A stretch of 64,000 nt of DNA, taken from assembly GCA_023014365.1 (NCBI GenBank), contig JAEBUN010000028.1:636997-700996 (forward strand). Reading direction: 5' to 3'. The notes under the pieces are model-generated. The model was not told the DNA's origin. It saw nothing but the letters and a program-made list of their open reading frames with translations, and made no database searches. This DNA comes from Lepiota brunneoincarnata (taxonomy: Eukaryota; Basidiomycota; Agaricomycetes; Agaricales; Agaricaceae). The translations under genes were made by a program, and so were the position numbers. Below, piece after piece: positions 1-64,000 of this stretch. Each line of letters starts with the position of its first letter. The stretch's first letter is position 1.

Positions 1-620
1 CAGTCAGTCAAGTAGCTAGATGACTTCAGACATGCATGTATAGATATATTCTACTAGTCTAATGACTTGAATCTCTTGAGTGCTCCAGCTGCCATTCACC
101 TAATTGAGCCACCGCAGACCTTTCTTGACTATTCAGCTGTCGTTCAGTCAGTCAAGTAGCTAGATGACTTCAGACATGCATGTATAGATATATTCTACTA
201 GTCTAATGACTTGAATCTCTTGAGTGCTCCAGCTGCCATTCACCTAATTGAGCCACCGCAGACCTTTCTTGACTATTCAGCTGTCGTTCAGTCAGTCAAG
301 TAGCTAGATGACTTCAGACATGCACATATAAATATATTCTACTAGTCTAATGACTTGAATCCCTTGAGTGTTCCAGCTGCCATTCACCCAGTTGAGCCAC
401 TGCTGACCTTTCTTGACTATTCTAGCTAGATGACTTCAGACATGCACATATAGATATATTCTACTAGTCTAATGACTTGAATCCCTTGAGTGTTCCAGCC
501 ACCATTCACCTGGTTGAGCCACCACTGATCTTTTGTGACTATTCAGCTGCTGTTCAGTCAGTCAAGCAGCTGGATGACTTCACATATCCATGTATAGATA
601 AGATATATTTTGAAGAGAAT
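1..620. repeat. 144-bp tandem repeat array, forward orientation
   Basis: Units start at 1, 145 and 289, with a shorter diverged unit from about 424. The first two units are practically identical. Each unit carries the landmark TAGCTAGATGACTTCAGACA and ends near GACTATTCAGCTG. The same unit occurs inverted at about 4950-5460 and forward again at about 5463-5850. The array therefore looks like a subterminal repeat of a mobile element enclosing the two divergent zinc-cluster genes. It may begin left of the window. Confidence 0.85.
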
Positions 621-754
621 ACTCACAAGTCAATTGCTTGACTCTCTTGATATACCTTTATGACTTTCATATTCACTTATTTCTTTAGCTACTGATTGCT
701 TACTTCACACAATTGACTTCTGAAAGAATGGGCCAACCAAGACCATAGGTGATA

Positions 755-1567
755 TTACAATTTAGTACCAAATAAAACTTCATGGAGCCTCTGGTCACTC
801 AAGCAGTATTCTTCAAGAGCCATCTGATACCTGAAATACTCCTCAGATAGCTCAATCCTTTCAGAGTCATTGTCCAGGACAGCATCTGCAGACCTTTGTA
901 TTAGATTTTTGGTAATATGTGACCTGAGATTTTGAATCACTAGCCTCTTGAGTTAGCTTACCCCCAAGTTCATAATCGTTCACCCTGTAACTTAGAACAC
1001 CCTCCATTGCTCCTGCAATACCAAGTTCTGATTCAGTAATGGGGGTGGAAGCTTCTGCAGGAGCCAAAAGTGAGGGCTTTGGCTGGTACTGAGGGACCCA
1101 ATTGAGAACAGCCTCAGCTGTTCAATCTTCTAACCTGAAGTCCATTGCGGATTCACACTTCCTTTTTGCTTGTACACATGAAATGCACCTTGTCATGCCA
1201 TACCCTGTAAACTTGTAAGCCACACAATCCGTCCAGAGCGCATATACCCACTGTCAGTTGGGTGGCATGGCTGCTTCAGTTTAAGACACCAAACACAAGG
1301 GTTGCCCCCCCCCATTTTCCTTCTCTGCTCCCATTCCTCCCTGCCTTGCTGCCCTGCCCTATCCACCACACCTGCTGCATCCACCTTGTTATTATCCTCA
1401 TCTTGTGACCTCCCCATGTTTTGCTTTGAAGGGTCAGGCAAGGTTACAGTGGGCAACTGCACCTGGTCTTGCTGCTTGAGTTTGGTCACCAAGTACCAAA
1501 CCTGATCAGCTAACTCAGGGTGCATCTCAAAAATGCTATCAAGCTTGAGATCAAGAGGGGAGGACAT
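755..1567 (-). CDS. Zn2Cys6-like protein of the 5' element, minus-strand gene
   Basis: Unnamed gene; a role in DNA binding is inferred only from the cysteine pattern. The ATG at 1567 opens an exon (1567-1248) ending in CVWCLKLKQPC. An intron of about 59 nt (GTATAT...ACAAG, phase 2) follows, and the next exon from 1188 gives CISCVQAKRKC. Joined, this is C-x2-C-x6-C-x6-C-x2-C-x6-C, the classical fungal binuclear zinc spacing. Downstream acidic and Ser/Thr-rich coding segments end at the stop at 755. The later exon borders are not resolved, and one boundary uses a weak acceptor. Charged residues precede the cluster, as in the retrotransposon gene at 14926-16011, whose intron sits at the same place and phase. 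It is divergent from the gene at 2384, across a 32-bp minisatellite. Confidence 0.6.
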
Positions 1568-1748
1568 AGTGGATGTGGGCTTGTGAAGATTGAAGTTGGC
1601 AATTCTGTTCCTTATATGATTTCCTGCCTGTGGCACCCTGGGATTCAAGTGGATCAACCACCCCAAATATTATCAGTTAGGCTCAGACTCAAGTCCTCTT
1701 CCACAAATCCATTTTATAACTACAGCAGACACAGTAGGGGTACAGTAA

Positions 1749-1943
1749 TGTCACAGTAGTGATAGCAGTAGGGTGCAGTATGTCACAGTAGTGATGGCGG
1801 TAGGGTGCAGTATGTCACAGTAGCAATAGTGGTAGGGTGTGGTATGTCACAGTAGTGATGGTGGTAGAGTGCGGTATGTCACAGTAGCAATGGTGGTGGG
1901 GTGCAGTAGTGTCACAGCATGTATGTCAGTAGGGTGTGGTAAT
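1749..1943. repeat. 32-bp minisatellite in a divergent promoter region
   Basis: About six units of 32 bp start with TGTCACAGTAG and end with GGTAGGGTGCAGTA-like sequence. They lie between the start of the minus-strand zinc-cluster gene (1567) and the plus-strand one (2384). The rest of 1944-2383 shows no gene and is probably 5' flanking sequence. Confidence 0.8.
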
Positions 1944-2383
1944 GCCACAGCAGGCACAGGCACAGTAGTGTACAATATGCTACCATGCCAAGCATATTAT
2001 GTATGGATCATTGATTTCCTGGGATATCATGGCTGCAAAGATAGATCAAATGGGAAAAGTGAGAGGGTTTCCAAAAGTAGAAGTATTAAATTTAGTCACC
2101 AGCAATGTCATCTAAATATAGTGAAGGAAGTGAAGCAAGAAGGCACATTTTGCAAAAGAGAGCCTAGATTTAAGCTATAAGCTCAAACTCAACCAGTACA
2201 TAGCAACCAAATACATAGCAACAAGGCAGGATTCACAGAATAAGCTAAGCTCAAGTTCAAAAAGTTTAGTTATGACTCTGAGGGCAGGATTACAATGCCA
2301 CAACCCACTTCCCACAGGGAGGAAAACATAATAAAAAGTGCAAAATCCTCAATCTCAATCCCCAACATTGCACCCTACACACT

Positions 2384-4870
2384 ATGTCATCCCCTTGCAA
2401 AATGAACTCCCATGCCACCTCAAGGATCAAGCCAGCCAGCACCAGGACAGCCGGAGGACAAACTGGCACCCCTATCCCAGGTCCTTTGCACCCAACCTAC
2501 CAGCCACCTCCCACTCCAGGCCCCTTGTGCCAAACCTATCACCAACCTGCCACCCTGGGCCCCTCCCACCCAACACTCCAACCGCCCACTATCACTGCTG
2601 CTGCCACTCACAGCCCATCAAAGCACCCAGCACCTGAGCATGATGACAACAATGATGATAGCACTGGGGCTCAAATGGAGGAGCAGGTAATGGTGAGGTG
2701 GGAGAAACAATTGAAGAGGAGAGTGGATGAACATGCTGCAAGCATAAGGATGGAAGCATTGGAGAGGGAGAGAGATGGGGCCCCCCTAGCCCAGTGGTTT
2801 CAATCACTAAAGATGGGGAGAGGTGGCTGCGCATGGCTGCCAGAAAGGTTGGGGGTTCAATTCCCTCTTGCCCTCCATACCTGTGAAGTGGGGAAAGGTT
2901 GCATGGTTGTCATCAGATACTACCGTGTGCTTGGTTCTTCAGGTGAGTAAACTATCTCCAAGGAAATTTGGTGGTCTCCTTGATCTCAGTTCTCAATTTG
3001 GCAGCTGGCAATCACTGATCTGGGGTAAATCTGGGGGAGAGATCATTGGAGCCCAAAGTGGCGGATCTGGATTGATATCAATCAGACCAGATCAGCTGTG
3101 CCCGATAAGGGAGCAAAAGCACAGGGTGCGGTAAGCGGGGGAAGATTACAAAAACAGGTCAAATGTCCCAATTGGGGCCAGGCAACCCCCCACATTGGGA
3201 AAGCCCGGTCTGGCATGCTGCTGGTTTACTCCAGGTGAGTACTGGTCATTAGTCCATAGTAGTAGGTTCCTGGGTCCATGGCAAAGGGTGGGGTGCTGGG
3301 TGTTCTGTGGTGACCCACGGCTTCTCTTAGGGGTTGCTGATTGAGGAGGTCTGCTGTCCACACTGCAGACTCCTGGATGGGACTGCATCTGGGCATGCTC
3401 TGGGTTCAATCCCCAAATGGGTGTTCCACACGATGGTGTATGGCATGGGCTTGGGGCTGAAACAACTCCACGCTAGGGGCCTATGGACCCCTGGAAGTGC
3501 AACGTAGTTGGCTGTGGGCAAGGCAGAGACCTGGGACAGGTGGGGATCCACACTGGTTGGCACCAGCGAACCACCTGCCCAGGAACAGGAACCCCAGTAG
3601 CCAGTGCTCTATACAAACTCCCTGGTGAAGCGTGGGCCATAGCAAACTGGGACAGTCTCCTGCAATCTGGCTAGAGAGCACTAAATCCTCTGTTGGTTCT
3701 CCTGGCTGACTAAGTCAGGTTAGAGTCTAAGTTGATTCCAGGGTCCAGTGCATCTGGTGCTTGCCTCGCAAGAGCACAAAGCAATAGGGTCCTCCCTCAC
3801 AGGAGGGCCCTATACCTTATAAATTGGAGATTTTAAAAAAAGAAAAAAAAAAAAGAGGGAGAGAGAGCAGGGGCAGGCAGGGCCCACCATTGAACAAAGA
3901 AGGGTGGACGATCAGTCTGCATAGATGAAGTTGGAGGAGTCGGAGGGGTTGGTATGGGGGCAGGGGCAAACAGGGCCTTTCATTAAACAAAGGAGAGCAG
4001 ATGAACTATCTGCAAGGATGAGATTGGAGCAGTCAGGGTGGGAGCAGGGGTGGCGGCTGGGAGAACAATGGCCACATAAAATAGGGGAGCATAACCCCTG
4101 TGTGTGATGCCTTACCAAGCAGTTGGCATGTCAAGAGTCCTCAGGTGAGTAGTACTAATATTATACTTTTGATTGAACTATTTTGCTAATAAGTTGCTAT
4201 AGCTCCCACTATCACAAAGTGTGCCCCTTGTGTGAAGGCAAAGGCCAGGTGTGAAGCTGCTGGCTTGCCAATGGGGGGCACAGAGGCCTTGCCACAACTC
4301 TTTCAGCAGCCACTGATAGAGGCCACCCAGGTGGCAGAACCAAGGCCAGAAACAGTGACTGGGATTTCTGGCACAATGCAAAACAATGTAAGTTTTGAGA
4401 TGTGATGATTATCATAGCAGCTAACAAGTGATATGCATAGGTTCAAGATCATGGGTCATTTAATCCCTGTTGCATTGCATACTTCACCACCCTGGTGCAA
4501 ACACCAATGCAGGCTATCCAGGAGAACAGCAAGAGGATAGTCAACCTGACTGAAGAACTAGTCAGGTTGCATACGGCCCTGGAGATGCAGACCAGGAGCA
4601 ACTACAGGCTTGCAGAGTCATTCACATCAGGATGGGTAAAGAAGTGGCAGGAGAAGGACAGGAAGAGATGGATAGAAATGTTGGAGAAAGCAGAGGACAG
4701 AAGGATAGCCTCTGAAAAGTGGGCAAGGACAGGGAATGCAATGGATTCACAGACAATGAGGATGTGGAGGAGGAGGAGGGTGATGATGATGATGAGGAGG
4801 AGGAAGAGGAGGAGGAGGATGACAATGACAATGACAATGACAATGAGGATGGGAGGCCAGACAAGTAGAA
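2384..4870 (+). pseudogene. Zn2Cys6-like protein gene interrupted by a retroposon
   Basis: Plus-strand partner of the gene at 755-1567. The ATG at 2384 starts a Pro/Thr/His-rich region, then an acidic and Arg/Glu-rich segment broken at 2775 by the insertion at 2776-3854. If the insert and one duplication are disregarded, the frame continues through two imperfect repeats of about 100 bp to 4093, where NPCV-stop-CLTKQLAC appears. The stop TGA at 4105 stands where the sister genes have Trp, so it looks like TGG to TGA. Another stop is at 3922. After an intron (GTGAGT...CTATAG) comes CAPCVKAKARC at 4220-4252, giving C-x2-C-x6-C-x10-C-x2-C-x6-C. A later exon (4495 on) is a predicted coiled coil with a strongly acidic tail in a shifted frame near 4750. 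It is probably no longer functional. Confidence 0.6.
2776..3854 (+). mobile_element. Long tRNA-derived SINE-like retroposon
   Basis: The head resembles a tRNA gene. A-box TAGCCCAGTGG is at 2787-2797 and B-box GGTTCAATTCC is at 2854-2864, the layout of an internal pol III promoter. The element ends in an A-rich tail at 3834-3854. It is flanked by a 12-bp direct repeat GAGGGAGAGAGA (2764-2775 and 3855-3866). Disregarding it restores the host reading frame across the insertion site. At about 1.08 kb it is long for a SINE and contains no convincing ORF. The purine-rich duplication could partly be chance, so the exact ends are less certain than the insertion itself. Confidence 0.6.
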
Positions 4871-4949
4871 TATGTACAAACTAATGTAAAGTAATCATAT
4901 TCTTGAGTCTTGTTCCATTTGAAATCCATGTGTGAAGTCATGCAGTGGT

Positions 4950-5460
4950 TTAAATGGCTGAACAACAGCTGAAATAGTCAAGAAAGATAAGTGGTGGCTC
5001 AGCTTAGTGAACAGCAGCTAGAACAGCCAAGAAATCCAAGCCATCCAGCTACCTGACCAACTGAATGGCAGCTAAATAGTCACAAAAGATCAGCAGCAGC
5101 TCAACTGGGTGAACGGTGGCTGGATCACTCAAGAGATTCAAGTTATTAGACTAGTAGGATATATCTATATGTGCATGTCTGAAGTCATCTAGCTAGAATA
5201 GTCAAGAAAGGTCAGCAGTGGCTCAACTGGGTGAATGGCAGCTGGAACGCTCAAGGGATTCAAGTCATTAGACTAGTAGAATATACCTATATGTGCATGT
5301 CTGAAGTCATCTAGCTAGAATAGTCAAGAAAGGTCAGTGGCGGTTCAACTGGGTGAACAGTGGCTGGAACACTCAAGAGATTCAAGTCATTGGACTAGTA
5401 GAATATAGATAATCTATATGTGCATGTGGAGTCATCTGGCTGCTTGACTGAAGATGAATA
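4950..5460. repeat. 144-bp repeat array, inverted orientation
   Basis: About three units of the left-end repeat in reverse complement, recognised by TGTCTGAAGTCATCTAGCTA at about 5177 and 5299. Together with the array at 1-620 it gives the enclosed region inverted subterminal repeats. Confidence 0.8.
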
Positions 5461-5462
5461 GT

Positions 5463-5850
5463 CAATACTTGAGTGCTCCAGCCGCCGTTCACCTGGTTGA
5501 GCTGCTGCAGACCTTTCTTGACTATTCAGCTGTCATTCAGTCAGTCAAGTAGCTAGATGACTTCACACATGTATGGATATATTCTATTAGTTTAATGACT
5601 TGAATCCCTTGAGTGCTCCAGCCACTATTCACCCAGTTGAGCTGCTGCTGACCTTTCTTGACTATTCTAGCTAGATGACTTCAGACATGCACATATAGAT
5701 ATATTCTACTAGTCTAATGACTTGAATCTCTTGAGTGCTTCAGCCACCATTCACCTGGTTGAGCCACCACTGACCTTTCTTGAATACCCAGCTGCCACCA
5801 TGTCAGTCAAGTAGCTGGACAATTTCACACATGCATCTAAAGATATATTC
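5463..5850. repeat. 144-bp repeat array, forward orientation, second block
   Basis: Forward units resume at about 5463 directly after the inverted block, forming a head-to-head palindromic junction. This may be the left end of a neighbouring copy that contains the TET/JBP-like gene. Confidence 0.75.
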
Positions 5851-5856
5851 TAAGTC

Positions 5857-7233
5857 TTAATCATCCACAAGCATTCCATCTACCTCCTTCAACTCCATTT
5901 TCTCAACAAAGTCTGACTGCTTTGACCAGCCAGGAATTTCCACACCTAACTTCTTGTATATCACCTCTTTCATGTAGAAGGCATATACTACCCTGTCCCC
6001 ATGTTCCCAATGCCCAACCCCATGTTTTAGAAAATGTCCACATAGGAAAACACCAGTACCAGAGGAGTACAAAAGCGTTATCTTTAACTCTGGTAGTGAC
6101 AAACAAGTGTCATCACCATGGGTCCAAAGGCTTACTAGGAGGTCATAACATGTCCAGTGTGCTCCCCTATCCTTATAGCTTTCAGTGATTCTGTTAAGGA
6201 TTACTGTTATCCCTGAGAAGCAGGAATGCCACTCATTGGCATAGTCCTTTGTTTCAGGTAATGCACGCAGTTTTGACAAGGATGCTTCATAGAGAGTGGG
6301 GTGTGTGAGCATGAGTGCCTTGTTGAGAAGGTCAGTTGAAGGCCGAATCATCTTGAGCCATTCTTTGCTACTGGTGTTTTTTTTTAATGTACTAGAGGTT
6401 ACCAGTCTTGCCTTGGAACTATTCTGGTAATAAGTGTAGAGCATGAATTGGGTGTGTAGTATCAGTAATGAGAGGATACACACTGCATGTCCAGCAGGAA
6501 TCTAACCCAGTGAGAAGTTCAGGACACCTCTAGTCATCTTCTGACCTGGGACTTGGAGAAATGATGCAGGGTCATTTCTCCAAGTCTGAGCCTGGCCCAA
6601 ACACCACTCAAGTTGAGGTTGAATAAAATCTGTTGCCCTGAGGAGATTATCCTGTTTCAATACTATAAGCTACACTTCATAATAGTTGTACAATGAATGT
6701 TATACCTGATGATTCTGGGGCAAGAGGTTAGGTAAATACCATACCAATATATTTCCTTGGTTATTGATGATAGTTGTGGGCTTGGTGAAATGCTTGGGAC
6801 TGGGTTTGGATTTTAACATGATCTTTTTTGATGGCTCCAGGTTTGTTACATTGCAGTCAATAACATCTGGGCAATGACTTGAATAAAAATAAAAAAGCAA
6901 AGGTGTGGGAGACTGACTCACAAGGACAGAGACTAGCAGCAGTGAGAATTCACATGATATGCCTTTCCTCTGCTTCATTCTCTTTCTTCAAGACTTGTCT
7001 GTTCTCACTCATGATTTCTCCAAGGATTGGGCTTTTTAATATCTGGTAGTTGACTTGAATTTGACCCAGGAGGCTCAGACTAATGTGTTGTGAGTTAAAA
7101 TGAGCTTTTTCCATGCATGGAATTTTGCTCTCATGTATGCTACTAGTCCCTTGTTTTTGTGGTACTGTTTTTTCTTATCCCTCCCCCAGATTTTCTTCAC
7201 TGACTTGCTAGTGGAAGGTTGGATAGGAGCCAT
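5857..7233 (-). pseudogene. TET/JBP-like 2-oxoglutarate/Fe(II) oxygenase gene, decayed
   Basis: In intact family members this enzyme oxidises 5-methylcytosine in DNA. The large exon (6483-5857) contains NRITESYKDRG, a following LVSLWTH stretch, LPELKITLLYSSGTG, then GHFLKHGV and GDRVVYAFYM. These match the fungal TET/JBP core: the HxD iron site, the second His, and the Arg that binds 2-oxoglutarate. An upstream exon near 6980-6700 has IINNQGNILVWYLPNLL, like the usual N-terminal conserved segment. A basic ORF starting with MAPIQPSTSK (from about 7233) may be the first exon. The HxD His is Tyr here (codon TAT), so the encoded enzyme should lack an iron ligand. The family assignment rests on remembered motif patterns, without alignment. 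Confidence 0.55.
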
Positions 7234-7299
7234 AAAGTACACATTTATAACCATGAGCTGATCCCAAATGGATCCCAACAAACAAACAAACAAACAAAC

Positions 7300-8654
7300 C
7301 TATAAAGTAAGTACCTGCTCGTGAAATGATTTTCCCAGCCCCTTGAACTCCATGTCACCAATGTCCTGTGTCATGGAAGCTGAAACTGCTGTTGCACCAC
7401 AAAATCATTTCATTTGTGAAATCACTAGCTAATAAAGTAACTAACTCTCCAATACCAAATAATATCAGTATATGGCCATGGTCAGACACTGGGTGTGAGA
7501 GATTAGAATACTATCTAAAATATGTGAAGGCAGACATCTCAGAAACAGAACCAGAACACCTAGACAAGTAAAAATGTGCTGTTAACTAACTTATTAGTGA
7601 TAAGGCTATGGAAGAATGACTCTGGTATGAATGTACCCAAGTGTTGTATCCAATACCATGTTAACTAAGATATTAGTTAAGATACTCATGACTACACAAA
7701 AGACCCATTTCTTCACTTCTGCCCTAGAAAGCGGATGAGGTGTAGCACTTATGACCTTCAGATGGTACCTAGCCATAGTAACAGGTTCTGGAAGCAAATC
7801 TTGACAAGAGAATCTAGAAATTAGCTAATTTCCTGGTAAGGATGTTCCCTTGGAACAGCTCTGATGGTATTGAAAGATAAAAGATCAGATGGGGGTATCC
7901 AAGAGGGTACTCAGGGATGGATGCTCCCTCATAGTAACAAAAGAGACCAGAAATGATGGACTAGAAAATAAAGATTGATAAGAATGAAACAAGCTAATTA
8001 AATTCTAATATTAGTTTGCTGCCTGAAGGCTATGGAAGTGGACTTTTAGGACATTAGGGTTGAGAACCTGGGTGTGGAGAATCCAAGAAAAAGATAAAAA
8101 CCCTTAGATAAGAATTAGCAAGGAAACTTGCTAACCCAACCGGCTGTGATATAAATAACCAGGCACTTAGGGAGCAAGTTCCTGAGAGTGAATTATGTCA
8201 CTGATATTGGAACTCCTAGAATGATGCTCCTAAATGATGAGGAGACAATAAAATGATGAAGCCGAAGGCTTGTTTCAGGTATACCCATAAGTTAATTGTA
8301 TATTGTTATAAAAACTTGTCTGTAAATTACATGGGAGGCAAGAAACCACTTGCCTATTTCTCCCCCCTGACTGTATGGTTGATTAGGATAGGAATACAAA
8401 GCAATTTTATGCAATTTTCTTCAGTCATAGACCACCAGAGACTTAAAGAGTTATACTCTTAAAAACCAGACCCTTTGAAACAATTGAGATATTGACAGAC
8501 CCTTCTGCTTGACTCAAGAGCTGAATATGAGTTGATACAACTCTTCTGTTCTTAAGTAGAAAGTTCACTAACTCCTGTTTCTTTGGGTTCCTCTTAGAGG
8601 CCTTGCCTCAGAAGTATACCATTGAATTGTAGAGCTGTTTAATTGAGAAGTGAA
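7300..8654. other. No gene recognised
   Basis: AT-rich sequence with only short unrelated ORFs. An (AAAC)n microsatellite lies just before it at about 7276-7299. I see no conserved motif. Confidence 0.6.
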
Positions 8655-8928
8655 TATGGTATGCTAGGGCCCATTGAAAATGCTGTCCACTAGGTCTATC
8701 TAGTTTAGAGATACTTACTGCAGGAGCTTGCCAAAAGCCTGTCTCACTGAGTAGTATAAAGTTTTATTGCATTGTTCAGAAGCTGTAGCGTGCTAGGACC
8801 TGTTAGATAATGCTGTCTGCTAGGCCTACTAGCTTAAAGACACTTACTGCAGGAGCTTGTCAAAAGCCTATCTCGCTGGGTAGTGTAAATTTATAGTATT
8901 GTCAAGAGAAAAGGATGTAGTATGCTAG
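8655..8928. repeat. Tandem repeat of about 130 bp hosting the copy 1 insertion
   Basis: The word GCTAGG recurs at 8663, 8792 and 8924, with matching following sequence (TTACTGCAGGAGCTTG and AAAAGCCT). Copy 1 sits inside the third unit, which continues after 16814. Confidence 0.7.
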
Positions 8929-9591
8929 TGTCATATCCACACCAAACCTAGAGCTTAACCATTAGGCTTCGGCTTCTCGACTCCACGTGTGCTCCACACG
9001 ACAACCCTATGCCCTCCGACTCGGCCCCGACTGGCTCCGACCGCAACCCTTCGCCCCGATCACGCGACCTACTTCTACACGTGCCACGACCACCTGACCC
9101 TCGGTGCTCCCATTGTCCAGTTCTCCATTCTCCGTCCGTAATCAGAATACGTTACCAGTCTCCATACCCGTACCGGTCTCCATTCCATTCGAAATTATTC
9201 GTAATCCGCTTGTAACCATATGGGTCTCCGCTTCGCTCCGCACGTAGTCAGTACGAGTCATCATTCGTCGAGCTAGTAGTATATATACCGTAGGCACTTG
9301 GCTTGTACTCCTCAGTCTGATAATCGAATCGAGCAGCGGACCAGCTCCCTGTTCCATATCCTCTCCTCTCTTCTGCCTCGCTCCGCTTCGGCTCCGACTT
9401 CCTGAAATACGGACTAGGACAGTAGGAGGGCACAGCACATAAGCTGAGGCCGCAAGTCCAACCCCCCGCCCGACGTACTCCGCCTCGGTCCCGAAGTCTA
9501 CGTACTGACTTCGCCCTGTCCCCCGGTTACCTTATACCAAGGATACCACCCCGACCCTCCGCTTCGGTTCCGACCCGCACCGGCTCTAACA
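8929..9591 (+). repeat. 5' LTR of copy 1
   Basis: Begins TGTCATATCC and ends GGCTCTAACA, 663 bp. A TATATATA box at 9280-9287 is a plausible promoter. The LTR is rich in CGG/CCG triplets. ORFs of 60-100 codons inside it recur in the other LTRs and are taken as chance. Confidence 0.95.
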
Positions 9592-9644
9592 GTATTATCA
9601 GACTCAAACTCCTCCTGTCCACCACACTCTGAATTTTTCTAACC

Positions 9645-11051
9645 ATGGTCTCTCGAACAGTTACCCGTACTCGCACTCTCGTAACTCCAGCCGCTCGCCG
9701 TAGCAAACGCATCACTCGACAACCTCCTTCCGAGGAACTGCAACCCGACTCCCCGAGGGCTTCTCGCTCTCACCAACAATCGATTGCACCCTCGACCCCA
9801 GACCGTTTCTCTGAAGATATACAACCTTCAGTATTCCGGACTCCCGACGGCCCCAATGATGGCCCCGACCCCAATCCTGATCCCAGCGACCCTGGTGATC
9901 CCGACGACTACCCTGACAATGGGGACGGGCCCCCGGGCGACGACGAACCATCAGACAACGGCGACAACAACAACAACATCCCACCTGGCAACACCCGAGA
10001 CGACCATGATAGACTCATACTCCGAGTTTTCCAACGCATAGCCGACCAAATGGACGGCCGTGGGAACTCTCAAGCCCCACAGCCTCCTCGATCTCCCCGT
10101 ACCAAAGCTCGAGAACCTGACATCTTTACAGGTTCCGACCCCGCCAAACTCAAACCCTTCCTCTTCCAATGTCGGCTCTATTTCCGTACTAACCCGGCCC
10201 AGTTCGCTATCCCCGCCACCAAGGTCAACTTCGCGTTGACATACCTCACAGGCGTGGCACAGCAACACTTCGAAATCGGCCTCGACGAGGCCGACAACCA
10301 CGGAATAATACACGACTGGATCGAGGACTGGGACCAGTTCACCCTGGAACTGCAGACCAATTTCGGTCCCGCGGATCCGACCGGAGAAGCTGCTGAGCAG
10401 CTCGACTCCCTCCGAATGCGCTACGACGAGAAGATCGCCGTCTACAACGTCGATTTCCTCCGTCTAGCTGGCCAACTCCGCTGGGGTGACGAAGTATTCT
10501 GTCACCGCTACTACAAAGGCCTCCCCGACCGCATCCAGGACATTCTGTCCAATCGGCCCGACGGCAAGCCCGACACCTTCATCGAAATGCGAGCAGCAGC
10601 GATGAAGATCGATGCTCGCTACTGGGAACGCCAACGCGAGAAGGCCCGCGCCAAAGCCGCTTCGGACCCGACCGCCTCTAGGAAACCTGGAGGCAACCCA
10701 TCCCCTTCCACCGCGACAAACCATCAACCTGCCGCCAAGCCTGCCAACAGTAACAACAAAGGCAGCACCCCCAGTAATAACATCTTCAAGGGCAATCCGC
10801 CCAACCCGTCCGCCAGTCAGAAATCGGCCCCGCCAAAGTCCGACCTTACTAGTAAACTTGGTAAGGACGGTAAATTAACCCCCGAGGAACGTCAACGACG
10901 TTTCGACAATAACCTCTGCCTTGTCTGCGCAGATCCCAATCACAGGGCTGCCAACTGTGACAAGAAGAAATTCCCTGACGCCAAGGCTAAAGGCCGACAG
11001 GCTCAGATTCCCGAGACAGACGCGCCGGCTCTTCCGAGCTCGGAAAAATAG
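9645..11051 (+). CDS. gag: Gag polyprotein of copy 1
   Basis: 468-residue structural protein that assembles the particle and binds the element RNA. The N-terminal third is Pro/Asp/Asn-rich. A Ty3-type retrotransposon gag domain spans roughly residues 150-300. A zinc knuckle C-x2-C-x4-H-x4-C (CLVCADPNHRAANC) lies at about 425-438. The start is the first ATG after the leader (AACCATGG context). The ORF ends in GAA AAA TAG, where a -1 shift would enter pol. Homologous but broken gag genes lie in copies 2 and 3. Confidence 0.93.
   Translation: MVSRTVTRTRTLVTPAARRSKRITRQPPSEELQPDSPRASRSHQQSIAPSTPDRFSEDIQPSVFRTPDGPNDGPDPNPDPSDPGDPDDYPDNGDGPPGDDEPSDNGDNNNNIPPGNTRDDHDRLILRVFQRIADQMDGRGNSQAPQPPRSPRTKAREPDIFTGSDPAKLKPFLFQCRLYFRTNPAQFAIPATKVNFALTYLTGVAQQHFEIGLDEADNHGIIHDWIEDWDQFTLELQTNFGPADPTGEAAEQLDSLRMRYDEKIAVYNVDFLRLAGQLRWGDEVFCHRYYKGLPDRIQDILSNRPDGKPDTFIEMRAAAMKIDARYWERQREKARAKAASDPTASRKPGGNPSPSTATNHQPAAKPANSNNKGSTPSNNIFKGNPPNPSASQKSAPPKSDLTSKLGKDGKLTPEERQRRFDNNLCLVCADPNHRAANCDKKKFPDAKAKGRQAQIPETDAPALPSSEK
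11042..11051 (+). promoter_or_regulatory. Putative -1 frameshift site at the gag end
   Basis: GGAAAAATAG forms G GAA AAA followed by the gag stop. Pol lies in the -1 frame and is open across the stop with no ATG before its protease. The same ten bases occur at the corresponding place in copy 2 (24899-24890) and copy 3 (39876-39885). Slippage itself is inferred. Confidence 0.55.
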
Positions 11052-14000
11052 TCGGCGGTCCTCAGGCCTCTGCACAGACTGAGGATCGCATTGAACTCTG
11101 CTGTGCTCCAGAGAGTTTCCGTCTCAATGCGTCTGCTCTTTCCAATCCAAACTCTCTTCATATTACATTAACTTCTCCTTTAGTTACTTTGTTACCCTCT
11201 GTTTCCGCTCCTGTACTCTCCGCTTCGGACCCGCTTTCTACAACAGACAATGTAGTTAGTTCTGACTTTTCTTCTTCTTTTTCTCCTTTCAAAGCTCTTG
11301 TTGATAGTGGTTCTACTCACTGTTTTGTGGACTCTTCTTTCGTTCGTTCTTATAGTATTCCAACCTCGTCCATCCCGGCTATTGAACTTCGGTTATTTGA
11401 TGGGACCTCAAACGCCTACATTACGGAACTTGCGCAACTGCCTGTATCCTTCCCCTCCGGTGAATCTATCATTTTGGACACTTATGTCACCCAGCTCGAC
11501 TCTTCCTGTTCTGTGGTCTTAGGACACAACTGGCTCACCCGCTACAATCCGTTGATTGACTGGGCTTTGGGCAGTATTACTTTCCGGCCATCCCTACTGG
11601 AGAATCCTGCTTCCGTCTCTACCTGCGTCGCACCCGCATCGGCTCCGCCTATGGCCGCCCCTGACTCTCCTGACCTAGGTTCACCACCCCTGTCTGGGAC
11701 CTCGTCCCAATCTGTCCCCCTTGCGAAACCGCACATCTCCTTGATAAACGCTCCTGCCTTTATCCGCGCTGCCAAGCTCCCTGGCTCCCAACAATTCCGA
11801 ATCAATCTTTCCGCCGCCTCCGCATCGGCCGCGTCCTCTGCTGTCTCCGAGGAACCGCCTGACCTCTCGTCCATCCCCGAGGAATACCACGAGTTCGCTG
11901 ACGTTTTCAGTAAATCGCGTGCTGACACACTTGCTCCACACCGCCCTTACGACCTCCAGATTAACCTAGAGGATGGCGGTCAGCCTCCGGTCGGTACCAT
12001 TTACTCCCTTTCACAATCGGAGCTTGGAGCTCTACGTGATTTTATTGACGAACATTTATCTATTGGTTTCATCCGCCCCTCCACTTCCCCTCATGGAGCC
12101 CCGGTCCTCTTCGTCAAGAAAAAGGACGGCTCCCTCCGCTTATGCGTTGATTTTAGAGGTCTCAACCGTATTACCAAGAAGGACCGCTATCCCCTTCCGC
12201 TCATCTCCGACCTCTTAGACTCCCCTCGCAAAGCTCGCGTATATACCAAGATCGACCTCCGCCACGCCTACCATCTTGTCCGCGTTGCTGACGGCGACGA
12301 ATGGAAGACCGCCTTTCGGACCCGCTACGGCTCCTTCGAATGGATGGTTATGCCTTTCGGCCTCACCAATGCCCCCGCCACCTTCCAGCGGTTCATGAAC
12401 GATATATTCAAGGACATGCTCGACGTCTGCGTTACTATCTACCTTGACGACATTCTGATATACTCCGACAACCATAGTATCCATCGTGACCAAGTCAAGG
12501 AGGTCCTCAAGCGGCTCCGCCAACACGGTCTATACGCCCGCCCTGACAAATGCCAGTTCCACTCTGACACAGTGGAATATCTCGGCTACATTCTCTCCCC
12601 CGACGGCCTCCGAATGGACCAATCTAAAGTCAAGACCATCCAGGAGTGGCCTGAGCCTAAGAAAGTCAAGGACATCCAGTCCTTCTTAGGCTTCGCCAAT
12701 TTCTACCGTCGCTTCATTCACGGATACTCCGACATCGTCGTTCCGCTCACTCGCCTCACCCGCAAAGACGTGAAGTGGAATTTTACTGATGATTGTCGCG
12801 AGGCCTTTAACTCCCTGAAGGAAGCATTTATCTCCGCCCCCGTCCTCACTCCTTGGGTCCCCGACGCTCAGATCATTGTCGAGACCGACGCCTCCGACTA
12901 CGCCCTTGCGGCAATCCTCTCTATCGTCACCGACGATGGGGAGGTCCATCCCGTTGCATTCCATTCCCGCACCTTTAACACGGCCGAACTCAACTATGAC
13001 ACTCACGACAAGGAACTCCTGGCGATATTCGAAGCCTTTCGCATCTGGCGGCACTATCTCGAAGGTGCCCCCCTTGCTATTGATGTGGTCACTGACCACA
13101 AGAACCTCGAATACTTCTGCACCACCAAGATCCTGACTCGCCGCCAAGCTCGTTGGTCCGAGTTCCTATCCCAATTCCACCTCGTCATCCGTTTCCGACC
13201 CGGCCGCCTCGGCACCAAGCCTGACGCCCTAACTAGACGATGGGACGTCTACCCTAAAGGGGGGAATAGCGACTATGCATCAGTCAACCCGCACAACTTC
13301 CGGCCTGTGTTCACTCACGAACAGCTCGCGGCCTCCGTCCGTGCCACCACTCTTTACGCCCCTTCCCTTTGCGCAGCTGTAGTCATGGACCTCGATCAGC
13401 TACACCGCGATATTCTCGCCGCCCTATCAGCGGATCCGACCGCTTCCGCCCATCTTGCCAGCCCAGAAGGCCGTTGGTCAGTTAATGATAAAGGTTTCCT
13501 CCTCTTAGACGACAGAATCTACGTCCCTGACGCCGACAATCTCCGACTTCGGGTCCTCCAGTACAAGCATGATCACGTCCTAGCCGGCCACTTCGGTCAG
13601 AATAAAACACTGGAACTCATCCGGCGCGAATACACCTGGCCTAGCGTCCGCACCTTCGTCAAGGATTTCTGTAAGTCTTGCGTCACCTGTATGAGGTCTA
13701 AACCCCAGCGCCATCGCCCCTACGGTCTCCTTAAGCAACTCCCCATCCCCGAACGCCCTTGGAATTCAATCTCCATGGACTTCGTCGAAAAACTTCCCGC
13801 CTCCTCCGGCTATGACGCCATCCTGGTAATCGTTGACAGACTCACCAAACAATCCCTCTTCATTCCGACTTATGATACCGTCACTTCCTCCGACCTCGCC
13901 CGCCTATTCGTCCTCCACGTCTTCTCTAAGCACGGCGTGCCCGAACATGTTACCTCCGACCGCGGCTCCGAATTCGTCTCCCACTTCTTCCGCTCATTGG

Positions 14001-14854
14001 GACAAGCCCTTGACATGAAGCTACATTTCACCTCGGGCTATCACCCAGAAGGCGACGGACAGACGGAACGCACCAACCAGACCCTGGAACAATACCTCCG
14101 GGTCTATTGTAACTACCAACAGGACAATTGGTCCGAATTACTACCCCTAGCTGAGTTTGCTTACAACAACGCTCCTAGTGCCACCACCGGTATCTCCCCA
14201 TTCTTCGCTAATAAAGGATACCATCCGAACATCACAGTTCATCCTGAACGCGATCTTGCCTCCGCCCGGGCCCGCCATTTTGCTGTTGATCTCGACGACC
14301 TACATACCACCCTGAAGTCCGAAATAGCGCTAGCCCAGCAACGTTATCAGACCTCCGCCGACGCCCGCCGACTCCCCGCCCCGGACTTCAAGGTTGGACA
14401 AAAGGTATTCGTGAAAGCCCAATTCTTCCGCACCACCCGTCCCTCCAAAAAACTCTCCGAAAAGTACCTTGGGCCTTATGAGATCATTGCACAAGCAGGT
14501 ACTCACTCCCTTACACTCCGACTTCCCGACTCCATGCGTGGAGTACACCCAGTCTTCCATGTTTCCATGCTCGAACCAGCCACACCTAACACCATACCCG
14601 CCCGATCGGATCCGCCGCCCGCGCCGGTTTCCATTGACGGTGAACCAGAATACGAGATTGCCCGCATCGTCGACTCTAAGATCGATCGGCGCCGCGCGTG
14701 CAAGCTCCTCTATAAAGTCATCTGGTTAGGTTACGAAGACACTGAAGAAGAGTCCTCGTGGTTGCCAGCCACCGAGCTTGAACATGCTATAGATCTCGTA
14801 GAGGCTTTTCATTCCTCTTACCCTGCAAAGCCTGGTCCTCTTCACTCACTTTGA
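11048..14854 (+). CDS. pol: Pol polyprotein of copy 1 (protease-RT-RNase H-integrase-chromodomain)
   Basis: Catalyses polyprotein cleavage, reverse transcription and integration. The frame has no ATG before its first domain and is probably a -1 fusion with gag. Residues are counted from the TTG at 11189. Aspartic protease [13 protein letters not shown] is at about 37-49. The RT has YLDD at 418-421. RNase H starts near ETDASDYALAA. The integrase has an HHCC zinc finger ending CKSCVTCMRSK. The catalytic triad is D864, D924 and E960 (D-D-35-E). A GPY/F-like segment (LGPYEII) follows, and a chromodomain spans about 1154-1205 (YEIARIVDSKID to SSWLPATEL), which places it among the chromoviruses that target modified chromatin. 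No internal stop. Confidence 0.94.
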   Translation: MVGGPQASAQTEDRIELCCAPESFRLNASALSNPNSLHITLTSPLVTLLPSVSAPVLSASDPLSTTDNVVSSDFSSSFSPFKALVDSGSTHCFVDSSFVRSYSIPTSSIPAIELRLFDGTSNAYITELAQLPVSFPSGESIILDTYVTQLDSSCSVVLGHNWLTRYNPLIDWALGSITFRPSLLENPASVSTCVAPASAPPMAAPDSPDLGSPPLSGTSSQSVPLAKPHISLINAPAFIRAAKLPGSQQFRINLSAASASAASSAVSEEPPDLSSIPEEYHEFADVFSKSRADTLAPHRPYDLQINLEDGGQPPVGTIYSLSQSELGALRDFIDEHLSIGFIRPSTSPHGAPVLFVKKKDGSLRLCVDFRGLNRITKKDRYPLPLISDLLDSPRKARVYTKIDLRHAYHLVRVADGDEWKTAFRTRYGSFEWMVMPFGLTNAPATFQRFMNDIFKDMLDVCVTIYLDDILIYSDNHSIHRDQVKEVLKRLRQHGLYARPDKCQFHSDTVEYLGYILSPDGLRMDQSKVKTIQEWPEPKKVKDIQSFLGFANFYRRFIHGYSDIVVPLTRLTRKDVKWNFTDDCREAFNSLKEAFISAPVLTPWVPDAQIIVETDASDYALAAILSIVTDDGEVHPVAFHSRTFNTAELNYDTHDKELLAIFEAFRIWRHYLEGAPLAIDVVTDHKNLEYFCTTKILTRRQARWSEFLSQFHLVIRFRPGRLGTKPDALTRRWDVYPKGGNSDYASVNPHNFRPVFTHEQLAASVRATTLYAPSLCAAVVMDLDQLHRDILAALSADPTASAHLASPEGRWSVNDKGFLLLDDRIYVPDADNLRLRVLQYKHDHVLAGHFGQNKTLELIRREYTWPSVRTFVKDFCKSCVTCMRSKPQRHRPYGLLKQLPIPERPWNSISMDFVEKLPASSGYDAILVIVDRLTKQSLFIPTYDTVTSSDLARLFVLHVFSKHGVPEHVTSDRGSEFVSHFFRSLGQALDMKLHFTSGYHPEGDGQTERTNQTLEQYLRVYCNYQQDNWSELLPLAEFAYNNAPSATTGISPFFANKGYHPNITVHPERDLASARARHFAVDLDDLHTTLKSEIALAQQRYQTSADARRLPAPDFKVGQKVFVKAQFFRTTRPSKKLSEKYLGPYEIIAQAGTHSLTLRLPDSMRGVHPVFHVSMLEPATPNTIPARSDPPPAPVSIDGEPEYEIARIVDSKIDRRRACKLLYKVIWLGYEDTEEESSWLPATELEHAIDLVEAFHSSYPAKPGPLHSL

Positions 14855-14925
14855 GTTACTGACCACACATCGCACCAAGAAACAACCATGTATTAAACAA
14901 ACCAAAAAAAAACAACCCCGTACAA

Positions 14926-16011
14926 CTACCTATCGGTGTCGTCTCCAGAGAGCCCGGGCGACCCATTCACTTCTTCCATCAAATCCTGCACCTCCTCCTC
15001 CGAAGCGGGCCCGACACTCCCCTCCGAACCCTCCGTCTCCGAAAAATTTCCACTCGACCAATTTCCGTCCACCTGAGCCTCCCAACGCCGTAGTTGCTCG
15101 TAGCAGCCAGCAAGCGACCCCATCTTGTCGACCTTTTCCCCCAACCGAGCGATGGACCGCTCAATTCGCACCTCCAGGGTGTAGATTTTCTTGACGGTCT
15201 CCTGGTGCCTTTCTTCGATGAGCCGTTTCAACTCTACAAGGTCCATCAATTGGCATCCATCATAATACAGGATCCCTTACTCACCTTCGAATTGCTGGCC
15301 CGACAAACCACCGGCCCCGCTCGGCTCCGTCTCCTCTTGACCCCCGCACCGTTTTTTCATTTTGCTGCACCGACGGCAACTCCTGGTGTTACTAAGAAAC
15401 TATCAGTATGTAGTCCGGAAATCCTCCAAAATGACTTACCCGCCGGCCACCTCACATGGGGCCCCGTCTCGCTGGCACCTCCAGCAGGGATTCTCGCCCC
15501 CGAATACGTGCGCATGGCCCCGTCGCGGGGCCGCCCTCGCCTTTGCCTTCCCCTTACCCTTACCCCCTGAATCCCTGGAGTCCTCCTCCCCCTCTTCCTC
15601 CTCGTCCCTCGCCTCATCCCTATCCGTATATTCGGAATCCGACTCCTCCGTATCTACTTGCATCGGGTCTTCCGACGGACGGCTCGACGAGGCCCCTGTG
15701 GTCGTCGCAACGAGTCGGGCCCGAATCGCCCGACGCTCTGCCTCGGCGGTTTCCTCTTGCTGCCTCCTGATCTCCTCCGCATATCGCTCCTTCGCGCGCT
15801 CTTCCGCTTGTCGCTGGCGCAGCTCTATGAGCCGCCGTCGCTCCTCCTCTTGGCGCTCTATTGCCAGCCGCCGCTCCTCCTCCTCTCGCCGTTCCTCTTC
15901 TTCTAGCCTCTCGATTTCGAGCCGCTCTCGTTCCTCTCGCTCCGCCTTCTCTCTCAGTAATCGCGCCTTGCGCTCCATAGCGGTCGGTTGACGGGATGGT
16001 TGTCTGCTCAT
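14926..16011 (-). CDS. Antisense spliced gene of the retrotransposon: coiled-coil Zn2Cys6 protein
   Basis: Three exons on the strand opposite gag-pol: 16011-15440, 15382-15285 and 15233-14926. Both introns are GT-AG, and the total is 978 nt, encoding 325 residues. Residues 10-130 are Arg/Glu-rich coiled coil, then an acidic stretch and a Lys/Ala-rich basic patch. A cluster with Cys at 176, 179, 186, 193, 196 and 203 (CWRCQRDGAPC, CRRCSKMKKRC) has exactly the GAL4-type spacing C-x2-C-x6-C-x6-C-x2-C-x6-C. A second coiled coil (ELKRLIEERHQE on) and an acidic tail follow. Intron 1 splits the cluster. A TATA-like box lies about 55 bp upstream. The homologue in copy 2 keeps all six Cys, intron sites and frame. 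DNA binding is inferred; regulation of the element is one possible role. Confidence 0.8.
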
Positions 16012-16060
16012 GGGGGTAGGAGGTTAAGTTGTGTCCTCTCAAATTCGAATCAGTTCACCT

Positions 16061-16071
16061 TTTTTTTTATA
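16061..16071 (-). promoter_or_regulatory. TATA-like box of the antisense gene
   Basis: On the minus strand TATAAAAAAAA lies about 50-60 bp upstream of the ATG at 16011, between the gene and the 3' LTR. Copy 2 keeps TATAAAAA at the matching place (19920). The gene therefore seems to have its own promoter outside the LTR. Confidence 0.5.
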
Positions 16072-16129
16072 CCCTCGTGGAATTTTCCGGTGGGCCCCGG
16101 TCTAGACCGCCTTGGGCCTCGAGGCTCGG

Positions 16130-16146
16130 CCCTAAAGGGGGGGCAC
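16130..16146 (+). other. Polypurine tract of copy 1
   Basis: CTAAAGGGGGGGCAC-like run directly before the 3' LTR, the usual primer site for plus-strand DNA synthesis. The same tract is conserved next to the LTR of copy 2 at 19845. Confidence 0.7.
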
Positions 16147-16809
16147 TGTCATATCCACACCAAACCTAGAGCTTAACCATTAGGCTTCGGCTTCTCGACT
16201 CCACGTGTGCTCCACACGACAACCCTATGCCCTCCGACTCGGCCCCGACTGGCTCCGACCGCAACCCTTCGCCCCGATCACGCGACCTACTTCTACACGT
16301 GCCACGACCACCTGACCCTCGGTGCTCCCATTGTCCAGTTCTCCATTCTCCGTCCGTAATCAGAATACGTTACCAGTCTCCATACCCATACCGGTCTCCA
16401 TTCCATTCGAAATTATTCGTAATCCGCTTGTAACCATATGGGTCTCCGCTTCGCTCCGCACGTAGTCAGTACGAGTCATCATTCGTCGAGCTAGTAGTAT
16501 ATATACCGTAGGCACTTGGCTTGTACTCCTCAGTCTGATAATCGAATCGAGCAGCGGACCAGCTCCCTGTTCCATATCCTCTCCTCTCTTCTGCCTCGCT
16601 CCGCTTCGGCTCCGACTTCCTGAAATACGGACTAGGACAGTAGGAGGGCACAGCACATAAGCTGAGGCCGCAAGTCCAACCCCCCGCCCGACGTACTCCG
16701 CCTCGGTCCCGAAGTCTACGTACTGACTTCGCCCTGTCCCCCGGTTACCTTATACCAAGGATACCACCCCGACCCTCCGCTTCGGTTCCGACCCGCACCG
16801 GCTCTAACA
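16147..16809 (+). repeat. 3' LTR of copy 1
   Basis: 663 bp with TGTCATATCC and GGCTCTAACA ends. It differs from the 5' LTR only at 16388, a CpG to CpA change. Confidence 0.95.
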
Positions 16810-16814
16810 GCTAG

Positions 16815-17901
16815 GGCCTATTAGAACATGTTATCTGCTAGTCTACGGAGGTTCACTGATTGCAAAAGCTTGCGTTTTGCCTGACTTATTGAATCATGAC
16901 AATATTAGTTAACATATTATATATGTAGTAATGACCATCAAAGCTCCCATTGTATTCAGATAGGACAACTGTCTGTCTAGTTGGAGACTAAGAGAATAAC
17001 TTACCAAAACCCTAAAAACATTAGAATTGAATATATTTCTGGAGATCTGCAACAACCTCTCCCCCACAAACTTATAATGTTGGAATTAGTGAACCTGTTA
17101 ATGAACTTCATTTTCAATCTTGTAAAGTAATCCACTTTTCACCACTGTGTGCACCAGCAGTGGAGGTGACTATGTGCAATACAGTGTGCAGGTGAGATCA
17201 AGATGGCTCCCTCCCCACTTTTGTGGGTGAGGTATTCTGTGCTCCTCAAACATTGCCATCCTGTCTGGCAACATAGGGTGTGCATTTGAGCAGAAGCCCC
17301 CACCTCTCTACACATTGAAGAGTGCTGTAGAGTGTCTCCTCTCTGGAGGAGAGTTCATAGTGGGCATGCACTGCATAACAAGCCACTTGTGGCTTGGTAC
17401 ATTTTATTCTCCTTCCCCCTTGGCCTCTATCACCCCCAGTGGCTACCTCCCCAGCTAAGTCTACACCCCCAGTCCCTCACCCCTCTACTGACTTATCCTA
17501 CCTCTGAAATTACATAGAGACAGCCACTGCCACCACCATCTAGCCATTCCCCCTGCCTTACCCTGCCTGCAGTACACATCATAGATACAATGTTGTATTA
17601 GTATTTACTGTTCTTCATTTAGTCCTATCTGTGGTCTAGTCAGGAGGATCCCCTGAATAAAGCACAAATAAGACATTTGTAGTATACCTGTTTTTGAGAC
17701 TGCTAGATAGATAGTTAGAAAACTTGTGACTTGTAAAATAAAGATAACTATGAATTGTGTTGATTAATTTTGCGACGGACGGGCGCTTATTTAGACGCCA
17801 GTAAGGTGAACTTCAACTTTTTTAAGTTCCCTAGTGTGTCACCCAACCCCATCTTCCAAGTTCTACCCCCAACCCCCCTCAACACACTTTCTATTACCAC
17901 C
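16815..17901. other. Rest of the 130-bp repeat, then no recognised gene
   Basis: The first part continues the third unit of the repeat that hosts copy 1. The remainder has short ORFs only. The last 130 bp may be the promoter and 5' leader of the gene that starts at 17902. Confidence 0.5.
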
Positions 17902-19178
17902 ATGCCCAAGACCAGCCACAAGACCACAGCCTCCTCTGCCAACACTGCTGCCACCAGGACCACTAGGGCCACCCAGGCTGCTGCTGCTGGCCACTGCTCC
18001 GGTCAAGCAGCCTCTAGTTCCTTATCTGTGATCATTTCAGCTGCTGCAGATGCTAATAATAATGCTACTGCTGCCAGCTGCCACTCCTCCAGATCACAGC
18101 TAGTAGCCTCTGGACCATTGTACTTGGTGGTCAAGCTGACTCAACTTTGCTATCAGCAATTATTTCAGTGGCCACAACTAGGAACAATGATGCCATGGAC
18201 CTGTCAAGTGACACCATGGAGCTGTCATATCTTGACAAGCAGCCAGGGAATGGAGTAAGTCCTTATATCCTATCATTCTCACTCAATCTCACTAACTGTT
18301 CATTAGTTCTGCAGCCAGTGCACTGAGGGTGGCTACCTCTATATTTGCAGATGCCACCAAAGTATTTGCAATCGCTGTCTTACTGGTGCTCCCAATGATG
18401 TCTTGTCACTGGGAGACTTTACTTGCCCACATTGCTGGACATTGGGTGATAACAAAACTCATCTATACCAAGTGAGTTTTCTAACCCCTTTCTATTCATA
18501 TTGTCTAATAACAGTGGCTACAGCCATTTTCAAAGCTAGAAAGACCTTTCTACATGCCATCAGCTATGGCTACCCAGTCTTGACTTCCAGTCATAACCCA
18601 GGATAACTTATGTATCCTGGTTTTCTGGCTATCTGGCTCTGATCCAGCAGCTTGTATATCTTGGCTCATTCATGGGCATATCAAGACTTATTTTCCTGGA
18701 GCTCCATTTGGTGGTAGACTTGGCCTCATCAAAATTGTATTTGATTTTAGTGCCACAGCTACTATTGAGGCATTCCAAGCCCAGATGGCTGAGCTACCCC
18801 AAAGGCTGTCAGAGTATCACTGCTTTGTAACCCTTGTTTCTATACATGCAACTCCTACTGGTGGCTTCTGGGTTCAAGCCACCCCTAAACCTGCTGCTGC
18901 TGAACCCACCAAAGTGAGTACAGTAATCATATAGCCTACCATTTGATCTAAACAACTACTACAGTTTTTAAATGCTATCTTCCCAGCCCTGGTACTTGAA
19001 CAATTGACATAGGATGACTGTTCCTCATTGTTCATTATCTCATGTGGTGGTCCTTTCATAAACAATGAACCTAGGGCCCAAATATACAATTTCGTAAAAA
19101 AGTAAGTCTGATAGTCACATAAATAATGATTCAACTCTGACTGCCAACCAAAGTCACTTCTGGCTCACCATGGCATTC
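17902..19178 (+). pseudogene. Zinc-finger gene of an agaricomycete-type family, 5' part, split by copy 2
   Basis: The first exon (ATG 17902) is Thr/Ala/Ser low complexity. Exon 18307-18471 encodes a PHD/RING-like finger with CSQC, CRCHQSICNRC and CPHC. Exon 18515-18913 contains YFPGAPFGGRLGLIKIVFDF. Exon 18965-19101 contains FIISCGGPFINNE. Exon 19154 on (SHFWLTMAF) runs into the LTR at 19179. The introns are short GT-AG. In-frame stops are TGA at about 18570 and TAG at about 19010; both fit C to T or G to A change. The gene continues at 33194. I recall similar multi-copy proteins from agaricomycetes but know no function. Confidence 0.6.
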
Positions 19179-19844
19179 TGTTAGAGCTGGTGTGGGTCAG
19201 GACTGAAGCGGAGGGTCAGGGTGGTATCCTTGATATATGTAAGGTAACTGGGGGACAGGGCAAAGTCAGTATGTAGACTTCGGAACCAAGGCAGAGTGCT
19301 TCAGGCAGGGGGTTGGACTTGCAGCCTCAGCTTATGTGCTGTGCCCTCCTACTGTCCTAGTCTGTATTTCAGGAAGTTGGAGCTGAAGCAGAGCAAGGCA
19401 GAAGAGAGGAGAGGATATGGAACAGGAAGCTGGTCCACTGCTCAATTTGATTATCAGACTGAAGAGTACAAGCCAAGTACCTATGGCATATATACTACTG
19501 GCCTTACAAACTATGACTTGTACTGACTATGTGCAGAGCAAAGCGGAGACCAATATAGTTACAAATGGATTACAAACGGATTACGAATGGAATGGAAACC
19601 AGTACAGGTATGGAGACTGATAACGTATCTTGACTATGGATGGGAAATGGAGACTGGGAATTAGAGACACCAAGGGTCAGGTGACCACAGCACGTGTGGA
19701 GGTGGTCATGTGATTGGGGCAGTGGGTTGCAGTCAGAGCAAGTCAGGGCCAAGTTGGAGGGCAGAGGGTTATTGTGTGGAACACACATGGAGTTGAGAAG
19801 CAGAAGTTTAAGTGATTAGACTCTGAGTTGGCGTGGATATGACA
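19179..19844 (-). repeat. 3' LTR of copy 2
   Basis: 666 bp, starting TGTTAGAGCTGG and ending GGATATGACA on the plus strand. Followed by the conserved polypurine tract in reverse. Confidence 0.93.
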
Positions 19845-19975
19845 GTGCCCCCCCTTTAGGACTGAGCCTCAAGGCCCAAGGTGGTCTAGGCCGGGGCCCA
19901 TTGGAAAGTTCCAGTAGGGTATAAAAATGGTGAACTGGTTCAATTCCAAAAAACACAACTTGACCTCCTACTCCC

Positions 19976-21012
19976 ATGAGCAGACAACCCTCCCAACAAC
20001 CGACTGCCACAGAGTGCAAGGTGCAATTGTTGAGGGAGAAGGCAGAGCAAGAGGAATGAGAGTGGCTAGAAATCGAGAGGCTGGAGGAGGAGGAGCAATG
20101 AGAGGAGGAGCAGCAGCAGCAGATGATAGCACTGCGTCAGCGACAAGTGGAGGAGCAGGCGAGGGAGTGTATGGCAGAAGAGATCAGGCAGCAACAAGAT
20201 GAGGCTGCCGAGGCAGAGCATCAGGTGATTTGGGCCCAACTCATTGCAATGACTGCAGGGGCTTTGTTGAGCCACCTGCCGGAAGAACCAATGGAGGTAA
20301 ATATAGAGGAGTCAGGTTCCAATTACATAGATAGTAATAAGATGGAAGATGAGGGGGAGGAGGAGGTAGAGGCCTCCAGGGATACAGGGAGTAAGGGAAA
20401 GGCAAGGGCAAGGGCAGCCCTGCGATGGGGCCATGTGAACATATTTGGGGGTGAGAACCCCTGCTGGAGGTGCGAGCAAGATGGGGTCCAGTGCGAGGTC
20501 GCTGGCGGGTGAGTCGTTTCTTGAAGGTTTCTGGGATACATACTGATAAGGTTTTTAGTAACACCAGGAGTTGCCATTGGTGTAGTAAAATGAAGAAACG
20601 ATGTGGAAGCCAAGAGGAGATGGAGCCAAGTGGGGCCAGTGGGTTGTCGGGCCAACAGTTTGAGGGTAAGTAAGGAGTCCTGTATTGTGATGTATGCTAA
20701 TCAGTGGGTGTTGTAGAGTTAAAACGGCTCATCAAGGAAAAACACCAGGAGACCATCAAAAAGGTCAACATCCTGGAGGTACGGCTCGAGCAGTCCATTG
20801 CTTGATTGGGGGAGAAGGTGGACAAGGTAGAGCAGGTGGCAGGCTGTTATGAGCAACTGCAGCATTGGGAGGTGCAGGTGGATCATAATTGGTTGAGTGG
20901 AAATGTTATGGAGACAGAGGAGAGCATTGGGGCCACCTTGGAAGAGGAGGTGCAGGGCTTGATGGAAGATGATGCTGCACAGTTGCCCAGCCCCTCTGGA
21001 GACAATAAGTAA
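19976..21012 (+). pseudogene. Decayed homologue of the antisense Zn2Cys6 gene in copy 2
   Basis: Exons 19976-20508, 20568-20665 and 20717-21012 total 927 nt, a multiple of three. Relative to copy 1 the first exon is 39 nt shorter and the third 12 nt shorter, while the second has the same 98 nt, so all length changes keep the frame. Three TGA stops (20057, 20099 and one near 20803) stand at positions of Arg in copy 1, as expected from CGA to TGA decay. All six Cys remain (CWRCEQDGVQC and CHWCSKMKKRC), as do the GT-AG splice sites and the TATA-like box. The gene was evidently under coding constraint before the element died. Confidence 0.75.
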
Positions 21013-21089
21013 TTTGGTAGTAGTTTTTGTTGTCTTTTCTTTTTTGATAAATCTTGTTGTTTCTTGGTGTGATGGTAATCAGTGGAAAC

Positions 21090-24000
21090 TCAGAGTGAAT
21101 GGAGGAGGCCAGGCTTAGTGGGGTAAGAGGAATGGAAAGCCTCTACTAGATCTATGGCATGTTCAAGCTCAGTAGCTGGTAACCATGAAGACTCTTCTTT
21201 GGTATCTTCATAACCTAACCAAATGACTTTGTAGAGGAGTTTGCATGTGCAGCGCCGATCAATCTTTGAGTCAATGATGCAAGTGATCTTGTATTTGGGT
21301 TTGCCATCAATAGAAACGGGCGCAGGTGGCAGGTCCAATCGGGTGGGTATGGTGTTAGGTGTAGCCCGTTCAAGCATAGAAACATGGAAAACTGGGTGTA
21401 CTCCACACATGGAGTTGGGGAGTCAGAGGGTGAAGAAGTGGGTACCTGCTTGGGCGATGATCTCATAGGGTCCAAGGAACTTTTCAGAGAGCTTTTTGGA
21501 GGGACAGGTGGTGCAGAAGAACTGGGCTTTAATGAACACTTTTTGCCCAACCTTGAAGTCTGGAGCCAGGAGATGGCAGGCATCGGTGGAGATCTGGTAT
21601 CATTGCTGGGCTAATGCTATTTCCGACTTCAAGGTTGTATGTAGGTCATTAAGATCAACCACAAAATAGCAGGCCCAAGCAGAGGCAAGGTCGAATTCAG
21701 GATGAACTGTGATGTTCAGATGGTATCCTTTATTAGTGAAGAATGGGGAGATACCGGTGGTGGCACTAGGAGTGTTGTTGTAAGCAAACTCAGCTAGTGG
21801 TAGTAATTTGGACCAATTGTCCTGTTGGTAGTTACAATAGACCCGGAGATATTGTTCCAGGGTCTGGTTGGTGCATTCCATCTGTCCATCACCTTCTGGG
21901 TGATAGCCCAAAGTGAAGTGTAGTTTCATGTTGAGGGCTTGTCCCAATGAATGGAAGAAGTGAGAGATGAATTCGGAGCTGTGGTCGGAGGTAAAATGTT
22001 CAGGTATGCCATGCTTGGAGAAGATGTGGAGGGCGAATAGGCGGGTGAGGTCAGAGGAAGTGACAGTATTGTAGGTGGGGATGAATAAGGATTGTTTGGT
22101 GAGTCTGTCAACTATTACTAGGATGGCATTGTAGCTGGAGGAGGTGTGGAGTTTCTTGATGAAGTTCATGGAGATTGAATTCCAAGGGCGTTCAGGGATG
22201 GGGAGTTGCTTGAGGAGACTGTAGGGGCAGTGGCACTGGGGTTTAGACCTCATACAGGTGACACAAGACTTACAGAACTCCTTGACAAAGGTGCGGACAC
22301 TAGGCCAGGTGTATTCACACTGGATGAGTTCCAGCATTTTATTCTGACTGAAGTGGCCAGCTAGGATATGATTGTGCTTGTACTGGAGGACCCAAAGTCG
22401 GAGATTGTCGGCATCAGGGACATAGATTCTGTCGTCTAGGAGGAGGAAACCCTTATTGTTGACTGACAAATAGCCTTCCAGGCTGGCAAGATGGGCAGAA
22501 GCAGTTGGGTCTGCTGGTAGGGTGGTGAGGATGTTGCGGTGTAGCTGATTGAGGTCCATGACTACAGCTGTGCGAAGGGAAGGGGTGTAAAGAGTGGTGG
22601 CATGGACAGAGGCTGCAAGCTGTTCATGAGTGAACACAGGCCAGAAGTTGTGTGGGTTGACTAATGCATAGTCACTACTCCCCCCTTTAGGGTAGACATC
22701 CCATTGTCTAGTTAGGGTGTCAGGCTTGGTGCCAAGGCAGCCGGGTTGGGACTGGATGACAAGGTGGAATTGGGATAGGAACTCAGACCAACAAGCTTGG
22801 TGGTGAGTAAGGATTTTGGTGGTGCAGAAGTATTTGAGGTTTTTGTGGTCGGTAACTACATCAATAGTAAGGGGGGCACCTTCTAGGTAGTGCCGCCAGA
22901 TACAAAAAGCTTTGAATATCACCAGGAGTTCCTTGTTGTGGGTGTCATAATTAAGTTCAGCCATGTTAAAGGTGCAGGAATGGAATGCAATGGGGTGGAC
23001 CTCACCATCATTGGTGATGATAGAGAGGATGGCCGCAAGGGTGTAGTTGGAGGCATCAGTCTCGACAATGATCTGAGCATCAGAGGCCCAAGGAGTGAGG
23101 ACAGGGGCAGATATGAATGCTTCATTCAGGGAACTGAAGGCTTTGCAACATTTGTCAGTGAAATTCCATTTCATGTCTTTGCAGGTGAGGCGAGTGAGCG
23201 GAACAACAATGTTGGAGTAACTGTGAATGAAGTGACGGTAGAAATTGGCGAAACCTAAGAAGGACTGGATGTCCTTGACTTTCTTGGGTTCCGGCCACTC
23301 CTGGATGGTCTTGACCTTAGATTGGTCCATTTGGAGACCGTTGGGGGAAAGGATGTAGCTGAGGTATTCCACTGTGTCAGAGTGGAACTGGCATTTGCTG
23401 GGGTAGGCATATAGACTGTGTTGTTGGAGCTGCTTGAGGACCGCCTTGACTTGGTCACAATGGATACTATGATTGTCAGAGTATATCAGAATGTTGTCAA
23501 GATAGATAGTAATGCAGATGTCAAGCATGTCCTTGAATATATTGTTCATGAACTGCTGGAAGGTGGCAGGGGTGTTAGTGAGGCCAAAAGGCATAACCAT
23601 CTATTCAAAGGAGCTGTAGTGGGTCCGAAAGGCAGTCTTCCATTCGTTGCCATCAGCAACACAGACAAGATGGTAAGTGTGATGGAGGTCAATTTTGGTA
23701 TATACGCGGGCTTTGTGAGGGGAGTCTAAGAGGTTGGAGATGAGTGGAAGGGGGTAATGGTCCTTCTTGGTAATATGGTTGAGACCTCTAAAATCAACAC
23801 ATAAATGGAGGGAGCCATCCTTTTTCTTTATGAAGAGGACTGGGGCTCCATGAGGAGACATGGAGGGGCAAATGAAGCCAATAGATAAATGTTTGTCAAT
23901 GAAATCACATAGAGCTCCAAGCTCTGATTGTGAAAGGGAGTAAATGGTACTGACTGGAGGTTGACTGCCATCCTCAAGGTTAATCTGGAGGTCATAAGGG

Positions 24001-24899
24001 CAGTGTGGAGCAAGTGTGTCAGCATGCAATTTACTGAAAACATCAGTGAACTTGTGGTATTCCTTGGGGATGGATGAGAGGTCAGCTAGGTCTTCGGAGA
24101 CAGAAGAGGATGCAGCCGATGCAGAGGCAGTGGAGAGATTGATTTGGAATTGTTGGGAACCAGGGAGCTTGGCAGCACGGATAAAGGCAGGGGCATTTAT
24201 CAGGGAGATGTGTGGTTTTGCAATGGGGACAGATTGGGACGAGGTCCCAGACAGGGGTGGTGAACCTAGGCCAGGAGTGTCAAGGGTGGCCATAGGCAGG
24301 GCCAATGCGGGTGCGATGCAGGTAGAGATGAAAGCAGGATTCTCAAGTAAGGATGGCTGGAAAGTGATACTGCCCAAAGCCCAGTCAATCAACAGATTGT
24401 AGCAGGTGAGCCAGTTGTGTCCTAAGACCACAGAACAGGAAGAGTTGAGCCAGGTGACATAAGTGTCCAAGATAATAGATTCACTGGAGGGGAAAGATAC
24501 AGGCAGTTGCGCAAGCTCCATAATGTAGGCATTTGAGGTCCCATCAAATAACCAAAGTTCAATAGCCAGGATGGACAAGGTTGGAATACTATGAGAACAA
24601 ACAAAAGATGAGTCCACAAAACAGTGAGTAGAACCACTATCAACAAGAGCTTTGAAAGGAGAAAGAGAAGAGAAATCAGAACTAACTACATTGTCCGTTG
24701 TAGAAAGTGGGTCCGAAGCAGAGAGTACAGAAGCGGAAACAGAAGATAAAGAAGTAACTAAAGGAGAACTTAATGTAATGTGAAAAGAGTTCAGGTCAGA
24801 AAGAGTGGATGCATTGAGACGGAAACTCTCTGGAGTACAGCAGAGTTCAATGCGATCCTCAGTCTGTGCAGAGGCCTGAGGACTGCCAACTATTTTTCC
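21090..24899 (-). pseudogene. pol: Pol pseudogene of copy 2
   Basis: The frame from the gag-end slip site (24899-24890) through protease (VDSGSTHCF), RT, RNase H, integrase and chromodomain is recognisable but interrupted. A TAG replaces the Trp of EWMVMPFG at about 23598, a TGA interrupts near 21600, and another stop is near 21410. YLDD reads YLDN. Most replacements (R to Q/H/C, D to N, G to S, A to T) are those expected from CpG decay. The chromodomain segment (21410-21090) is intact. Confidence 0.9.
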
Positions 24900-25530
24900 A
24901 AGCTTGGGAGAGCTGGTGCATCTGTCTCGGGGAGCTGAGCCTGTTGGCCTTTAGCCTTGGCATCAGGGAATTTCTTCTTGTCACAGTTGGCAGCCCTGTG
25001 ATTGGGATCTGTGCAGACAAGGCAGAGGTTATTGTTGAAATGTTGTTGACATTCCTCAGGGGTTAATTTACCATCCTTACCAAGTTTACTAGTAAGGTCG
25101 GATTTGGACAGGGCTGATCTCTGACCAGCGGATGGGTTGGGCGGAGTACCCTTGAAGTTGTTGTTGCTGGGGGTGCTGCCTTTGTTGTTACTGTTGGCAG
25201 GCTTGGTGGCAGGTTGTGTGTTGGACAAGGTGGATGGGGATGGATTGCCTCCAGGTTTCCCTTCTCATGCTAGTGTTCCCAATAGCAGGTGTCGATCTTC
25301 ATTGCTGCTGCCTGCATTTCAATGAAGGTGTTGGGTTTGCTGTCGGGCCAATTGGACAGGATGTCCTGGATGCAGTTAGGGAGGCCTTTGTAGTAGTGGT
25401 GACAAAATACTTCATCACCCCAGTGGAGTTGGCCAGCTAGGTGGAGAAAGTCAACATTGTAGACAGCAATCTTCTCGTTGTAGCACATTCGGAGGGAGTC
25501 AAGCTGCTCAGCAGCTTCTCCGGTCAGATC
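24890..25530 (-). pseudogene. gag: Gag pseudogene of copy 2, 3' part
   Basis: Encodes the C-terminal half of Gag including the knuckle remnant CLVCTDPNHRAANC. It is broken at 25531 by element B. A frame change lies near 25250. Confidence 0.85.
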
Positions 25531-25535
25531 TGCAG

Positions 25536-26036
25536 TGTAAGGGTGACCTGGCTGCTGTGTTGCATCAGCTGAGCAGGGAGAAACCTTAGTATCATTTCCA
25601 GACTTCTACCAAGTACATACCTGAGCAGGGAGAAACCTTAGAGAATCAAGTAAGGTTTCTCCAAGCTCACCTACACTACTTATACTACCTGCCATAAGGT
25701 CCAAGTTGAGTAATTTACTCTACATAAATGGCTGTGAGGTGTCAGGGATGCCTAAAGTAAGTATAGTTGGGAATGGGCTCAGGATAGGGTCATGCATGCC
25801 AGTGAGGGTTTGCGTCTGCATTGGAGGGGTGTAGGAGGGAATTCCAAGTACTGGGGTGTTGGGGGACAGATTTCTGGGCCCAGGGGGGCTGGAAATCGGA
25901 TTTCTGAGTGCAGGAGGGCTGGGGATTAGATTTCTGAGTGCAGGAAGGCTGGAAATTGGATTTCCAGGTGCAGGAAGTCTGGGAATCAGAATTCCAAATC
26001 TGCAGTTGTGAGCAATGACCTGGAGTTCCCCTTACA
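25536..26036 (-). repeat. 3' LTR of element B
   Basis: 501 bp. It contains four units of a 30-bp repeat (GATTTCTGAGTGCAGG type) near 25885-26005, against two in the other LTR. Confidence 0.9.
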
Positions 26037-26037
26037 C

Positions 26038-29000
26038 CTACCCCCCTTCAAGGTTGTGACGACTCAGCACAATGGTCAGATTGAGGGCACAGAAGGGGAT
26101 TGAGCCAAATGCAAGACTCCTGATCTGTCTCGGAGCTCCTAGGTGTTGTTGATAGAATTCCATTATGCAGTCAGGGGCATGGATGTCCTTGGCCAATTCC
26201 CAGGAGTTTTCTTCAATCCTGAAGTCCTTCCATTTCACTAGGAACTGGAGTCTCCTCTGGTGGATGTGGCTATCCAGGATTTCCTCAACTTCCCACTCTT
26301 CTTCATCCTCAATGATGATAGGTGCTGGCAGTGGTTTGGGCTGGCATCTGGGAATGGGGTCGGTGGGAGCGAGTGTGAGCTTTACCACATTGAAGACTGG
26401 ATGGAGGTGTCTCATGGATTTCGGTAGCTTCAGTCGGTATGCATTGGAGCTGACCTGTTTGTCAATTGCATAGGGTCCTAACCAGCAATGTGAGAGTTTC
26501 TTGGATGGTCATGTGGTTTGTATGTCTGATGCATTCAGGAAAACCTTGTCTCCAGGTTTAAACTTCAGAGTTGGGGTTTGCCATTGGTTGTAGTACCTTA
26601 CCATGTTGTCTTTGGACTTCACAAGTGCTGATCTTGCCTCCTCCAATGCCGATTCCATCTGGGATTTGAACTCATTGACTGTTTCCAGCCAAGATGGTCG
26701 TTGGCAGGGTTCAAACCCCATTCTCAGGTTTCGGCCAGTGTCTAGGACAAATGGTGAGTGTTGGGTGGAAGTATGGATGTGGTTGTTGTGCTGAAATTCT
26801 GCCAGGGGGAGAAGGGCATGCCAATCATTCTGTCGCTCATTGACAAAGATCCAGAGGTATTGGTCCAATTCCTGGTTGACCTGTTCTGTCTGCCCATCTG
26901 ATTGAGGGTGCCATGCTGTAGAGGAAGCACCTTTGATTCCGAGTAAGCGGTAGAGTTCCCTAGTGAATGATGCAATGAACTGAGGACCCCAATCCAAGAC
27001 CACTTGATGTGGAAGTCCATGTAGTTTCCATGCTGTGCTGCTCCATCCACTGTAAGGGTAGTGTGTGTTGGGATGAAATGAGCACGTTTGGAGACAGAGT
27101 CAACCACAGTCATGACAGCATCATACCTGTTGGACTCTGGGAGTTCCACTACAAAGTCTATGCTAATGGTATCCCATCAGGCTTCCAGAATGGGGAGAGG
27201 GTGAAGTTCTCCAACAGGGAGTTTCCAGATTGGTTTTGCGTGGAGGCACAGGTCACATGTAGAAACATACTGACCAATGTAGCAAGACATGTTGGGCCAC
27301 CAGTAGTTTTGGGAGACAAGTTCCAGAGTTTTCCATCAGCCTGCATGTCCCCCAATTTGGGAATCATGGTGAAGGGCTACAATGTGTCAGCAGAGTGCTG
27401 CATCATCTGGAACATATATTTTGCCTTGGAAGAGAAGCAAGCCATCCAGTTCCAACCACTTAGCACTGCGCACTGAGCATGTTGCAGACTTCTGGAGTTC
27501 CTGGGCTGCTTTGGCCACTGTTTCCTCTTGTCTGCCTCCTCAGTTTCCAGAGCGGATATCTCAGAGGAGGGCCTGCTCTTCCTCTTGAAGAGAAATCCCG
27601 TCAACAGCTCGCACTGCAAAAAGAGATGCTGGAAGAAGTGTAATGTCAGCATTATCCTGTGCTCCTGAGCCATGATCAGATCTCTGAGACAAGGCATTGG
27701 ACTTTTCCATGCTGCAACCAGAACAATGGTGAAGAGAGAAGTTGAACTGGGAAAGATAGAGGGACCAATGTGCCTGTTGGTGGTTCAGCTTCTGAGCAGT
27801 CATGAAATACTCTAAGTTCTTGTGATCTGTCCAGATTTCAAACTTTTCCCATGCTCCTTAAAGGAAGTGTCTCCACTCTTCCAGTGCCCAGATAATGGCC
27901 AGCATCTCCTTATCATGGATCTCATAGTTGCACTCCACCAGAGACAAGGCTTTAGAGTAAAATGCTACTGGGTGCCACTTTCCATCATCTCCGGAGAGTT
28001 GAGATAGTACAGCCCCCGTGGCAAAATCTGAACTATCAGCTTCTATTTGGAAGGGTGCCTTATCATCTGGAGAAGCCAAAACTGGAGCCAAAGTGATAGC
28101 TGCTTTCAAGCCGTCAAATGCTGCTTGCTGTTCCAAGTTCCACTGCCATGTAGTGCTGTTTTGGGTGAGGTCAAAGAGGGGTCAGGCTATGTGGGAGAAG
28201 TCCTGGATGAAGCAGTGGTAGAAGTTTGTAAAACCCAGGAAAGACTGAAGCCCTAACTTGTCCTTGGGGGTCAGCCACTCCTTGACTCCTGCAACTTTGA
28301 CTGGGTCCATCTTGATGGAGTTTTCCAAGATGATGAGTCCTAGGTACTCAATGTGAGTGTGCTCAAACTCACACTTTTCCGGCCATAGGTAGAGGTTGTG
28401 CTGTTGAAGGATCTCCATGACATGCCTAACAACATCCCTATGCTGCTCCAAGGTCCAGGTGAAGATGAGGATATCATCCAGGTAGACGACTACAACTCCT
28501 TCCATGATAAGTTCATGAAAGATGTCATTCATCATCATCTGGAAGGTGGCCAGGCTGTTAGTGAGGCTGAAGAACATGACAAGGGGTTTGAAGAGGCCCC
28601 TATTGGTGTGAAACACTGCCTTCCACTTGTCTCCTGGCTTAATCCGGACATTATTAAAGCCCCATCAAACATCTAGTTTGGTGAAGTACTTTGCCCTCCA
28701 GAGCTGCACAACCAGCTCAGAGATGAGGGGTAGAGGGTACTTGTTCTTCACCATGAGGGCATTGAGTGCTTGGTAATCCTGTACTAGGCAAAGCAAGCTG
28801 TCCTTTTTTTTAATGAAGAAGACTGGGGAAGCCATAGGAGACTTAGATGGGTGTATCTGACTGGAAGACAAATTTTCCTGTAGGAATTTGTCCAGTTCCT
28901 TCTGCTCAAGAGAGGACAGTGGATAGACCTTGCACCCCTTGGGGTCTGCTCCTGGAACAAGCTCTATTGCATAATCCCAGGCTTGGTGATCTGGGAGCAT

Positions 29001-29850
29001 GTCAAAGGACTCCTTGGCAAAGACAGCAGCATACTCCTGAAGATATGGGGGAACATGTGCTCAGAAGCTGGAATTCTGGGGGCTATCAATCTGGGAATTC
29101 CAGAGGAAGGCTTCTGCTAGGTGCTGAGAGGTGGTAGAGCCTGCGGCAATCACCTCCGGAGTGGGCTTTGGAGGGAGGAGTCCTACTGCAAAGATGTGAT
29201 CCCCATCTTCTAAAGGCTCCTCCGACTCTTCAGTAGGGAGGGCTGGCTCATCCTCATCCTCTTCTTCATCTAAGGTGGGGAAGGGGCTGAGTCAGCAGGC
29301 ACAGATGCAACTGGCTTGAAGCTTTTGGGCATGGCATTTGGCATGCAACTGGTCTTGGCATTCTGTACAGTGTGAGGGGCATTGGGATAACTTGACTTCT
29401 CCAGTTTGCCAGTTAATTTCCAGGTTATGAAGCTTCAGCCATGTAAATCCCAGAAGGAGTTCTTGCTTCCCCAACTTGGTTACTGCTAACAGCATGCGTT
29501 CGGCATGGTTCCGATAGCATAAGACCACATCTACCACTTTGGAAATTTGTCCAGCCTCATTCGGAGTCCCATCTACATTGAACACCAGGATGGGATTGGA
29601 TAAGTGGCAAGTACTGAGGCAAGCAGCATGCACAAAGTCTTGGTCAATGAAGGAACCGGTTGCACCAGAATCCACCAATGCCTTGACTGTTTTGTATTCT
29701 GCTGAGTCAGTGGTCTCAAGTTCCACTGTCAACTGGAGAGACTTGGATTCCAAGTCAGAATAAGCAATGATTGGTCTCTTTGGGAGGTGGCATTCCCAGT
29801 GGGGACGTCGCACTGAAGTTTTTGGGGGTGGTGGTGTGTCTTCAGGAGTT
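26038..29850 (-). pseudogene. pol: Pol pseudogene of element B
   Basis: The order on the minus strand is protease (VDSGATGSFIDQDFV, near 29650), RT (LYLDDILIF type, near 28480), RNase H (FQIEADSSDFATGAVLS near 28050), integrase core (MTVVDSVSKRAHFIPTHTTL, WHPQSDGQTEQVNQ) and chromodomain (EEWEVEEILDSHIHQRRLQF, near 26300). At least six frame breaks or stops separate the fragments. The closest type is an agaricomycete chromovirus distinct from copies 1-3. Confidence 0.88.
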
Positions 29851-29932
29851 GGTTTAGAGCCAGAAGCAGGTTCTATTTAATCTACCAACAAAACCAAAAA
29901 CCTATTACATGAATGTGGTGGGGGCACACCAG

Positions 29933-31195
29933 TCACCCATTGCACTGCTGAAAATCCTCTTCAGCTTCTAACTCTGCTTCTTCCACCCTCAGAATTCCAG
30001 TTGTTGCAGCTAGGGCATCCATCTCCAAGTTGCACTTCTGCATCAGTTCATCCTGTTTCTCCAGATCCATGTACTGGATGTCATGACAGAGTGGACACTC
30101 AGCCTTCATATGTCCCAGTTTTTTACAATGGTAGCAGAGCAGGGGGAGTCTGGATTTCTGCTTGGAGGCATTGATGTCCATAGGGACTGGATTTCCCAGA
30201 GAGGGGTTGAAGTGGATAGGGGGGCGTGGTGGGGCCAAAGGTCTGATTGTCGGCATAGCAGGGGGGAGTCTGATATATCCTGTGGGAGGCTTGGAGGGGG
30301 GTGGGAGTGGGGAGCGAGTACTGGAGCAGAATGCCTCATTTGCCATTTGGGCTTGGTCTACCTGTCATGCTGCTGAGTACCAAGCCTCTGGGTCTGAGTC
30401 CAAGGGATGGCCTGCTGGGAGGGTAGCAATGGCATTCTGGATGGAAGGGCATAGACCTCAGTGGAACTTAACCACAATAACTCAGGGGTCTTGGTATCCA
30501 GACTTGGAGATGAGAACCTTGAAAGTATCTAGGTAGTCTTTGACAGTCTGCTCTCATTGGTGGTATGATGTGGACTCCAACATGTTTAGTGCATCGGCTT
30601 CTGCATTGACAGGGAAAAACCAACCCTTGAATTGTTCAGTGAAGTCCCACCAGTCTGTAAAGGGAAACCCACCAATGCTAGCTTCCAAGCAGAACAGCTC
30701 ATCGGCCCACTGCACTGCATGTCCTGACTTCATGTAAGAGAGGGTCCACAGTATTTTCTGTTCATCAGACCAGAATTGATCTGCCAAGAGCCTGATGTAG
30801 AGCTGGCATGCATTCAGAAATGCATGACCCTTGGCACGTTCTCCGTCAAATTCAGGTGGGGTTGCCACCTTGGCCTTGGTGGAGGTGTGTGGTGAAGGTG
30901 ATGGTGGATGGGGGTGTGGAGCAGGAGGGGGGGGTTCATGGGTGGTGGCTTGGGGCTCATACTCCACTCTATTGAGGGGCATGGCTGAGATAGAGGGGGG
31001 GGTGTTGGGGTGCTGTCATCCTATTGAGTCCATGAGGTTTTGGAGCGTGTCACATATGTCATTCACCATGTCTGTCATGTTCTGTTCAGCTTCAGCTTGT
31101 TGGGCCTGTACCATTGCCATGTCTGTGAGAAGTGAGCCTATGGCGTGCTCAATGGTCATTTGAGTTGGTGGTTGCTGCTGCTGCTTTTGGGACAT
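29933..31195 (-). pseudogene. gag: Gag pseudogene of element B
   Basis: The ATG at 31195 starts a Gln-rich N-terminus. A gag domain (PPEFDGERAKGHAFLNACQL) lies at about 30880, and a zinc knuckle CYHCKKLGHMKAEC at about 30110. Stops near 31017, 30550, 30480 and 30370 are mostly explained by TGG or CGA/CAG decay. Confidence 0.85.
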
Positions 31196-31307
31196 GATGG
31201 CAAGGGCATTGGGAGGTAGAGGAAGGGAGTAGTTGGCATGGGAGAAGTGGTATAACTTGTCCAGGTGTTGTCAATGGCCAGTCCTCTGGGAATAGACTTA
31301 ATTCTTC

Positions 31308-31748
31308 TGTAAGGGTGACCTGGCTGCTGTGTTGCATCAGCTGAGCAGGGAGAAACCTTAGTATTATTTCTGGACTTCTACCAAGTACATACCTGAGCAG
31401 GGAGAAACCTTAGAGAATTGAGTAAGGTTTCTCCAAGCTCACCTACACTACTTATACTACCTGCTGTAAGGTCCAAGTTGAGTAATCTACTCTACATAAA
31501 TTGCCATGAGGTATCAGGGATGCCTAAAGTAAGTATAGTTGGGAATGGGCTCAGGATAGGGTCATGCATGCCAGTGAGGGTTTGCGTCTGCATTGGAGGG
31601 GTGTAGGAGGGAATTCCAAGTACTGGGGTGTTGGGGGACAGATTTCCGAGCATTGGGAGGCTGGGGACTGGATTTCCGAGTGCAGGAAGTCTGGGAATCA
31701 GAATTTTGAATCTGCAGTTGTGAGCAATGACCTGGAGTTCCCCTTACA
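31308..31748 (-). repeat. 5' LTR of element B
   Basis: 441 bp. It is 60 bp shorter than its partner because it carries two instead of four copies of the 30-bp internal repeat. Confidence 0.9.
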
Positions 31749-31753
31749 CACAG

Positions 31754-32474
31754 GACCAAAATTGGTCTGCAGTTCCAGGGTGAACTGGTCCCAGTCCTTG
31801 ATCCAGTCATGCATTATTCTGTGGTTGTTGGCCTCGTCGAGGCCAATTTCAAAGTGTTGCTGGGCCATGCCCATAAGGTATGTCAATGCGAAGTTGACCT
31901 TGGTGGCAGGGATAGTGAACTGGGCCAGGTTGGTATGGAAATAGAGTCAACATTGGAAGAGGAAGGGTTTGAGTTTGGCAGGGTCAGAACCTGTAAAGAT
32001 GTCAGGTTTGCAAGCTTTGGTATGGGGAGTTTGGGGAGGCTGTGGGGCTTGAGAGTTCTCACAGCCATTTATTTGGTTGGCTATGTGTTGGAAAACTTGG
32101 AGCAGGAGTCTATCATGGTCATCTCGGTTGTTGCCAGGTGGGGTGTTGTTGTTGTTGTCGCTATTGTCTGATGGTTCATCATTGCCCTGGGGGCCTGTCC
32201 CCATTGTCAGGATAGTCATTGGGATCACCAGGGTCACTGGGATCAGGATTGGGGTCGGTGTTGGGGCCATTGGGGGTCTGGAATAGTGAGGGTTGTATAT
32301 CTTCAGGAAAATTGGTCTGGAGTCGAGGGTGCGACTGATTGTCAGCAAGAGCAAGAAATCCCTTGGGGAGCCGGGTTGCAGTTCCTCAGAAGGAGGTTGT
32401 TGAGTTATGTGTTTGCTATGGTGAGTGGCTGGAGTTACCAGAGTGCAAGTATGGGTCACTGTTTGAGAGACCAT
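31754..32474 (-). pseudogene. gag: Gag pseudogene of copy 2, 5' part
   Basis: Starts at the ATG at 32474 (MVSQTVTHTCTLVTPATHH), equivalent to the start of copy 1 gag with Arg replaced by His, Gln or Cys. One frame break lies near 32290. It continues on the other side of element B at 25530. Confidence 0.85.
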
Positions 32475-32527
32475 GGTTAGAAAAATTCAGAGTGTGGTGG
32501 ATAGGAGGAGTTTGAGTCTGATAATAC

Positions 32528-33188
32528 TGTTAGAGCCAGTGCAGGTCAGGACCAAAGCAGAGGGTTGGGGTGGTATCCTTGATATAAGGTAACCAGGGGA
32601 CAGGGCGAAGTCAGTATGTAGACTTCAGAACTGAGGCAGGAGTACTTTGGGCAGGGGGTTGGACTTGCAGCCTCAGCTTATGTGCTGTGCCCTCCTACTG
32701 TCTGAGTCCATATTTCAGGAGGTCAGGGCCAAAGCAGAGCAAGGCAGAGAAAGAAGGATATGGAACAGGGAGCTGGTCCACTGCTTGATTTGATTATCAG
32801 ACTGAGGAGTACACGCCAAGTACCTACAGGTATATATACTACTGGCCTTACAAACTATGACTTGTACTGACTATGTGCAGAGCAAAGCGGAGACCAATAT
32901 AGTTACAAACAGATTACAAACAGATTACAAATGGAATGGAAACCAGTACAGGTATGGAGACTGATAACATATCTTGACTACAGACAGGAAATGGAGACTG
33001 GGAATTAGAGATACCAAGGGTCAGGTGACCACAGCATGTGTGGAGGTGGTCGCATGATCAGGGCAGTGGGTTGCGGTCGGAGCAAGTCGGGGCCGAGTCA
33101 GAGGGCAGAGGGTTGTTGTGTGGAACACATATGGAGTCGAGAAGCAGAGGTTTAAGTGATTAGACTCTGAGTTGGTGTGGATATGACA
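32528..33188 (-). repeat. 5' LTR of copy 2
   Basis: 661 bp with the same ends as the other LTR of copy 2. CpG-poor compared with copy 1. Confidence 0.92.
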
Positions 33189-33193
33189 CATTT

Positions 33194-33734
33194 GTCAATA
33201 ATGCCTTTTATCCTACAACATGCCATACATTCCTGATGAACTTTGTTTGGACAGTATTTGTGAACCAAAATTCTGCCATGGTTCACAACATCTTTTTGGC
33301 TGACCCCGATCTTGGCACCAGTACTGACTTTATCATGGTCATCCAGAAGACCAAAGACCTGGAGAAAGAGACTGGAATATGCATGATAAAATGGTCTCAT
33401 GACTTATACAGGCTACTTGGAAACCCCCATAGCCAGTCTTGTGAAAATTGCTGTGTATTGGATAGGTGGCAAATTATAGAGAGGAAGGGAAAATCACCCA
33501 ATGAAGGGAAGGGTATCCACCCTAGTAAGTCATCATGTTCTATATGCTCTCTCCTCTCAACTGAACTTTGTAGAATTATGCCCAGTTACTTTGGTTTGCA
33601 AGAACTCTAAATGTGGAGCCAAAAAACATTTTGAGGCTCCACCACATGCATTTCTTGTAACAAGGGACTATGCACCACAGAGTATTCCACTGGGAAAGAA
33701 GCTAGGGGTCTGGATTGGGCACTACATATATTGA
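33194..33734 (+). pseudogene. Zinc-finger gene, 3' part beyond copy 2
   Basis: Continues the exon cut at 19178: the codons on the two sides of the duplication join in frame (AF then VNNAFYPTTC). Exon 33194-33524 includes KWSHDLYRLLGNPHSQSCENC. After a GT-AG intron, exon 33574-33734 encodes LCPVTLVCKNSKCGAKKHFE and ends in TGA. This confirms that the host sequence was one gene before the retrotransposon landed. Confidence 0.6.
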
Positions 33735-34614
33735 TAGTGATGGTTTTGTTGGAAAAAAGCGTGCAACGGCAGTGTGTTCGTTTGGCCTTGGTGAGCTTGT
33801 GAGGCAAATGGATGGCTACATACAACTTGAGTAGACTACTTAAATAATATCTACAACAATAAGGTCCATAAACAATAAAACAATTTCAAATCACATGCAT
33901 TGCACAGGCTTGTATGATGCCAGAATTCCAACAGGTTTACCTTTAGAATGTACTTCTTTATGCTTTTCTTTTAGTGAAAATAGGTAGAAAGCAACTGATT
34001 ACAATAAAACTGCTTAACATGTGGATTTGACATGATGTGAGCCAATAAGAAGATGTATACTGAATGAATTCCAATAGCTGAGATGTCAAGACAAGGTAAA
34101 ACAAAGTGAAATGAAGCAAAATAGAGAGAAAGAGAGAGAGAGAGAAAAAAAGAGAGAAGGAGACTTTAAATGTGAGTAAAATTGTTGTTAACTGAGGTCC
34201 CTACAGAATACATACAGTTTATATACTCTAGGGACTGTGGAGCTTGTGTATGCTTCAGAAACCTTACAAAGAACATTAAAGAAAGAGGTGGAGATGGAAC
34301 AAGGATGAGAATGAAGGAAAACACAAGAAAATCAGAGATTACTAGCTACTATTCATTTTGTACTGTCCTGCCTTCCATCATATTCTACAGGCAGTGTTCA
34401 CTGTTTATTTCCAAGGGGTAGAGAACAGAGAGACAAGCCAGGAGGAGGGGGGGAAATATTGCTGATCTGAAATGATTTGATCTAAGGCCACATGTTTCCT
34501 TTTTGGGAAAATTGTTGTACCAATGGTTTGTTGGGGTTTGTCTGAGATCATTATGGAGAGGTGATTGGCTCAGCTATGCAAGCAGCCAGGTAGCCATCTC
34601 TACAATGTCAAGAT
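33735..34614. other. No gene recognised
   Basis: AT-rich, with a GA-rich microsatellite at about 34118-34165. Nothing else seen. Confidence 0.5.
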
Positions 34615-34881
34615 GACTACTGCAATTGGTGTGGAACAAGTCTAGGGGGAATGGTACCAGAGATTGTGAACTATTTCATACTAGACTGCCCAGCATATGA
34701 AGATGAAAGGGACAACATGGCAAGAAAGATAGGAAGGGCAAACACACATGAGCTGGCAAGAATCTTCAAGATGGGGGATGGCATATGTAAGAAAGCTGCT
34801 CAACTATATTCACACAATGAAGAGGCTCAAGGACTCATTCAATTCACTAAAAATCATCAACCTACAGAAGGAAGCACTTGA
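34615..34881 (+). pseudogene. C-terminal relic of a LINE-type reverse transcriptase
   Basis: Encodes a Cys/His segment HCNWCGTSLGGMVPEIVN followed by YFILDCPAYEDERDNMARKI. This matches the C-terminal zinc-binding tail of fungal non-LTR retrotransposon polymerases (C-x2-C, then a hydrophobic CPxYxxER stretch). No upstream RT domain is visible, so only a fragment is left. Confidence 0.5.
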
Positions 34882-35696
34882 ACACGAAAGGGCAAAATGA
34901 ACCCTCCAAAGCCTTTCTCTAATCACTCACCTAAGATCAAGGCAATGACTGTCCTTTGGCAGTAAGAATGGGAACACAGAGAGAGGCAACCAATCCCCCA
35001 CTGCTAGGCTGAATGCCAGCAACAAAAGGAGAAGACAGACAGGAATGTACAGCAAAGTAGGGAGGGTGAAGATACCCCAAACAGCATTTCCTTGCTGGAC
35101 TACAAGGTGAAGCAAGCACTTGGGGTATGCCTTCAGTAGGGCTGGGGTATTTCACTGAGTTGATCAAGGAGCACAGGGGCCCTAAGGACTCCTTCATACA
35201 TCATAGATAACACAAAGTCCAACATGAGGTATGTTCTTGAGGACTCTGGATCCTAAGGCTAAGTTGTATCTGGGAGCCAGGGAACATGAAACAAGGGGAA
35301 ACATCAAGTTTTCACTGCTACATTAGCAGAAATATAGGAAAGAGAAAGGAGAGGATATAAGAGATAGTGTGGGAGGCATCATTTGGCCTCTCTACAACCT
35401 AATGAAAATGTGTTGAGGGCCAGATTCTGTGTGTGGGCAAGATTCTCAGTGAAACAAAACTTGGAAGTGTAGGATTTATAAAATATGTGCCACATAGCTA
35501 CTTGAATACACTGTCTTTTATCCAAATCCAAAATTAGCCTTACAATATCCCATTATAAATGCTTACTGCCTTCCTCAGGTCCTCCTCCTTGCTTGGCTAG
35601 TAGCTTGAGGGACTTGAATAGTCTCAACATTCATATCCTGTATGTGTTGTCATTTTGAGCAGCATAGCTGGGGTATCTCTTCTTGATCAGAGTGTT
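34882..35696. other. No gene recognised
   Basis: Short ORFs only; no motif seen. The 3' end of the next minus-strand gene adjoins it. Confidence 0.45.
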
Positions 35697-36640
35697 TTCA
35701 TTTCCCAACACCACCACTACTCTTGTGGTCCCTGGGAGTTACAATTACTACCTTTGGAATTGGCCTTGGCTTGGGATGAGGGGGTGGAGGAGGTAATACC
35801 ACCTCTACATAATCTTTGCTAGGCTAATAGATAGTGAGATCAAACAAAAACCATGCCCAGTAATCAAAATACTTACCTCCAACTCATCATCATTTTCTAG
35901 CTGATCCCTATGATTCCAGTCACCTGGAACAAGTAAGTATGGGTTCCATATCTGTTGATGGTCCCCTGAATCCTATCCCCATTGCATATTCCCTGCATGT
36001 CCAGCACATAATGATTGTTCAAACATTAACTCTTCCAAGCTTTGGATGCAGAGTTGATCTATGCCTTACCCCACCTGTGATGCCATTTTGACCTGGATAG
36101 TCCATGCTTGCTCCATAATCTCTTTGATCTGCCTCTCCAATGGTGCATTTCCCATGCCTGTCCTCTGATGCAGTTGATGGGCAATAAGGAGTGTCACAGC
36201 ATGGGAGAATCCAATGCCAGCAATCCACCATTGCCGCTGTGAAGCATCACCATGGCATACCTCACAGTGTATCCAGTTTGAAATCATCCCCACATCCTGA
36301 CAATCCAATGAGCCAATGAAAGAAATGCCTGATTGAGGGGAAAGCTTCTTCTGATATGTATACTGTCTTGCTGGAAATAGGGGATCATTTGGAATACTAG
36401 CTGGGTTAAAGACCATTTGGTGGAGCAAAGATAAAGATGGCTGTAAAGCCTGGTTGATTTTGCTTGTATATGGGATGGAAATTGGATCTTTGACCACCTG
36501 GTCACACAATTCAGGCATATTACAAGCAAGCTGCCACTGTCCCAGCTAAGAAATGTTAGCAATATTCCAAGAGAAATGAAATAGGGCATACCCTGACTGC
36601 CTGCCATGCCTTTGCTTGTCCCCATAGAGCTGTCACCAAA
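35697..36640 (-). CDS. Unidentified protein gene, several exons
   Basis: Coding-like segments on the minus strand: 36518-36066 (includes IGSLDCQDVGMISNWIHCEV, ISNWIHCEVCHGDAS and GFSHAVTLLIAHQLH), a spliced stretch near 35935-35880 (DWNHRDQLENDDELE then a GTAAGT donor), and a Pro-rich end (PPPPHPKPRPIPKVV) stopping at about 35697. Cys and His are concentrated near HCEVCHGD. I do not recognise the family. It may be degraded. Confidence 0.35.
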
Positions 36641-37110
36641 TCCTTCTCTGGCACAACTGTGATCATGCCTGGTTTGAGTGATGTATTCTCAAACAAACAA
36701 CTTCTCTACCACTTTACCCTCCATTGCTCTCCATCATTTACCATACCAATCAACAGGACTGGGTACCAGAATGTGCCAAGTTGTGTGAGTGTGCCATGGC
36801 CAGGTCTATACAAGTTTTGGTGTTCAGTCACAATTAACATTTGACAGGCTTACCATAATCTTTTTTGCCCAGGTCCTAGCTTCTCAGCTTCTCCAATATG
36901 TTGCCTACAAAATAGTAAGCCTCAGACAAAAAGATAGGTGAGAGCACTCATGTTTGTATTGATCCAGGTTTTTTATTTATTGAAGGTAGAGTACAATGAT
37001 GGCACTCAAACAGGCCCACGGATAATAACATGCAACTTTCAACTTGTTGCAAGCAGGGAGTATGAGAGTGTCAGTGACATATTTGGCACTTAGCCAAAGA
37101 TCCATGGTCT

Positions 37111-37770
37111 TGTCATATCCATGCCAACCCAGAGCCTAATTGTTAAACTTCAGCTTCTCAACCCCATGTGTGCTCCCACATGACAACCCTTTGCCCACCA
37201 ACTCAGCCCCAACTCACTCCAACTACAACCCATCGCCCTGGTCATGTGACCACCTCTGCACATGCCATAGTCACCTGACCCTTGGTATCTCTATATCCCA
37301 GTTCTCCATTCTCTGCCCATAGTCAGGGTATGTTACCAGTCTCCATACCTGTACCGGTTTCCATTCCATTTGTAACCTGTTCATAATCTGTTTGTAACCA
37401 TATTGGTCTCTGCTTTGCTCCACATGTAGTCAGTATGAGTCATAGTTCGTAAGGCCAGTAGTATATATACTGTAGGTACTTGGCATGTACTCCTCAGTCT
37501 GATAATCAAATCAAGCAGCGGACCAGCTCCCTATTCCATATCCTCCTTTCTCTGCCTTGCTCTGCTTTGGCCCTGACCTCCTGAAATATGGACTCGGACA
37601 GTAGGAGGGCACAGCACATAAGCTGAGGCTGCAAGTCCAATCCCCTGCCCGAAGTACTCTGCCTTGGTCCTGAAGTCTACATACTGACTTCACCCTGTCA
37701 CCTGGTTACCTTATATCAAGGATACCATTCCAACCCTCCGCTTTGGTCCCAATCCACACTGGCTCTAACA
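37111..37770 (+). repeat. 5' LTR of copy 3
   Basis: 660 bp, TGTCATATCC to GGCTCTAACA. CpG sites of copy 1 are mostly TG or CA here. Confidence 0.92.
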
Positions 37771-37797
37771 GTATTATCAGACTCAAACTCCTCCTGT

Positions 37798-38458
37798 TGT
37801 TAGAGCCGGTGCGGGTTGGGACCGAGGCGGAGGGTCGGGGTGGTAACCTTGTTATAAGGTAACCGGGGGACAGGGCGAAGTCAGTACGTAGACTTCGGGA
37901 CCGAGGCGGAGTACGTCGGGCGGGGGGTTGGACTTGCGGCCTCAGCGTATGTGCTGTGCCCTCCTACTGTCCTAGTCCGTATTTCAGGAAGTCGGGGCCG
38001 AAGCGGAACGAGGCAGAAGAGAGGAGAAGATAGAGAACAGGGAGCTGGCCCACTGCTCGATTCGATTATCAGACTGAGGAGTACAAGCCAAGTACCTACG
38101 GTATATATACTACTGGCCTTACGAACTATGACTCGTACTGACTACGTGCGGAGCGGAGCGGAGACCGATCTAGTTACAAACGGATTACGAACGGATTACG
38201 AATGGAATGGAAACGGGTACAGGTATGGAGACTAATAACGTATCTTGACTACGGACGGGAAATGGAGACGGGGGTATGAGACACCGAGGGCCAGGTGACC
38301 ACGGCACGTGTGGAGGTGGTCGCGTGATCGGGGCAGGGGGTTGCGGTTGGAGCAGGTCGGGGCCGAGTCGGAGGGCAGAGGGTTGTTGTGTGGAACACAC
38401 GTGGAGTCGAGAAGCCGAAGTTTAAATGATTAGACTCTGAGTTGGCATGGATATGACA
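37798..38458 (-). mobile_element. Young solo LTR in the leader of copy 3
   Basis: 661 bp LTR in reverse (TGTTAGAGCCGG to GGATATGACA), flanked by perfect CCTGT duplications (37793-37797 and 38459-38463). It keeps its CpG sites, whereas the surrounding copy 3 has lost them. The internal part was presumably removed by LTR recombination. Confidence 0.92.
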
Positions 38459-38489
38459 CCTGTCTACCACACTCTGAATTTTTCTAACC

Positions 38490-39885
38490 ATGGTTTTTGA
38501 ACAGTTACCCATACTTGCACTCTGGTAACTCCGGCTGCTTGCTGTAGCAAATGCATCATTCAACAACCTCCCTCCAAGGAACTGCAACCTGACTCCCCAA
38601 GGGCTTCTCGCTCTCACTGACAATCTATTGCACCCTCGGTTCTCTGAAGATATACAACCTTCATTATTCTGGACTCCCGATGGCCCCAACGATGGCTCTG
38701 ACCCCAATCCTGATCCCAGCAACCCTGGCGATCCCAACAACAACCCTGACAATGGGGATGGGCCCCTGGGCAATGATGAACCATCAGACAATGGTGACAA
38801 CAACAACAAACATCCCACCTGGCAACAACCAAGATGACCATGATAGACTCCTGCTCCAAGTTTTCTAACACATAGCCAACCAAATGGATGGCCATGGGAA
38901 CTCTCAAGCCCCACAGCCTCCCTGAACTCCCCATACCAAAGCTCGCATACCTGACATCTTTACAGGTTCCAACCCCACCAAACTCAAACCCTTCCTCTTC
39001 CAATGTCGGCTCTACTTCCATACTAACCTGGCCCAGTTCGCTATCCCTGCCACCAAGGTCAACTTCACATTGATGTACCTTATGGGCGTGGCCCAGCAAC
39101 ACTTCAAAATCAGCCTTGACAAGGCCAACAACCATGGAATAATGCATGACTGGATTGAGGACTGGGACCAGTTCACCCTGGAACTGCAGACCAATTTTGG
39201 TCCTGCAGATCCAACCAGAGAAGCTGCTGAGCAGCTTGACTCCCTCCAAATGCGCTATGACGAGAAGATCACTGTCTACAATGTCAAATTTCTCCACCTA
39301 GCTGGCCAACTCCACTGGGGTGATGAAGTATTTTGTCACTGCTACTACAAAGGCCTCCCTGACCACATCCAGGACATCCTGTCCAATTGGCCTGATGGCA
39401 AACCTAACACCTTCATTGAAATGCGGGCAGCAGCAATGAAGATTGATACCTGCTATTGGGAACACCAGCATGAGAAGGCCTGTGCCAAAGCCGCTTCGGA
39501 CCTGACCACCTCTAGGAAACCTGGAGGCAATCCATCCCCATCCACCTTGTCCAACACACAACCTGCCACCAAGCCTGCCAACAGTAACAACAAAGGCAGC
39601 ACCCCCAACAACAACAACTTCAAGGGTACTCTGCCCAACCTGTCCACCGGTCAGAAATTGGCCCTGCCCAAATCCAACCTTACTAGTAAACTTGGTAAGG
39701 ACAGTAAATTAACCCCTGAGGAACGTCAATGATGTTTCAACAATAACCTCTGCCTTGTCTGCGCAGATCCCAATCACAGGGCTGCCAACTATGACAAGAA
39801 GAAATTCCCTGATGCCAAGGCTAAAGGCCAACAGGCTCAGCTCCCTGAGACAGATGCACTGGCTCTCCCAAGCTTGGAAAAATAG
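38490..39885 (+). pseudogene. gag: Gag pseudogene of copy 3
   Basis: Begins at the same ATG as copy 1 but loses a base within the first codons. Further stops lie near 38620 and 38870. A long open segment runs 39070-39732, ended by TGA where copy 1 has CGA in EERQRRF. The knuckle Cys is changed (NYDKKKF). The slip site GGAAAAATAG is kept at 39876-39885. Confidence 0.85.
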
Positions 39886-40551
39886 TCGGCAGTCCTCAGG
39901 CCTCTGCACAGACTGAGGATCGCATTGAACTCTGCTGTGCTCCAGAGAGTTTCCATCTCAATATGTCTGCTCTTTCTGACCCAAACTCTTTTCACATTAC
40001 ATTAACTTCTCCTTTAGTTACTTCTTTATCTTCTGTTTCTGCTTCCGTACTCTCCACTTTGGACCTGCTTTCTACAACAGACAATGTAGTTAGTTCTGAT
40101 CTCTCTTCTCTTTCTCCTTTCAAAGCTCTTGTTGATAGTGGTTCTACTCACTGTTTTGTAGACTCATCTTTTGTTCATTCTCATAGTATTCCAACCTTGT
40201 TCATCCCGGCTATTGAACTTTGGTTATTTGATGGGACCTCAAATGCCTACATTACGGAGCTTGCACAATTGCCTGTATCTTTCCCCTCTGGTGAATCTAT
40301 CATTTTGGACACTTATGTCACCTGGCTCGACTCTTCCTATTCTGTGGTCTTAGGATACAACTGGCTCACCCACTACAATCTGTTGATTGACTGGGCTTTG
40401 GGCAGTATCACTTTCTGGCCATCCCTACTTGAGAATCCTGCTTCTGTCTCTTCCTGCATTGCACCCACATCAGCCCCACCTATGGCCACCCCTGACTCTC
40501 CTAACCTAGGTTCACCACCCCTGTCCGGGACCTTGTCCCAATCTGTCCCCC
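39882..40551 (+). pseudogene. pol: Truncated pol pseudogene of copy 3
   Basis: Contains the protease active-site segment [13 protein letters not shown]. The frame is open up to the truncation at about 40551, after which it reads into unrelated sequence and stops at 40583. RT, RNase H and integrase are absent. Confidence 0.85.
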
Positions 40552-40559
40552 CAAAGTCA

Positions 40560-42114
40560 CACACCACAAATTATCAGCCATGAATTGGTCACTGTCGACC
40601 AGATGGGTTGATACAGGAACAAGTTGCATGGCCTGCTCAACTTCCAATATCTCCCCCCAAGGAACTTCAGCTGTGCTCATAGGAGCCCGACTTTGGTCTC
40701 CCTGCTCCTGAAGCAACTCAACTGGGCCCACAGCAACCTCCTGGACCTTGTGCATGTCTTCATCATCACTATCCTCATCCTTCCCCCACTCTGTACAACA
40801 GTGCCACTCATTGAAAACAGCATCATACCATTTCTGCCCTGGGCCATATTCTGCAAGCATACTCTCTCGCTCATCTCTCCTCACAAGTTGTCGTGTAAAC
40901 TTGGTGGGATCATCAGAATCCCAATCCCAGACAAAGACAGGCACACTGGTAGTGGGTGGGTTCCTCTCTTGGTTCTCCCATTTTTGACGATCCAGTGTGG
41001 TCCCTCTTGCTTTCAGCTTGGCAATGGCAGCTGCATGCTCTTGAAAGAATGGTTCCCAAAATGTTCTCCCAGACCTGGTGGACTCCATCCTCACTGTTCC
41101 TCCTTTGGTGAGATACACATGTATGTCTGGTGAGCTTCCATCTGTGGGCTCACCAATTGACTATTTGTAATCTTCATCTGGTGGTTGCAGTTGAAAAGAG
41201 TCTGGTTCCCATGGTGGAAACTCATCACCAGTGTCAAATTTGGAAGATGGGAGTGGCCATTCATGGAGTACATCAGAAAATGCAATGAGTGGCCAGTGGC
41301 TAGTAGTAGGGAAGTGAGGTGTCTTTGCAATCCAAGTGGTCACCAGTTGAAGTTTGTGGGCACTAGGTGCAGGATACAATGGATCTGTTGTAGGACTCCA
41401 ACAGTACCATACAGGGACATTGATATTCATGAAATAGGCAGGGCTTGGCTGTGATGGCTGGGGTGGGAGATGGAGAATCACACCTGCTCAGTTTATGTCC
41501 TAGTATCTCTGCAACAGCAGTGCTGTTCGGAGACTATCCAGTAGCGCCTGATTGAACTTGCGCACCATTGTGACCTGAACAACCCATTTTGCAGGTGTGA
41601 TTCCCTCATAATAGCCAGGATCTACGATCTTGTGGATTTGCCAGTGGAGTAAGCCCAACCATATACTAAACCAGTTGCAGGCTTTGGTAGTGAGATGCCA
41701 TGTGCGTGATTCCGTGCTGTGTTTTTGGTGATACCTGAAACTAGAAGGGGCAAATGGGCAGAGAAAACTCAGGCCATTCTTGGTCTTCAGAATTCGTGTG
41801 ATTTCATCCAGACTGTTCTCAATTGCTAGCCACTGCAAAACAACCTGTTCTGGAAAACTAAATCCATCTGAACCCATATAGGTAAATTTCTGTGGAATGT
41901 GAGCCAACAACTCTACCAATATGCTGCTGTAAGCCACAGGTATGGTGGGGACACAGCTCAACCACTCTGTTTGTGCAGTCCACCATTGCAGTTGTTGGAA
42001 ATCGTTGGCTGTCGAGGCACCTAGCACAAATGTACGAAAGCCCTCAATTGTATTGTCCTCCACCAGCATGAGATTGTGCTGGCTGTTGGGTGAATAGAAA
42101 GTGTCACCATTCAC
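40560..42114 (-). pseudogene. Unidentified multi-exon gene with nonsense decay
   Basis: The ATG at 42114 opens 204 codons (LQWWTAQTEWLSCVPTIPVA, FSIWLGLLHWQIHKI). The reading continues after TAG and TGA near 41500 into NINVPVWYCWSPTTDPLYP, then past TAG at about 41161 into MESTRSGRTFWEPFFQEH and VFVWDWDSDDP, and an acidic C-terminal part. All three stops can be read as TGG, CGA and CAG decay. Similar unnamed proteins occur in many copies in agaricomycetes as I remember them; the function is unknown. The 3' end may have been removed together with the end of copy 3. Confidence 0.45.
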
Positions 42115-43358
42115 AATGGAAACTCACCCTGCCATAATGGAGATCCTACCAGCTAATGTCCAAGGAGATCCTCAGACAAACTCTGACAGAAACTGTGTGG
42201 GTGCTTCAAGCTCTGCATTCAAGGAGATCCTCAGACAGGTGTTACAAGCTTAAGGTGTCAAGTGGGAGGGCAATAACTGTTTAGGGGTTGGTCAGGTAGG
42301 ATCAGTTTGTGGTTTCTTGACTTACACTAACATGTGCTCACAGTCATTGACTTGAGGGGAACGGTGGTAGTGGTTGCACTAGGTGTGGATCACAGCACCA
42401 ACAGATCAGAGGCATCACCTGACCTTTAACAAATTTCTGGTCATGTGATGCTGATGGTGTGCAGTGCCTTCAGCCTTCAAGTTCCACGCTACCACCTCCT
42501 TGCTGCAAATTTGACTCAACCGCTCAAGGAACATACTTGTTTTTAGAGTTGGAGTGGTCTTTGGATCTCCAAAGACCTCTCCTCCTCATTTGTGGTCTTG
42601 GGACAATGGTCTTTGGACCTCCAAAGACCCTCTAATATGGCCTTGTGATGATGATCTGTATATATGAAGAGTATGGTGCAACAACATTATAAGGAAATGG
42701 ACCTTGCTTGCTGTCTTCTCCCCTCGTAACTTATTTCATGCCCTTCCAGTTCTGCTCTAAACTTCATTAATAAAATCCTTGTCTTCTGCCCCATATCTCC
42801 GACTGTGCCTTGGGTCAGTAGGACAGATCAGCTTGTGCAAACTCTCAGCAAAACATCTACCCAACTTCTCTCATCCCTCTTCTCTCTCTGTCTTGCCTCA
42901 AGGATCAAAGACCAGCACTGATGACACAGCCATGCTCGCGACCTGGTCACCTCTCCCTCCCTCCCCAAGGAGATGAAATACTGATGTGGTGGATATGAGA
43001 TGACTAGCAAAGAAGTAGGGGTTGCCAATTGATCTCAATGAGACCTTATCAAATCAGAATCAGCTTATATCCATGCATGTTACAGGCCAGATTAGCCAGC
43101 ACAAATCGGTAATGGGAATAGAGAGTGGTGGTAGTGGGATCCACTCTGGGAGTGCCAAGTTGCATTGTGGGCCACATAGTATAATTGGATATGTCTGTAA
43201 CTACATACACATATCTCTCCCACCCCTACTATTTATGATCTTTCCTGTTCAACCTCTTAGATACCTTCATGGGTGACTGCGTTGTCTCATGAACTTTGAT
43301 GCAGATGGTTATCGTAATCTTCCTGAAAGTTAGCTCCCATAATACCCTTCTATGACAA
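42115..43358. other. No gene recognised; twin palindromes
   Basis: Contains two perfect hairpin sequences with arms GGTCTTTGGA and TCCAAAGACC, at 42556-42577 and 42608-42629. A TATATATGAA box lies near 42660 and AATAAA near 42768, so this could be an unrecognised LTR or promoter. No coding motif seen. Confidence 0.4.
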
Positions 43359-43797
43359 TCAACTCACTTTTCTTTTCTTACAGGGCCTGTTTCCATCACT
43401 TTCCCCCAACTCACACTTATGACTATTTGCAGATGGTCCACCATCAGTAATAGCACTGTTGCCTCTGTCCACAGCTGCTGCAGTCTTGGTTGTACCATCA
43501 CCTCTCAATTCAATGATGGCTCCATTCCCATGTGTGGTGTAACTGGTGCACTCCCCATTCATGCTCACAATAGAATGATCTGGCACCTGCCTGATAACTA
43601 TGGAGCTTCTTAGCAAAGTAGGATATTGTATGTCAAGTTGTTGACCCAGGTAACAATATTGAAGCTTCACCAGGTCCTTGGCAAGGACTGGCTTTGCAGT
43701 TATATGTGTTGGGTGAGAGAACCATTGTGAGTGATAACTGGATTTGCCAACATGTTGTACTGCCCACTTATCTATGCCTAAAGGCTTGATAAAAAGT
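43359..43797 (-). CDS. Unidentified ORF, C-terminal exon candidate
   Basis: Open for about 145 codons without stop, from about 43797 to 43359, with coding-like composition (GIDKWAVQHVGKSSYHSQWF, ending in a basic CKKRKVS tail that resembles a nuclear signal). No ATG is obvious, so it may be the last exon of a larger gene. I do not recognise it. Confidence 0.3.
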
Positions 43798-44403
43798 TAC
43801 TCAACTCACCTACTCACAGAGTCAATGGTACCCATAGCTGGATGCACCCCAAGCAACAAACATCGGTGGTAGTGGAATCCTGCACTACAGTTAAGTTGAT
43901 GAATTCAATGAGTGACTGCCTCCTAATTCCTTACGTCCTTCTATTAGCTAAAATACTTGCCCCTGTTTGCCTCCAATCAACACCCTCTTCCACCTTGCTA
44001 TCCCTCTTGATCCACCAACAACTTATTGGACTGGGACAACTGCAAATGAGAGCACAGTATGTAATCATTTCAACGCGCAGGTGTTGGTTATCCATGGATG
44101 TTATCACTTCCGCACCGCACCAGGGCACTGTGCATGTGAATTAGGTGTGGCAGTGGGCTCCATTAGCATTTGTTCTGGTACGTTTGACCCATTTTCACCA
44201 AGTACAACTTATGTTCCTGCTCAATCCTGACTTTCCCCAGCTTACCACCAGATAATGGCAAGCACCTTCACCCAAGTGCCCTTTGCATGTACGCTGCCAA
44301 TGTACCTCCGAGAGGTATTCAATCACAGGCTCAGATAGGTATTTAAGGATTCTTGTGGTTGATTACTGCTCCCACATTTGGTCACACTTTATTCACAGTG
44401 CAT

Positions 44404-45639
44404 ATGAATATGGCCAGCACCAAGAAGACAATTGCCAGTGCCCCCAAGAAGCCCATTAGGAAGACAACCAGTGGCACAGGTAGGAGACCCAATCCTCAGC
44501 TGCCATCTCCACAGGCACCCACCCCCACAACTCCATCCTATGAAACAAATACCCTGCTATGGGTCACTGCTGCTGCAAAAGTTACAAACAGCTCCACAGG
44601 GAAGACAACCTCTGGCTTATCAAAAGAGAACAGGGCACCCGCATTGCTTCAAGCACAGACCAAAACCCCGAACGATACTGTCCTGACTGCTCTACTCACC
44701 AAGGTTGCAAAACAAGAAGGCAAGATATTATTTTCTGGGTACTATCTATGCAACTGACATCATTCAGCAGAGATTGATAAGCTGAAGAAAACCACTGCCT
44801 TGAAGGCCAAGGGCAACAACATAAAAGAGATCCCCTGCCCCCATGGCACCATTGCAGGCCTTCAGGGCAAAATGGGCTTGGAAAACAACTGGCCACTTTA
44901 CATGCACTGCCAGGTAAGTTCTGCTTCATTTTACTTTCAATGCTAATGTCTGCCATAGGCACTTGTTAAACATGCCCTGGAGCATGCAGATATATGACGC
45001 AACATTGATTGGAGGTGCCAAGACCCAGTTGTCTTGGCCAAGATTGCCAATATTGTATGTTTATTCTTAACTAGTCATAATTGCTAACCACATACACCAA
45101 CTATGTACATCACACAGGTGCACACTCAACATGAACAGCTTTGGTGTTATGAAGGAAACTGGGCCACCATCAATATCATAAGGATGGCACTCAAAAATAA
45201 AAGGACCGGTACTTGAAGAACCCTTTGTGCTTTGAAGAGCACCAGCAAGGATCAAAATGATGAGATTGGAGATGCTTTTGAGCAGGAAGGGCACAATGCA
45301 GAGTACATCAGTAGTGATAAGGGTGCAGATGAAGTGGGAGCAGGTAGCGATGGGGGAGTCAGTGGTGATGATAGGGAAGAGGGGGGTAGTGATGACAAGG
45401 AAGAGACAGGGCTTGACAAGGAGGAAGGGATAGGGCTTGACAAGGAGGAAGGGACAGGTTATGATGAGGAGGAAGAGACAAGTTGTGATGAGGAGGAAGA
45501 GATAGGTTGTGACGAGGAAGAGACAGGTTATGATGAGGAGGAACCTGAGGACGATGATGAGGACACTGGTGTTTTGGTGGGGGTAAAGAGAAAAGCAAAG
45601 CAGAGTGCTGGAAAGATGAAGAGGCTAAGGAGAAAATAG
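44404..45639 (+). CDS. Unidentified protein with basic N-terminus and acidic tail
   Basis: The ATG at 44404 starts a Lys/Ser/Thr/Pro-rich region (MNMASTKKTIASAPKKPIRK). A middle region near 44770-45200 reads KKTTALKAKGNNIKEIPCPH, GLQGKMGLENNWPLYMHCQ, and after a GTAAGT intron ALVKHALEHAD. The last exon (45232-45639) is almost only Asp and Glu with Lys/Arg at the end. One stop interrupts near 44997 (TGA at an Arg-like position). The layout resembles unnamed multi-copy agaricomycete proteins. Function unknown. Confidence 0.4.
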
Positions 45640-46862
45640 TGTAGGAAGGTTGATGAGTTCAAGAGGGGGGGAGAGTGTCTTTGAGTTGGACTAGGGGAGG
45701 AAAGAGATTGTGACGAGTATTCAAGATACAAGGATATATTTTCACTGGAGAATGAATCCCCCAAACTTCTATATTAAATATGGTAGAGAAAGTGGTCCTA
45801 CATTACTTGTTGGCTAGAGAAGACAATGAATGCACAAAAGGGAGTGAAACTATATAACTATGAGAGGATGTATAGGTGAAACAAATGTAATGGAGGTAGA
45901 TTTTTGTGGGATGGGAACACAGAGAAAAACTTACAAGTATGTTATGAAGAAATTTTACATACATTTTTATGGGGACTTGTCTGAAGACTGAAGGTATGAA
46001 CAATCCAGGGTCATCATTCCGTTCCATTGTTTGTCATCCATGTCCAACATTTGTCATCTCCATACCATTTCCACATGTAGCCAGGAGGCTACTCCCACAA
46101 TAGTGAAGGTTGGGAAACAGAGGGAGGGAGAGATGGGATCAATGAATCTAGGTAAGAGGAAGAGCTGTACTTCACTACCCTATAATACATCTTTCTAGCT
46201 AGCTAGCCGTCATCTGCCCTCTGCAACAGTACAGTTATATTGTTGCTTATCACTGCAGTAATGGTTATCAATCACAACTATTTTTGACATTCATACCTGA
46301 GGGGGCTGACCACCTGAACACTCAATTCCTGCAGCTTTCATAGTTGAGAATAACAACTGAGATTGTTGTCTCTTCTACTGACTAATTGCCATGATTTACC
46401 CCAGAACAAAGGTCGTGATTTCCTTCGGAATAAGGGTAGAATTTTCTTCAGTTTCCTTCTGAACAAAGGTTGTAAATCTTTAATAATTCGAAGCAAATTA
46501 CGACCCCTCACAACCTTAAATGAAGCAACATTCCTCCATTAAGTGTGATAATTAAGTGTACTAGGATGTGTAAATTGCTACATTATCAATGAATATTTGC
46601 AACACTAATATTTCCATATATGGTGGGAATTGACCACCCCTTATGTCAGAATCAGGGGTTGTTTTTTACGACCCCCTGGGTCTTACAGTGTAAGACAGGA
46701 CCAAGTCTGTATAGACATCCTGTGTTGATGCTGTGCTACTCAAGAGAGAACCCCTAACCTGGGTAACAGATAGAGCATGAGAATGATTGCATATAAGAGC
46801 AGCTTTTTGCAAAAAAGAACTGTGCTCCTTGTGGTGGGCAGACAGAAGGAGGTGCATGCCAT
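45640..46862. other. No gene recognised
   Basis: AT-rich and without supported ORFs. Nothing else stands out. Confidence 0.5.
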
Positions 46863-47550
46863 ATGACAGCTGAAGAGACAATGATGGCATTGGCATGGAG
46901 AGACTTCACTGATTTAATGGAAGAAGTCTATAAGGAAGCATCAGTGAAGTTTAAAGAACAAAAAGGGAAAATCAAGGCCTATAAAAAGATATTGAGGGAG
47001 GAACAGGACCATATTGAACAAAAGAGAAAGGCAGCTGAAAAAGCTGCAGAGCATGCTGCACAGAAAGCAGTAAGAGACACTGAGAAGCAAGAGGAGGCAG
47101 AGGCTAAGAGGTTGAAGAAAGCTGCAGAGACTGAGGAAAGGAAACAGAGGAGGGAGGCTGAGGCTGAAGAAAAGAAACAGAAGAAAGCTGAGGAGAGGAG
47201 GCAAAAGAATATTATTGAGGACATGATGAAGCAATTGAAAGCAGCAGAGAAGGCAGCAGAGAAGGGTACTAAAAAGAGGAGGAGGCCAGCAAAGCCAAAA
47301 AAAATCAGCATTCAAAGATATTTGGGAGGAAGAAGACTCACTTTCAGATATCCTGGACTTCCCTGGCCCTAGTAACCCCCTTGATCACTGTTTCCCATCC
47401 CCCCAAGCTGACACCCATCCAGTGTCCCAGCAGGCCACTCAGGCTGAAGCACCTGGAAATAGCACTGAAATGAGACAAGAGAAGGCTGCTAATGTGGCAA
47501 ATTGCAGCCACATAATAATCCAGGAGCCTGTTTGTCATCAGAGCCAATGA
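46863..47550 (+). CDS. Unidentified Ala/Glu/Lys-rich coiled-coil protein, probably frameshifted
   Basis: The ATG at 46863 opens a protein made almost entirely of predicted coiled coil, about residues 20-140 (EKAAEHAAQKAVRDTEKQEE and similar). At a run of eight A (about 47299-47306) the likely frame changes, because the next frame continues as AFKDIWEEEDSLSDILDFPG and stays open to about 47548. A one-base indel in the A run, biological or technical, would explain this. No family or function recognised. Confidence 0.45.
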
Positions 47551-47754
47551 TTGGCAGGCAAATAACCAAGTAGGGTCTAAGTTGCAATATTTGCTCAGTA
47601 TTTGTTCACCATATCTTGTTTCTCTGTCATCAGGTCACAGGACCCCTTTTTAGATTGATTGTTTTGAAATATTCACTACACCCCCAACTCACATGTAAAA
47701 ATTACAGAACTTCACTAACATATAGAACAGAACCCACTACATGCAACAGAAGTA

Positions 47755-48999
47755 CAGTAGGGTAGCAAAAGTTTTGCAAAAATTTGTCACATGACCTCAT
47801 TTAACAACAAATGAAAAAAATTCCCATTAATCAACAACTATATCTTACATGCCAAAAATAGCTGGAAAGAAGAATACTGTCTCTGAACTATGCTCCCTGA
47901 TATGTACAAAGCATCAGGGATGTATTCCTGCTTGTGAAATTACTGATTACTTCAGAGTCAATATTTCCACCATCTAGTGGGTTATCCATAGGCACAAGGA
48001 GCAGGATCATTATGAGGATGCCCCTAGGTCTGGGAGACCTTCCTTATTGAATGACAGGGCAATGTAACACATCAAAATTGTGCTGGAGAGAAATAGACCC
48101 CAAACTCCCTACAAGATCACCCACTCAAGAAACACTTCCTTTGACTCCCCTACTCATCCCCTTACTATCTGGTATACTATTAGGTATTAATTGGGTCTTA
48201 GTAAATACATTTTTGCAAAGAAACTATTTCTTAAGCCCTCCCATGTCAAAGCCAGGATGGTATGAGCAAGAGAACATTGGGGGTGGATAGAGGAGGACTG
48301 GAGACATGTAATCCAGACAGATGAGGCTTCTGTGGAGATTGGATTGGGTTCAAAGATGGTTTGGGTATGGAGGAGACCTGGTGAGAGGTACATGGAAAGG
48401 TGTTTTACCCCTACTTTCAAGTCTGGAAGACAGAGTCTTATGAAATGGGGGTATATAGCACACAAAAAACTCATTCCACTGGTTTATATATCCAAGGATA
48501 CAAGGACTGATGCAAATTATGTTAGCCTAGTCCTTAGTGGACCATTGTAGGATTTTTATGGGAATTTATTGGAGGAGAGGGAGTAGGTAGCAGTGATGGA
48601 AGATGGAGCTCTAATTTACCATGCAAAGGTCACCCAACAACTCTGCAATTCCCACCTCCCCAATCAACTTCTATGTCCAGTTCAGTCACCAGATGTTGAT
48701 CCATTGAATATGTATGGAAATGCATCAAAGTCAGAATAAATGACTGACCAGAAATCCCCAAACACCTTGACAAACTTTGGGAGGCATTTTAGGATGATTG
48801 GACAATGATTAATTTAAATTATATTAATGACCTGGTCAAGTGCATGCCCAATTGTGCTCAGGAAGTTTATGAGGTTAAGGGCCACCATCCAAAATATTAA
48901 CATAATTTTAGATGCAGTTGTAGTAGTGTAGTGAATATTTTTAATGATTAATGCATTGTTTGTCTTTGTTGTTTTTGCAAAACTTTTGTTACCCTACTG
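47755..48999 (+). mobile_element. Tc1/mariner-like element A, degraded
   Basis: Terminal inverted repeats CAGTAGGGTAGCAAAAGTTT and its reverse (AAACTTTTGTTACCCTACTG), flanked by TA at 47753 and 49000. The plus-strand transposase is scattered over several frames (QTDEASVEIG, VWVWRRPGERY, SPDVDPLNMY) with many stops. It shares its right TA with element Tc1-B. Confidence 0.8.
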
Positions 49000-49186
49000 T
49001 ACAGTAGCTGCCAAAACCTTTCCAATATTCTCCAAGTCTCAGCTACTTCTTAAATAGCTCTAGATATACCCCTATATCTTACCTACTAATTGATCTAGTA
49101 ATAATTACATAATATTCTATATTTGGAATTCAATGAATTAAACAATATTTATCATACATTGGCAAGGTTTTGGAACTCTTGATATA

Positions 49187-50752
49187 CAGTAAGGGACAAA
49201 AACCTTCCAATGATTTTTATACTTCAATAAATATGTTAATAACTGCCCACCTACAAAAGATGAAACCTTCATATTTTAATTGGGAGTACTTATATAACTC
49301 ATATATCATCCTGCCAAATATCATTATGTCATATGCCATTTTGGGAAGTCAGTGAATTAAACAATCATTTAAGGTTATTGGAAGGGTTTTGTCTATCTCT
49401 AAGAAATTACCAATAATTACACTTTTAGTACTTTGTATAACCTCCCCTGGCATCCAAGACAGCCTGAACCCTATCAGGCATACTCTCTATCAGATTCTGA
49501 TACACTTCTACTAGAATCTGTTCCATCTCCTGAGGTAGAGTATTATACTCCCCTAACTTGATTTTAAGGTGAATCCATAGATGTTCAATTTGATTGAGGT
49601 CTGGAGATTGTGGGGGCCATACCATAACCTCCATTTCAGCTGCTTTGAACCATTTTTGAGCCTTGATGCACCTATATTTAGGATTATTATCTTGTTGAAA
49701 GACAATATCCTCCACTCTTTGTCATACCACTCCAGGCTTCCCTCAAGTTCATCCTCCAAAATGGTGACAAATAGATCACCATCCATCTTACCATTAATCT
49801 TGGCTGCCAACCCTGGACCCTCCCACAGCATACAGCCCCATACCATGATAGAACCTCCTCCAAACTTTGTGGTTCCCTGCACCAGCCTATCACTAAGCCT
49901 CTCCCCTGCTCTTTTCCAGACCCAAACCCTGCCATCTGACCCTAAGCAATTGATTTTGGTCTCATCTGACCAAACCACCCTCTTCCAGTCTTCCAGAGTC
50001 CAGTCTGCATGTGCCTCTGCCCACTCCAGTCTTTTCCTCTTGTGTATAACAGAGCCTTTAGGCCTCTTCTGCTTGACTACAGCCTTCATTCCAGCTTTTT
50101 TGAGTGCTCTGCAAACCATTTTGGAGGATAGAGGTTGGTTAATGATGGTATGAAGGGTTCTGGTGATTTGGGAGGTATTTTAAGCCTTGTAGGATGTGAT
50201 AAGATAGGTAGCATATTTGATATTGCCAACAGAAAGCTTGGTTGGGTGGCCACCAAGTGACTTTGAAAGTGCTGAACAATGTTTGGAGTGAAGACAAGAT
50301 ATAGTGCTGAGGCCAAGACCAGTGGTAGAAGCAATATGGGTAGCAGAGTGGCCTTTATCCAAAAGGGAAAGAATATGGTTGCATTGAGTCATAGAAAGAG
50401 ATCACATATTAGCAAAATGAAGTTGGGGGGGTGGTGTGAGCCAGGGGAGTGAGCAGCTATATTTATACATTATTCCAACCAGTCACATGACATTTATTTG
50501 CACTTATTTGGCTGTAATAAACAAAATTGTGTAATTAGAGTAGAGATGGACAAAACCCTTCCAATGACCTTAAATGATTGTTTAATTCACTGACTTCCCA
50601 AAATAGCATATGACATAATGATATTTGGCAGGATGATATATGAGTTATATAGGTACTCCCAATTAAAATATGAAGATTTCATCTTTAGTAGGTAGGTAGT
50701 TATTAACATATTTGTTGAAGTATAAAAATCATTGGAAGGGTTTTGTCCCCTG
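49187..50752 (-). mobile_element. Tc1-like element Tc1-C nested in Tc1-B
   Basis: Left end CAGTAAGGGACAAAAACCTT. The right end is its inverse with three bases missing (TTTTGTCCCCTG). TA duplicates are at 49185 and 50753. The terminal repeats are about 210 bp and carry an outer and an inner ACAAAACCTTCCAATGA-like motif in opposite orientations. The transposase is on the minus strand. Confidence 0.87.
49425..50392 (-). pseudogene. Tc1-type DD34E transposase of Tc1-C
   Basis: Cut-and-paste transposase. It has an N-terminal helix-turn-helix (ILSLLDKGHSATHIASTTGL, 50392-50180) and the first catalytic Asp in VVWSDETKINCLGSDGR. The second Asp in FQQDNNPKY and the Glu in QIEHLW are 34 residues apart (DD34E). 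The frame is broken by a TAA near 50180 and a frame change near 49710. Otherwise it is well preserved and recently active compared with element A. Confidence 0.85.
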
Positions 50753-50881
50753 TATAATCACATATTGCATTTAATGTAATCAAATAAATGCAAATAAAAT
50801 CATGTGACCCTATAGGATAATGTATATATATAGGTGCTTACTTCCTATACTTAACCCAACTCCCCAATCTACTATACTCTA

Positions 50882-52567
50882 CCATGAGGTGACTTTCTAC
50901 TACCCAGATCAATCACATTCTCTCTCTCTCTCTTGGACAAGGGAATTTCTGCTGTCCAAATCTCTTCTACTATGGGTCTAGGCCTTAGTACTATATCCAG
51001 ACTTTGCTCCAAACATTGATAAATACTCTCCAAGTCTGTTGGTGGTTGTCCATCCAAGCTTTCCTCATGATACCCACTATACTATCAAACTCATCACCTC
51101 CCAAAAGGCTGATAATGCTGTTCAGATTACCAAATCACTCCAACACATGACCCAGCAATCTCTTTCTACCAATACCATTCACAGGGCACTCAAAAGAGCT
51201 GGAATGAAAGCTGTAGTCAAAGTGAAATGACCTTTTCTCAGCTTGGGTCACCAGCAGAAGAGGATAGAATGGGCTGAGGCACATGTCAACTGGATATTGG
51301 AAGACTGGAAGAGGGTAGTTTGGTCAGATTAAACCAAAATCAATTGTTTGGGATCAGATGGAAGGTATTGGATTTGGAAAAGAGGGTCAGAGAAGCTGAA
51401 AAGTGGGCTGGTAGATGGAACTAGGAAGTTTGGAGGAGGTTCTACCATGGTCTGGGGCTGCATGTTATGGGAAGGAGGGGGATTCCCATGCAGAATTGAG
51501 GGGAAGATGGATACTAACCTTTATACCAGCATTTTGAAGGATGAACTACAGGAAAGCCTTAGGTAGTACAAGAAGAAGGTGGGAGATATTGTCTTCCAAC
51601 AAGACAATGATCCCAAGTACAAGAGCCAAATAGCTACAAAGTGGTTTAAAAGGGTTAAAATGAAGGTTATGGTATGGCCCCCACAGTCTCCTGACCTCAA
51701 TCCTATTGAACACCTATAGATTTATATTCAAAGGAGGTTGGAGGAGTATGATATTCCTCCTGGAGGAATATTGGAGTTGTGGGAGAGGACAGAGGTGGAG
51801 TGGAATAAGATTCCACTGTTAGAGCCGGTGCGGGTCGGGACCGAAGCGGAGGGTCGGGGTGGTATCCTTGGTATAAGGTAACCGGGGGACAGGGCCAAGT
51901 CAGTACGTAGACTTCGGGACCGAGGCGGAGTACGTCGGGCGGGGGGTTGGACTTGCAGCCTCAGCTTATGTGCTGTGCCCTCCTACTGTCCTAGTCCGTA
52001 TTTCAGGAAGTCGGAGCCGAAGCGGAGCGAGGCAGAAGAGAGGAGAGGATATGGAACAGGGAGCTGGTCCGCTGCTCGATTCGATTATCAGACTGAGGAG
52101 TACAAGCCAAGTACCTACGGTATATATACTACTGGCCTTACGAACTATGACTCGTACTGACTACGTGCGGAGCGAAGCGGAGACCGATCTAGTTACAAAC
52201 GGATTACGAATGGATTACGAATGGAATGGAAACGGGTACAGGTATGGAGACTAATAACGTATCTTGACTACGGACGGGAAATGGAGACGGGGGTATGAGA
52301 CACCGAGGGTCAGGTGACCACGGCACGTGTGGAGGTGGTCGTGTGATCGGGGCAGTGGGTTGCGGTCGGAGCAGGTCGGGGCCGAGTCGGAGGGCAGAGG
52401 GTTGTTGTGTGGAACACACGTGGAGTCGAGAAGCCGAAGTTTAAATGATTAGACTCTGAGTTGGCATGGATATGACATCCACCTTCAGTGTGTCAGAATT
52501 TGATTGAAAGTATGCCTGGAAGGGTTCAAGCTATTTTGGAGGCTAGGAAAGGCTATACCAAGTACTA
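50882..52567 (+). pseudogene. Tc1-type transposase of Tc1-B, broken by a solo LTR
   Basis: Helix-turn-helix (SAVQISSTMGLGLSTISRLC), then ALKRAGMKAVVKVK and VVWSD-stop-TKINCLGSDG. FQQDNDPKY and NPIEHL are again spaced 34 residues between Asp and Glu. It has several stops. The C-terminal segment continues after the LTR (NLIESMPGRVQAI, ending at 52567). It is similar to Tc1-C along the whole length but clearly more decayed. Confidence 0.85.
51817..52477 (-). mobile_element. Young solo LTR in Tc1-B
   Basis: 661 bp, same subfamily as the solo LTR at 37798, CpG-rich. Perfect TCCAC duplication (51812-51816 and 52478-52482). Confidence 0.93.
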
Positions 52568-53113
52568 AATACCCATAATTGTATATTTTGTTTAATGAGT
52601 TCCAAAACCTTTCCAATGCACTATAAATATTGTTTAATTCATTGACTTCCAAATATAGAATATTATGTAATTATTACTAGATCAATTAGTATATAAGATA
52701 TAGGGGTATATATGTTTAAAATATGAGGTCTCTAGCTTTGTTATATCTAGAGCTATTCTAGGAATAGTTGAGACCTGGAGAACATTGGAAAGGTTTTGGC
52801 AGCTACTGTATTCTGTGGTTGATACTTGTCTTAGATTCCTTGCAGGAAGGGATAAACCCTTAGGTGTCACATTACCGTATGAGGCACAGTATACTGGACT
52901 GTTTAATAATTTCTCTAAATTTTATAAACAAATAATCCCAGGATTTATGATAAATGACACAGCAATTTATTGTCCTTTTGTTGATGCATTGACCCGAGCG
53001 TGAGAGAATTCACGTGAGTCGTGACGGGCGATATCGAGAGCTTACAGAACATACCTCCAAAAATTCTTCTCTGGTCATCGCTCTGTAATCACTAAGCGAA
53101 CGTAAAGCAGCAA

Positions 53114-54933
53114 ATGGGTATTTGCCTTCCTCAACTTCTCTCGTTGTATCTGAACCTTCCGTGTCATAGCGCCCAAAAAAGCTAAGAAAATCGCTCTCAG
53201 CGAGTTCCTTGGGGACACCGGTATGTTTCCAGGGACTTATCCTACTTCCCGCCCACTAAAACGCTGTCTGCAGCTTTGGGGTCATGGGCCGATGAAATGG
53301 ACGCTTTGCCGAGTGCTCGTATGTTATATCTGCTTTAAGCTCCTCCGCGCTTATGCTCTGCCTTCAGCTGCTCCGAAGGAGAATAATGAACCTATGCCTC
53401 GACGGGATGATTTTCTGGCTTCCAGATGTAAGGTGTTCCCTGCTGGTTAATTCATGGGTTCTAAGTACACTCTACAGCTGATCGACTGCCACCAGTTCGG
53501 GATGATGTACCGTTGCCCACTCAGCCCCCCTACACTGCCTTTGTTGGAAATCTCGCCTTTGATTTAGTAGAGAGCGATCTCGAACGGTTCTTTCAAAACA
53601 TCAAGGTACACGGCTGATTTTGTTGCTAAAATCACCCACGGTCTTACCCCACGCAATAGACCGCCAAGATCATCAAGGACCGAGACGACAAGCCAAAAGG
53701 ATTCGGTTATGTCGAGTTTGAGGATCTTGACGGATTAAAGATGGCTCTTACAAGCAATGGCCAGGTACGGATATTAACCTCACTCGATTGCTCTTGATTC
53801 CATACTCCTCACTTCCAGGTTCTCTCTGGCCGTACCCTTCGCGTCAGTGTGGCCGAGCCTCGTGAGCTAAATGGTTCCTCAATTACCACAGATCGCTCAT
53901 TTCTTACTCTTAAGCCAAGGAGAGAACCTTTACCCACCCGGTCTCTGAAGACAATTCTAAATTTGACAGTCCATGGCGAAGGGAGGGACCACTCCCAGAT
54001 CTACCTCATTCTCGAGACTCTTCGCGCCGTAAACTTGAGGGAGCCCCTGAAAAGTTGCCGAGTGTTTCAGAAACTGCAGGTGATTGGCGGTCCAACCGGC
54101 CTCAAAGACCCCCCGAGCCAGAGCCATCCTTTAAACGCAAAGGATCCGGAGACGGCTCTGCTGCGGATAAAGAGGATGCCTGGACAATTGGCGGGAAATT
54201 TAAGCCGTCTTCTACGGGGGAAGAAGGGTCAGGTAGTAGGTTTGGCGGCGGCATACGCGGGAAAGTTGAGGTGACGCCTTCTCCTGCTGACGACGGCCTC
54301 TGGCGGAGTAGTGCTCGGTCAAGAGGCACCCGCGGCAACGTCTCTCGTGAGTCGCAAAGCCTATGCACGGAAATTTCATTCTTAGTACCTGGATATCTTA
54401 GCAAATGATTCCACACCACCCACACCTCAAATGGGTCGTCGTAAATTAGACCTCCTTCCTCGTTCCGCTAACGCTTCGGCCTCTCCTAGCCCTCTGTCTT
54501 CACCAAAAATGGGTCCAACTCCTCCCACATTATCCCGTTCAAATCCATTTGGGGCCGCCAAGTGTGTATGTTATTGTATCACATGTCCAAAATCTAATCC
54601 ACATTATCTAGGCCTGTGGACGTGTCCGCAAGAGAAAGAGAAGTCACCGAACGTCTTGAGAAGGACCGTTCCTCCATGTCAAGAACCAACTCCCGAACGG
54701 GATCTGAACGCCCCCCCGCTCGCCCACGAACTCCCCCACCCTCAGCCGCTTCTGGAACCGCTGTCCCATCTCCCCGAGTTCCTTCCCGAACACTGGCTCC
54801 CAACGTGAGACCAACGTTGAGCTTCGCAAACGTTGCTGCCAACAAGGAGAATATTACAGGAAACAACGCCGAGAGTGGGTTGCAGGCTTCCGATAAGATC
54901 GAGAAAGAGTCGGAAAAAGCAAGTGATGCTTAA
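53114..54933 (+). CDS. Translation initiation factor eIF4B (RRM protein)
   Basis: Stimulates eIF4A and ribosome recruitment in the cytosol. The ten-exon model (53114-53117, 53170-53220, 53274-53318, 53368-53427, 53478-53605, 53660-53764, 53819-53861, 53915-54346, 54402-54561, 54612-54933) totals 1350 nt and encodes 449 residues. The start is ATGG followed at once by an intron, giving MAPKKAKK. Then come GSWADEMDALPSAP and an RRM with RNP2 AFVGNLAF and RNP1 KGFGYVEF. A Pro/Arg/Ser-rich tail (DWRSNRPQRPPEPEP, VRPTLSFANVAANKEN) follows. All exons join in frame. CpG and GC content are normal, in contrast to the island to the left. It corresponds to yeast TIF3. Confidence 0.9.
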
Positions 54934-55003
54934 TTGTAGTCATGACTTCTATGATATGGTTTCGTTTATAAGTGACTGCTCAAAGCTTGATGGCGTTCAA
55001 GCT

Positions 55004-56211
55004 TTAAGATCTATTGTGCTGGCTCTCTGGATCTACATATTTCATGCGTCCCCTTCCTGTTTGTACATCAGTAACTGGGATGAGCGAATAATGGTTGGCA
55101 CACCTTTGTAACGAATTCCATTTTGTGAAGACTCTGCTGCATATGTTTCCTTGATGTGTACTAGGACCCTTTTCCTCTCGGATTCCAACCGTTCAATTTC
55201 TTCTCTTTCTAATCTGGCATCATATTCTTCCCCTGTCTCTCCCTTGACCACAGGTTCCTCATTTTTCTCGTCAAGGCTGGGACTCGACAGGTGGTGGCGG
55301 GGCCTTTTCCCCCAGCGATGGTTGCGATCGTGGGATGATGAACCCGAAGATCGACCCCGACTTCGAGGTTTATAAGGTTTGTGAGAATCTTGCGAATGGC
55401 TATTGTCATCTATGCATGTGTGAGGTGACGCACATACATAACCCAGGAGGCTCACCTGTTTCCTTGCGTTTCTTTAACTCAAGTTCACCACAGTTACTTA
55501 CGACGATGGGGAGGGTTGGTCGATCTTTTTCATCTACTGGGATTTCGGCAAGCCTCTTAACCACTTCGTCATAGCCTCTGATGACCCTCCCGAATACGAC
55601 ATGCTTGCCTGGACATTTACTCAATGAGCACCGTATGCTAAAATCAAGACACAAGGAACCACACCATTAAGATGAGGGCATTCTCGGAGGGTGATGAAAA
55701 ATTGAGATCCACTGGTGTTAGGCCCTTTGTTTGCCATACAAAGAAGGGCGGGAGAGTCCAAGGGCCTCTGCAAATCTTCGTCTGAGAAGGTTCCACCATA
55801 GATGGATTCACCACCAGTACCATTACGCTTGGTGAAATCTATCGGACGCTCGGGAGAGTGGTCCAGCGGCAAAGAACAAACGCGCACCTCCTCCTTGAAT
55901 CATGAAGCCTTTGATCGACCGATGGATAATGCTGTTCTTATAGTAAAGAGGATTCCCGTTTGTCGATATGCCCTTCTCTCCCGTGCATAGGGCGCGAAAA
56001 CTAGTGTCGGACTTGTCAATGCACGAGTACACAGTGGGGACGAGAGCACAGTACTTTTCACATGTTTTTGGAGAGGTGTCATGAAACAGCTCAAAAACTA
56101 CACTGAGCGAAAAGGAATGAGAAGACAGATGGAAAACACAAGAGCAGAGACATACCGCCCATATGGCTCATGGTTTACAGCAAAATCCATAAAAACCCTT
56201 GAACGAACCAT
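55004..56211 (-). CDS. Cyclophilin-type peptidyl-prolyl isomerase with charged RS tail
   Basis: Catalyses cis-trans isomerisation of Xaa-Pro bonds; RS-tailed cyclophilins usually act with splicing complexes. Exons 56211-56156, 56102-56055, 56000-55888, 55838-55665, 55608-55456, 55409-55104 and 55056-55004 total 903 nt (300 residues). Core motifs: [45 protein letters not shown] and GKHVVFGRV. The Trp that binds cyclosporin in CypA is His (ECPHLNG), as in CYP40-like forms. The tail has [16 protein letters not shown], a Glu/Arg helix and a terminal [14 protein letters not shown] motif typical of this group. It is convergent with eIF4B, about 70 bp away. Confidence 0.9.
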
Positions 56212-56399
56212 GATGGAATGAGGCAAGTGACGGTGAGACTGAGAAGAGTCCCACGGGCAACACGCTTTCAGGGACCGGATACAGAGAGCCTCATATGCTA
56301 ATATATCTTCCCCTTCTCAGTCCTTCTTGTCCTTTCAACCCACTTCTCTTTAACTAGTTTTATCATCCTTTAACCGTCGCTCATAATTCGCGTGGTTCT

Positions 56400-57326
56400 A
56401 TGCAGAAATTCAATGTCGTCGTCCTAGGAGGTGAGTTGTTGATCTTCCCCACACCCTGAAAAGTACCCATGGCTTTACAGCTGGGGGTGTTGGCAAGTCA
56501 GCCCTCACAGGTAAGCTGCTATCCCACTCAATCAATTACTCTTCAAACCCACTCGCTCGCTCGCAGTTCGCTTCATACGCGATGCCTTTCTGGAGAACTA
56601 TGATCCAACAATTGAAGGTCAAGCAGCAGATCCTAAGCGTAAGGCGCTCTTATACTCATGATTTCGGCAGAGGAATACAGACGTACCATCATGGTCGACG
56701 GCGAGTTTGCCTCAGTACGACCACTGGCATCATGCCGGCTTGTTGCAACTGATCATTCACAAACCCCAGCTTGAGGTACTTGACACTGCTGGCGCAGAGC
56801 AATTCACGTCTCTCAATGAAGTCTATATCAAGGTGCGGAAGTTAGTCACGTTCAATTCAATTAATAAGCTAACATACGTTCAGAATGGTCAAGGCTTCAT
56901 ACTCGTTTTCAGGCATGTCGCACCTGACTATACGTCCCTCAGAAGATGACAACTGTCTTAACCACAGCCTTACCCAAGAGACGAGTTTGAAAGAAGTCGA
57001 CCACCTACGGAAACAGATTTTTCGCATCAAAGGCAATGATTTGGTATGCTTTAAAATTTCCCGCTCAGTGAATACCCCGGTATTAAGACCCTCAAAAGAC
57101 GGTCCCAATAGCAGTGGCTGGCACAAAGCTGGACCTCGTAAATGAGCGAGAAGTGCAAAGAGGCACAATCCAGGTCCTAGCTAGCCGTTGGGACCTTCCT
57201 TTTTATGAGACCTCTGCGAAACGGAATTGGCACGTTAACGACGTCTTTGAGGATCTCCTACGACAGATGCGGAGGCGATACCCCGATGAATCCCAGAAGA
57301 AGAAGAGCCGCTGTGTCATCATGTAA
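56400..57326 (+). CDS. Ras-family small GTPase, RSR1/Rap type
   Basis: Membrane-anchored GTP switch; the yeast relative RSR1/BUD1 selects the bud site and polarity axis. Eight exons (56400-56430, 56481-56510, 56567-56617, 56671-56714, 56770-56832, 56884-56912, 56968-57043, 57099-57326) total 552 nt, 183 residues. P-loop GAGGVGKSA is at about 10-18. Switch II DTAGAEQF has Ala where Ras has Gln, as Rap/RSR1 proteins deviate here (Rap1 Thr). The G4 motif is TKLD rather than NKxD, and G5 is ETSAK. The C-terminus is basic with the prenylation box CVIM. The sixth intron starts GC rather than GT. Divergent from the cyclophilin across about 190 bp. Confidence 0.9.
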
Positions 57327-57615
57327 TTGTTTTCTGCCTCCACTTTCATACCTACAGGAGTCGCACCGCTGACAATTTTGACGTGTATAACGGACTTGAC
57401 CACACACCTAGTACCAATTCAGATACCCACCGCTATTCCATGTTATCCACTCATTTGTTGTACAGTACTAAATAATAGAATTTTGAATTTCCAAAATTAA
57501 CGTATTTGTTTGTCCTTGTTGTTCTTCACCGCATGACTATTTTTCTGACTCCGCTCCTCAACCTCTCCTCGCCTTTCCTTCTCTCCCTTTTGTACATTCT
57601 CCCTAGTCCTTCATA

Positions 57616-60216
<2,601 letters not shown>

Positions 60217-60351
60217 TCCTTTGTGTGGACAGTGAACCTTAATTCCGTTACGATACACCATTTGTTATTAGTATCATTGTAGAACTCGTGACATAATGGC
60301 TGCTTATAACCGGGCCCGACCCCTCAATCAGATCAGATTGTGACTGCCATC

Positions 60352-61479
60352 ATGATCGAGTCAGAGCAACTCCTAGTTGCAGGGCTCATTGTGCATATCT
60401 TCAGCTTAGAACCTCTTTCTTCCTCAAATCGTCCTGTGATAGCATTATTTTTACTGCACGGCCGTAAAGGGTCTGCCCTTGAGGAGCAAGCACATGCAGA
60501 GTCGATTCTAGAGCAATCTCAAACTTATTCCGAATCAACGCATGATCTCGTCGTTATTACCTTTGTGCGCCACTGCTGCATTGAGGCACTTCTTGTAATT
60601 GACTCCCGAAAGGATCACCGCAATCATGGAACACGACTCAGGAGCCCAATATCAAATAATGCATGGGGGCAAGATCCCAAAGCCAATAACGAGCGACATG
60701 CGTAAGTGGTTCTCCTGCTGGGTATGACTATACTCACGAGTTTGTTGGCCAGAATTGATATGTATGCGACCCAGAGTGCGCCCCACAAGCCTGAGCTCCC
60801 GCCGCAGAGTTTGTTGATGATCTGTTTTTCTAGCTGGAACAGCATTAGACATTTCCTACCTGATAGACTTTCTGCCCGCTTACCTTTTCCCATACGGCGA
60901 TCGCAAGATAAAAGCCTGGGGCGTCGCTGGCATCAGCCTCGGCGGTCACACCACCTGGTTGGCATTAGGGCAAGGTGGGATAGCAGGGGTGGCATCACTG
61001 ATTCCAGTCCTTTCTGATCATGTTCAAATGGCAGATAAACGAATTAGCTTCGGGGTTCCGATCATAGGTTGTCCGGATTTTTTGAAACTAATCGAAGGAA
61101 GAGCAATGAAGGCATCTGTGCCATTTAGACCACCTTGTTTTCCGACAAGCTTGTTGGAGCTTGTCAAGAGGAGCGATCCAACATCAAAACCATTTGATCA
61201 GCCTGACGAATCTAATCCATATCATGGGAAGAAAATACTAGTATTGTCTGGAGAGGTCGACCGGCTAGTTCCATGGACGGCGAGTGAGCGGTTCGTTGGA
61301 TCATTGGATGTTGGGATAAAGGGGGTGAAAAAGTGATAGTGCAAGAAGGGATAGGGCATGAATGCACAAAGGAGATGCTCGGGGATCTCGTGAGGTTTGT
61401 TGGGGAAGAATATTTGAAAAATAGTTACGTAATATATGCTTATATCAGCGATGAAGTGCTTGAGCCGGTTGAGGTGTAA
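60352..61479 (+). CDS. Alpha/beta hydrolase fold protein
   Basis: Predicted esterase-like enzyme; the substrate is unknown. The ATG at 60352 is the first in frame. Exons separated by about 50-nt introns give ALFLLHGRKGSALEE (oxyanion loop HG), DHRNHGTR, a segment LIDFLPAYLFPYGDRKIKAW, and the nucleophile motif GISLGGH. Next are PIIGCPDFLKLI, the acid in SGEVDRLVPW and the His in EGIGHECTKEM. The frame breaks at five G (61321-61325): the ORF stops at 61336, while the -GEKVIVQEGIGHE- frame starts at the same place and ends at 61479. A sixth G would restore it. Active-site order Ser-Asp-His is complete across the break. Confidence 0.75.
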
Positions 61480-61706
61480 GGCGCCTTTTGGCAACATAGG
61501 CCGAGCTTGCACCTACCCATCCTCCGAATACGTACTCACTCCTTTGTTTCTTTTACACCCATTTCGATCTCCCAGCGCCAACACGCGGGCACGAGGATAC
61601 GCCTTAAACGCGACGACACTGCGTGCAGCGGCCAAGAAACACTAAATTCAATCAACCGACCAAGGCCTGGTGGTTTTCCTTTATAGACCAGGAAATTTCG
61701 TCTCCG

Positions 61707-64000
61707 ATGCCTCGCCGTCCCGGTCGCACACCAACTACCGAGTCTGCTCGTCTATTAACACCAGACCAAATTGTCTCTCAGACCCAGTCAGCGTGCCTCA
61801 AAGAGAATTTGCCAGTTCTCCGTACCAAGTGGAAATGGGCAGCCTTCAGTCAATTCATTACAAACCTTCTCGCCCCTGCTAAATATGGCGACGTTACTGT
61901 CACTGTAGGTTTTGGGATCTTCATCTTCATTTCATTATGCCCACACCCAACTCAGGACGTTGAAAACGACCTCGCTTCCGGTTCGAAGAAAGCCGTTTCC
62001 CGTGTTATGCAGAGATTGTTGTATACTCTCTCTTATGACAGAAAAATTTCGTGCGTCTTGTTATTGAACTTTTTGAAACAGGGTTTATTTAACATAGACA
62101 CCCAAAGCCCTGAGAACTGGCAGTCCGCTCTGCGCAAGCAATACATGAAACGGGACCCACTCTCTAATCCCCTCGGCCCAGAACCACCGAAAGAGCAGGG
62201 TATGGTCGACTCACGAGAGGAGACACCTGATCCTCATGGGGCTAGGCTTATTCAGGAAGACCCAGACACGGCATGTAATCCTTCCCACCGGTTTACGAAT
62301 AATCTGTTCACCGACCTACGTCCAGGATCCATCAGATATCCCTTCCAAGAGGATGGGCTCAGAACCAAAAATTTTGCTGGATCAATCAGCAACCACATCT
62401 GAGGTTCTTCTCGCGCAGCTACTCAAGAGGTCGAAAACTGCTGGTAGCGGGGTCCAACGGAAATCAAGCTCCCTCTGGACTGGTTTGATCTCCCAATGCT
62501 CACCAACTCGATTCATTACACCTGTTAACGGAATGGCAATTCAGAATCCTACGCGTCTGAGAACACTAATGAGAAGTGATGATGAACTTGCTACTTGGGT
62601 AAATAAGCAGCATTTGTTTGCATTTATAACCTGATTGATGAAATCTAAGCGCCATGAACCTATTGGGTACGACAGCAAGAGAAACGCCTATTGGCTAATC
62701 GGTGGTATATCTAGACTCAACTGTTCATTACTTGCGTCGAGCCTGAAACATTGATGCCAGGGGATCGACTGTGGATACAGAGAGTTCCCCCCTGCCCTCC
62801 GAAGCCCCTGAAGCGCAAATGGGCAACCGAAAGCCGAACAATCTCAGAGCCGTCCAAATTATCAAAACGACCACGCACCAAGGCTGCGTTGACCAGCTCC
62901 GACGGCACTTCTAAAGTCATCAAACAAGGCCGGGCAGCAAAAATGCAAGCCAAGATAAGGTTGGATGCTCAGGCAAAGGAACTTGCTGAAATGAACCGGC
63001 AAGCAAAACTCCAAACCACCAGAACTTCCAACAGAACCTCCACCAGGTCATTCAACAGCTCTGCCAAGGCAGTTTCCCGACCATTGGGAACCCGGGTTAG
63101 CGCCCGCTTACGGGGTACACAAGTTAGTGAATGGCAGCCGATGCCGGATGATTGGCTGGACGATTCTGTCGATCCCGGTTGGGGTGTTCCTTCAGACGAC
63201 AACAATAAAGATTCACAGGAGTCGAATCAAGCGCGCGGAGATGACCACCACGACAGTATCAGCGAGTTGACTGAACTTTCAGACGAGTCGGATAGTCCAG
63301 ATTCTCCGCCTCAGAAGCCAACCTGGCAACGGGAGTTCGTAGAGCCTTCAGCTAGCACTAGCATTGATAATTCTGTTCAAGGAGAAGAACCGGAAGAGGC
63401 TTCACCCGACCAGTTTGTTGAATGGGAGACGGTATGTTTGCTACATCAAAACAAGATACTCACATCTAACACACGAATAGATCTGTGTCGTTCTCGAGGA
63501 CTGGGAACACATAGCTGAACGCTTTGAGAAGGCGACACATTATTTGGAGAAAGCCTTATACAAGTATCTTACCACAGAGATAGTCCCCGACCTTACCCAA
63601 ATGCTCAAGGTGAGTGATGGTCTTGTTCTAATACATGACTTTTCACATTTCGATACTGTCAGGAAACCGAAAGAAAACGGCGCATGGACGAAGCGCTCGT
63701 ACATCGAAAGAGATCATCTCGCATAGCTATGAAGGAAAGCGAGCGAGAGGAGGCTCGCCTTACAGCTCAACGACAGGCTGCAGAAGAAGAAAAGATGGGC
63801 CGCGCAAGGAGATTAGAAGCCCGGCGACAGCGAGAGGAAGAGGAACGCCTTCGTCGAGAGCAAGCCCGTGAGCAAAGGCGGAAAGAACGCGAAGTTAGAG
63901 AACTGCGTAGGCGGGCTGAGTCGGAAGAGTAAGTGCTAGTTACCCAACGCTGTCTCTCGACCCTGACTTTCTCACAGACAAGAGGACTATACGAACGGCC
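61707..64000 (+). CDS. DDT/RSF1-like chromatin protein, incomplete at the window end
   Basis: Probable nuclear subunit of a chromatin-remodelling complex. The ATG at 61707 (MPRRPGRTP) is followed by WKWAAFSQFITNLLAPAK and, after an intron, DVENDLASGSKKAVSRVMQR, which fit a DDT-type helical domain. After further exons comes RHEPIGYDSKRNAYWLIG, and across another intron DRLWIQR. This is the WHIM/RSF1-type motif around a YW pair. Then a basic region (KRKWATESRTISEPSKLSKR), a Ser/Asp/Glu-rich linker, and a very charged Arg/Glu coiled coil (63673 on). The last exon seen ends with a GTAAGT at about 63931. Internal exon borders between 62090 and 62580 are not resolved. Confidence 0.65.

Follow-up and report, generated by a model that had tools for sequence, protein, structure and literature searches.

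An intron-bearing antisense gene for a zinc-cluster-like protein, under selection, in a Ty3 chromovirus of Lepiota brunneoincarnata

A young chromovirus with a gene on its opposite strand

The window analyzed here, a 64,000-nt stretch of the basidiomycete Lepiota brunneoincarnata (assembly GCA_023014365.1, contig JAEBUN010000028.1, positions 636,997 to 700,996 of the forward strand), belongs to a genome of 55.6 Mb that comprises 95 contigs. It contains a complete and young Ty3 element at 8929-16809, whose two LTRs, of 663 bp each, show a sole mismatch at 9170 when the 5' copy is compared with the 3' copy. The initial annotation, made from the sequence before any database search, had called this element a Ty3 chromovirus, and the Pfam matches bear this out: the domains of pol follow the order protease-RT-RNase H-integrase required for a chromovirus, and a chromodomain (PF00385; ORF residues 1221-1275) lies C-terminal to the integrase with a score of 30.4 bits against a cut-off of 25.1. 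A CCHC-type knuckle is discernible by eye close to the end of gag. Pol ends at 14854, and the interval from there to the 3' LTR holds a further gene on the minus strand, with its ATG at 16011-16009, its stop at 14928-14926 and two short GT-AG introns. The features are as follows:

8924-8928 and 16810-16814, no strand: left and right target-site duplication, GCTAG, 5 bp (from the sequence)
8929-9591, plus strand: 5' LTR, 663 bp
9645-11051, plus strand: gag (ORF; Retrotrans_gag, 37.5 bits, scanned from 9648)
10991-14854, plus strand: pol ORF with protease, RT, RNase H, integrase and chromodomain (ORF and Pfam)
14926-16011, minus strand: antisense gene, ATG to stop, three exons (ORF, splice sites, copies and dN/dS)
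15440-16011, minus strand: exon 1, with E/R-rich helix, acidic stretch, Lys/Arg-rich stretch and first half of the Cys cluster (helix and stretches by eye)
15392-15439, minus strand: intron 1 in its preferred form, with GTAAGT, TACTGAT at 15402-15408 and TTAG (copy alignments)
15285-15391, minus strand: exon 2, with second half of the Cys cluster and linker (copy alignments)
15234-15284, minus strand: intron 2, GTGAGT ... TTGTAG (30/30 copies, 17/17 loci, 12/12 lineage rows)
14926-15233, minus strand: exon 3, with coiled-coil-like stretch (by eye from heptads) and acidic tail
16064-16071, minus strand: TATA box TATAAAAA, 53 nt upstream of the ATG
16098-16109, no strand: palindrome CGGTCTAGACCG of the form CGG-N6-CCG, putative binding site within the antisense promoter (sequence and copies)
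16116-16125, no strand: second palindrome GCCTCGAGGC (from the sequence)
16134-16143, plus strand: polypurine tract, 5' of the 3' LTR (by eye)
16147-16809, plus strand: 3' LTR, 663 bp
19976-21012, plus strand: broken copy of the gene with stops, in a second element, antisense to its minus-strand pol

The second element, older and of the same kind, occupies 19183-25835 on the opposite strand, and its pol is 88% complementary to that of the first over 3585 nt. Elsewhere in the window there are LTR-like copies related to the LTR of the element (32528-33128, 37252-38399 and 51815-52418), repeat units of ~122-144 bp, some of them inverted, in groups ~4.5 kb apart (61-600 and 5038-5845), and two overlapping inverted repeat pairs at 49193-51568, one of 209 nt at 95% and the other of 320 nt at 75%.

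Gene model and the acceptor of intron 1

The genomic copies compared below were picked by similarity to the gene in the window: a close set of the 30 best-matching copies (L009-L038, the window's own included) among 40 listed, and a second set of 16 further copies (L039-L054; L055 is the same copy as L037). The coordinates, the GT-AG introns and these copies uphold the three-exon antisense gene between pol and the 3' LTR that the initial annotation had described. Its exact length turns on intron 1, which has two in-frame acceptors 9 nt apart, TTAG (15392) and CCAG (15383). With CCAG, as first modeled, intron 1 ends at 15383 and the exons sum in frame to 572+98+308 = 978 nt, an open frame of 325 aa; this arithmetic is right, but the TTAG model, with 572+107+308 = 987 nt, 328 aa and a C-X9-C linker, is the more likely one.

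The nine bases between the acceptors are identical in 30/30 close copies and encode Asn-Thr-Arg in 12/12 rows of a lineage alignment, where they vary only synonymously (TAACACCAG in eight rows, TAATACCAG in three and CAACACTAG in one). In the group of L039 the remaining part of intron 1 aligns poorly, yet Asn-Thr-Arg is retained: in 15 of the 16 copies of the second set the intron adjoining the kept nine bases is just 48-50% identical to that of the window (72% in the other). Since Asn-Thr-Arg was kept while the rest of intron 1 diverged, the TTAG acceptor is preferred, and the alignments support an intron 1 at 15439-15392 and a protein of 328 aa better than the CCAG alternative. The upstream AG occurs in 30/30 close copies and in 11/12 lineage rows, being missing from L069, a broken copy whose donor is GC, and the downstream AG occurs in 12/12, a pattern from which both acceptors may be in use.

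Decay and selection among the genomic copies

The splice sites are retained in 46/46 copies of the two sets (30 + 16). In the close set the ATG, the stop, both donors and both acceptors of the first model are intact throughout (30/30); in 21 copies the frame stays open up to the normal stop, with an in-frame 9-nt deletion in one of them, eight have premature stops and one has a one-base change close to the end. A change of CGA to TGA accounts for 7/8 of these premature stops. Across the gene region, CpG transitions make up 210 of the 313 changes among these 30 copies, an excess that has the character of methylation-type decay and suggests that the host methylates copies of the antisense gene. 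Among distinct coding variants of the 30 copies, those outside CpG comprise 9 that change an amino acid, 15 that do not and 1 stop (pN/pS 0.18), and those of the CpG type 72, 40 and 4, respectively.

The second set is considerably more diverged, with exon 1 at 76-77% identity to the window in 15 copies and 85% in one. These 16 copies have eight different coding lengths, each divisible by three, keep GT and AG in 16/16 cases and are open throughout in 13/16. Of ten divergent loci, three (L072, L073, L075) have an uninterrupted frame from ATG to stop; the other seven, with stops, shifts or missing 5' parts, look like old decayed copies. Thus, diverged lineages of related elements within this genome do carry the gene, a point on which the initial annotation had made its proposal depend.

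Substitution rates between lineages were compared among the window copy (W), L075 and the broken copies L074, L076 and L077, stop and gap codons being excluded. Whole-gene dN/dS is 0.22-0.40 in 10/10 pairs, and single parts of the gene give 0.16-0.64 in the same ten pairs, the highest value coming from L075-L076 over residues 1-150. The gene frame has a dN/dS of 0.27 in both exon 1 and exon 3 versus 0.44-1.29 in the five other frames. Between W and L039, exon 1 has dN 0.127 and dS 1.207 (ratio 0.11), and exon 2 has nine synonymous and zero amino-acid changes. Higher ratios occur on few changes: 0.60 for L044-L075 in exon 1 (15 changes) and 0.59 for W-L044 in exon 3 (three changes). A gene on the sense strand opposite was also considered and was rejected on the values of 0.44-1.29 in the sense frames.

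The antisense ORF is a protein gene under selection and not a chance frame. A fortuitous frame opposite low-complexity sense sequence, for which the overlap with two sense ORFs, 158 and 216 aa long from stop to stop, might be cited, is counted as refuted by the dN/dS values, the splice sites kept in 46 copies and the lengths in threes, and has next to no probability left. An antisense transcript would overlap the 3' end of the element, and the RNA itself might be functional, through interference or dsRNA formation with the gag-pol RNA, with the frame being incidental; this is very improbable given that the gene frame is the lowest of the six, that the changes in exon 2 between W and L039 are 9:0 in favor of synonymous ones and that the eight lengths of the second set stay in multiples of three.

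Association with pol and deletion derivatives

Searches of the genome with the end of pol (best 150 of 948 first-look candidates) and with the gene (150 of 314 matches) show that the two travel together: among the matches listed, 120/150 pol ends have the gene 64-167 bp away, on the opposite strand in 120/120 cases. The 30 unpaired pol ends and 30 unpaired genes are an upper bound among the matches listed; seven of these 30 pol ends were checked, and one (L083) does have the gene. This association bears on the idea that the element picked up a host gene recently and carries it as a mere passenger, for which the 25 Zn_clus matches elsewhere in the genome could provide a source. The measured selection and age count against it: the gene adjoins pol in diverged lineages, with an exon 1 dS of up to 1.2, and among the matches listed 0/25 Zn_clus matches fall at the window's gene or its copies; such an origin has very little probability.

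Three of the checked places (L079-L081) have a gene with an in-frame internal deletion (and a stop in L081), of which only the start and the acidic C-terminal end are left, without the Zn cluster or the introns. Their pol frame is 1286 aa long, with a pol-end protein 98-99% identical to that of the window. In L082 there remain 28 C-terminal residues and in L084 the start and a C-terminal piece, and a search for a gene remnant at L085 gave no match. Because copies without the Zn cluster have an open pol, the antisense gene is dispensable in cis, and deleted copies of this kind are compatible with a product acting in trans.

Such derivatives at several places are also what the loss of a repressor would permit. 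The gene product could be a copy-number or latency repressor that damps sense transcription, with a possible addition from the antisense transcript, and the layout, antisense, spliced and coming from the side of the 3' LTR, resembles that of HTLV-1 HBZ as described in PMC3185765. A freely losable repressor should decay, yet the selection between lineages is strong, and we hold this reading to be rather unlikely.

Parts of the gene have differing histories. Across L039-L054, identity to the window is 97-100% in exon 3 versus 76-85% in exon 1, and in L074, L077, L078 and L083 intron 1 can be 91-93% identical with exon 3 at 69-73%; we read these mosaics, from the alignments, as probable products of recombination between elements.

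Searches beyond the genome

A protein search with residues 150-325 returned 0/399 candidates at E <= 0.001; the method relies on shared exact words, and its reach is a few fungal genomes and the scored candidates only. With a six-piece profile built from different copies, 8000 candidates were scored and one, P0121, reached E <= 0.1; it is a 106-aa fragment from a 1275-nt ENA contig with 99% identity over 54% of the query. This match is unspliced, because it starts inside intron 2. The positive control, pol residues 1100-1287, gave 213/743 candidates, some named for Cyclocybe, Pisolithus and Trametes, so that the searched protein database does include fungal elements. Neither the gene profile nor the pol end matched anything in a scan of viral contigs. 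In the literature, the titles and abstract openings of the open-licence PMC articles listed contain no report of a fungal LTR element with an antisense or zinc-cluster gene, and the text of PMC10799480, a screen for co-option of fungal transposable elements, does not contain the terms Zn_clus, Zn2 or antisense.

The protein: a zinc-cluster-like motif with apparently swapped halves

The protein consists, by eye and in order, of an N-terminal E/R-rich helix, an acidic stretch, GKGKGKAKARAAPRRG, the Cys cluster, the coiled-coil-like part encoded by exon 3 and an acidic tail. In the 328-aa model the cluster reads CWRCQRDGAPC-EVAGGNTRS-CRRCSKMKKRC, and intron 1 falls between its third and fourth cysteines, in agreement with the original observation that an intron splits it. 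The Zn2Cys6 rule is C-X2-C-X6-C-X5-12-C-X2-C-X6-8-C, and the cysteine spacing conforms to it with a linker of X6 or X9, depending on the acceptor. The 325-aa model has C-X2-C-X6-C-X6-C-X2-C-X6-C; the exact GAL4 spacing claimed at the outset thus exists in the CCAG model but hangs on the less likely acceptor, the preferred linker being X9. The X6 pattern is present in 30/30 close copies and the X9 pattern in 17/17 loci (one of which is one of the 30); the broken divergent copy L069 has lost one Cys.

The comparison with Pfam Zn_clus (PF00172) that the initial annotation had proposed for its 325-residue protein yields 15.0 bits, under the cut-off of 21, and the 328-aa protein yields 14.3. A trimmed 46-aa piece reaches 22.2 bits, over the cut-off, and four pieces from other copies score 9.8-19.6 bits. 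In these weakly scoring alignments the first half of the cluster fits positions 15-31 (up to 36) of the profile and the second half positions 1-17, and the second half alone has no match to Zn_clus; the halves look to be in swapped order relative to the canonical Zn2Cys6 domain. Against the PDB, a profile search places Pho7, a second entry C27B12.11c and Ppr1 at E 0.48-0.81 among 12 matches up to E 10 that include unrelated proteins, and a single piece matches Pho7 at a non-significant E of 5.5 with unrelated matches alongside. Hence, of the original assignment to Zn2Cys6 the cysteine spacing stands, but the whole protein stays below the Pfam cut-off and its halves appear swapped, and "zinc-cluster-like" would be a fair label.

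Promoter and LTR motifs

The gene's own TATA-like box, already proposed in the initial annotation, is confirmed as a TATA box at 16064-16071, outside the 3' LTR. Sites of the PPR1 type have the form CGG-N6-CCG, and this form is found twice in the 135-bp promoter versus 0.1 expected. A 33-nt promoter block has 165 occurrences in the genome at <=3 mismatches (0 for the reversed control). Among 31 distinct variants, which represent part of the 165 places, are non-independent and were scored against the majority letter, non-CpG changes affect 2/186 cells in the CGG/CCG triplets versus 22/186 in the center, and CpG-type changes affect 21 cells in the triplets. The rest of the block is conserved too, beyond the half-sites, and the conservation may serve the polypurine tract. 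The CGG-N6-CCG palindrome is thus a candidate site of self-regulation.

On the gene strand, the 3' LTR has nine CGGAG versus 2.0 expected, a count reached by 0/1000 shuffles and inflated by repeats, together with 12 CGGA and two TCCG. The CGG motifs were chosen post hoc, after inspection. CpG retention in the LTR differs little between CGGA sites (55/89) and other CpGs (161/312), and the notion of LTR CGGA sites as selected targets was dropped to a mere lead in view of the post hoc pattern, the repeats and the similar CpG retention.

The Lys/Arg-rich stretch, the Cys cluster and the tight linkage to pol would also suit a cofactor of replication or integration that coats nucleic acid, assists in building particles or directs integration and has no part in transcriptional regulation. 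Such tasks have candidates in the element already, namely gag with its CCHC knuckle and pol with its chromodomain, and the separate promoter-like sequence and the introns favor a separate nuclear expression; we regard a cofactor of this kind as quite improbable.

Proposed function

On balance, it appears reasonably probable that the element encodes its own trans-acting DNA-binding regulator of itself. An mRNA would start from the TATA box, which lies in the gap separating the gene from the 3' LTR, run against gag-pol, be spliced twice and end close to the end of pol. The predicted protein, in which an E/R-rich helix and a basic nuclear-signal-like stretch precede a six-cysteine zinc cluster and a coiled coil and acidic tail follow it, would bind as a dimer to sites with CGG in non-coding parts of the element itself, the putative targets being the CGG-N6-CCG above its own TATA box and perhaps the CGGAG repeats of the LTR. 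The transcription of the element would be adjusted in this way, with activation or de-repression likelier than repression, a leaning that we base on the strong selection and on the CpG decay that suggests host methylation. A more specific version is possible but tentative, and we stop well short of calling it probable: a circularly permuted Zn2Cys6 activator or anti-silencer, encoded by an antisense, intron-bearing gene, that would act via CGG sites in the antisense promoter and the LTRs, in trans on all copies including the deletion derivatives.

Sense genomic RNA is not spliced at introns of the antisense strand, and such introns outlast retrotransposition. The antisense placement would let the introns persist, since the genomic RNA that is reverse-copied is of the other strand, and would thereby explain the retention of introns by a retroelement. 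The introns themselves suggest a separate antisense mRNA, and the role of such a gene becomes testable in a fungus. If the halves of the cluster are truly swapped, the protein offers a test of the tolerance of the Zn2Cys6 fold to permutation.

Comparison with known systems

GAL4-type cysteine spacing and the PPR1-type site are familiar from cellular regulators, and the fungal protein is like the GAL4, PPR1 and Pho7-type factors in its six-Cys spacing, followed by a coiled-coil-like stretch, and in the candidate CGG-N6-CCG site; it is unlike them in its sub-threshold Pfam score, its apparently swapped halves and its location in a retrotransposon. VANDALs, in turn, are DNA transposons. According to PMC5735166, VANC of an Arabidopsis VANDAL binds motifs in the non-coding DNA of its own element; the likeness lies in a transposon-encoded binder of own-element motifs, which in the case of the fungal protein is a prediction. 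Extra coding capacity in fungal Ty3 elements is itself on record, as a dUTPase in or at the ends of Pol and an "add. ORF" of unknown function (PMC2864245), and the present element is like these chromoviruses in that respect; the word "antisense" is absent from that text.

Antisense extra genes are already known from plants and deltaretroviruses, and what is added here is that selection has been measured and that the predicted DNA target lies in the same element. In plants, Retand elements have antisense ORFs in the interval from pol to the 3' LTR, with TRP28 in 97% of clusters; DNA binding by the TRP28 protein is said to be probable, the protein of Grande is nuclear, and the role of these plant genes is not known, as stated in PMC11963269. 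Like Retand, Grande and RIRE2, the fungal element belongs to Ty3 and has, between pol and the 3' LTR, an ORF that runs against gag-pol. Unlike Retand, a plant non-chromovirus with TRP28, it has a chromodomain, two introns in the antisense gene and a six-Cys cluster; TRP28 (PF04195) has no Pfam match in the fungal protein up to E 10, and the word "intron" is absent from the text of PMC11963269 on ORFs of the Retand type. In the deltaretroviruses, HBZ of HTLV-1 (and APH-2) is antisense, spliced, expressed from the side of the 3' LTR and a regulator of transcription, as PMC3185765 describes. HBZ differs in being of the bZIP type, a family absent from the Pfam matches of the fungal protein up to E 10, and in that its transcription starts within the 3' LTR, whereas the TATA box of the fungal gene is outside it. 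Thus, plant Retand and HTLV HBZ would be best viewed as analogues and not as relatives, and by analogy the antisense gene of the Lepiota chromovirus may work in a manner like that of Retand, HBZ and VANC.
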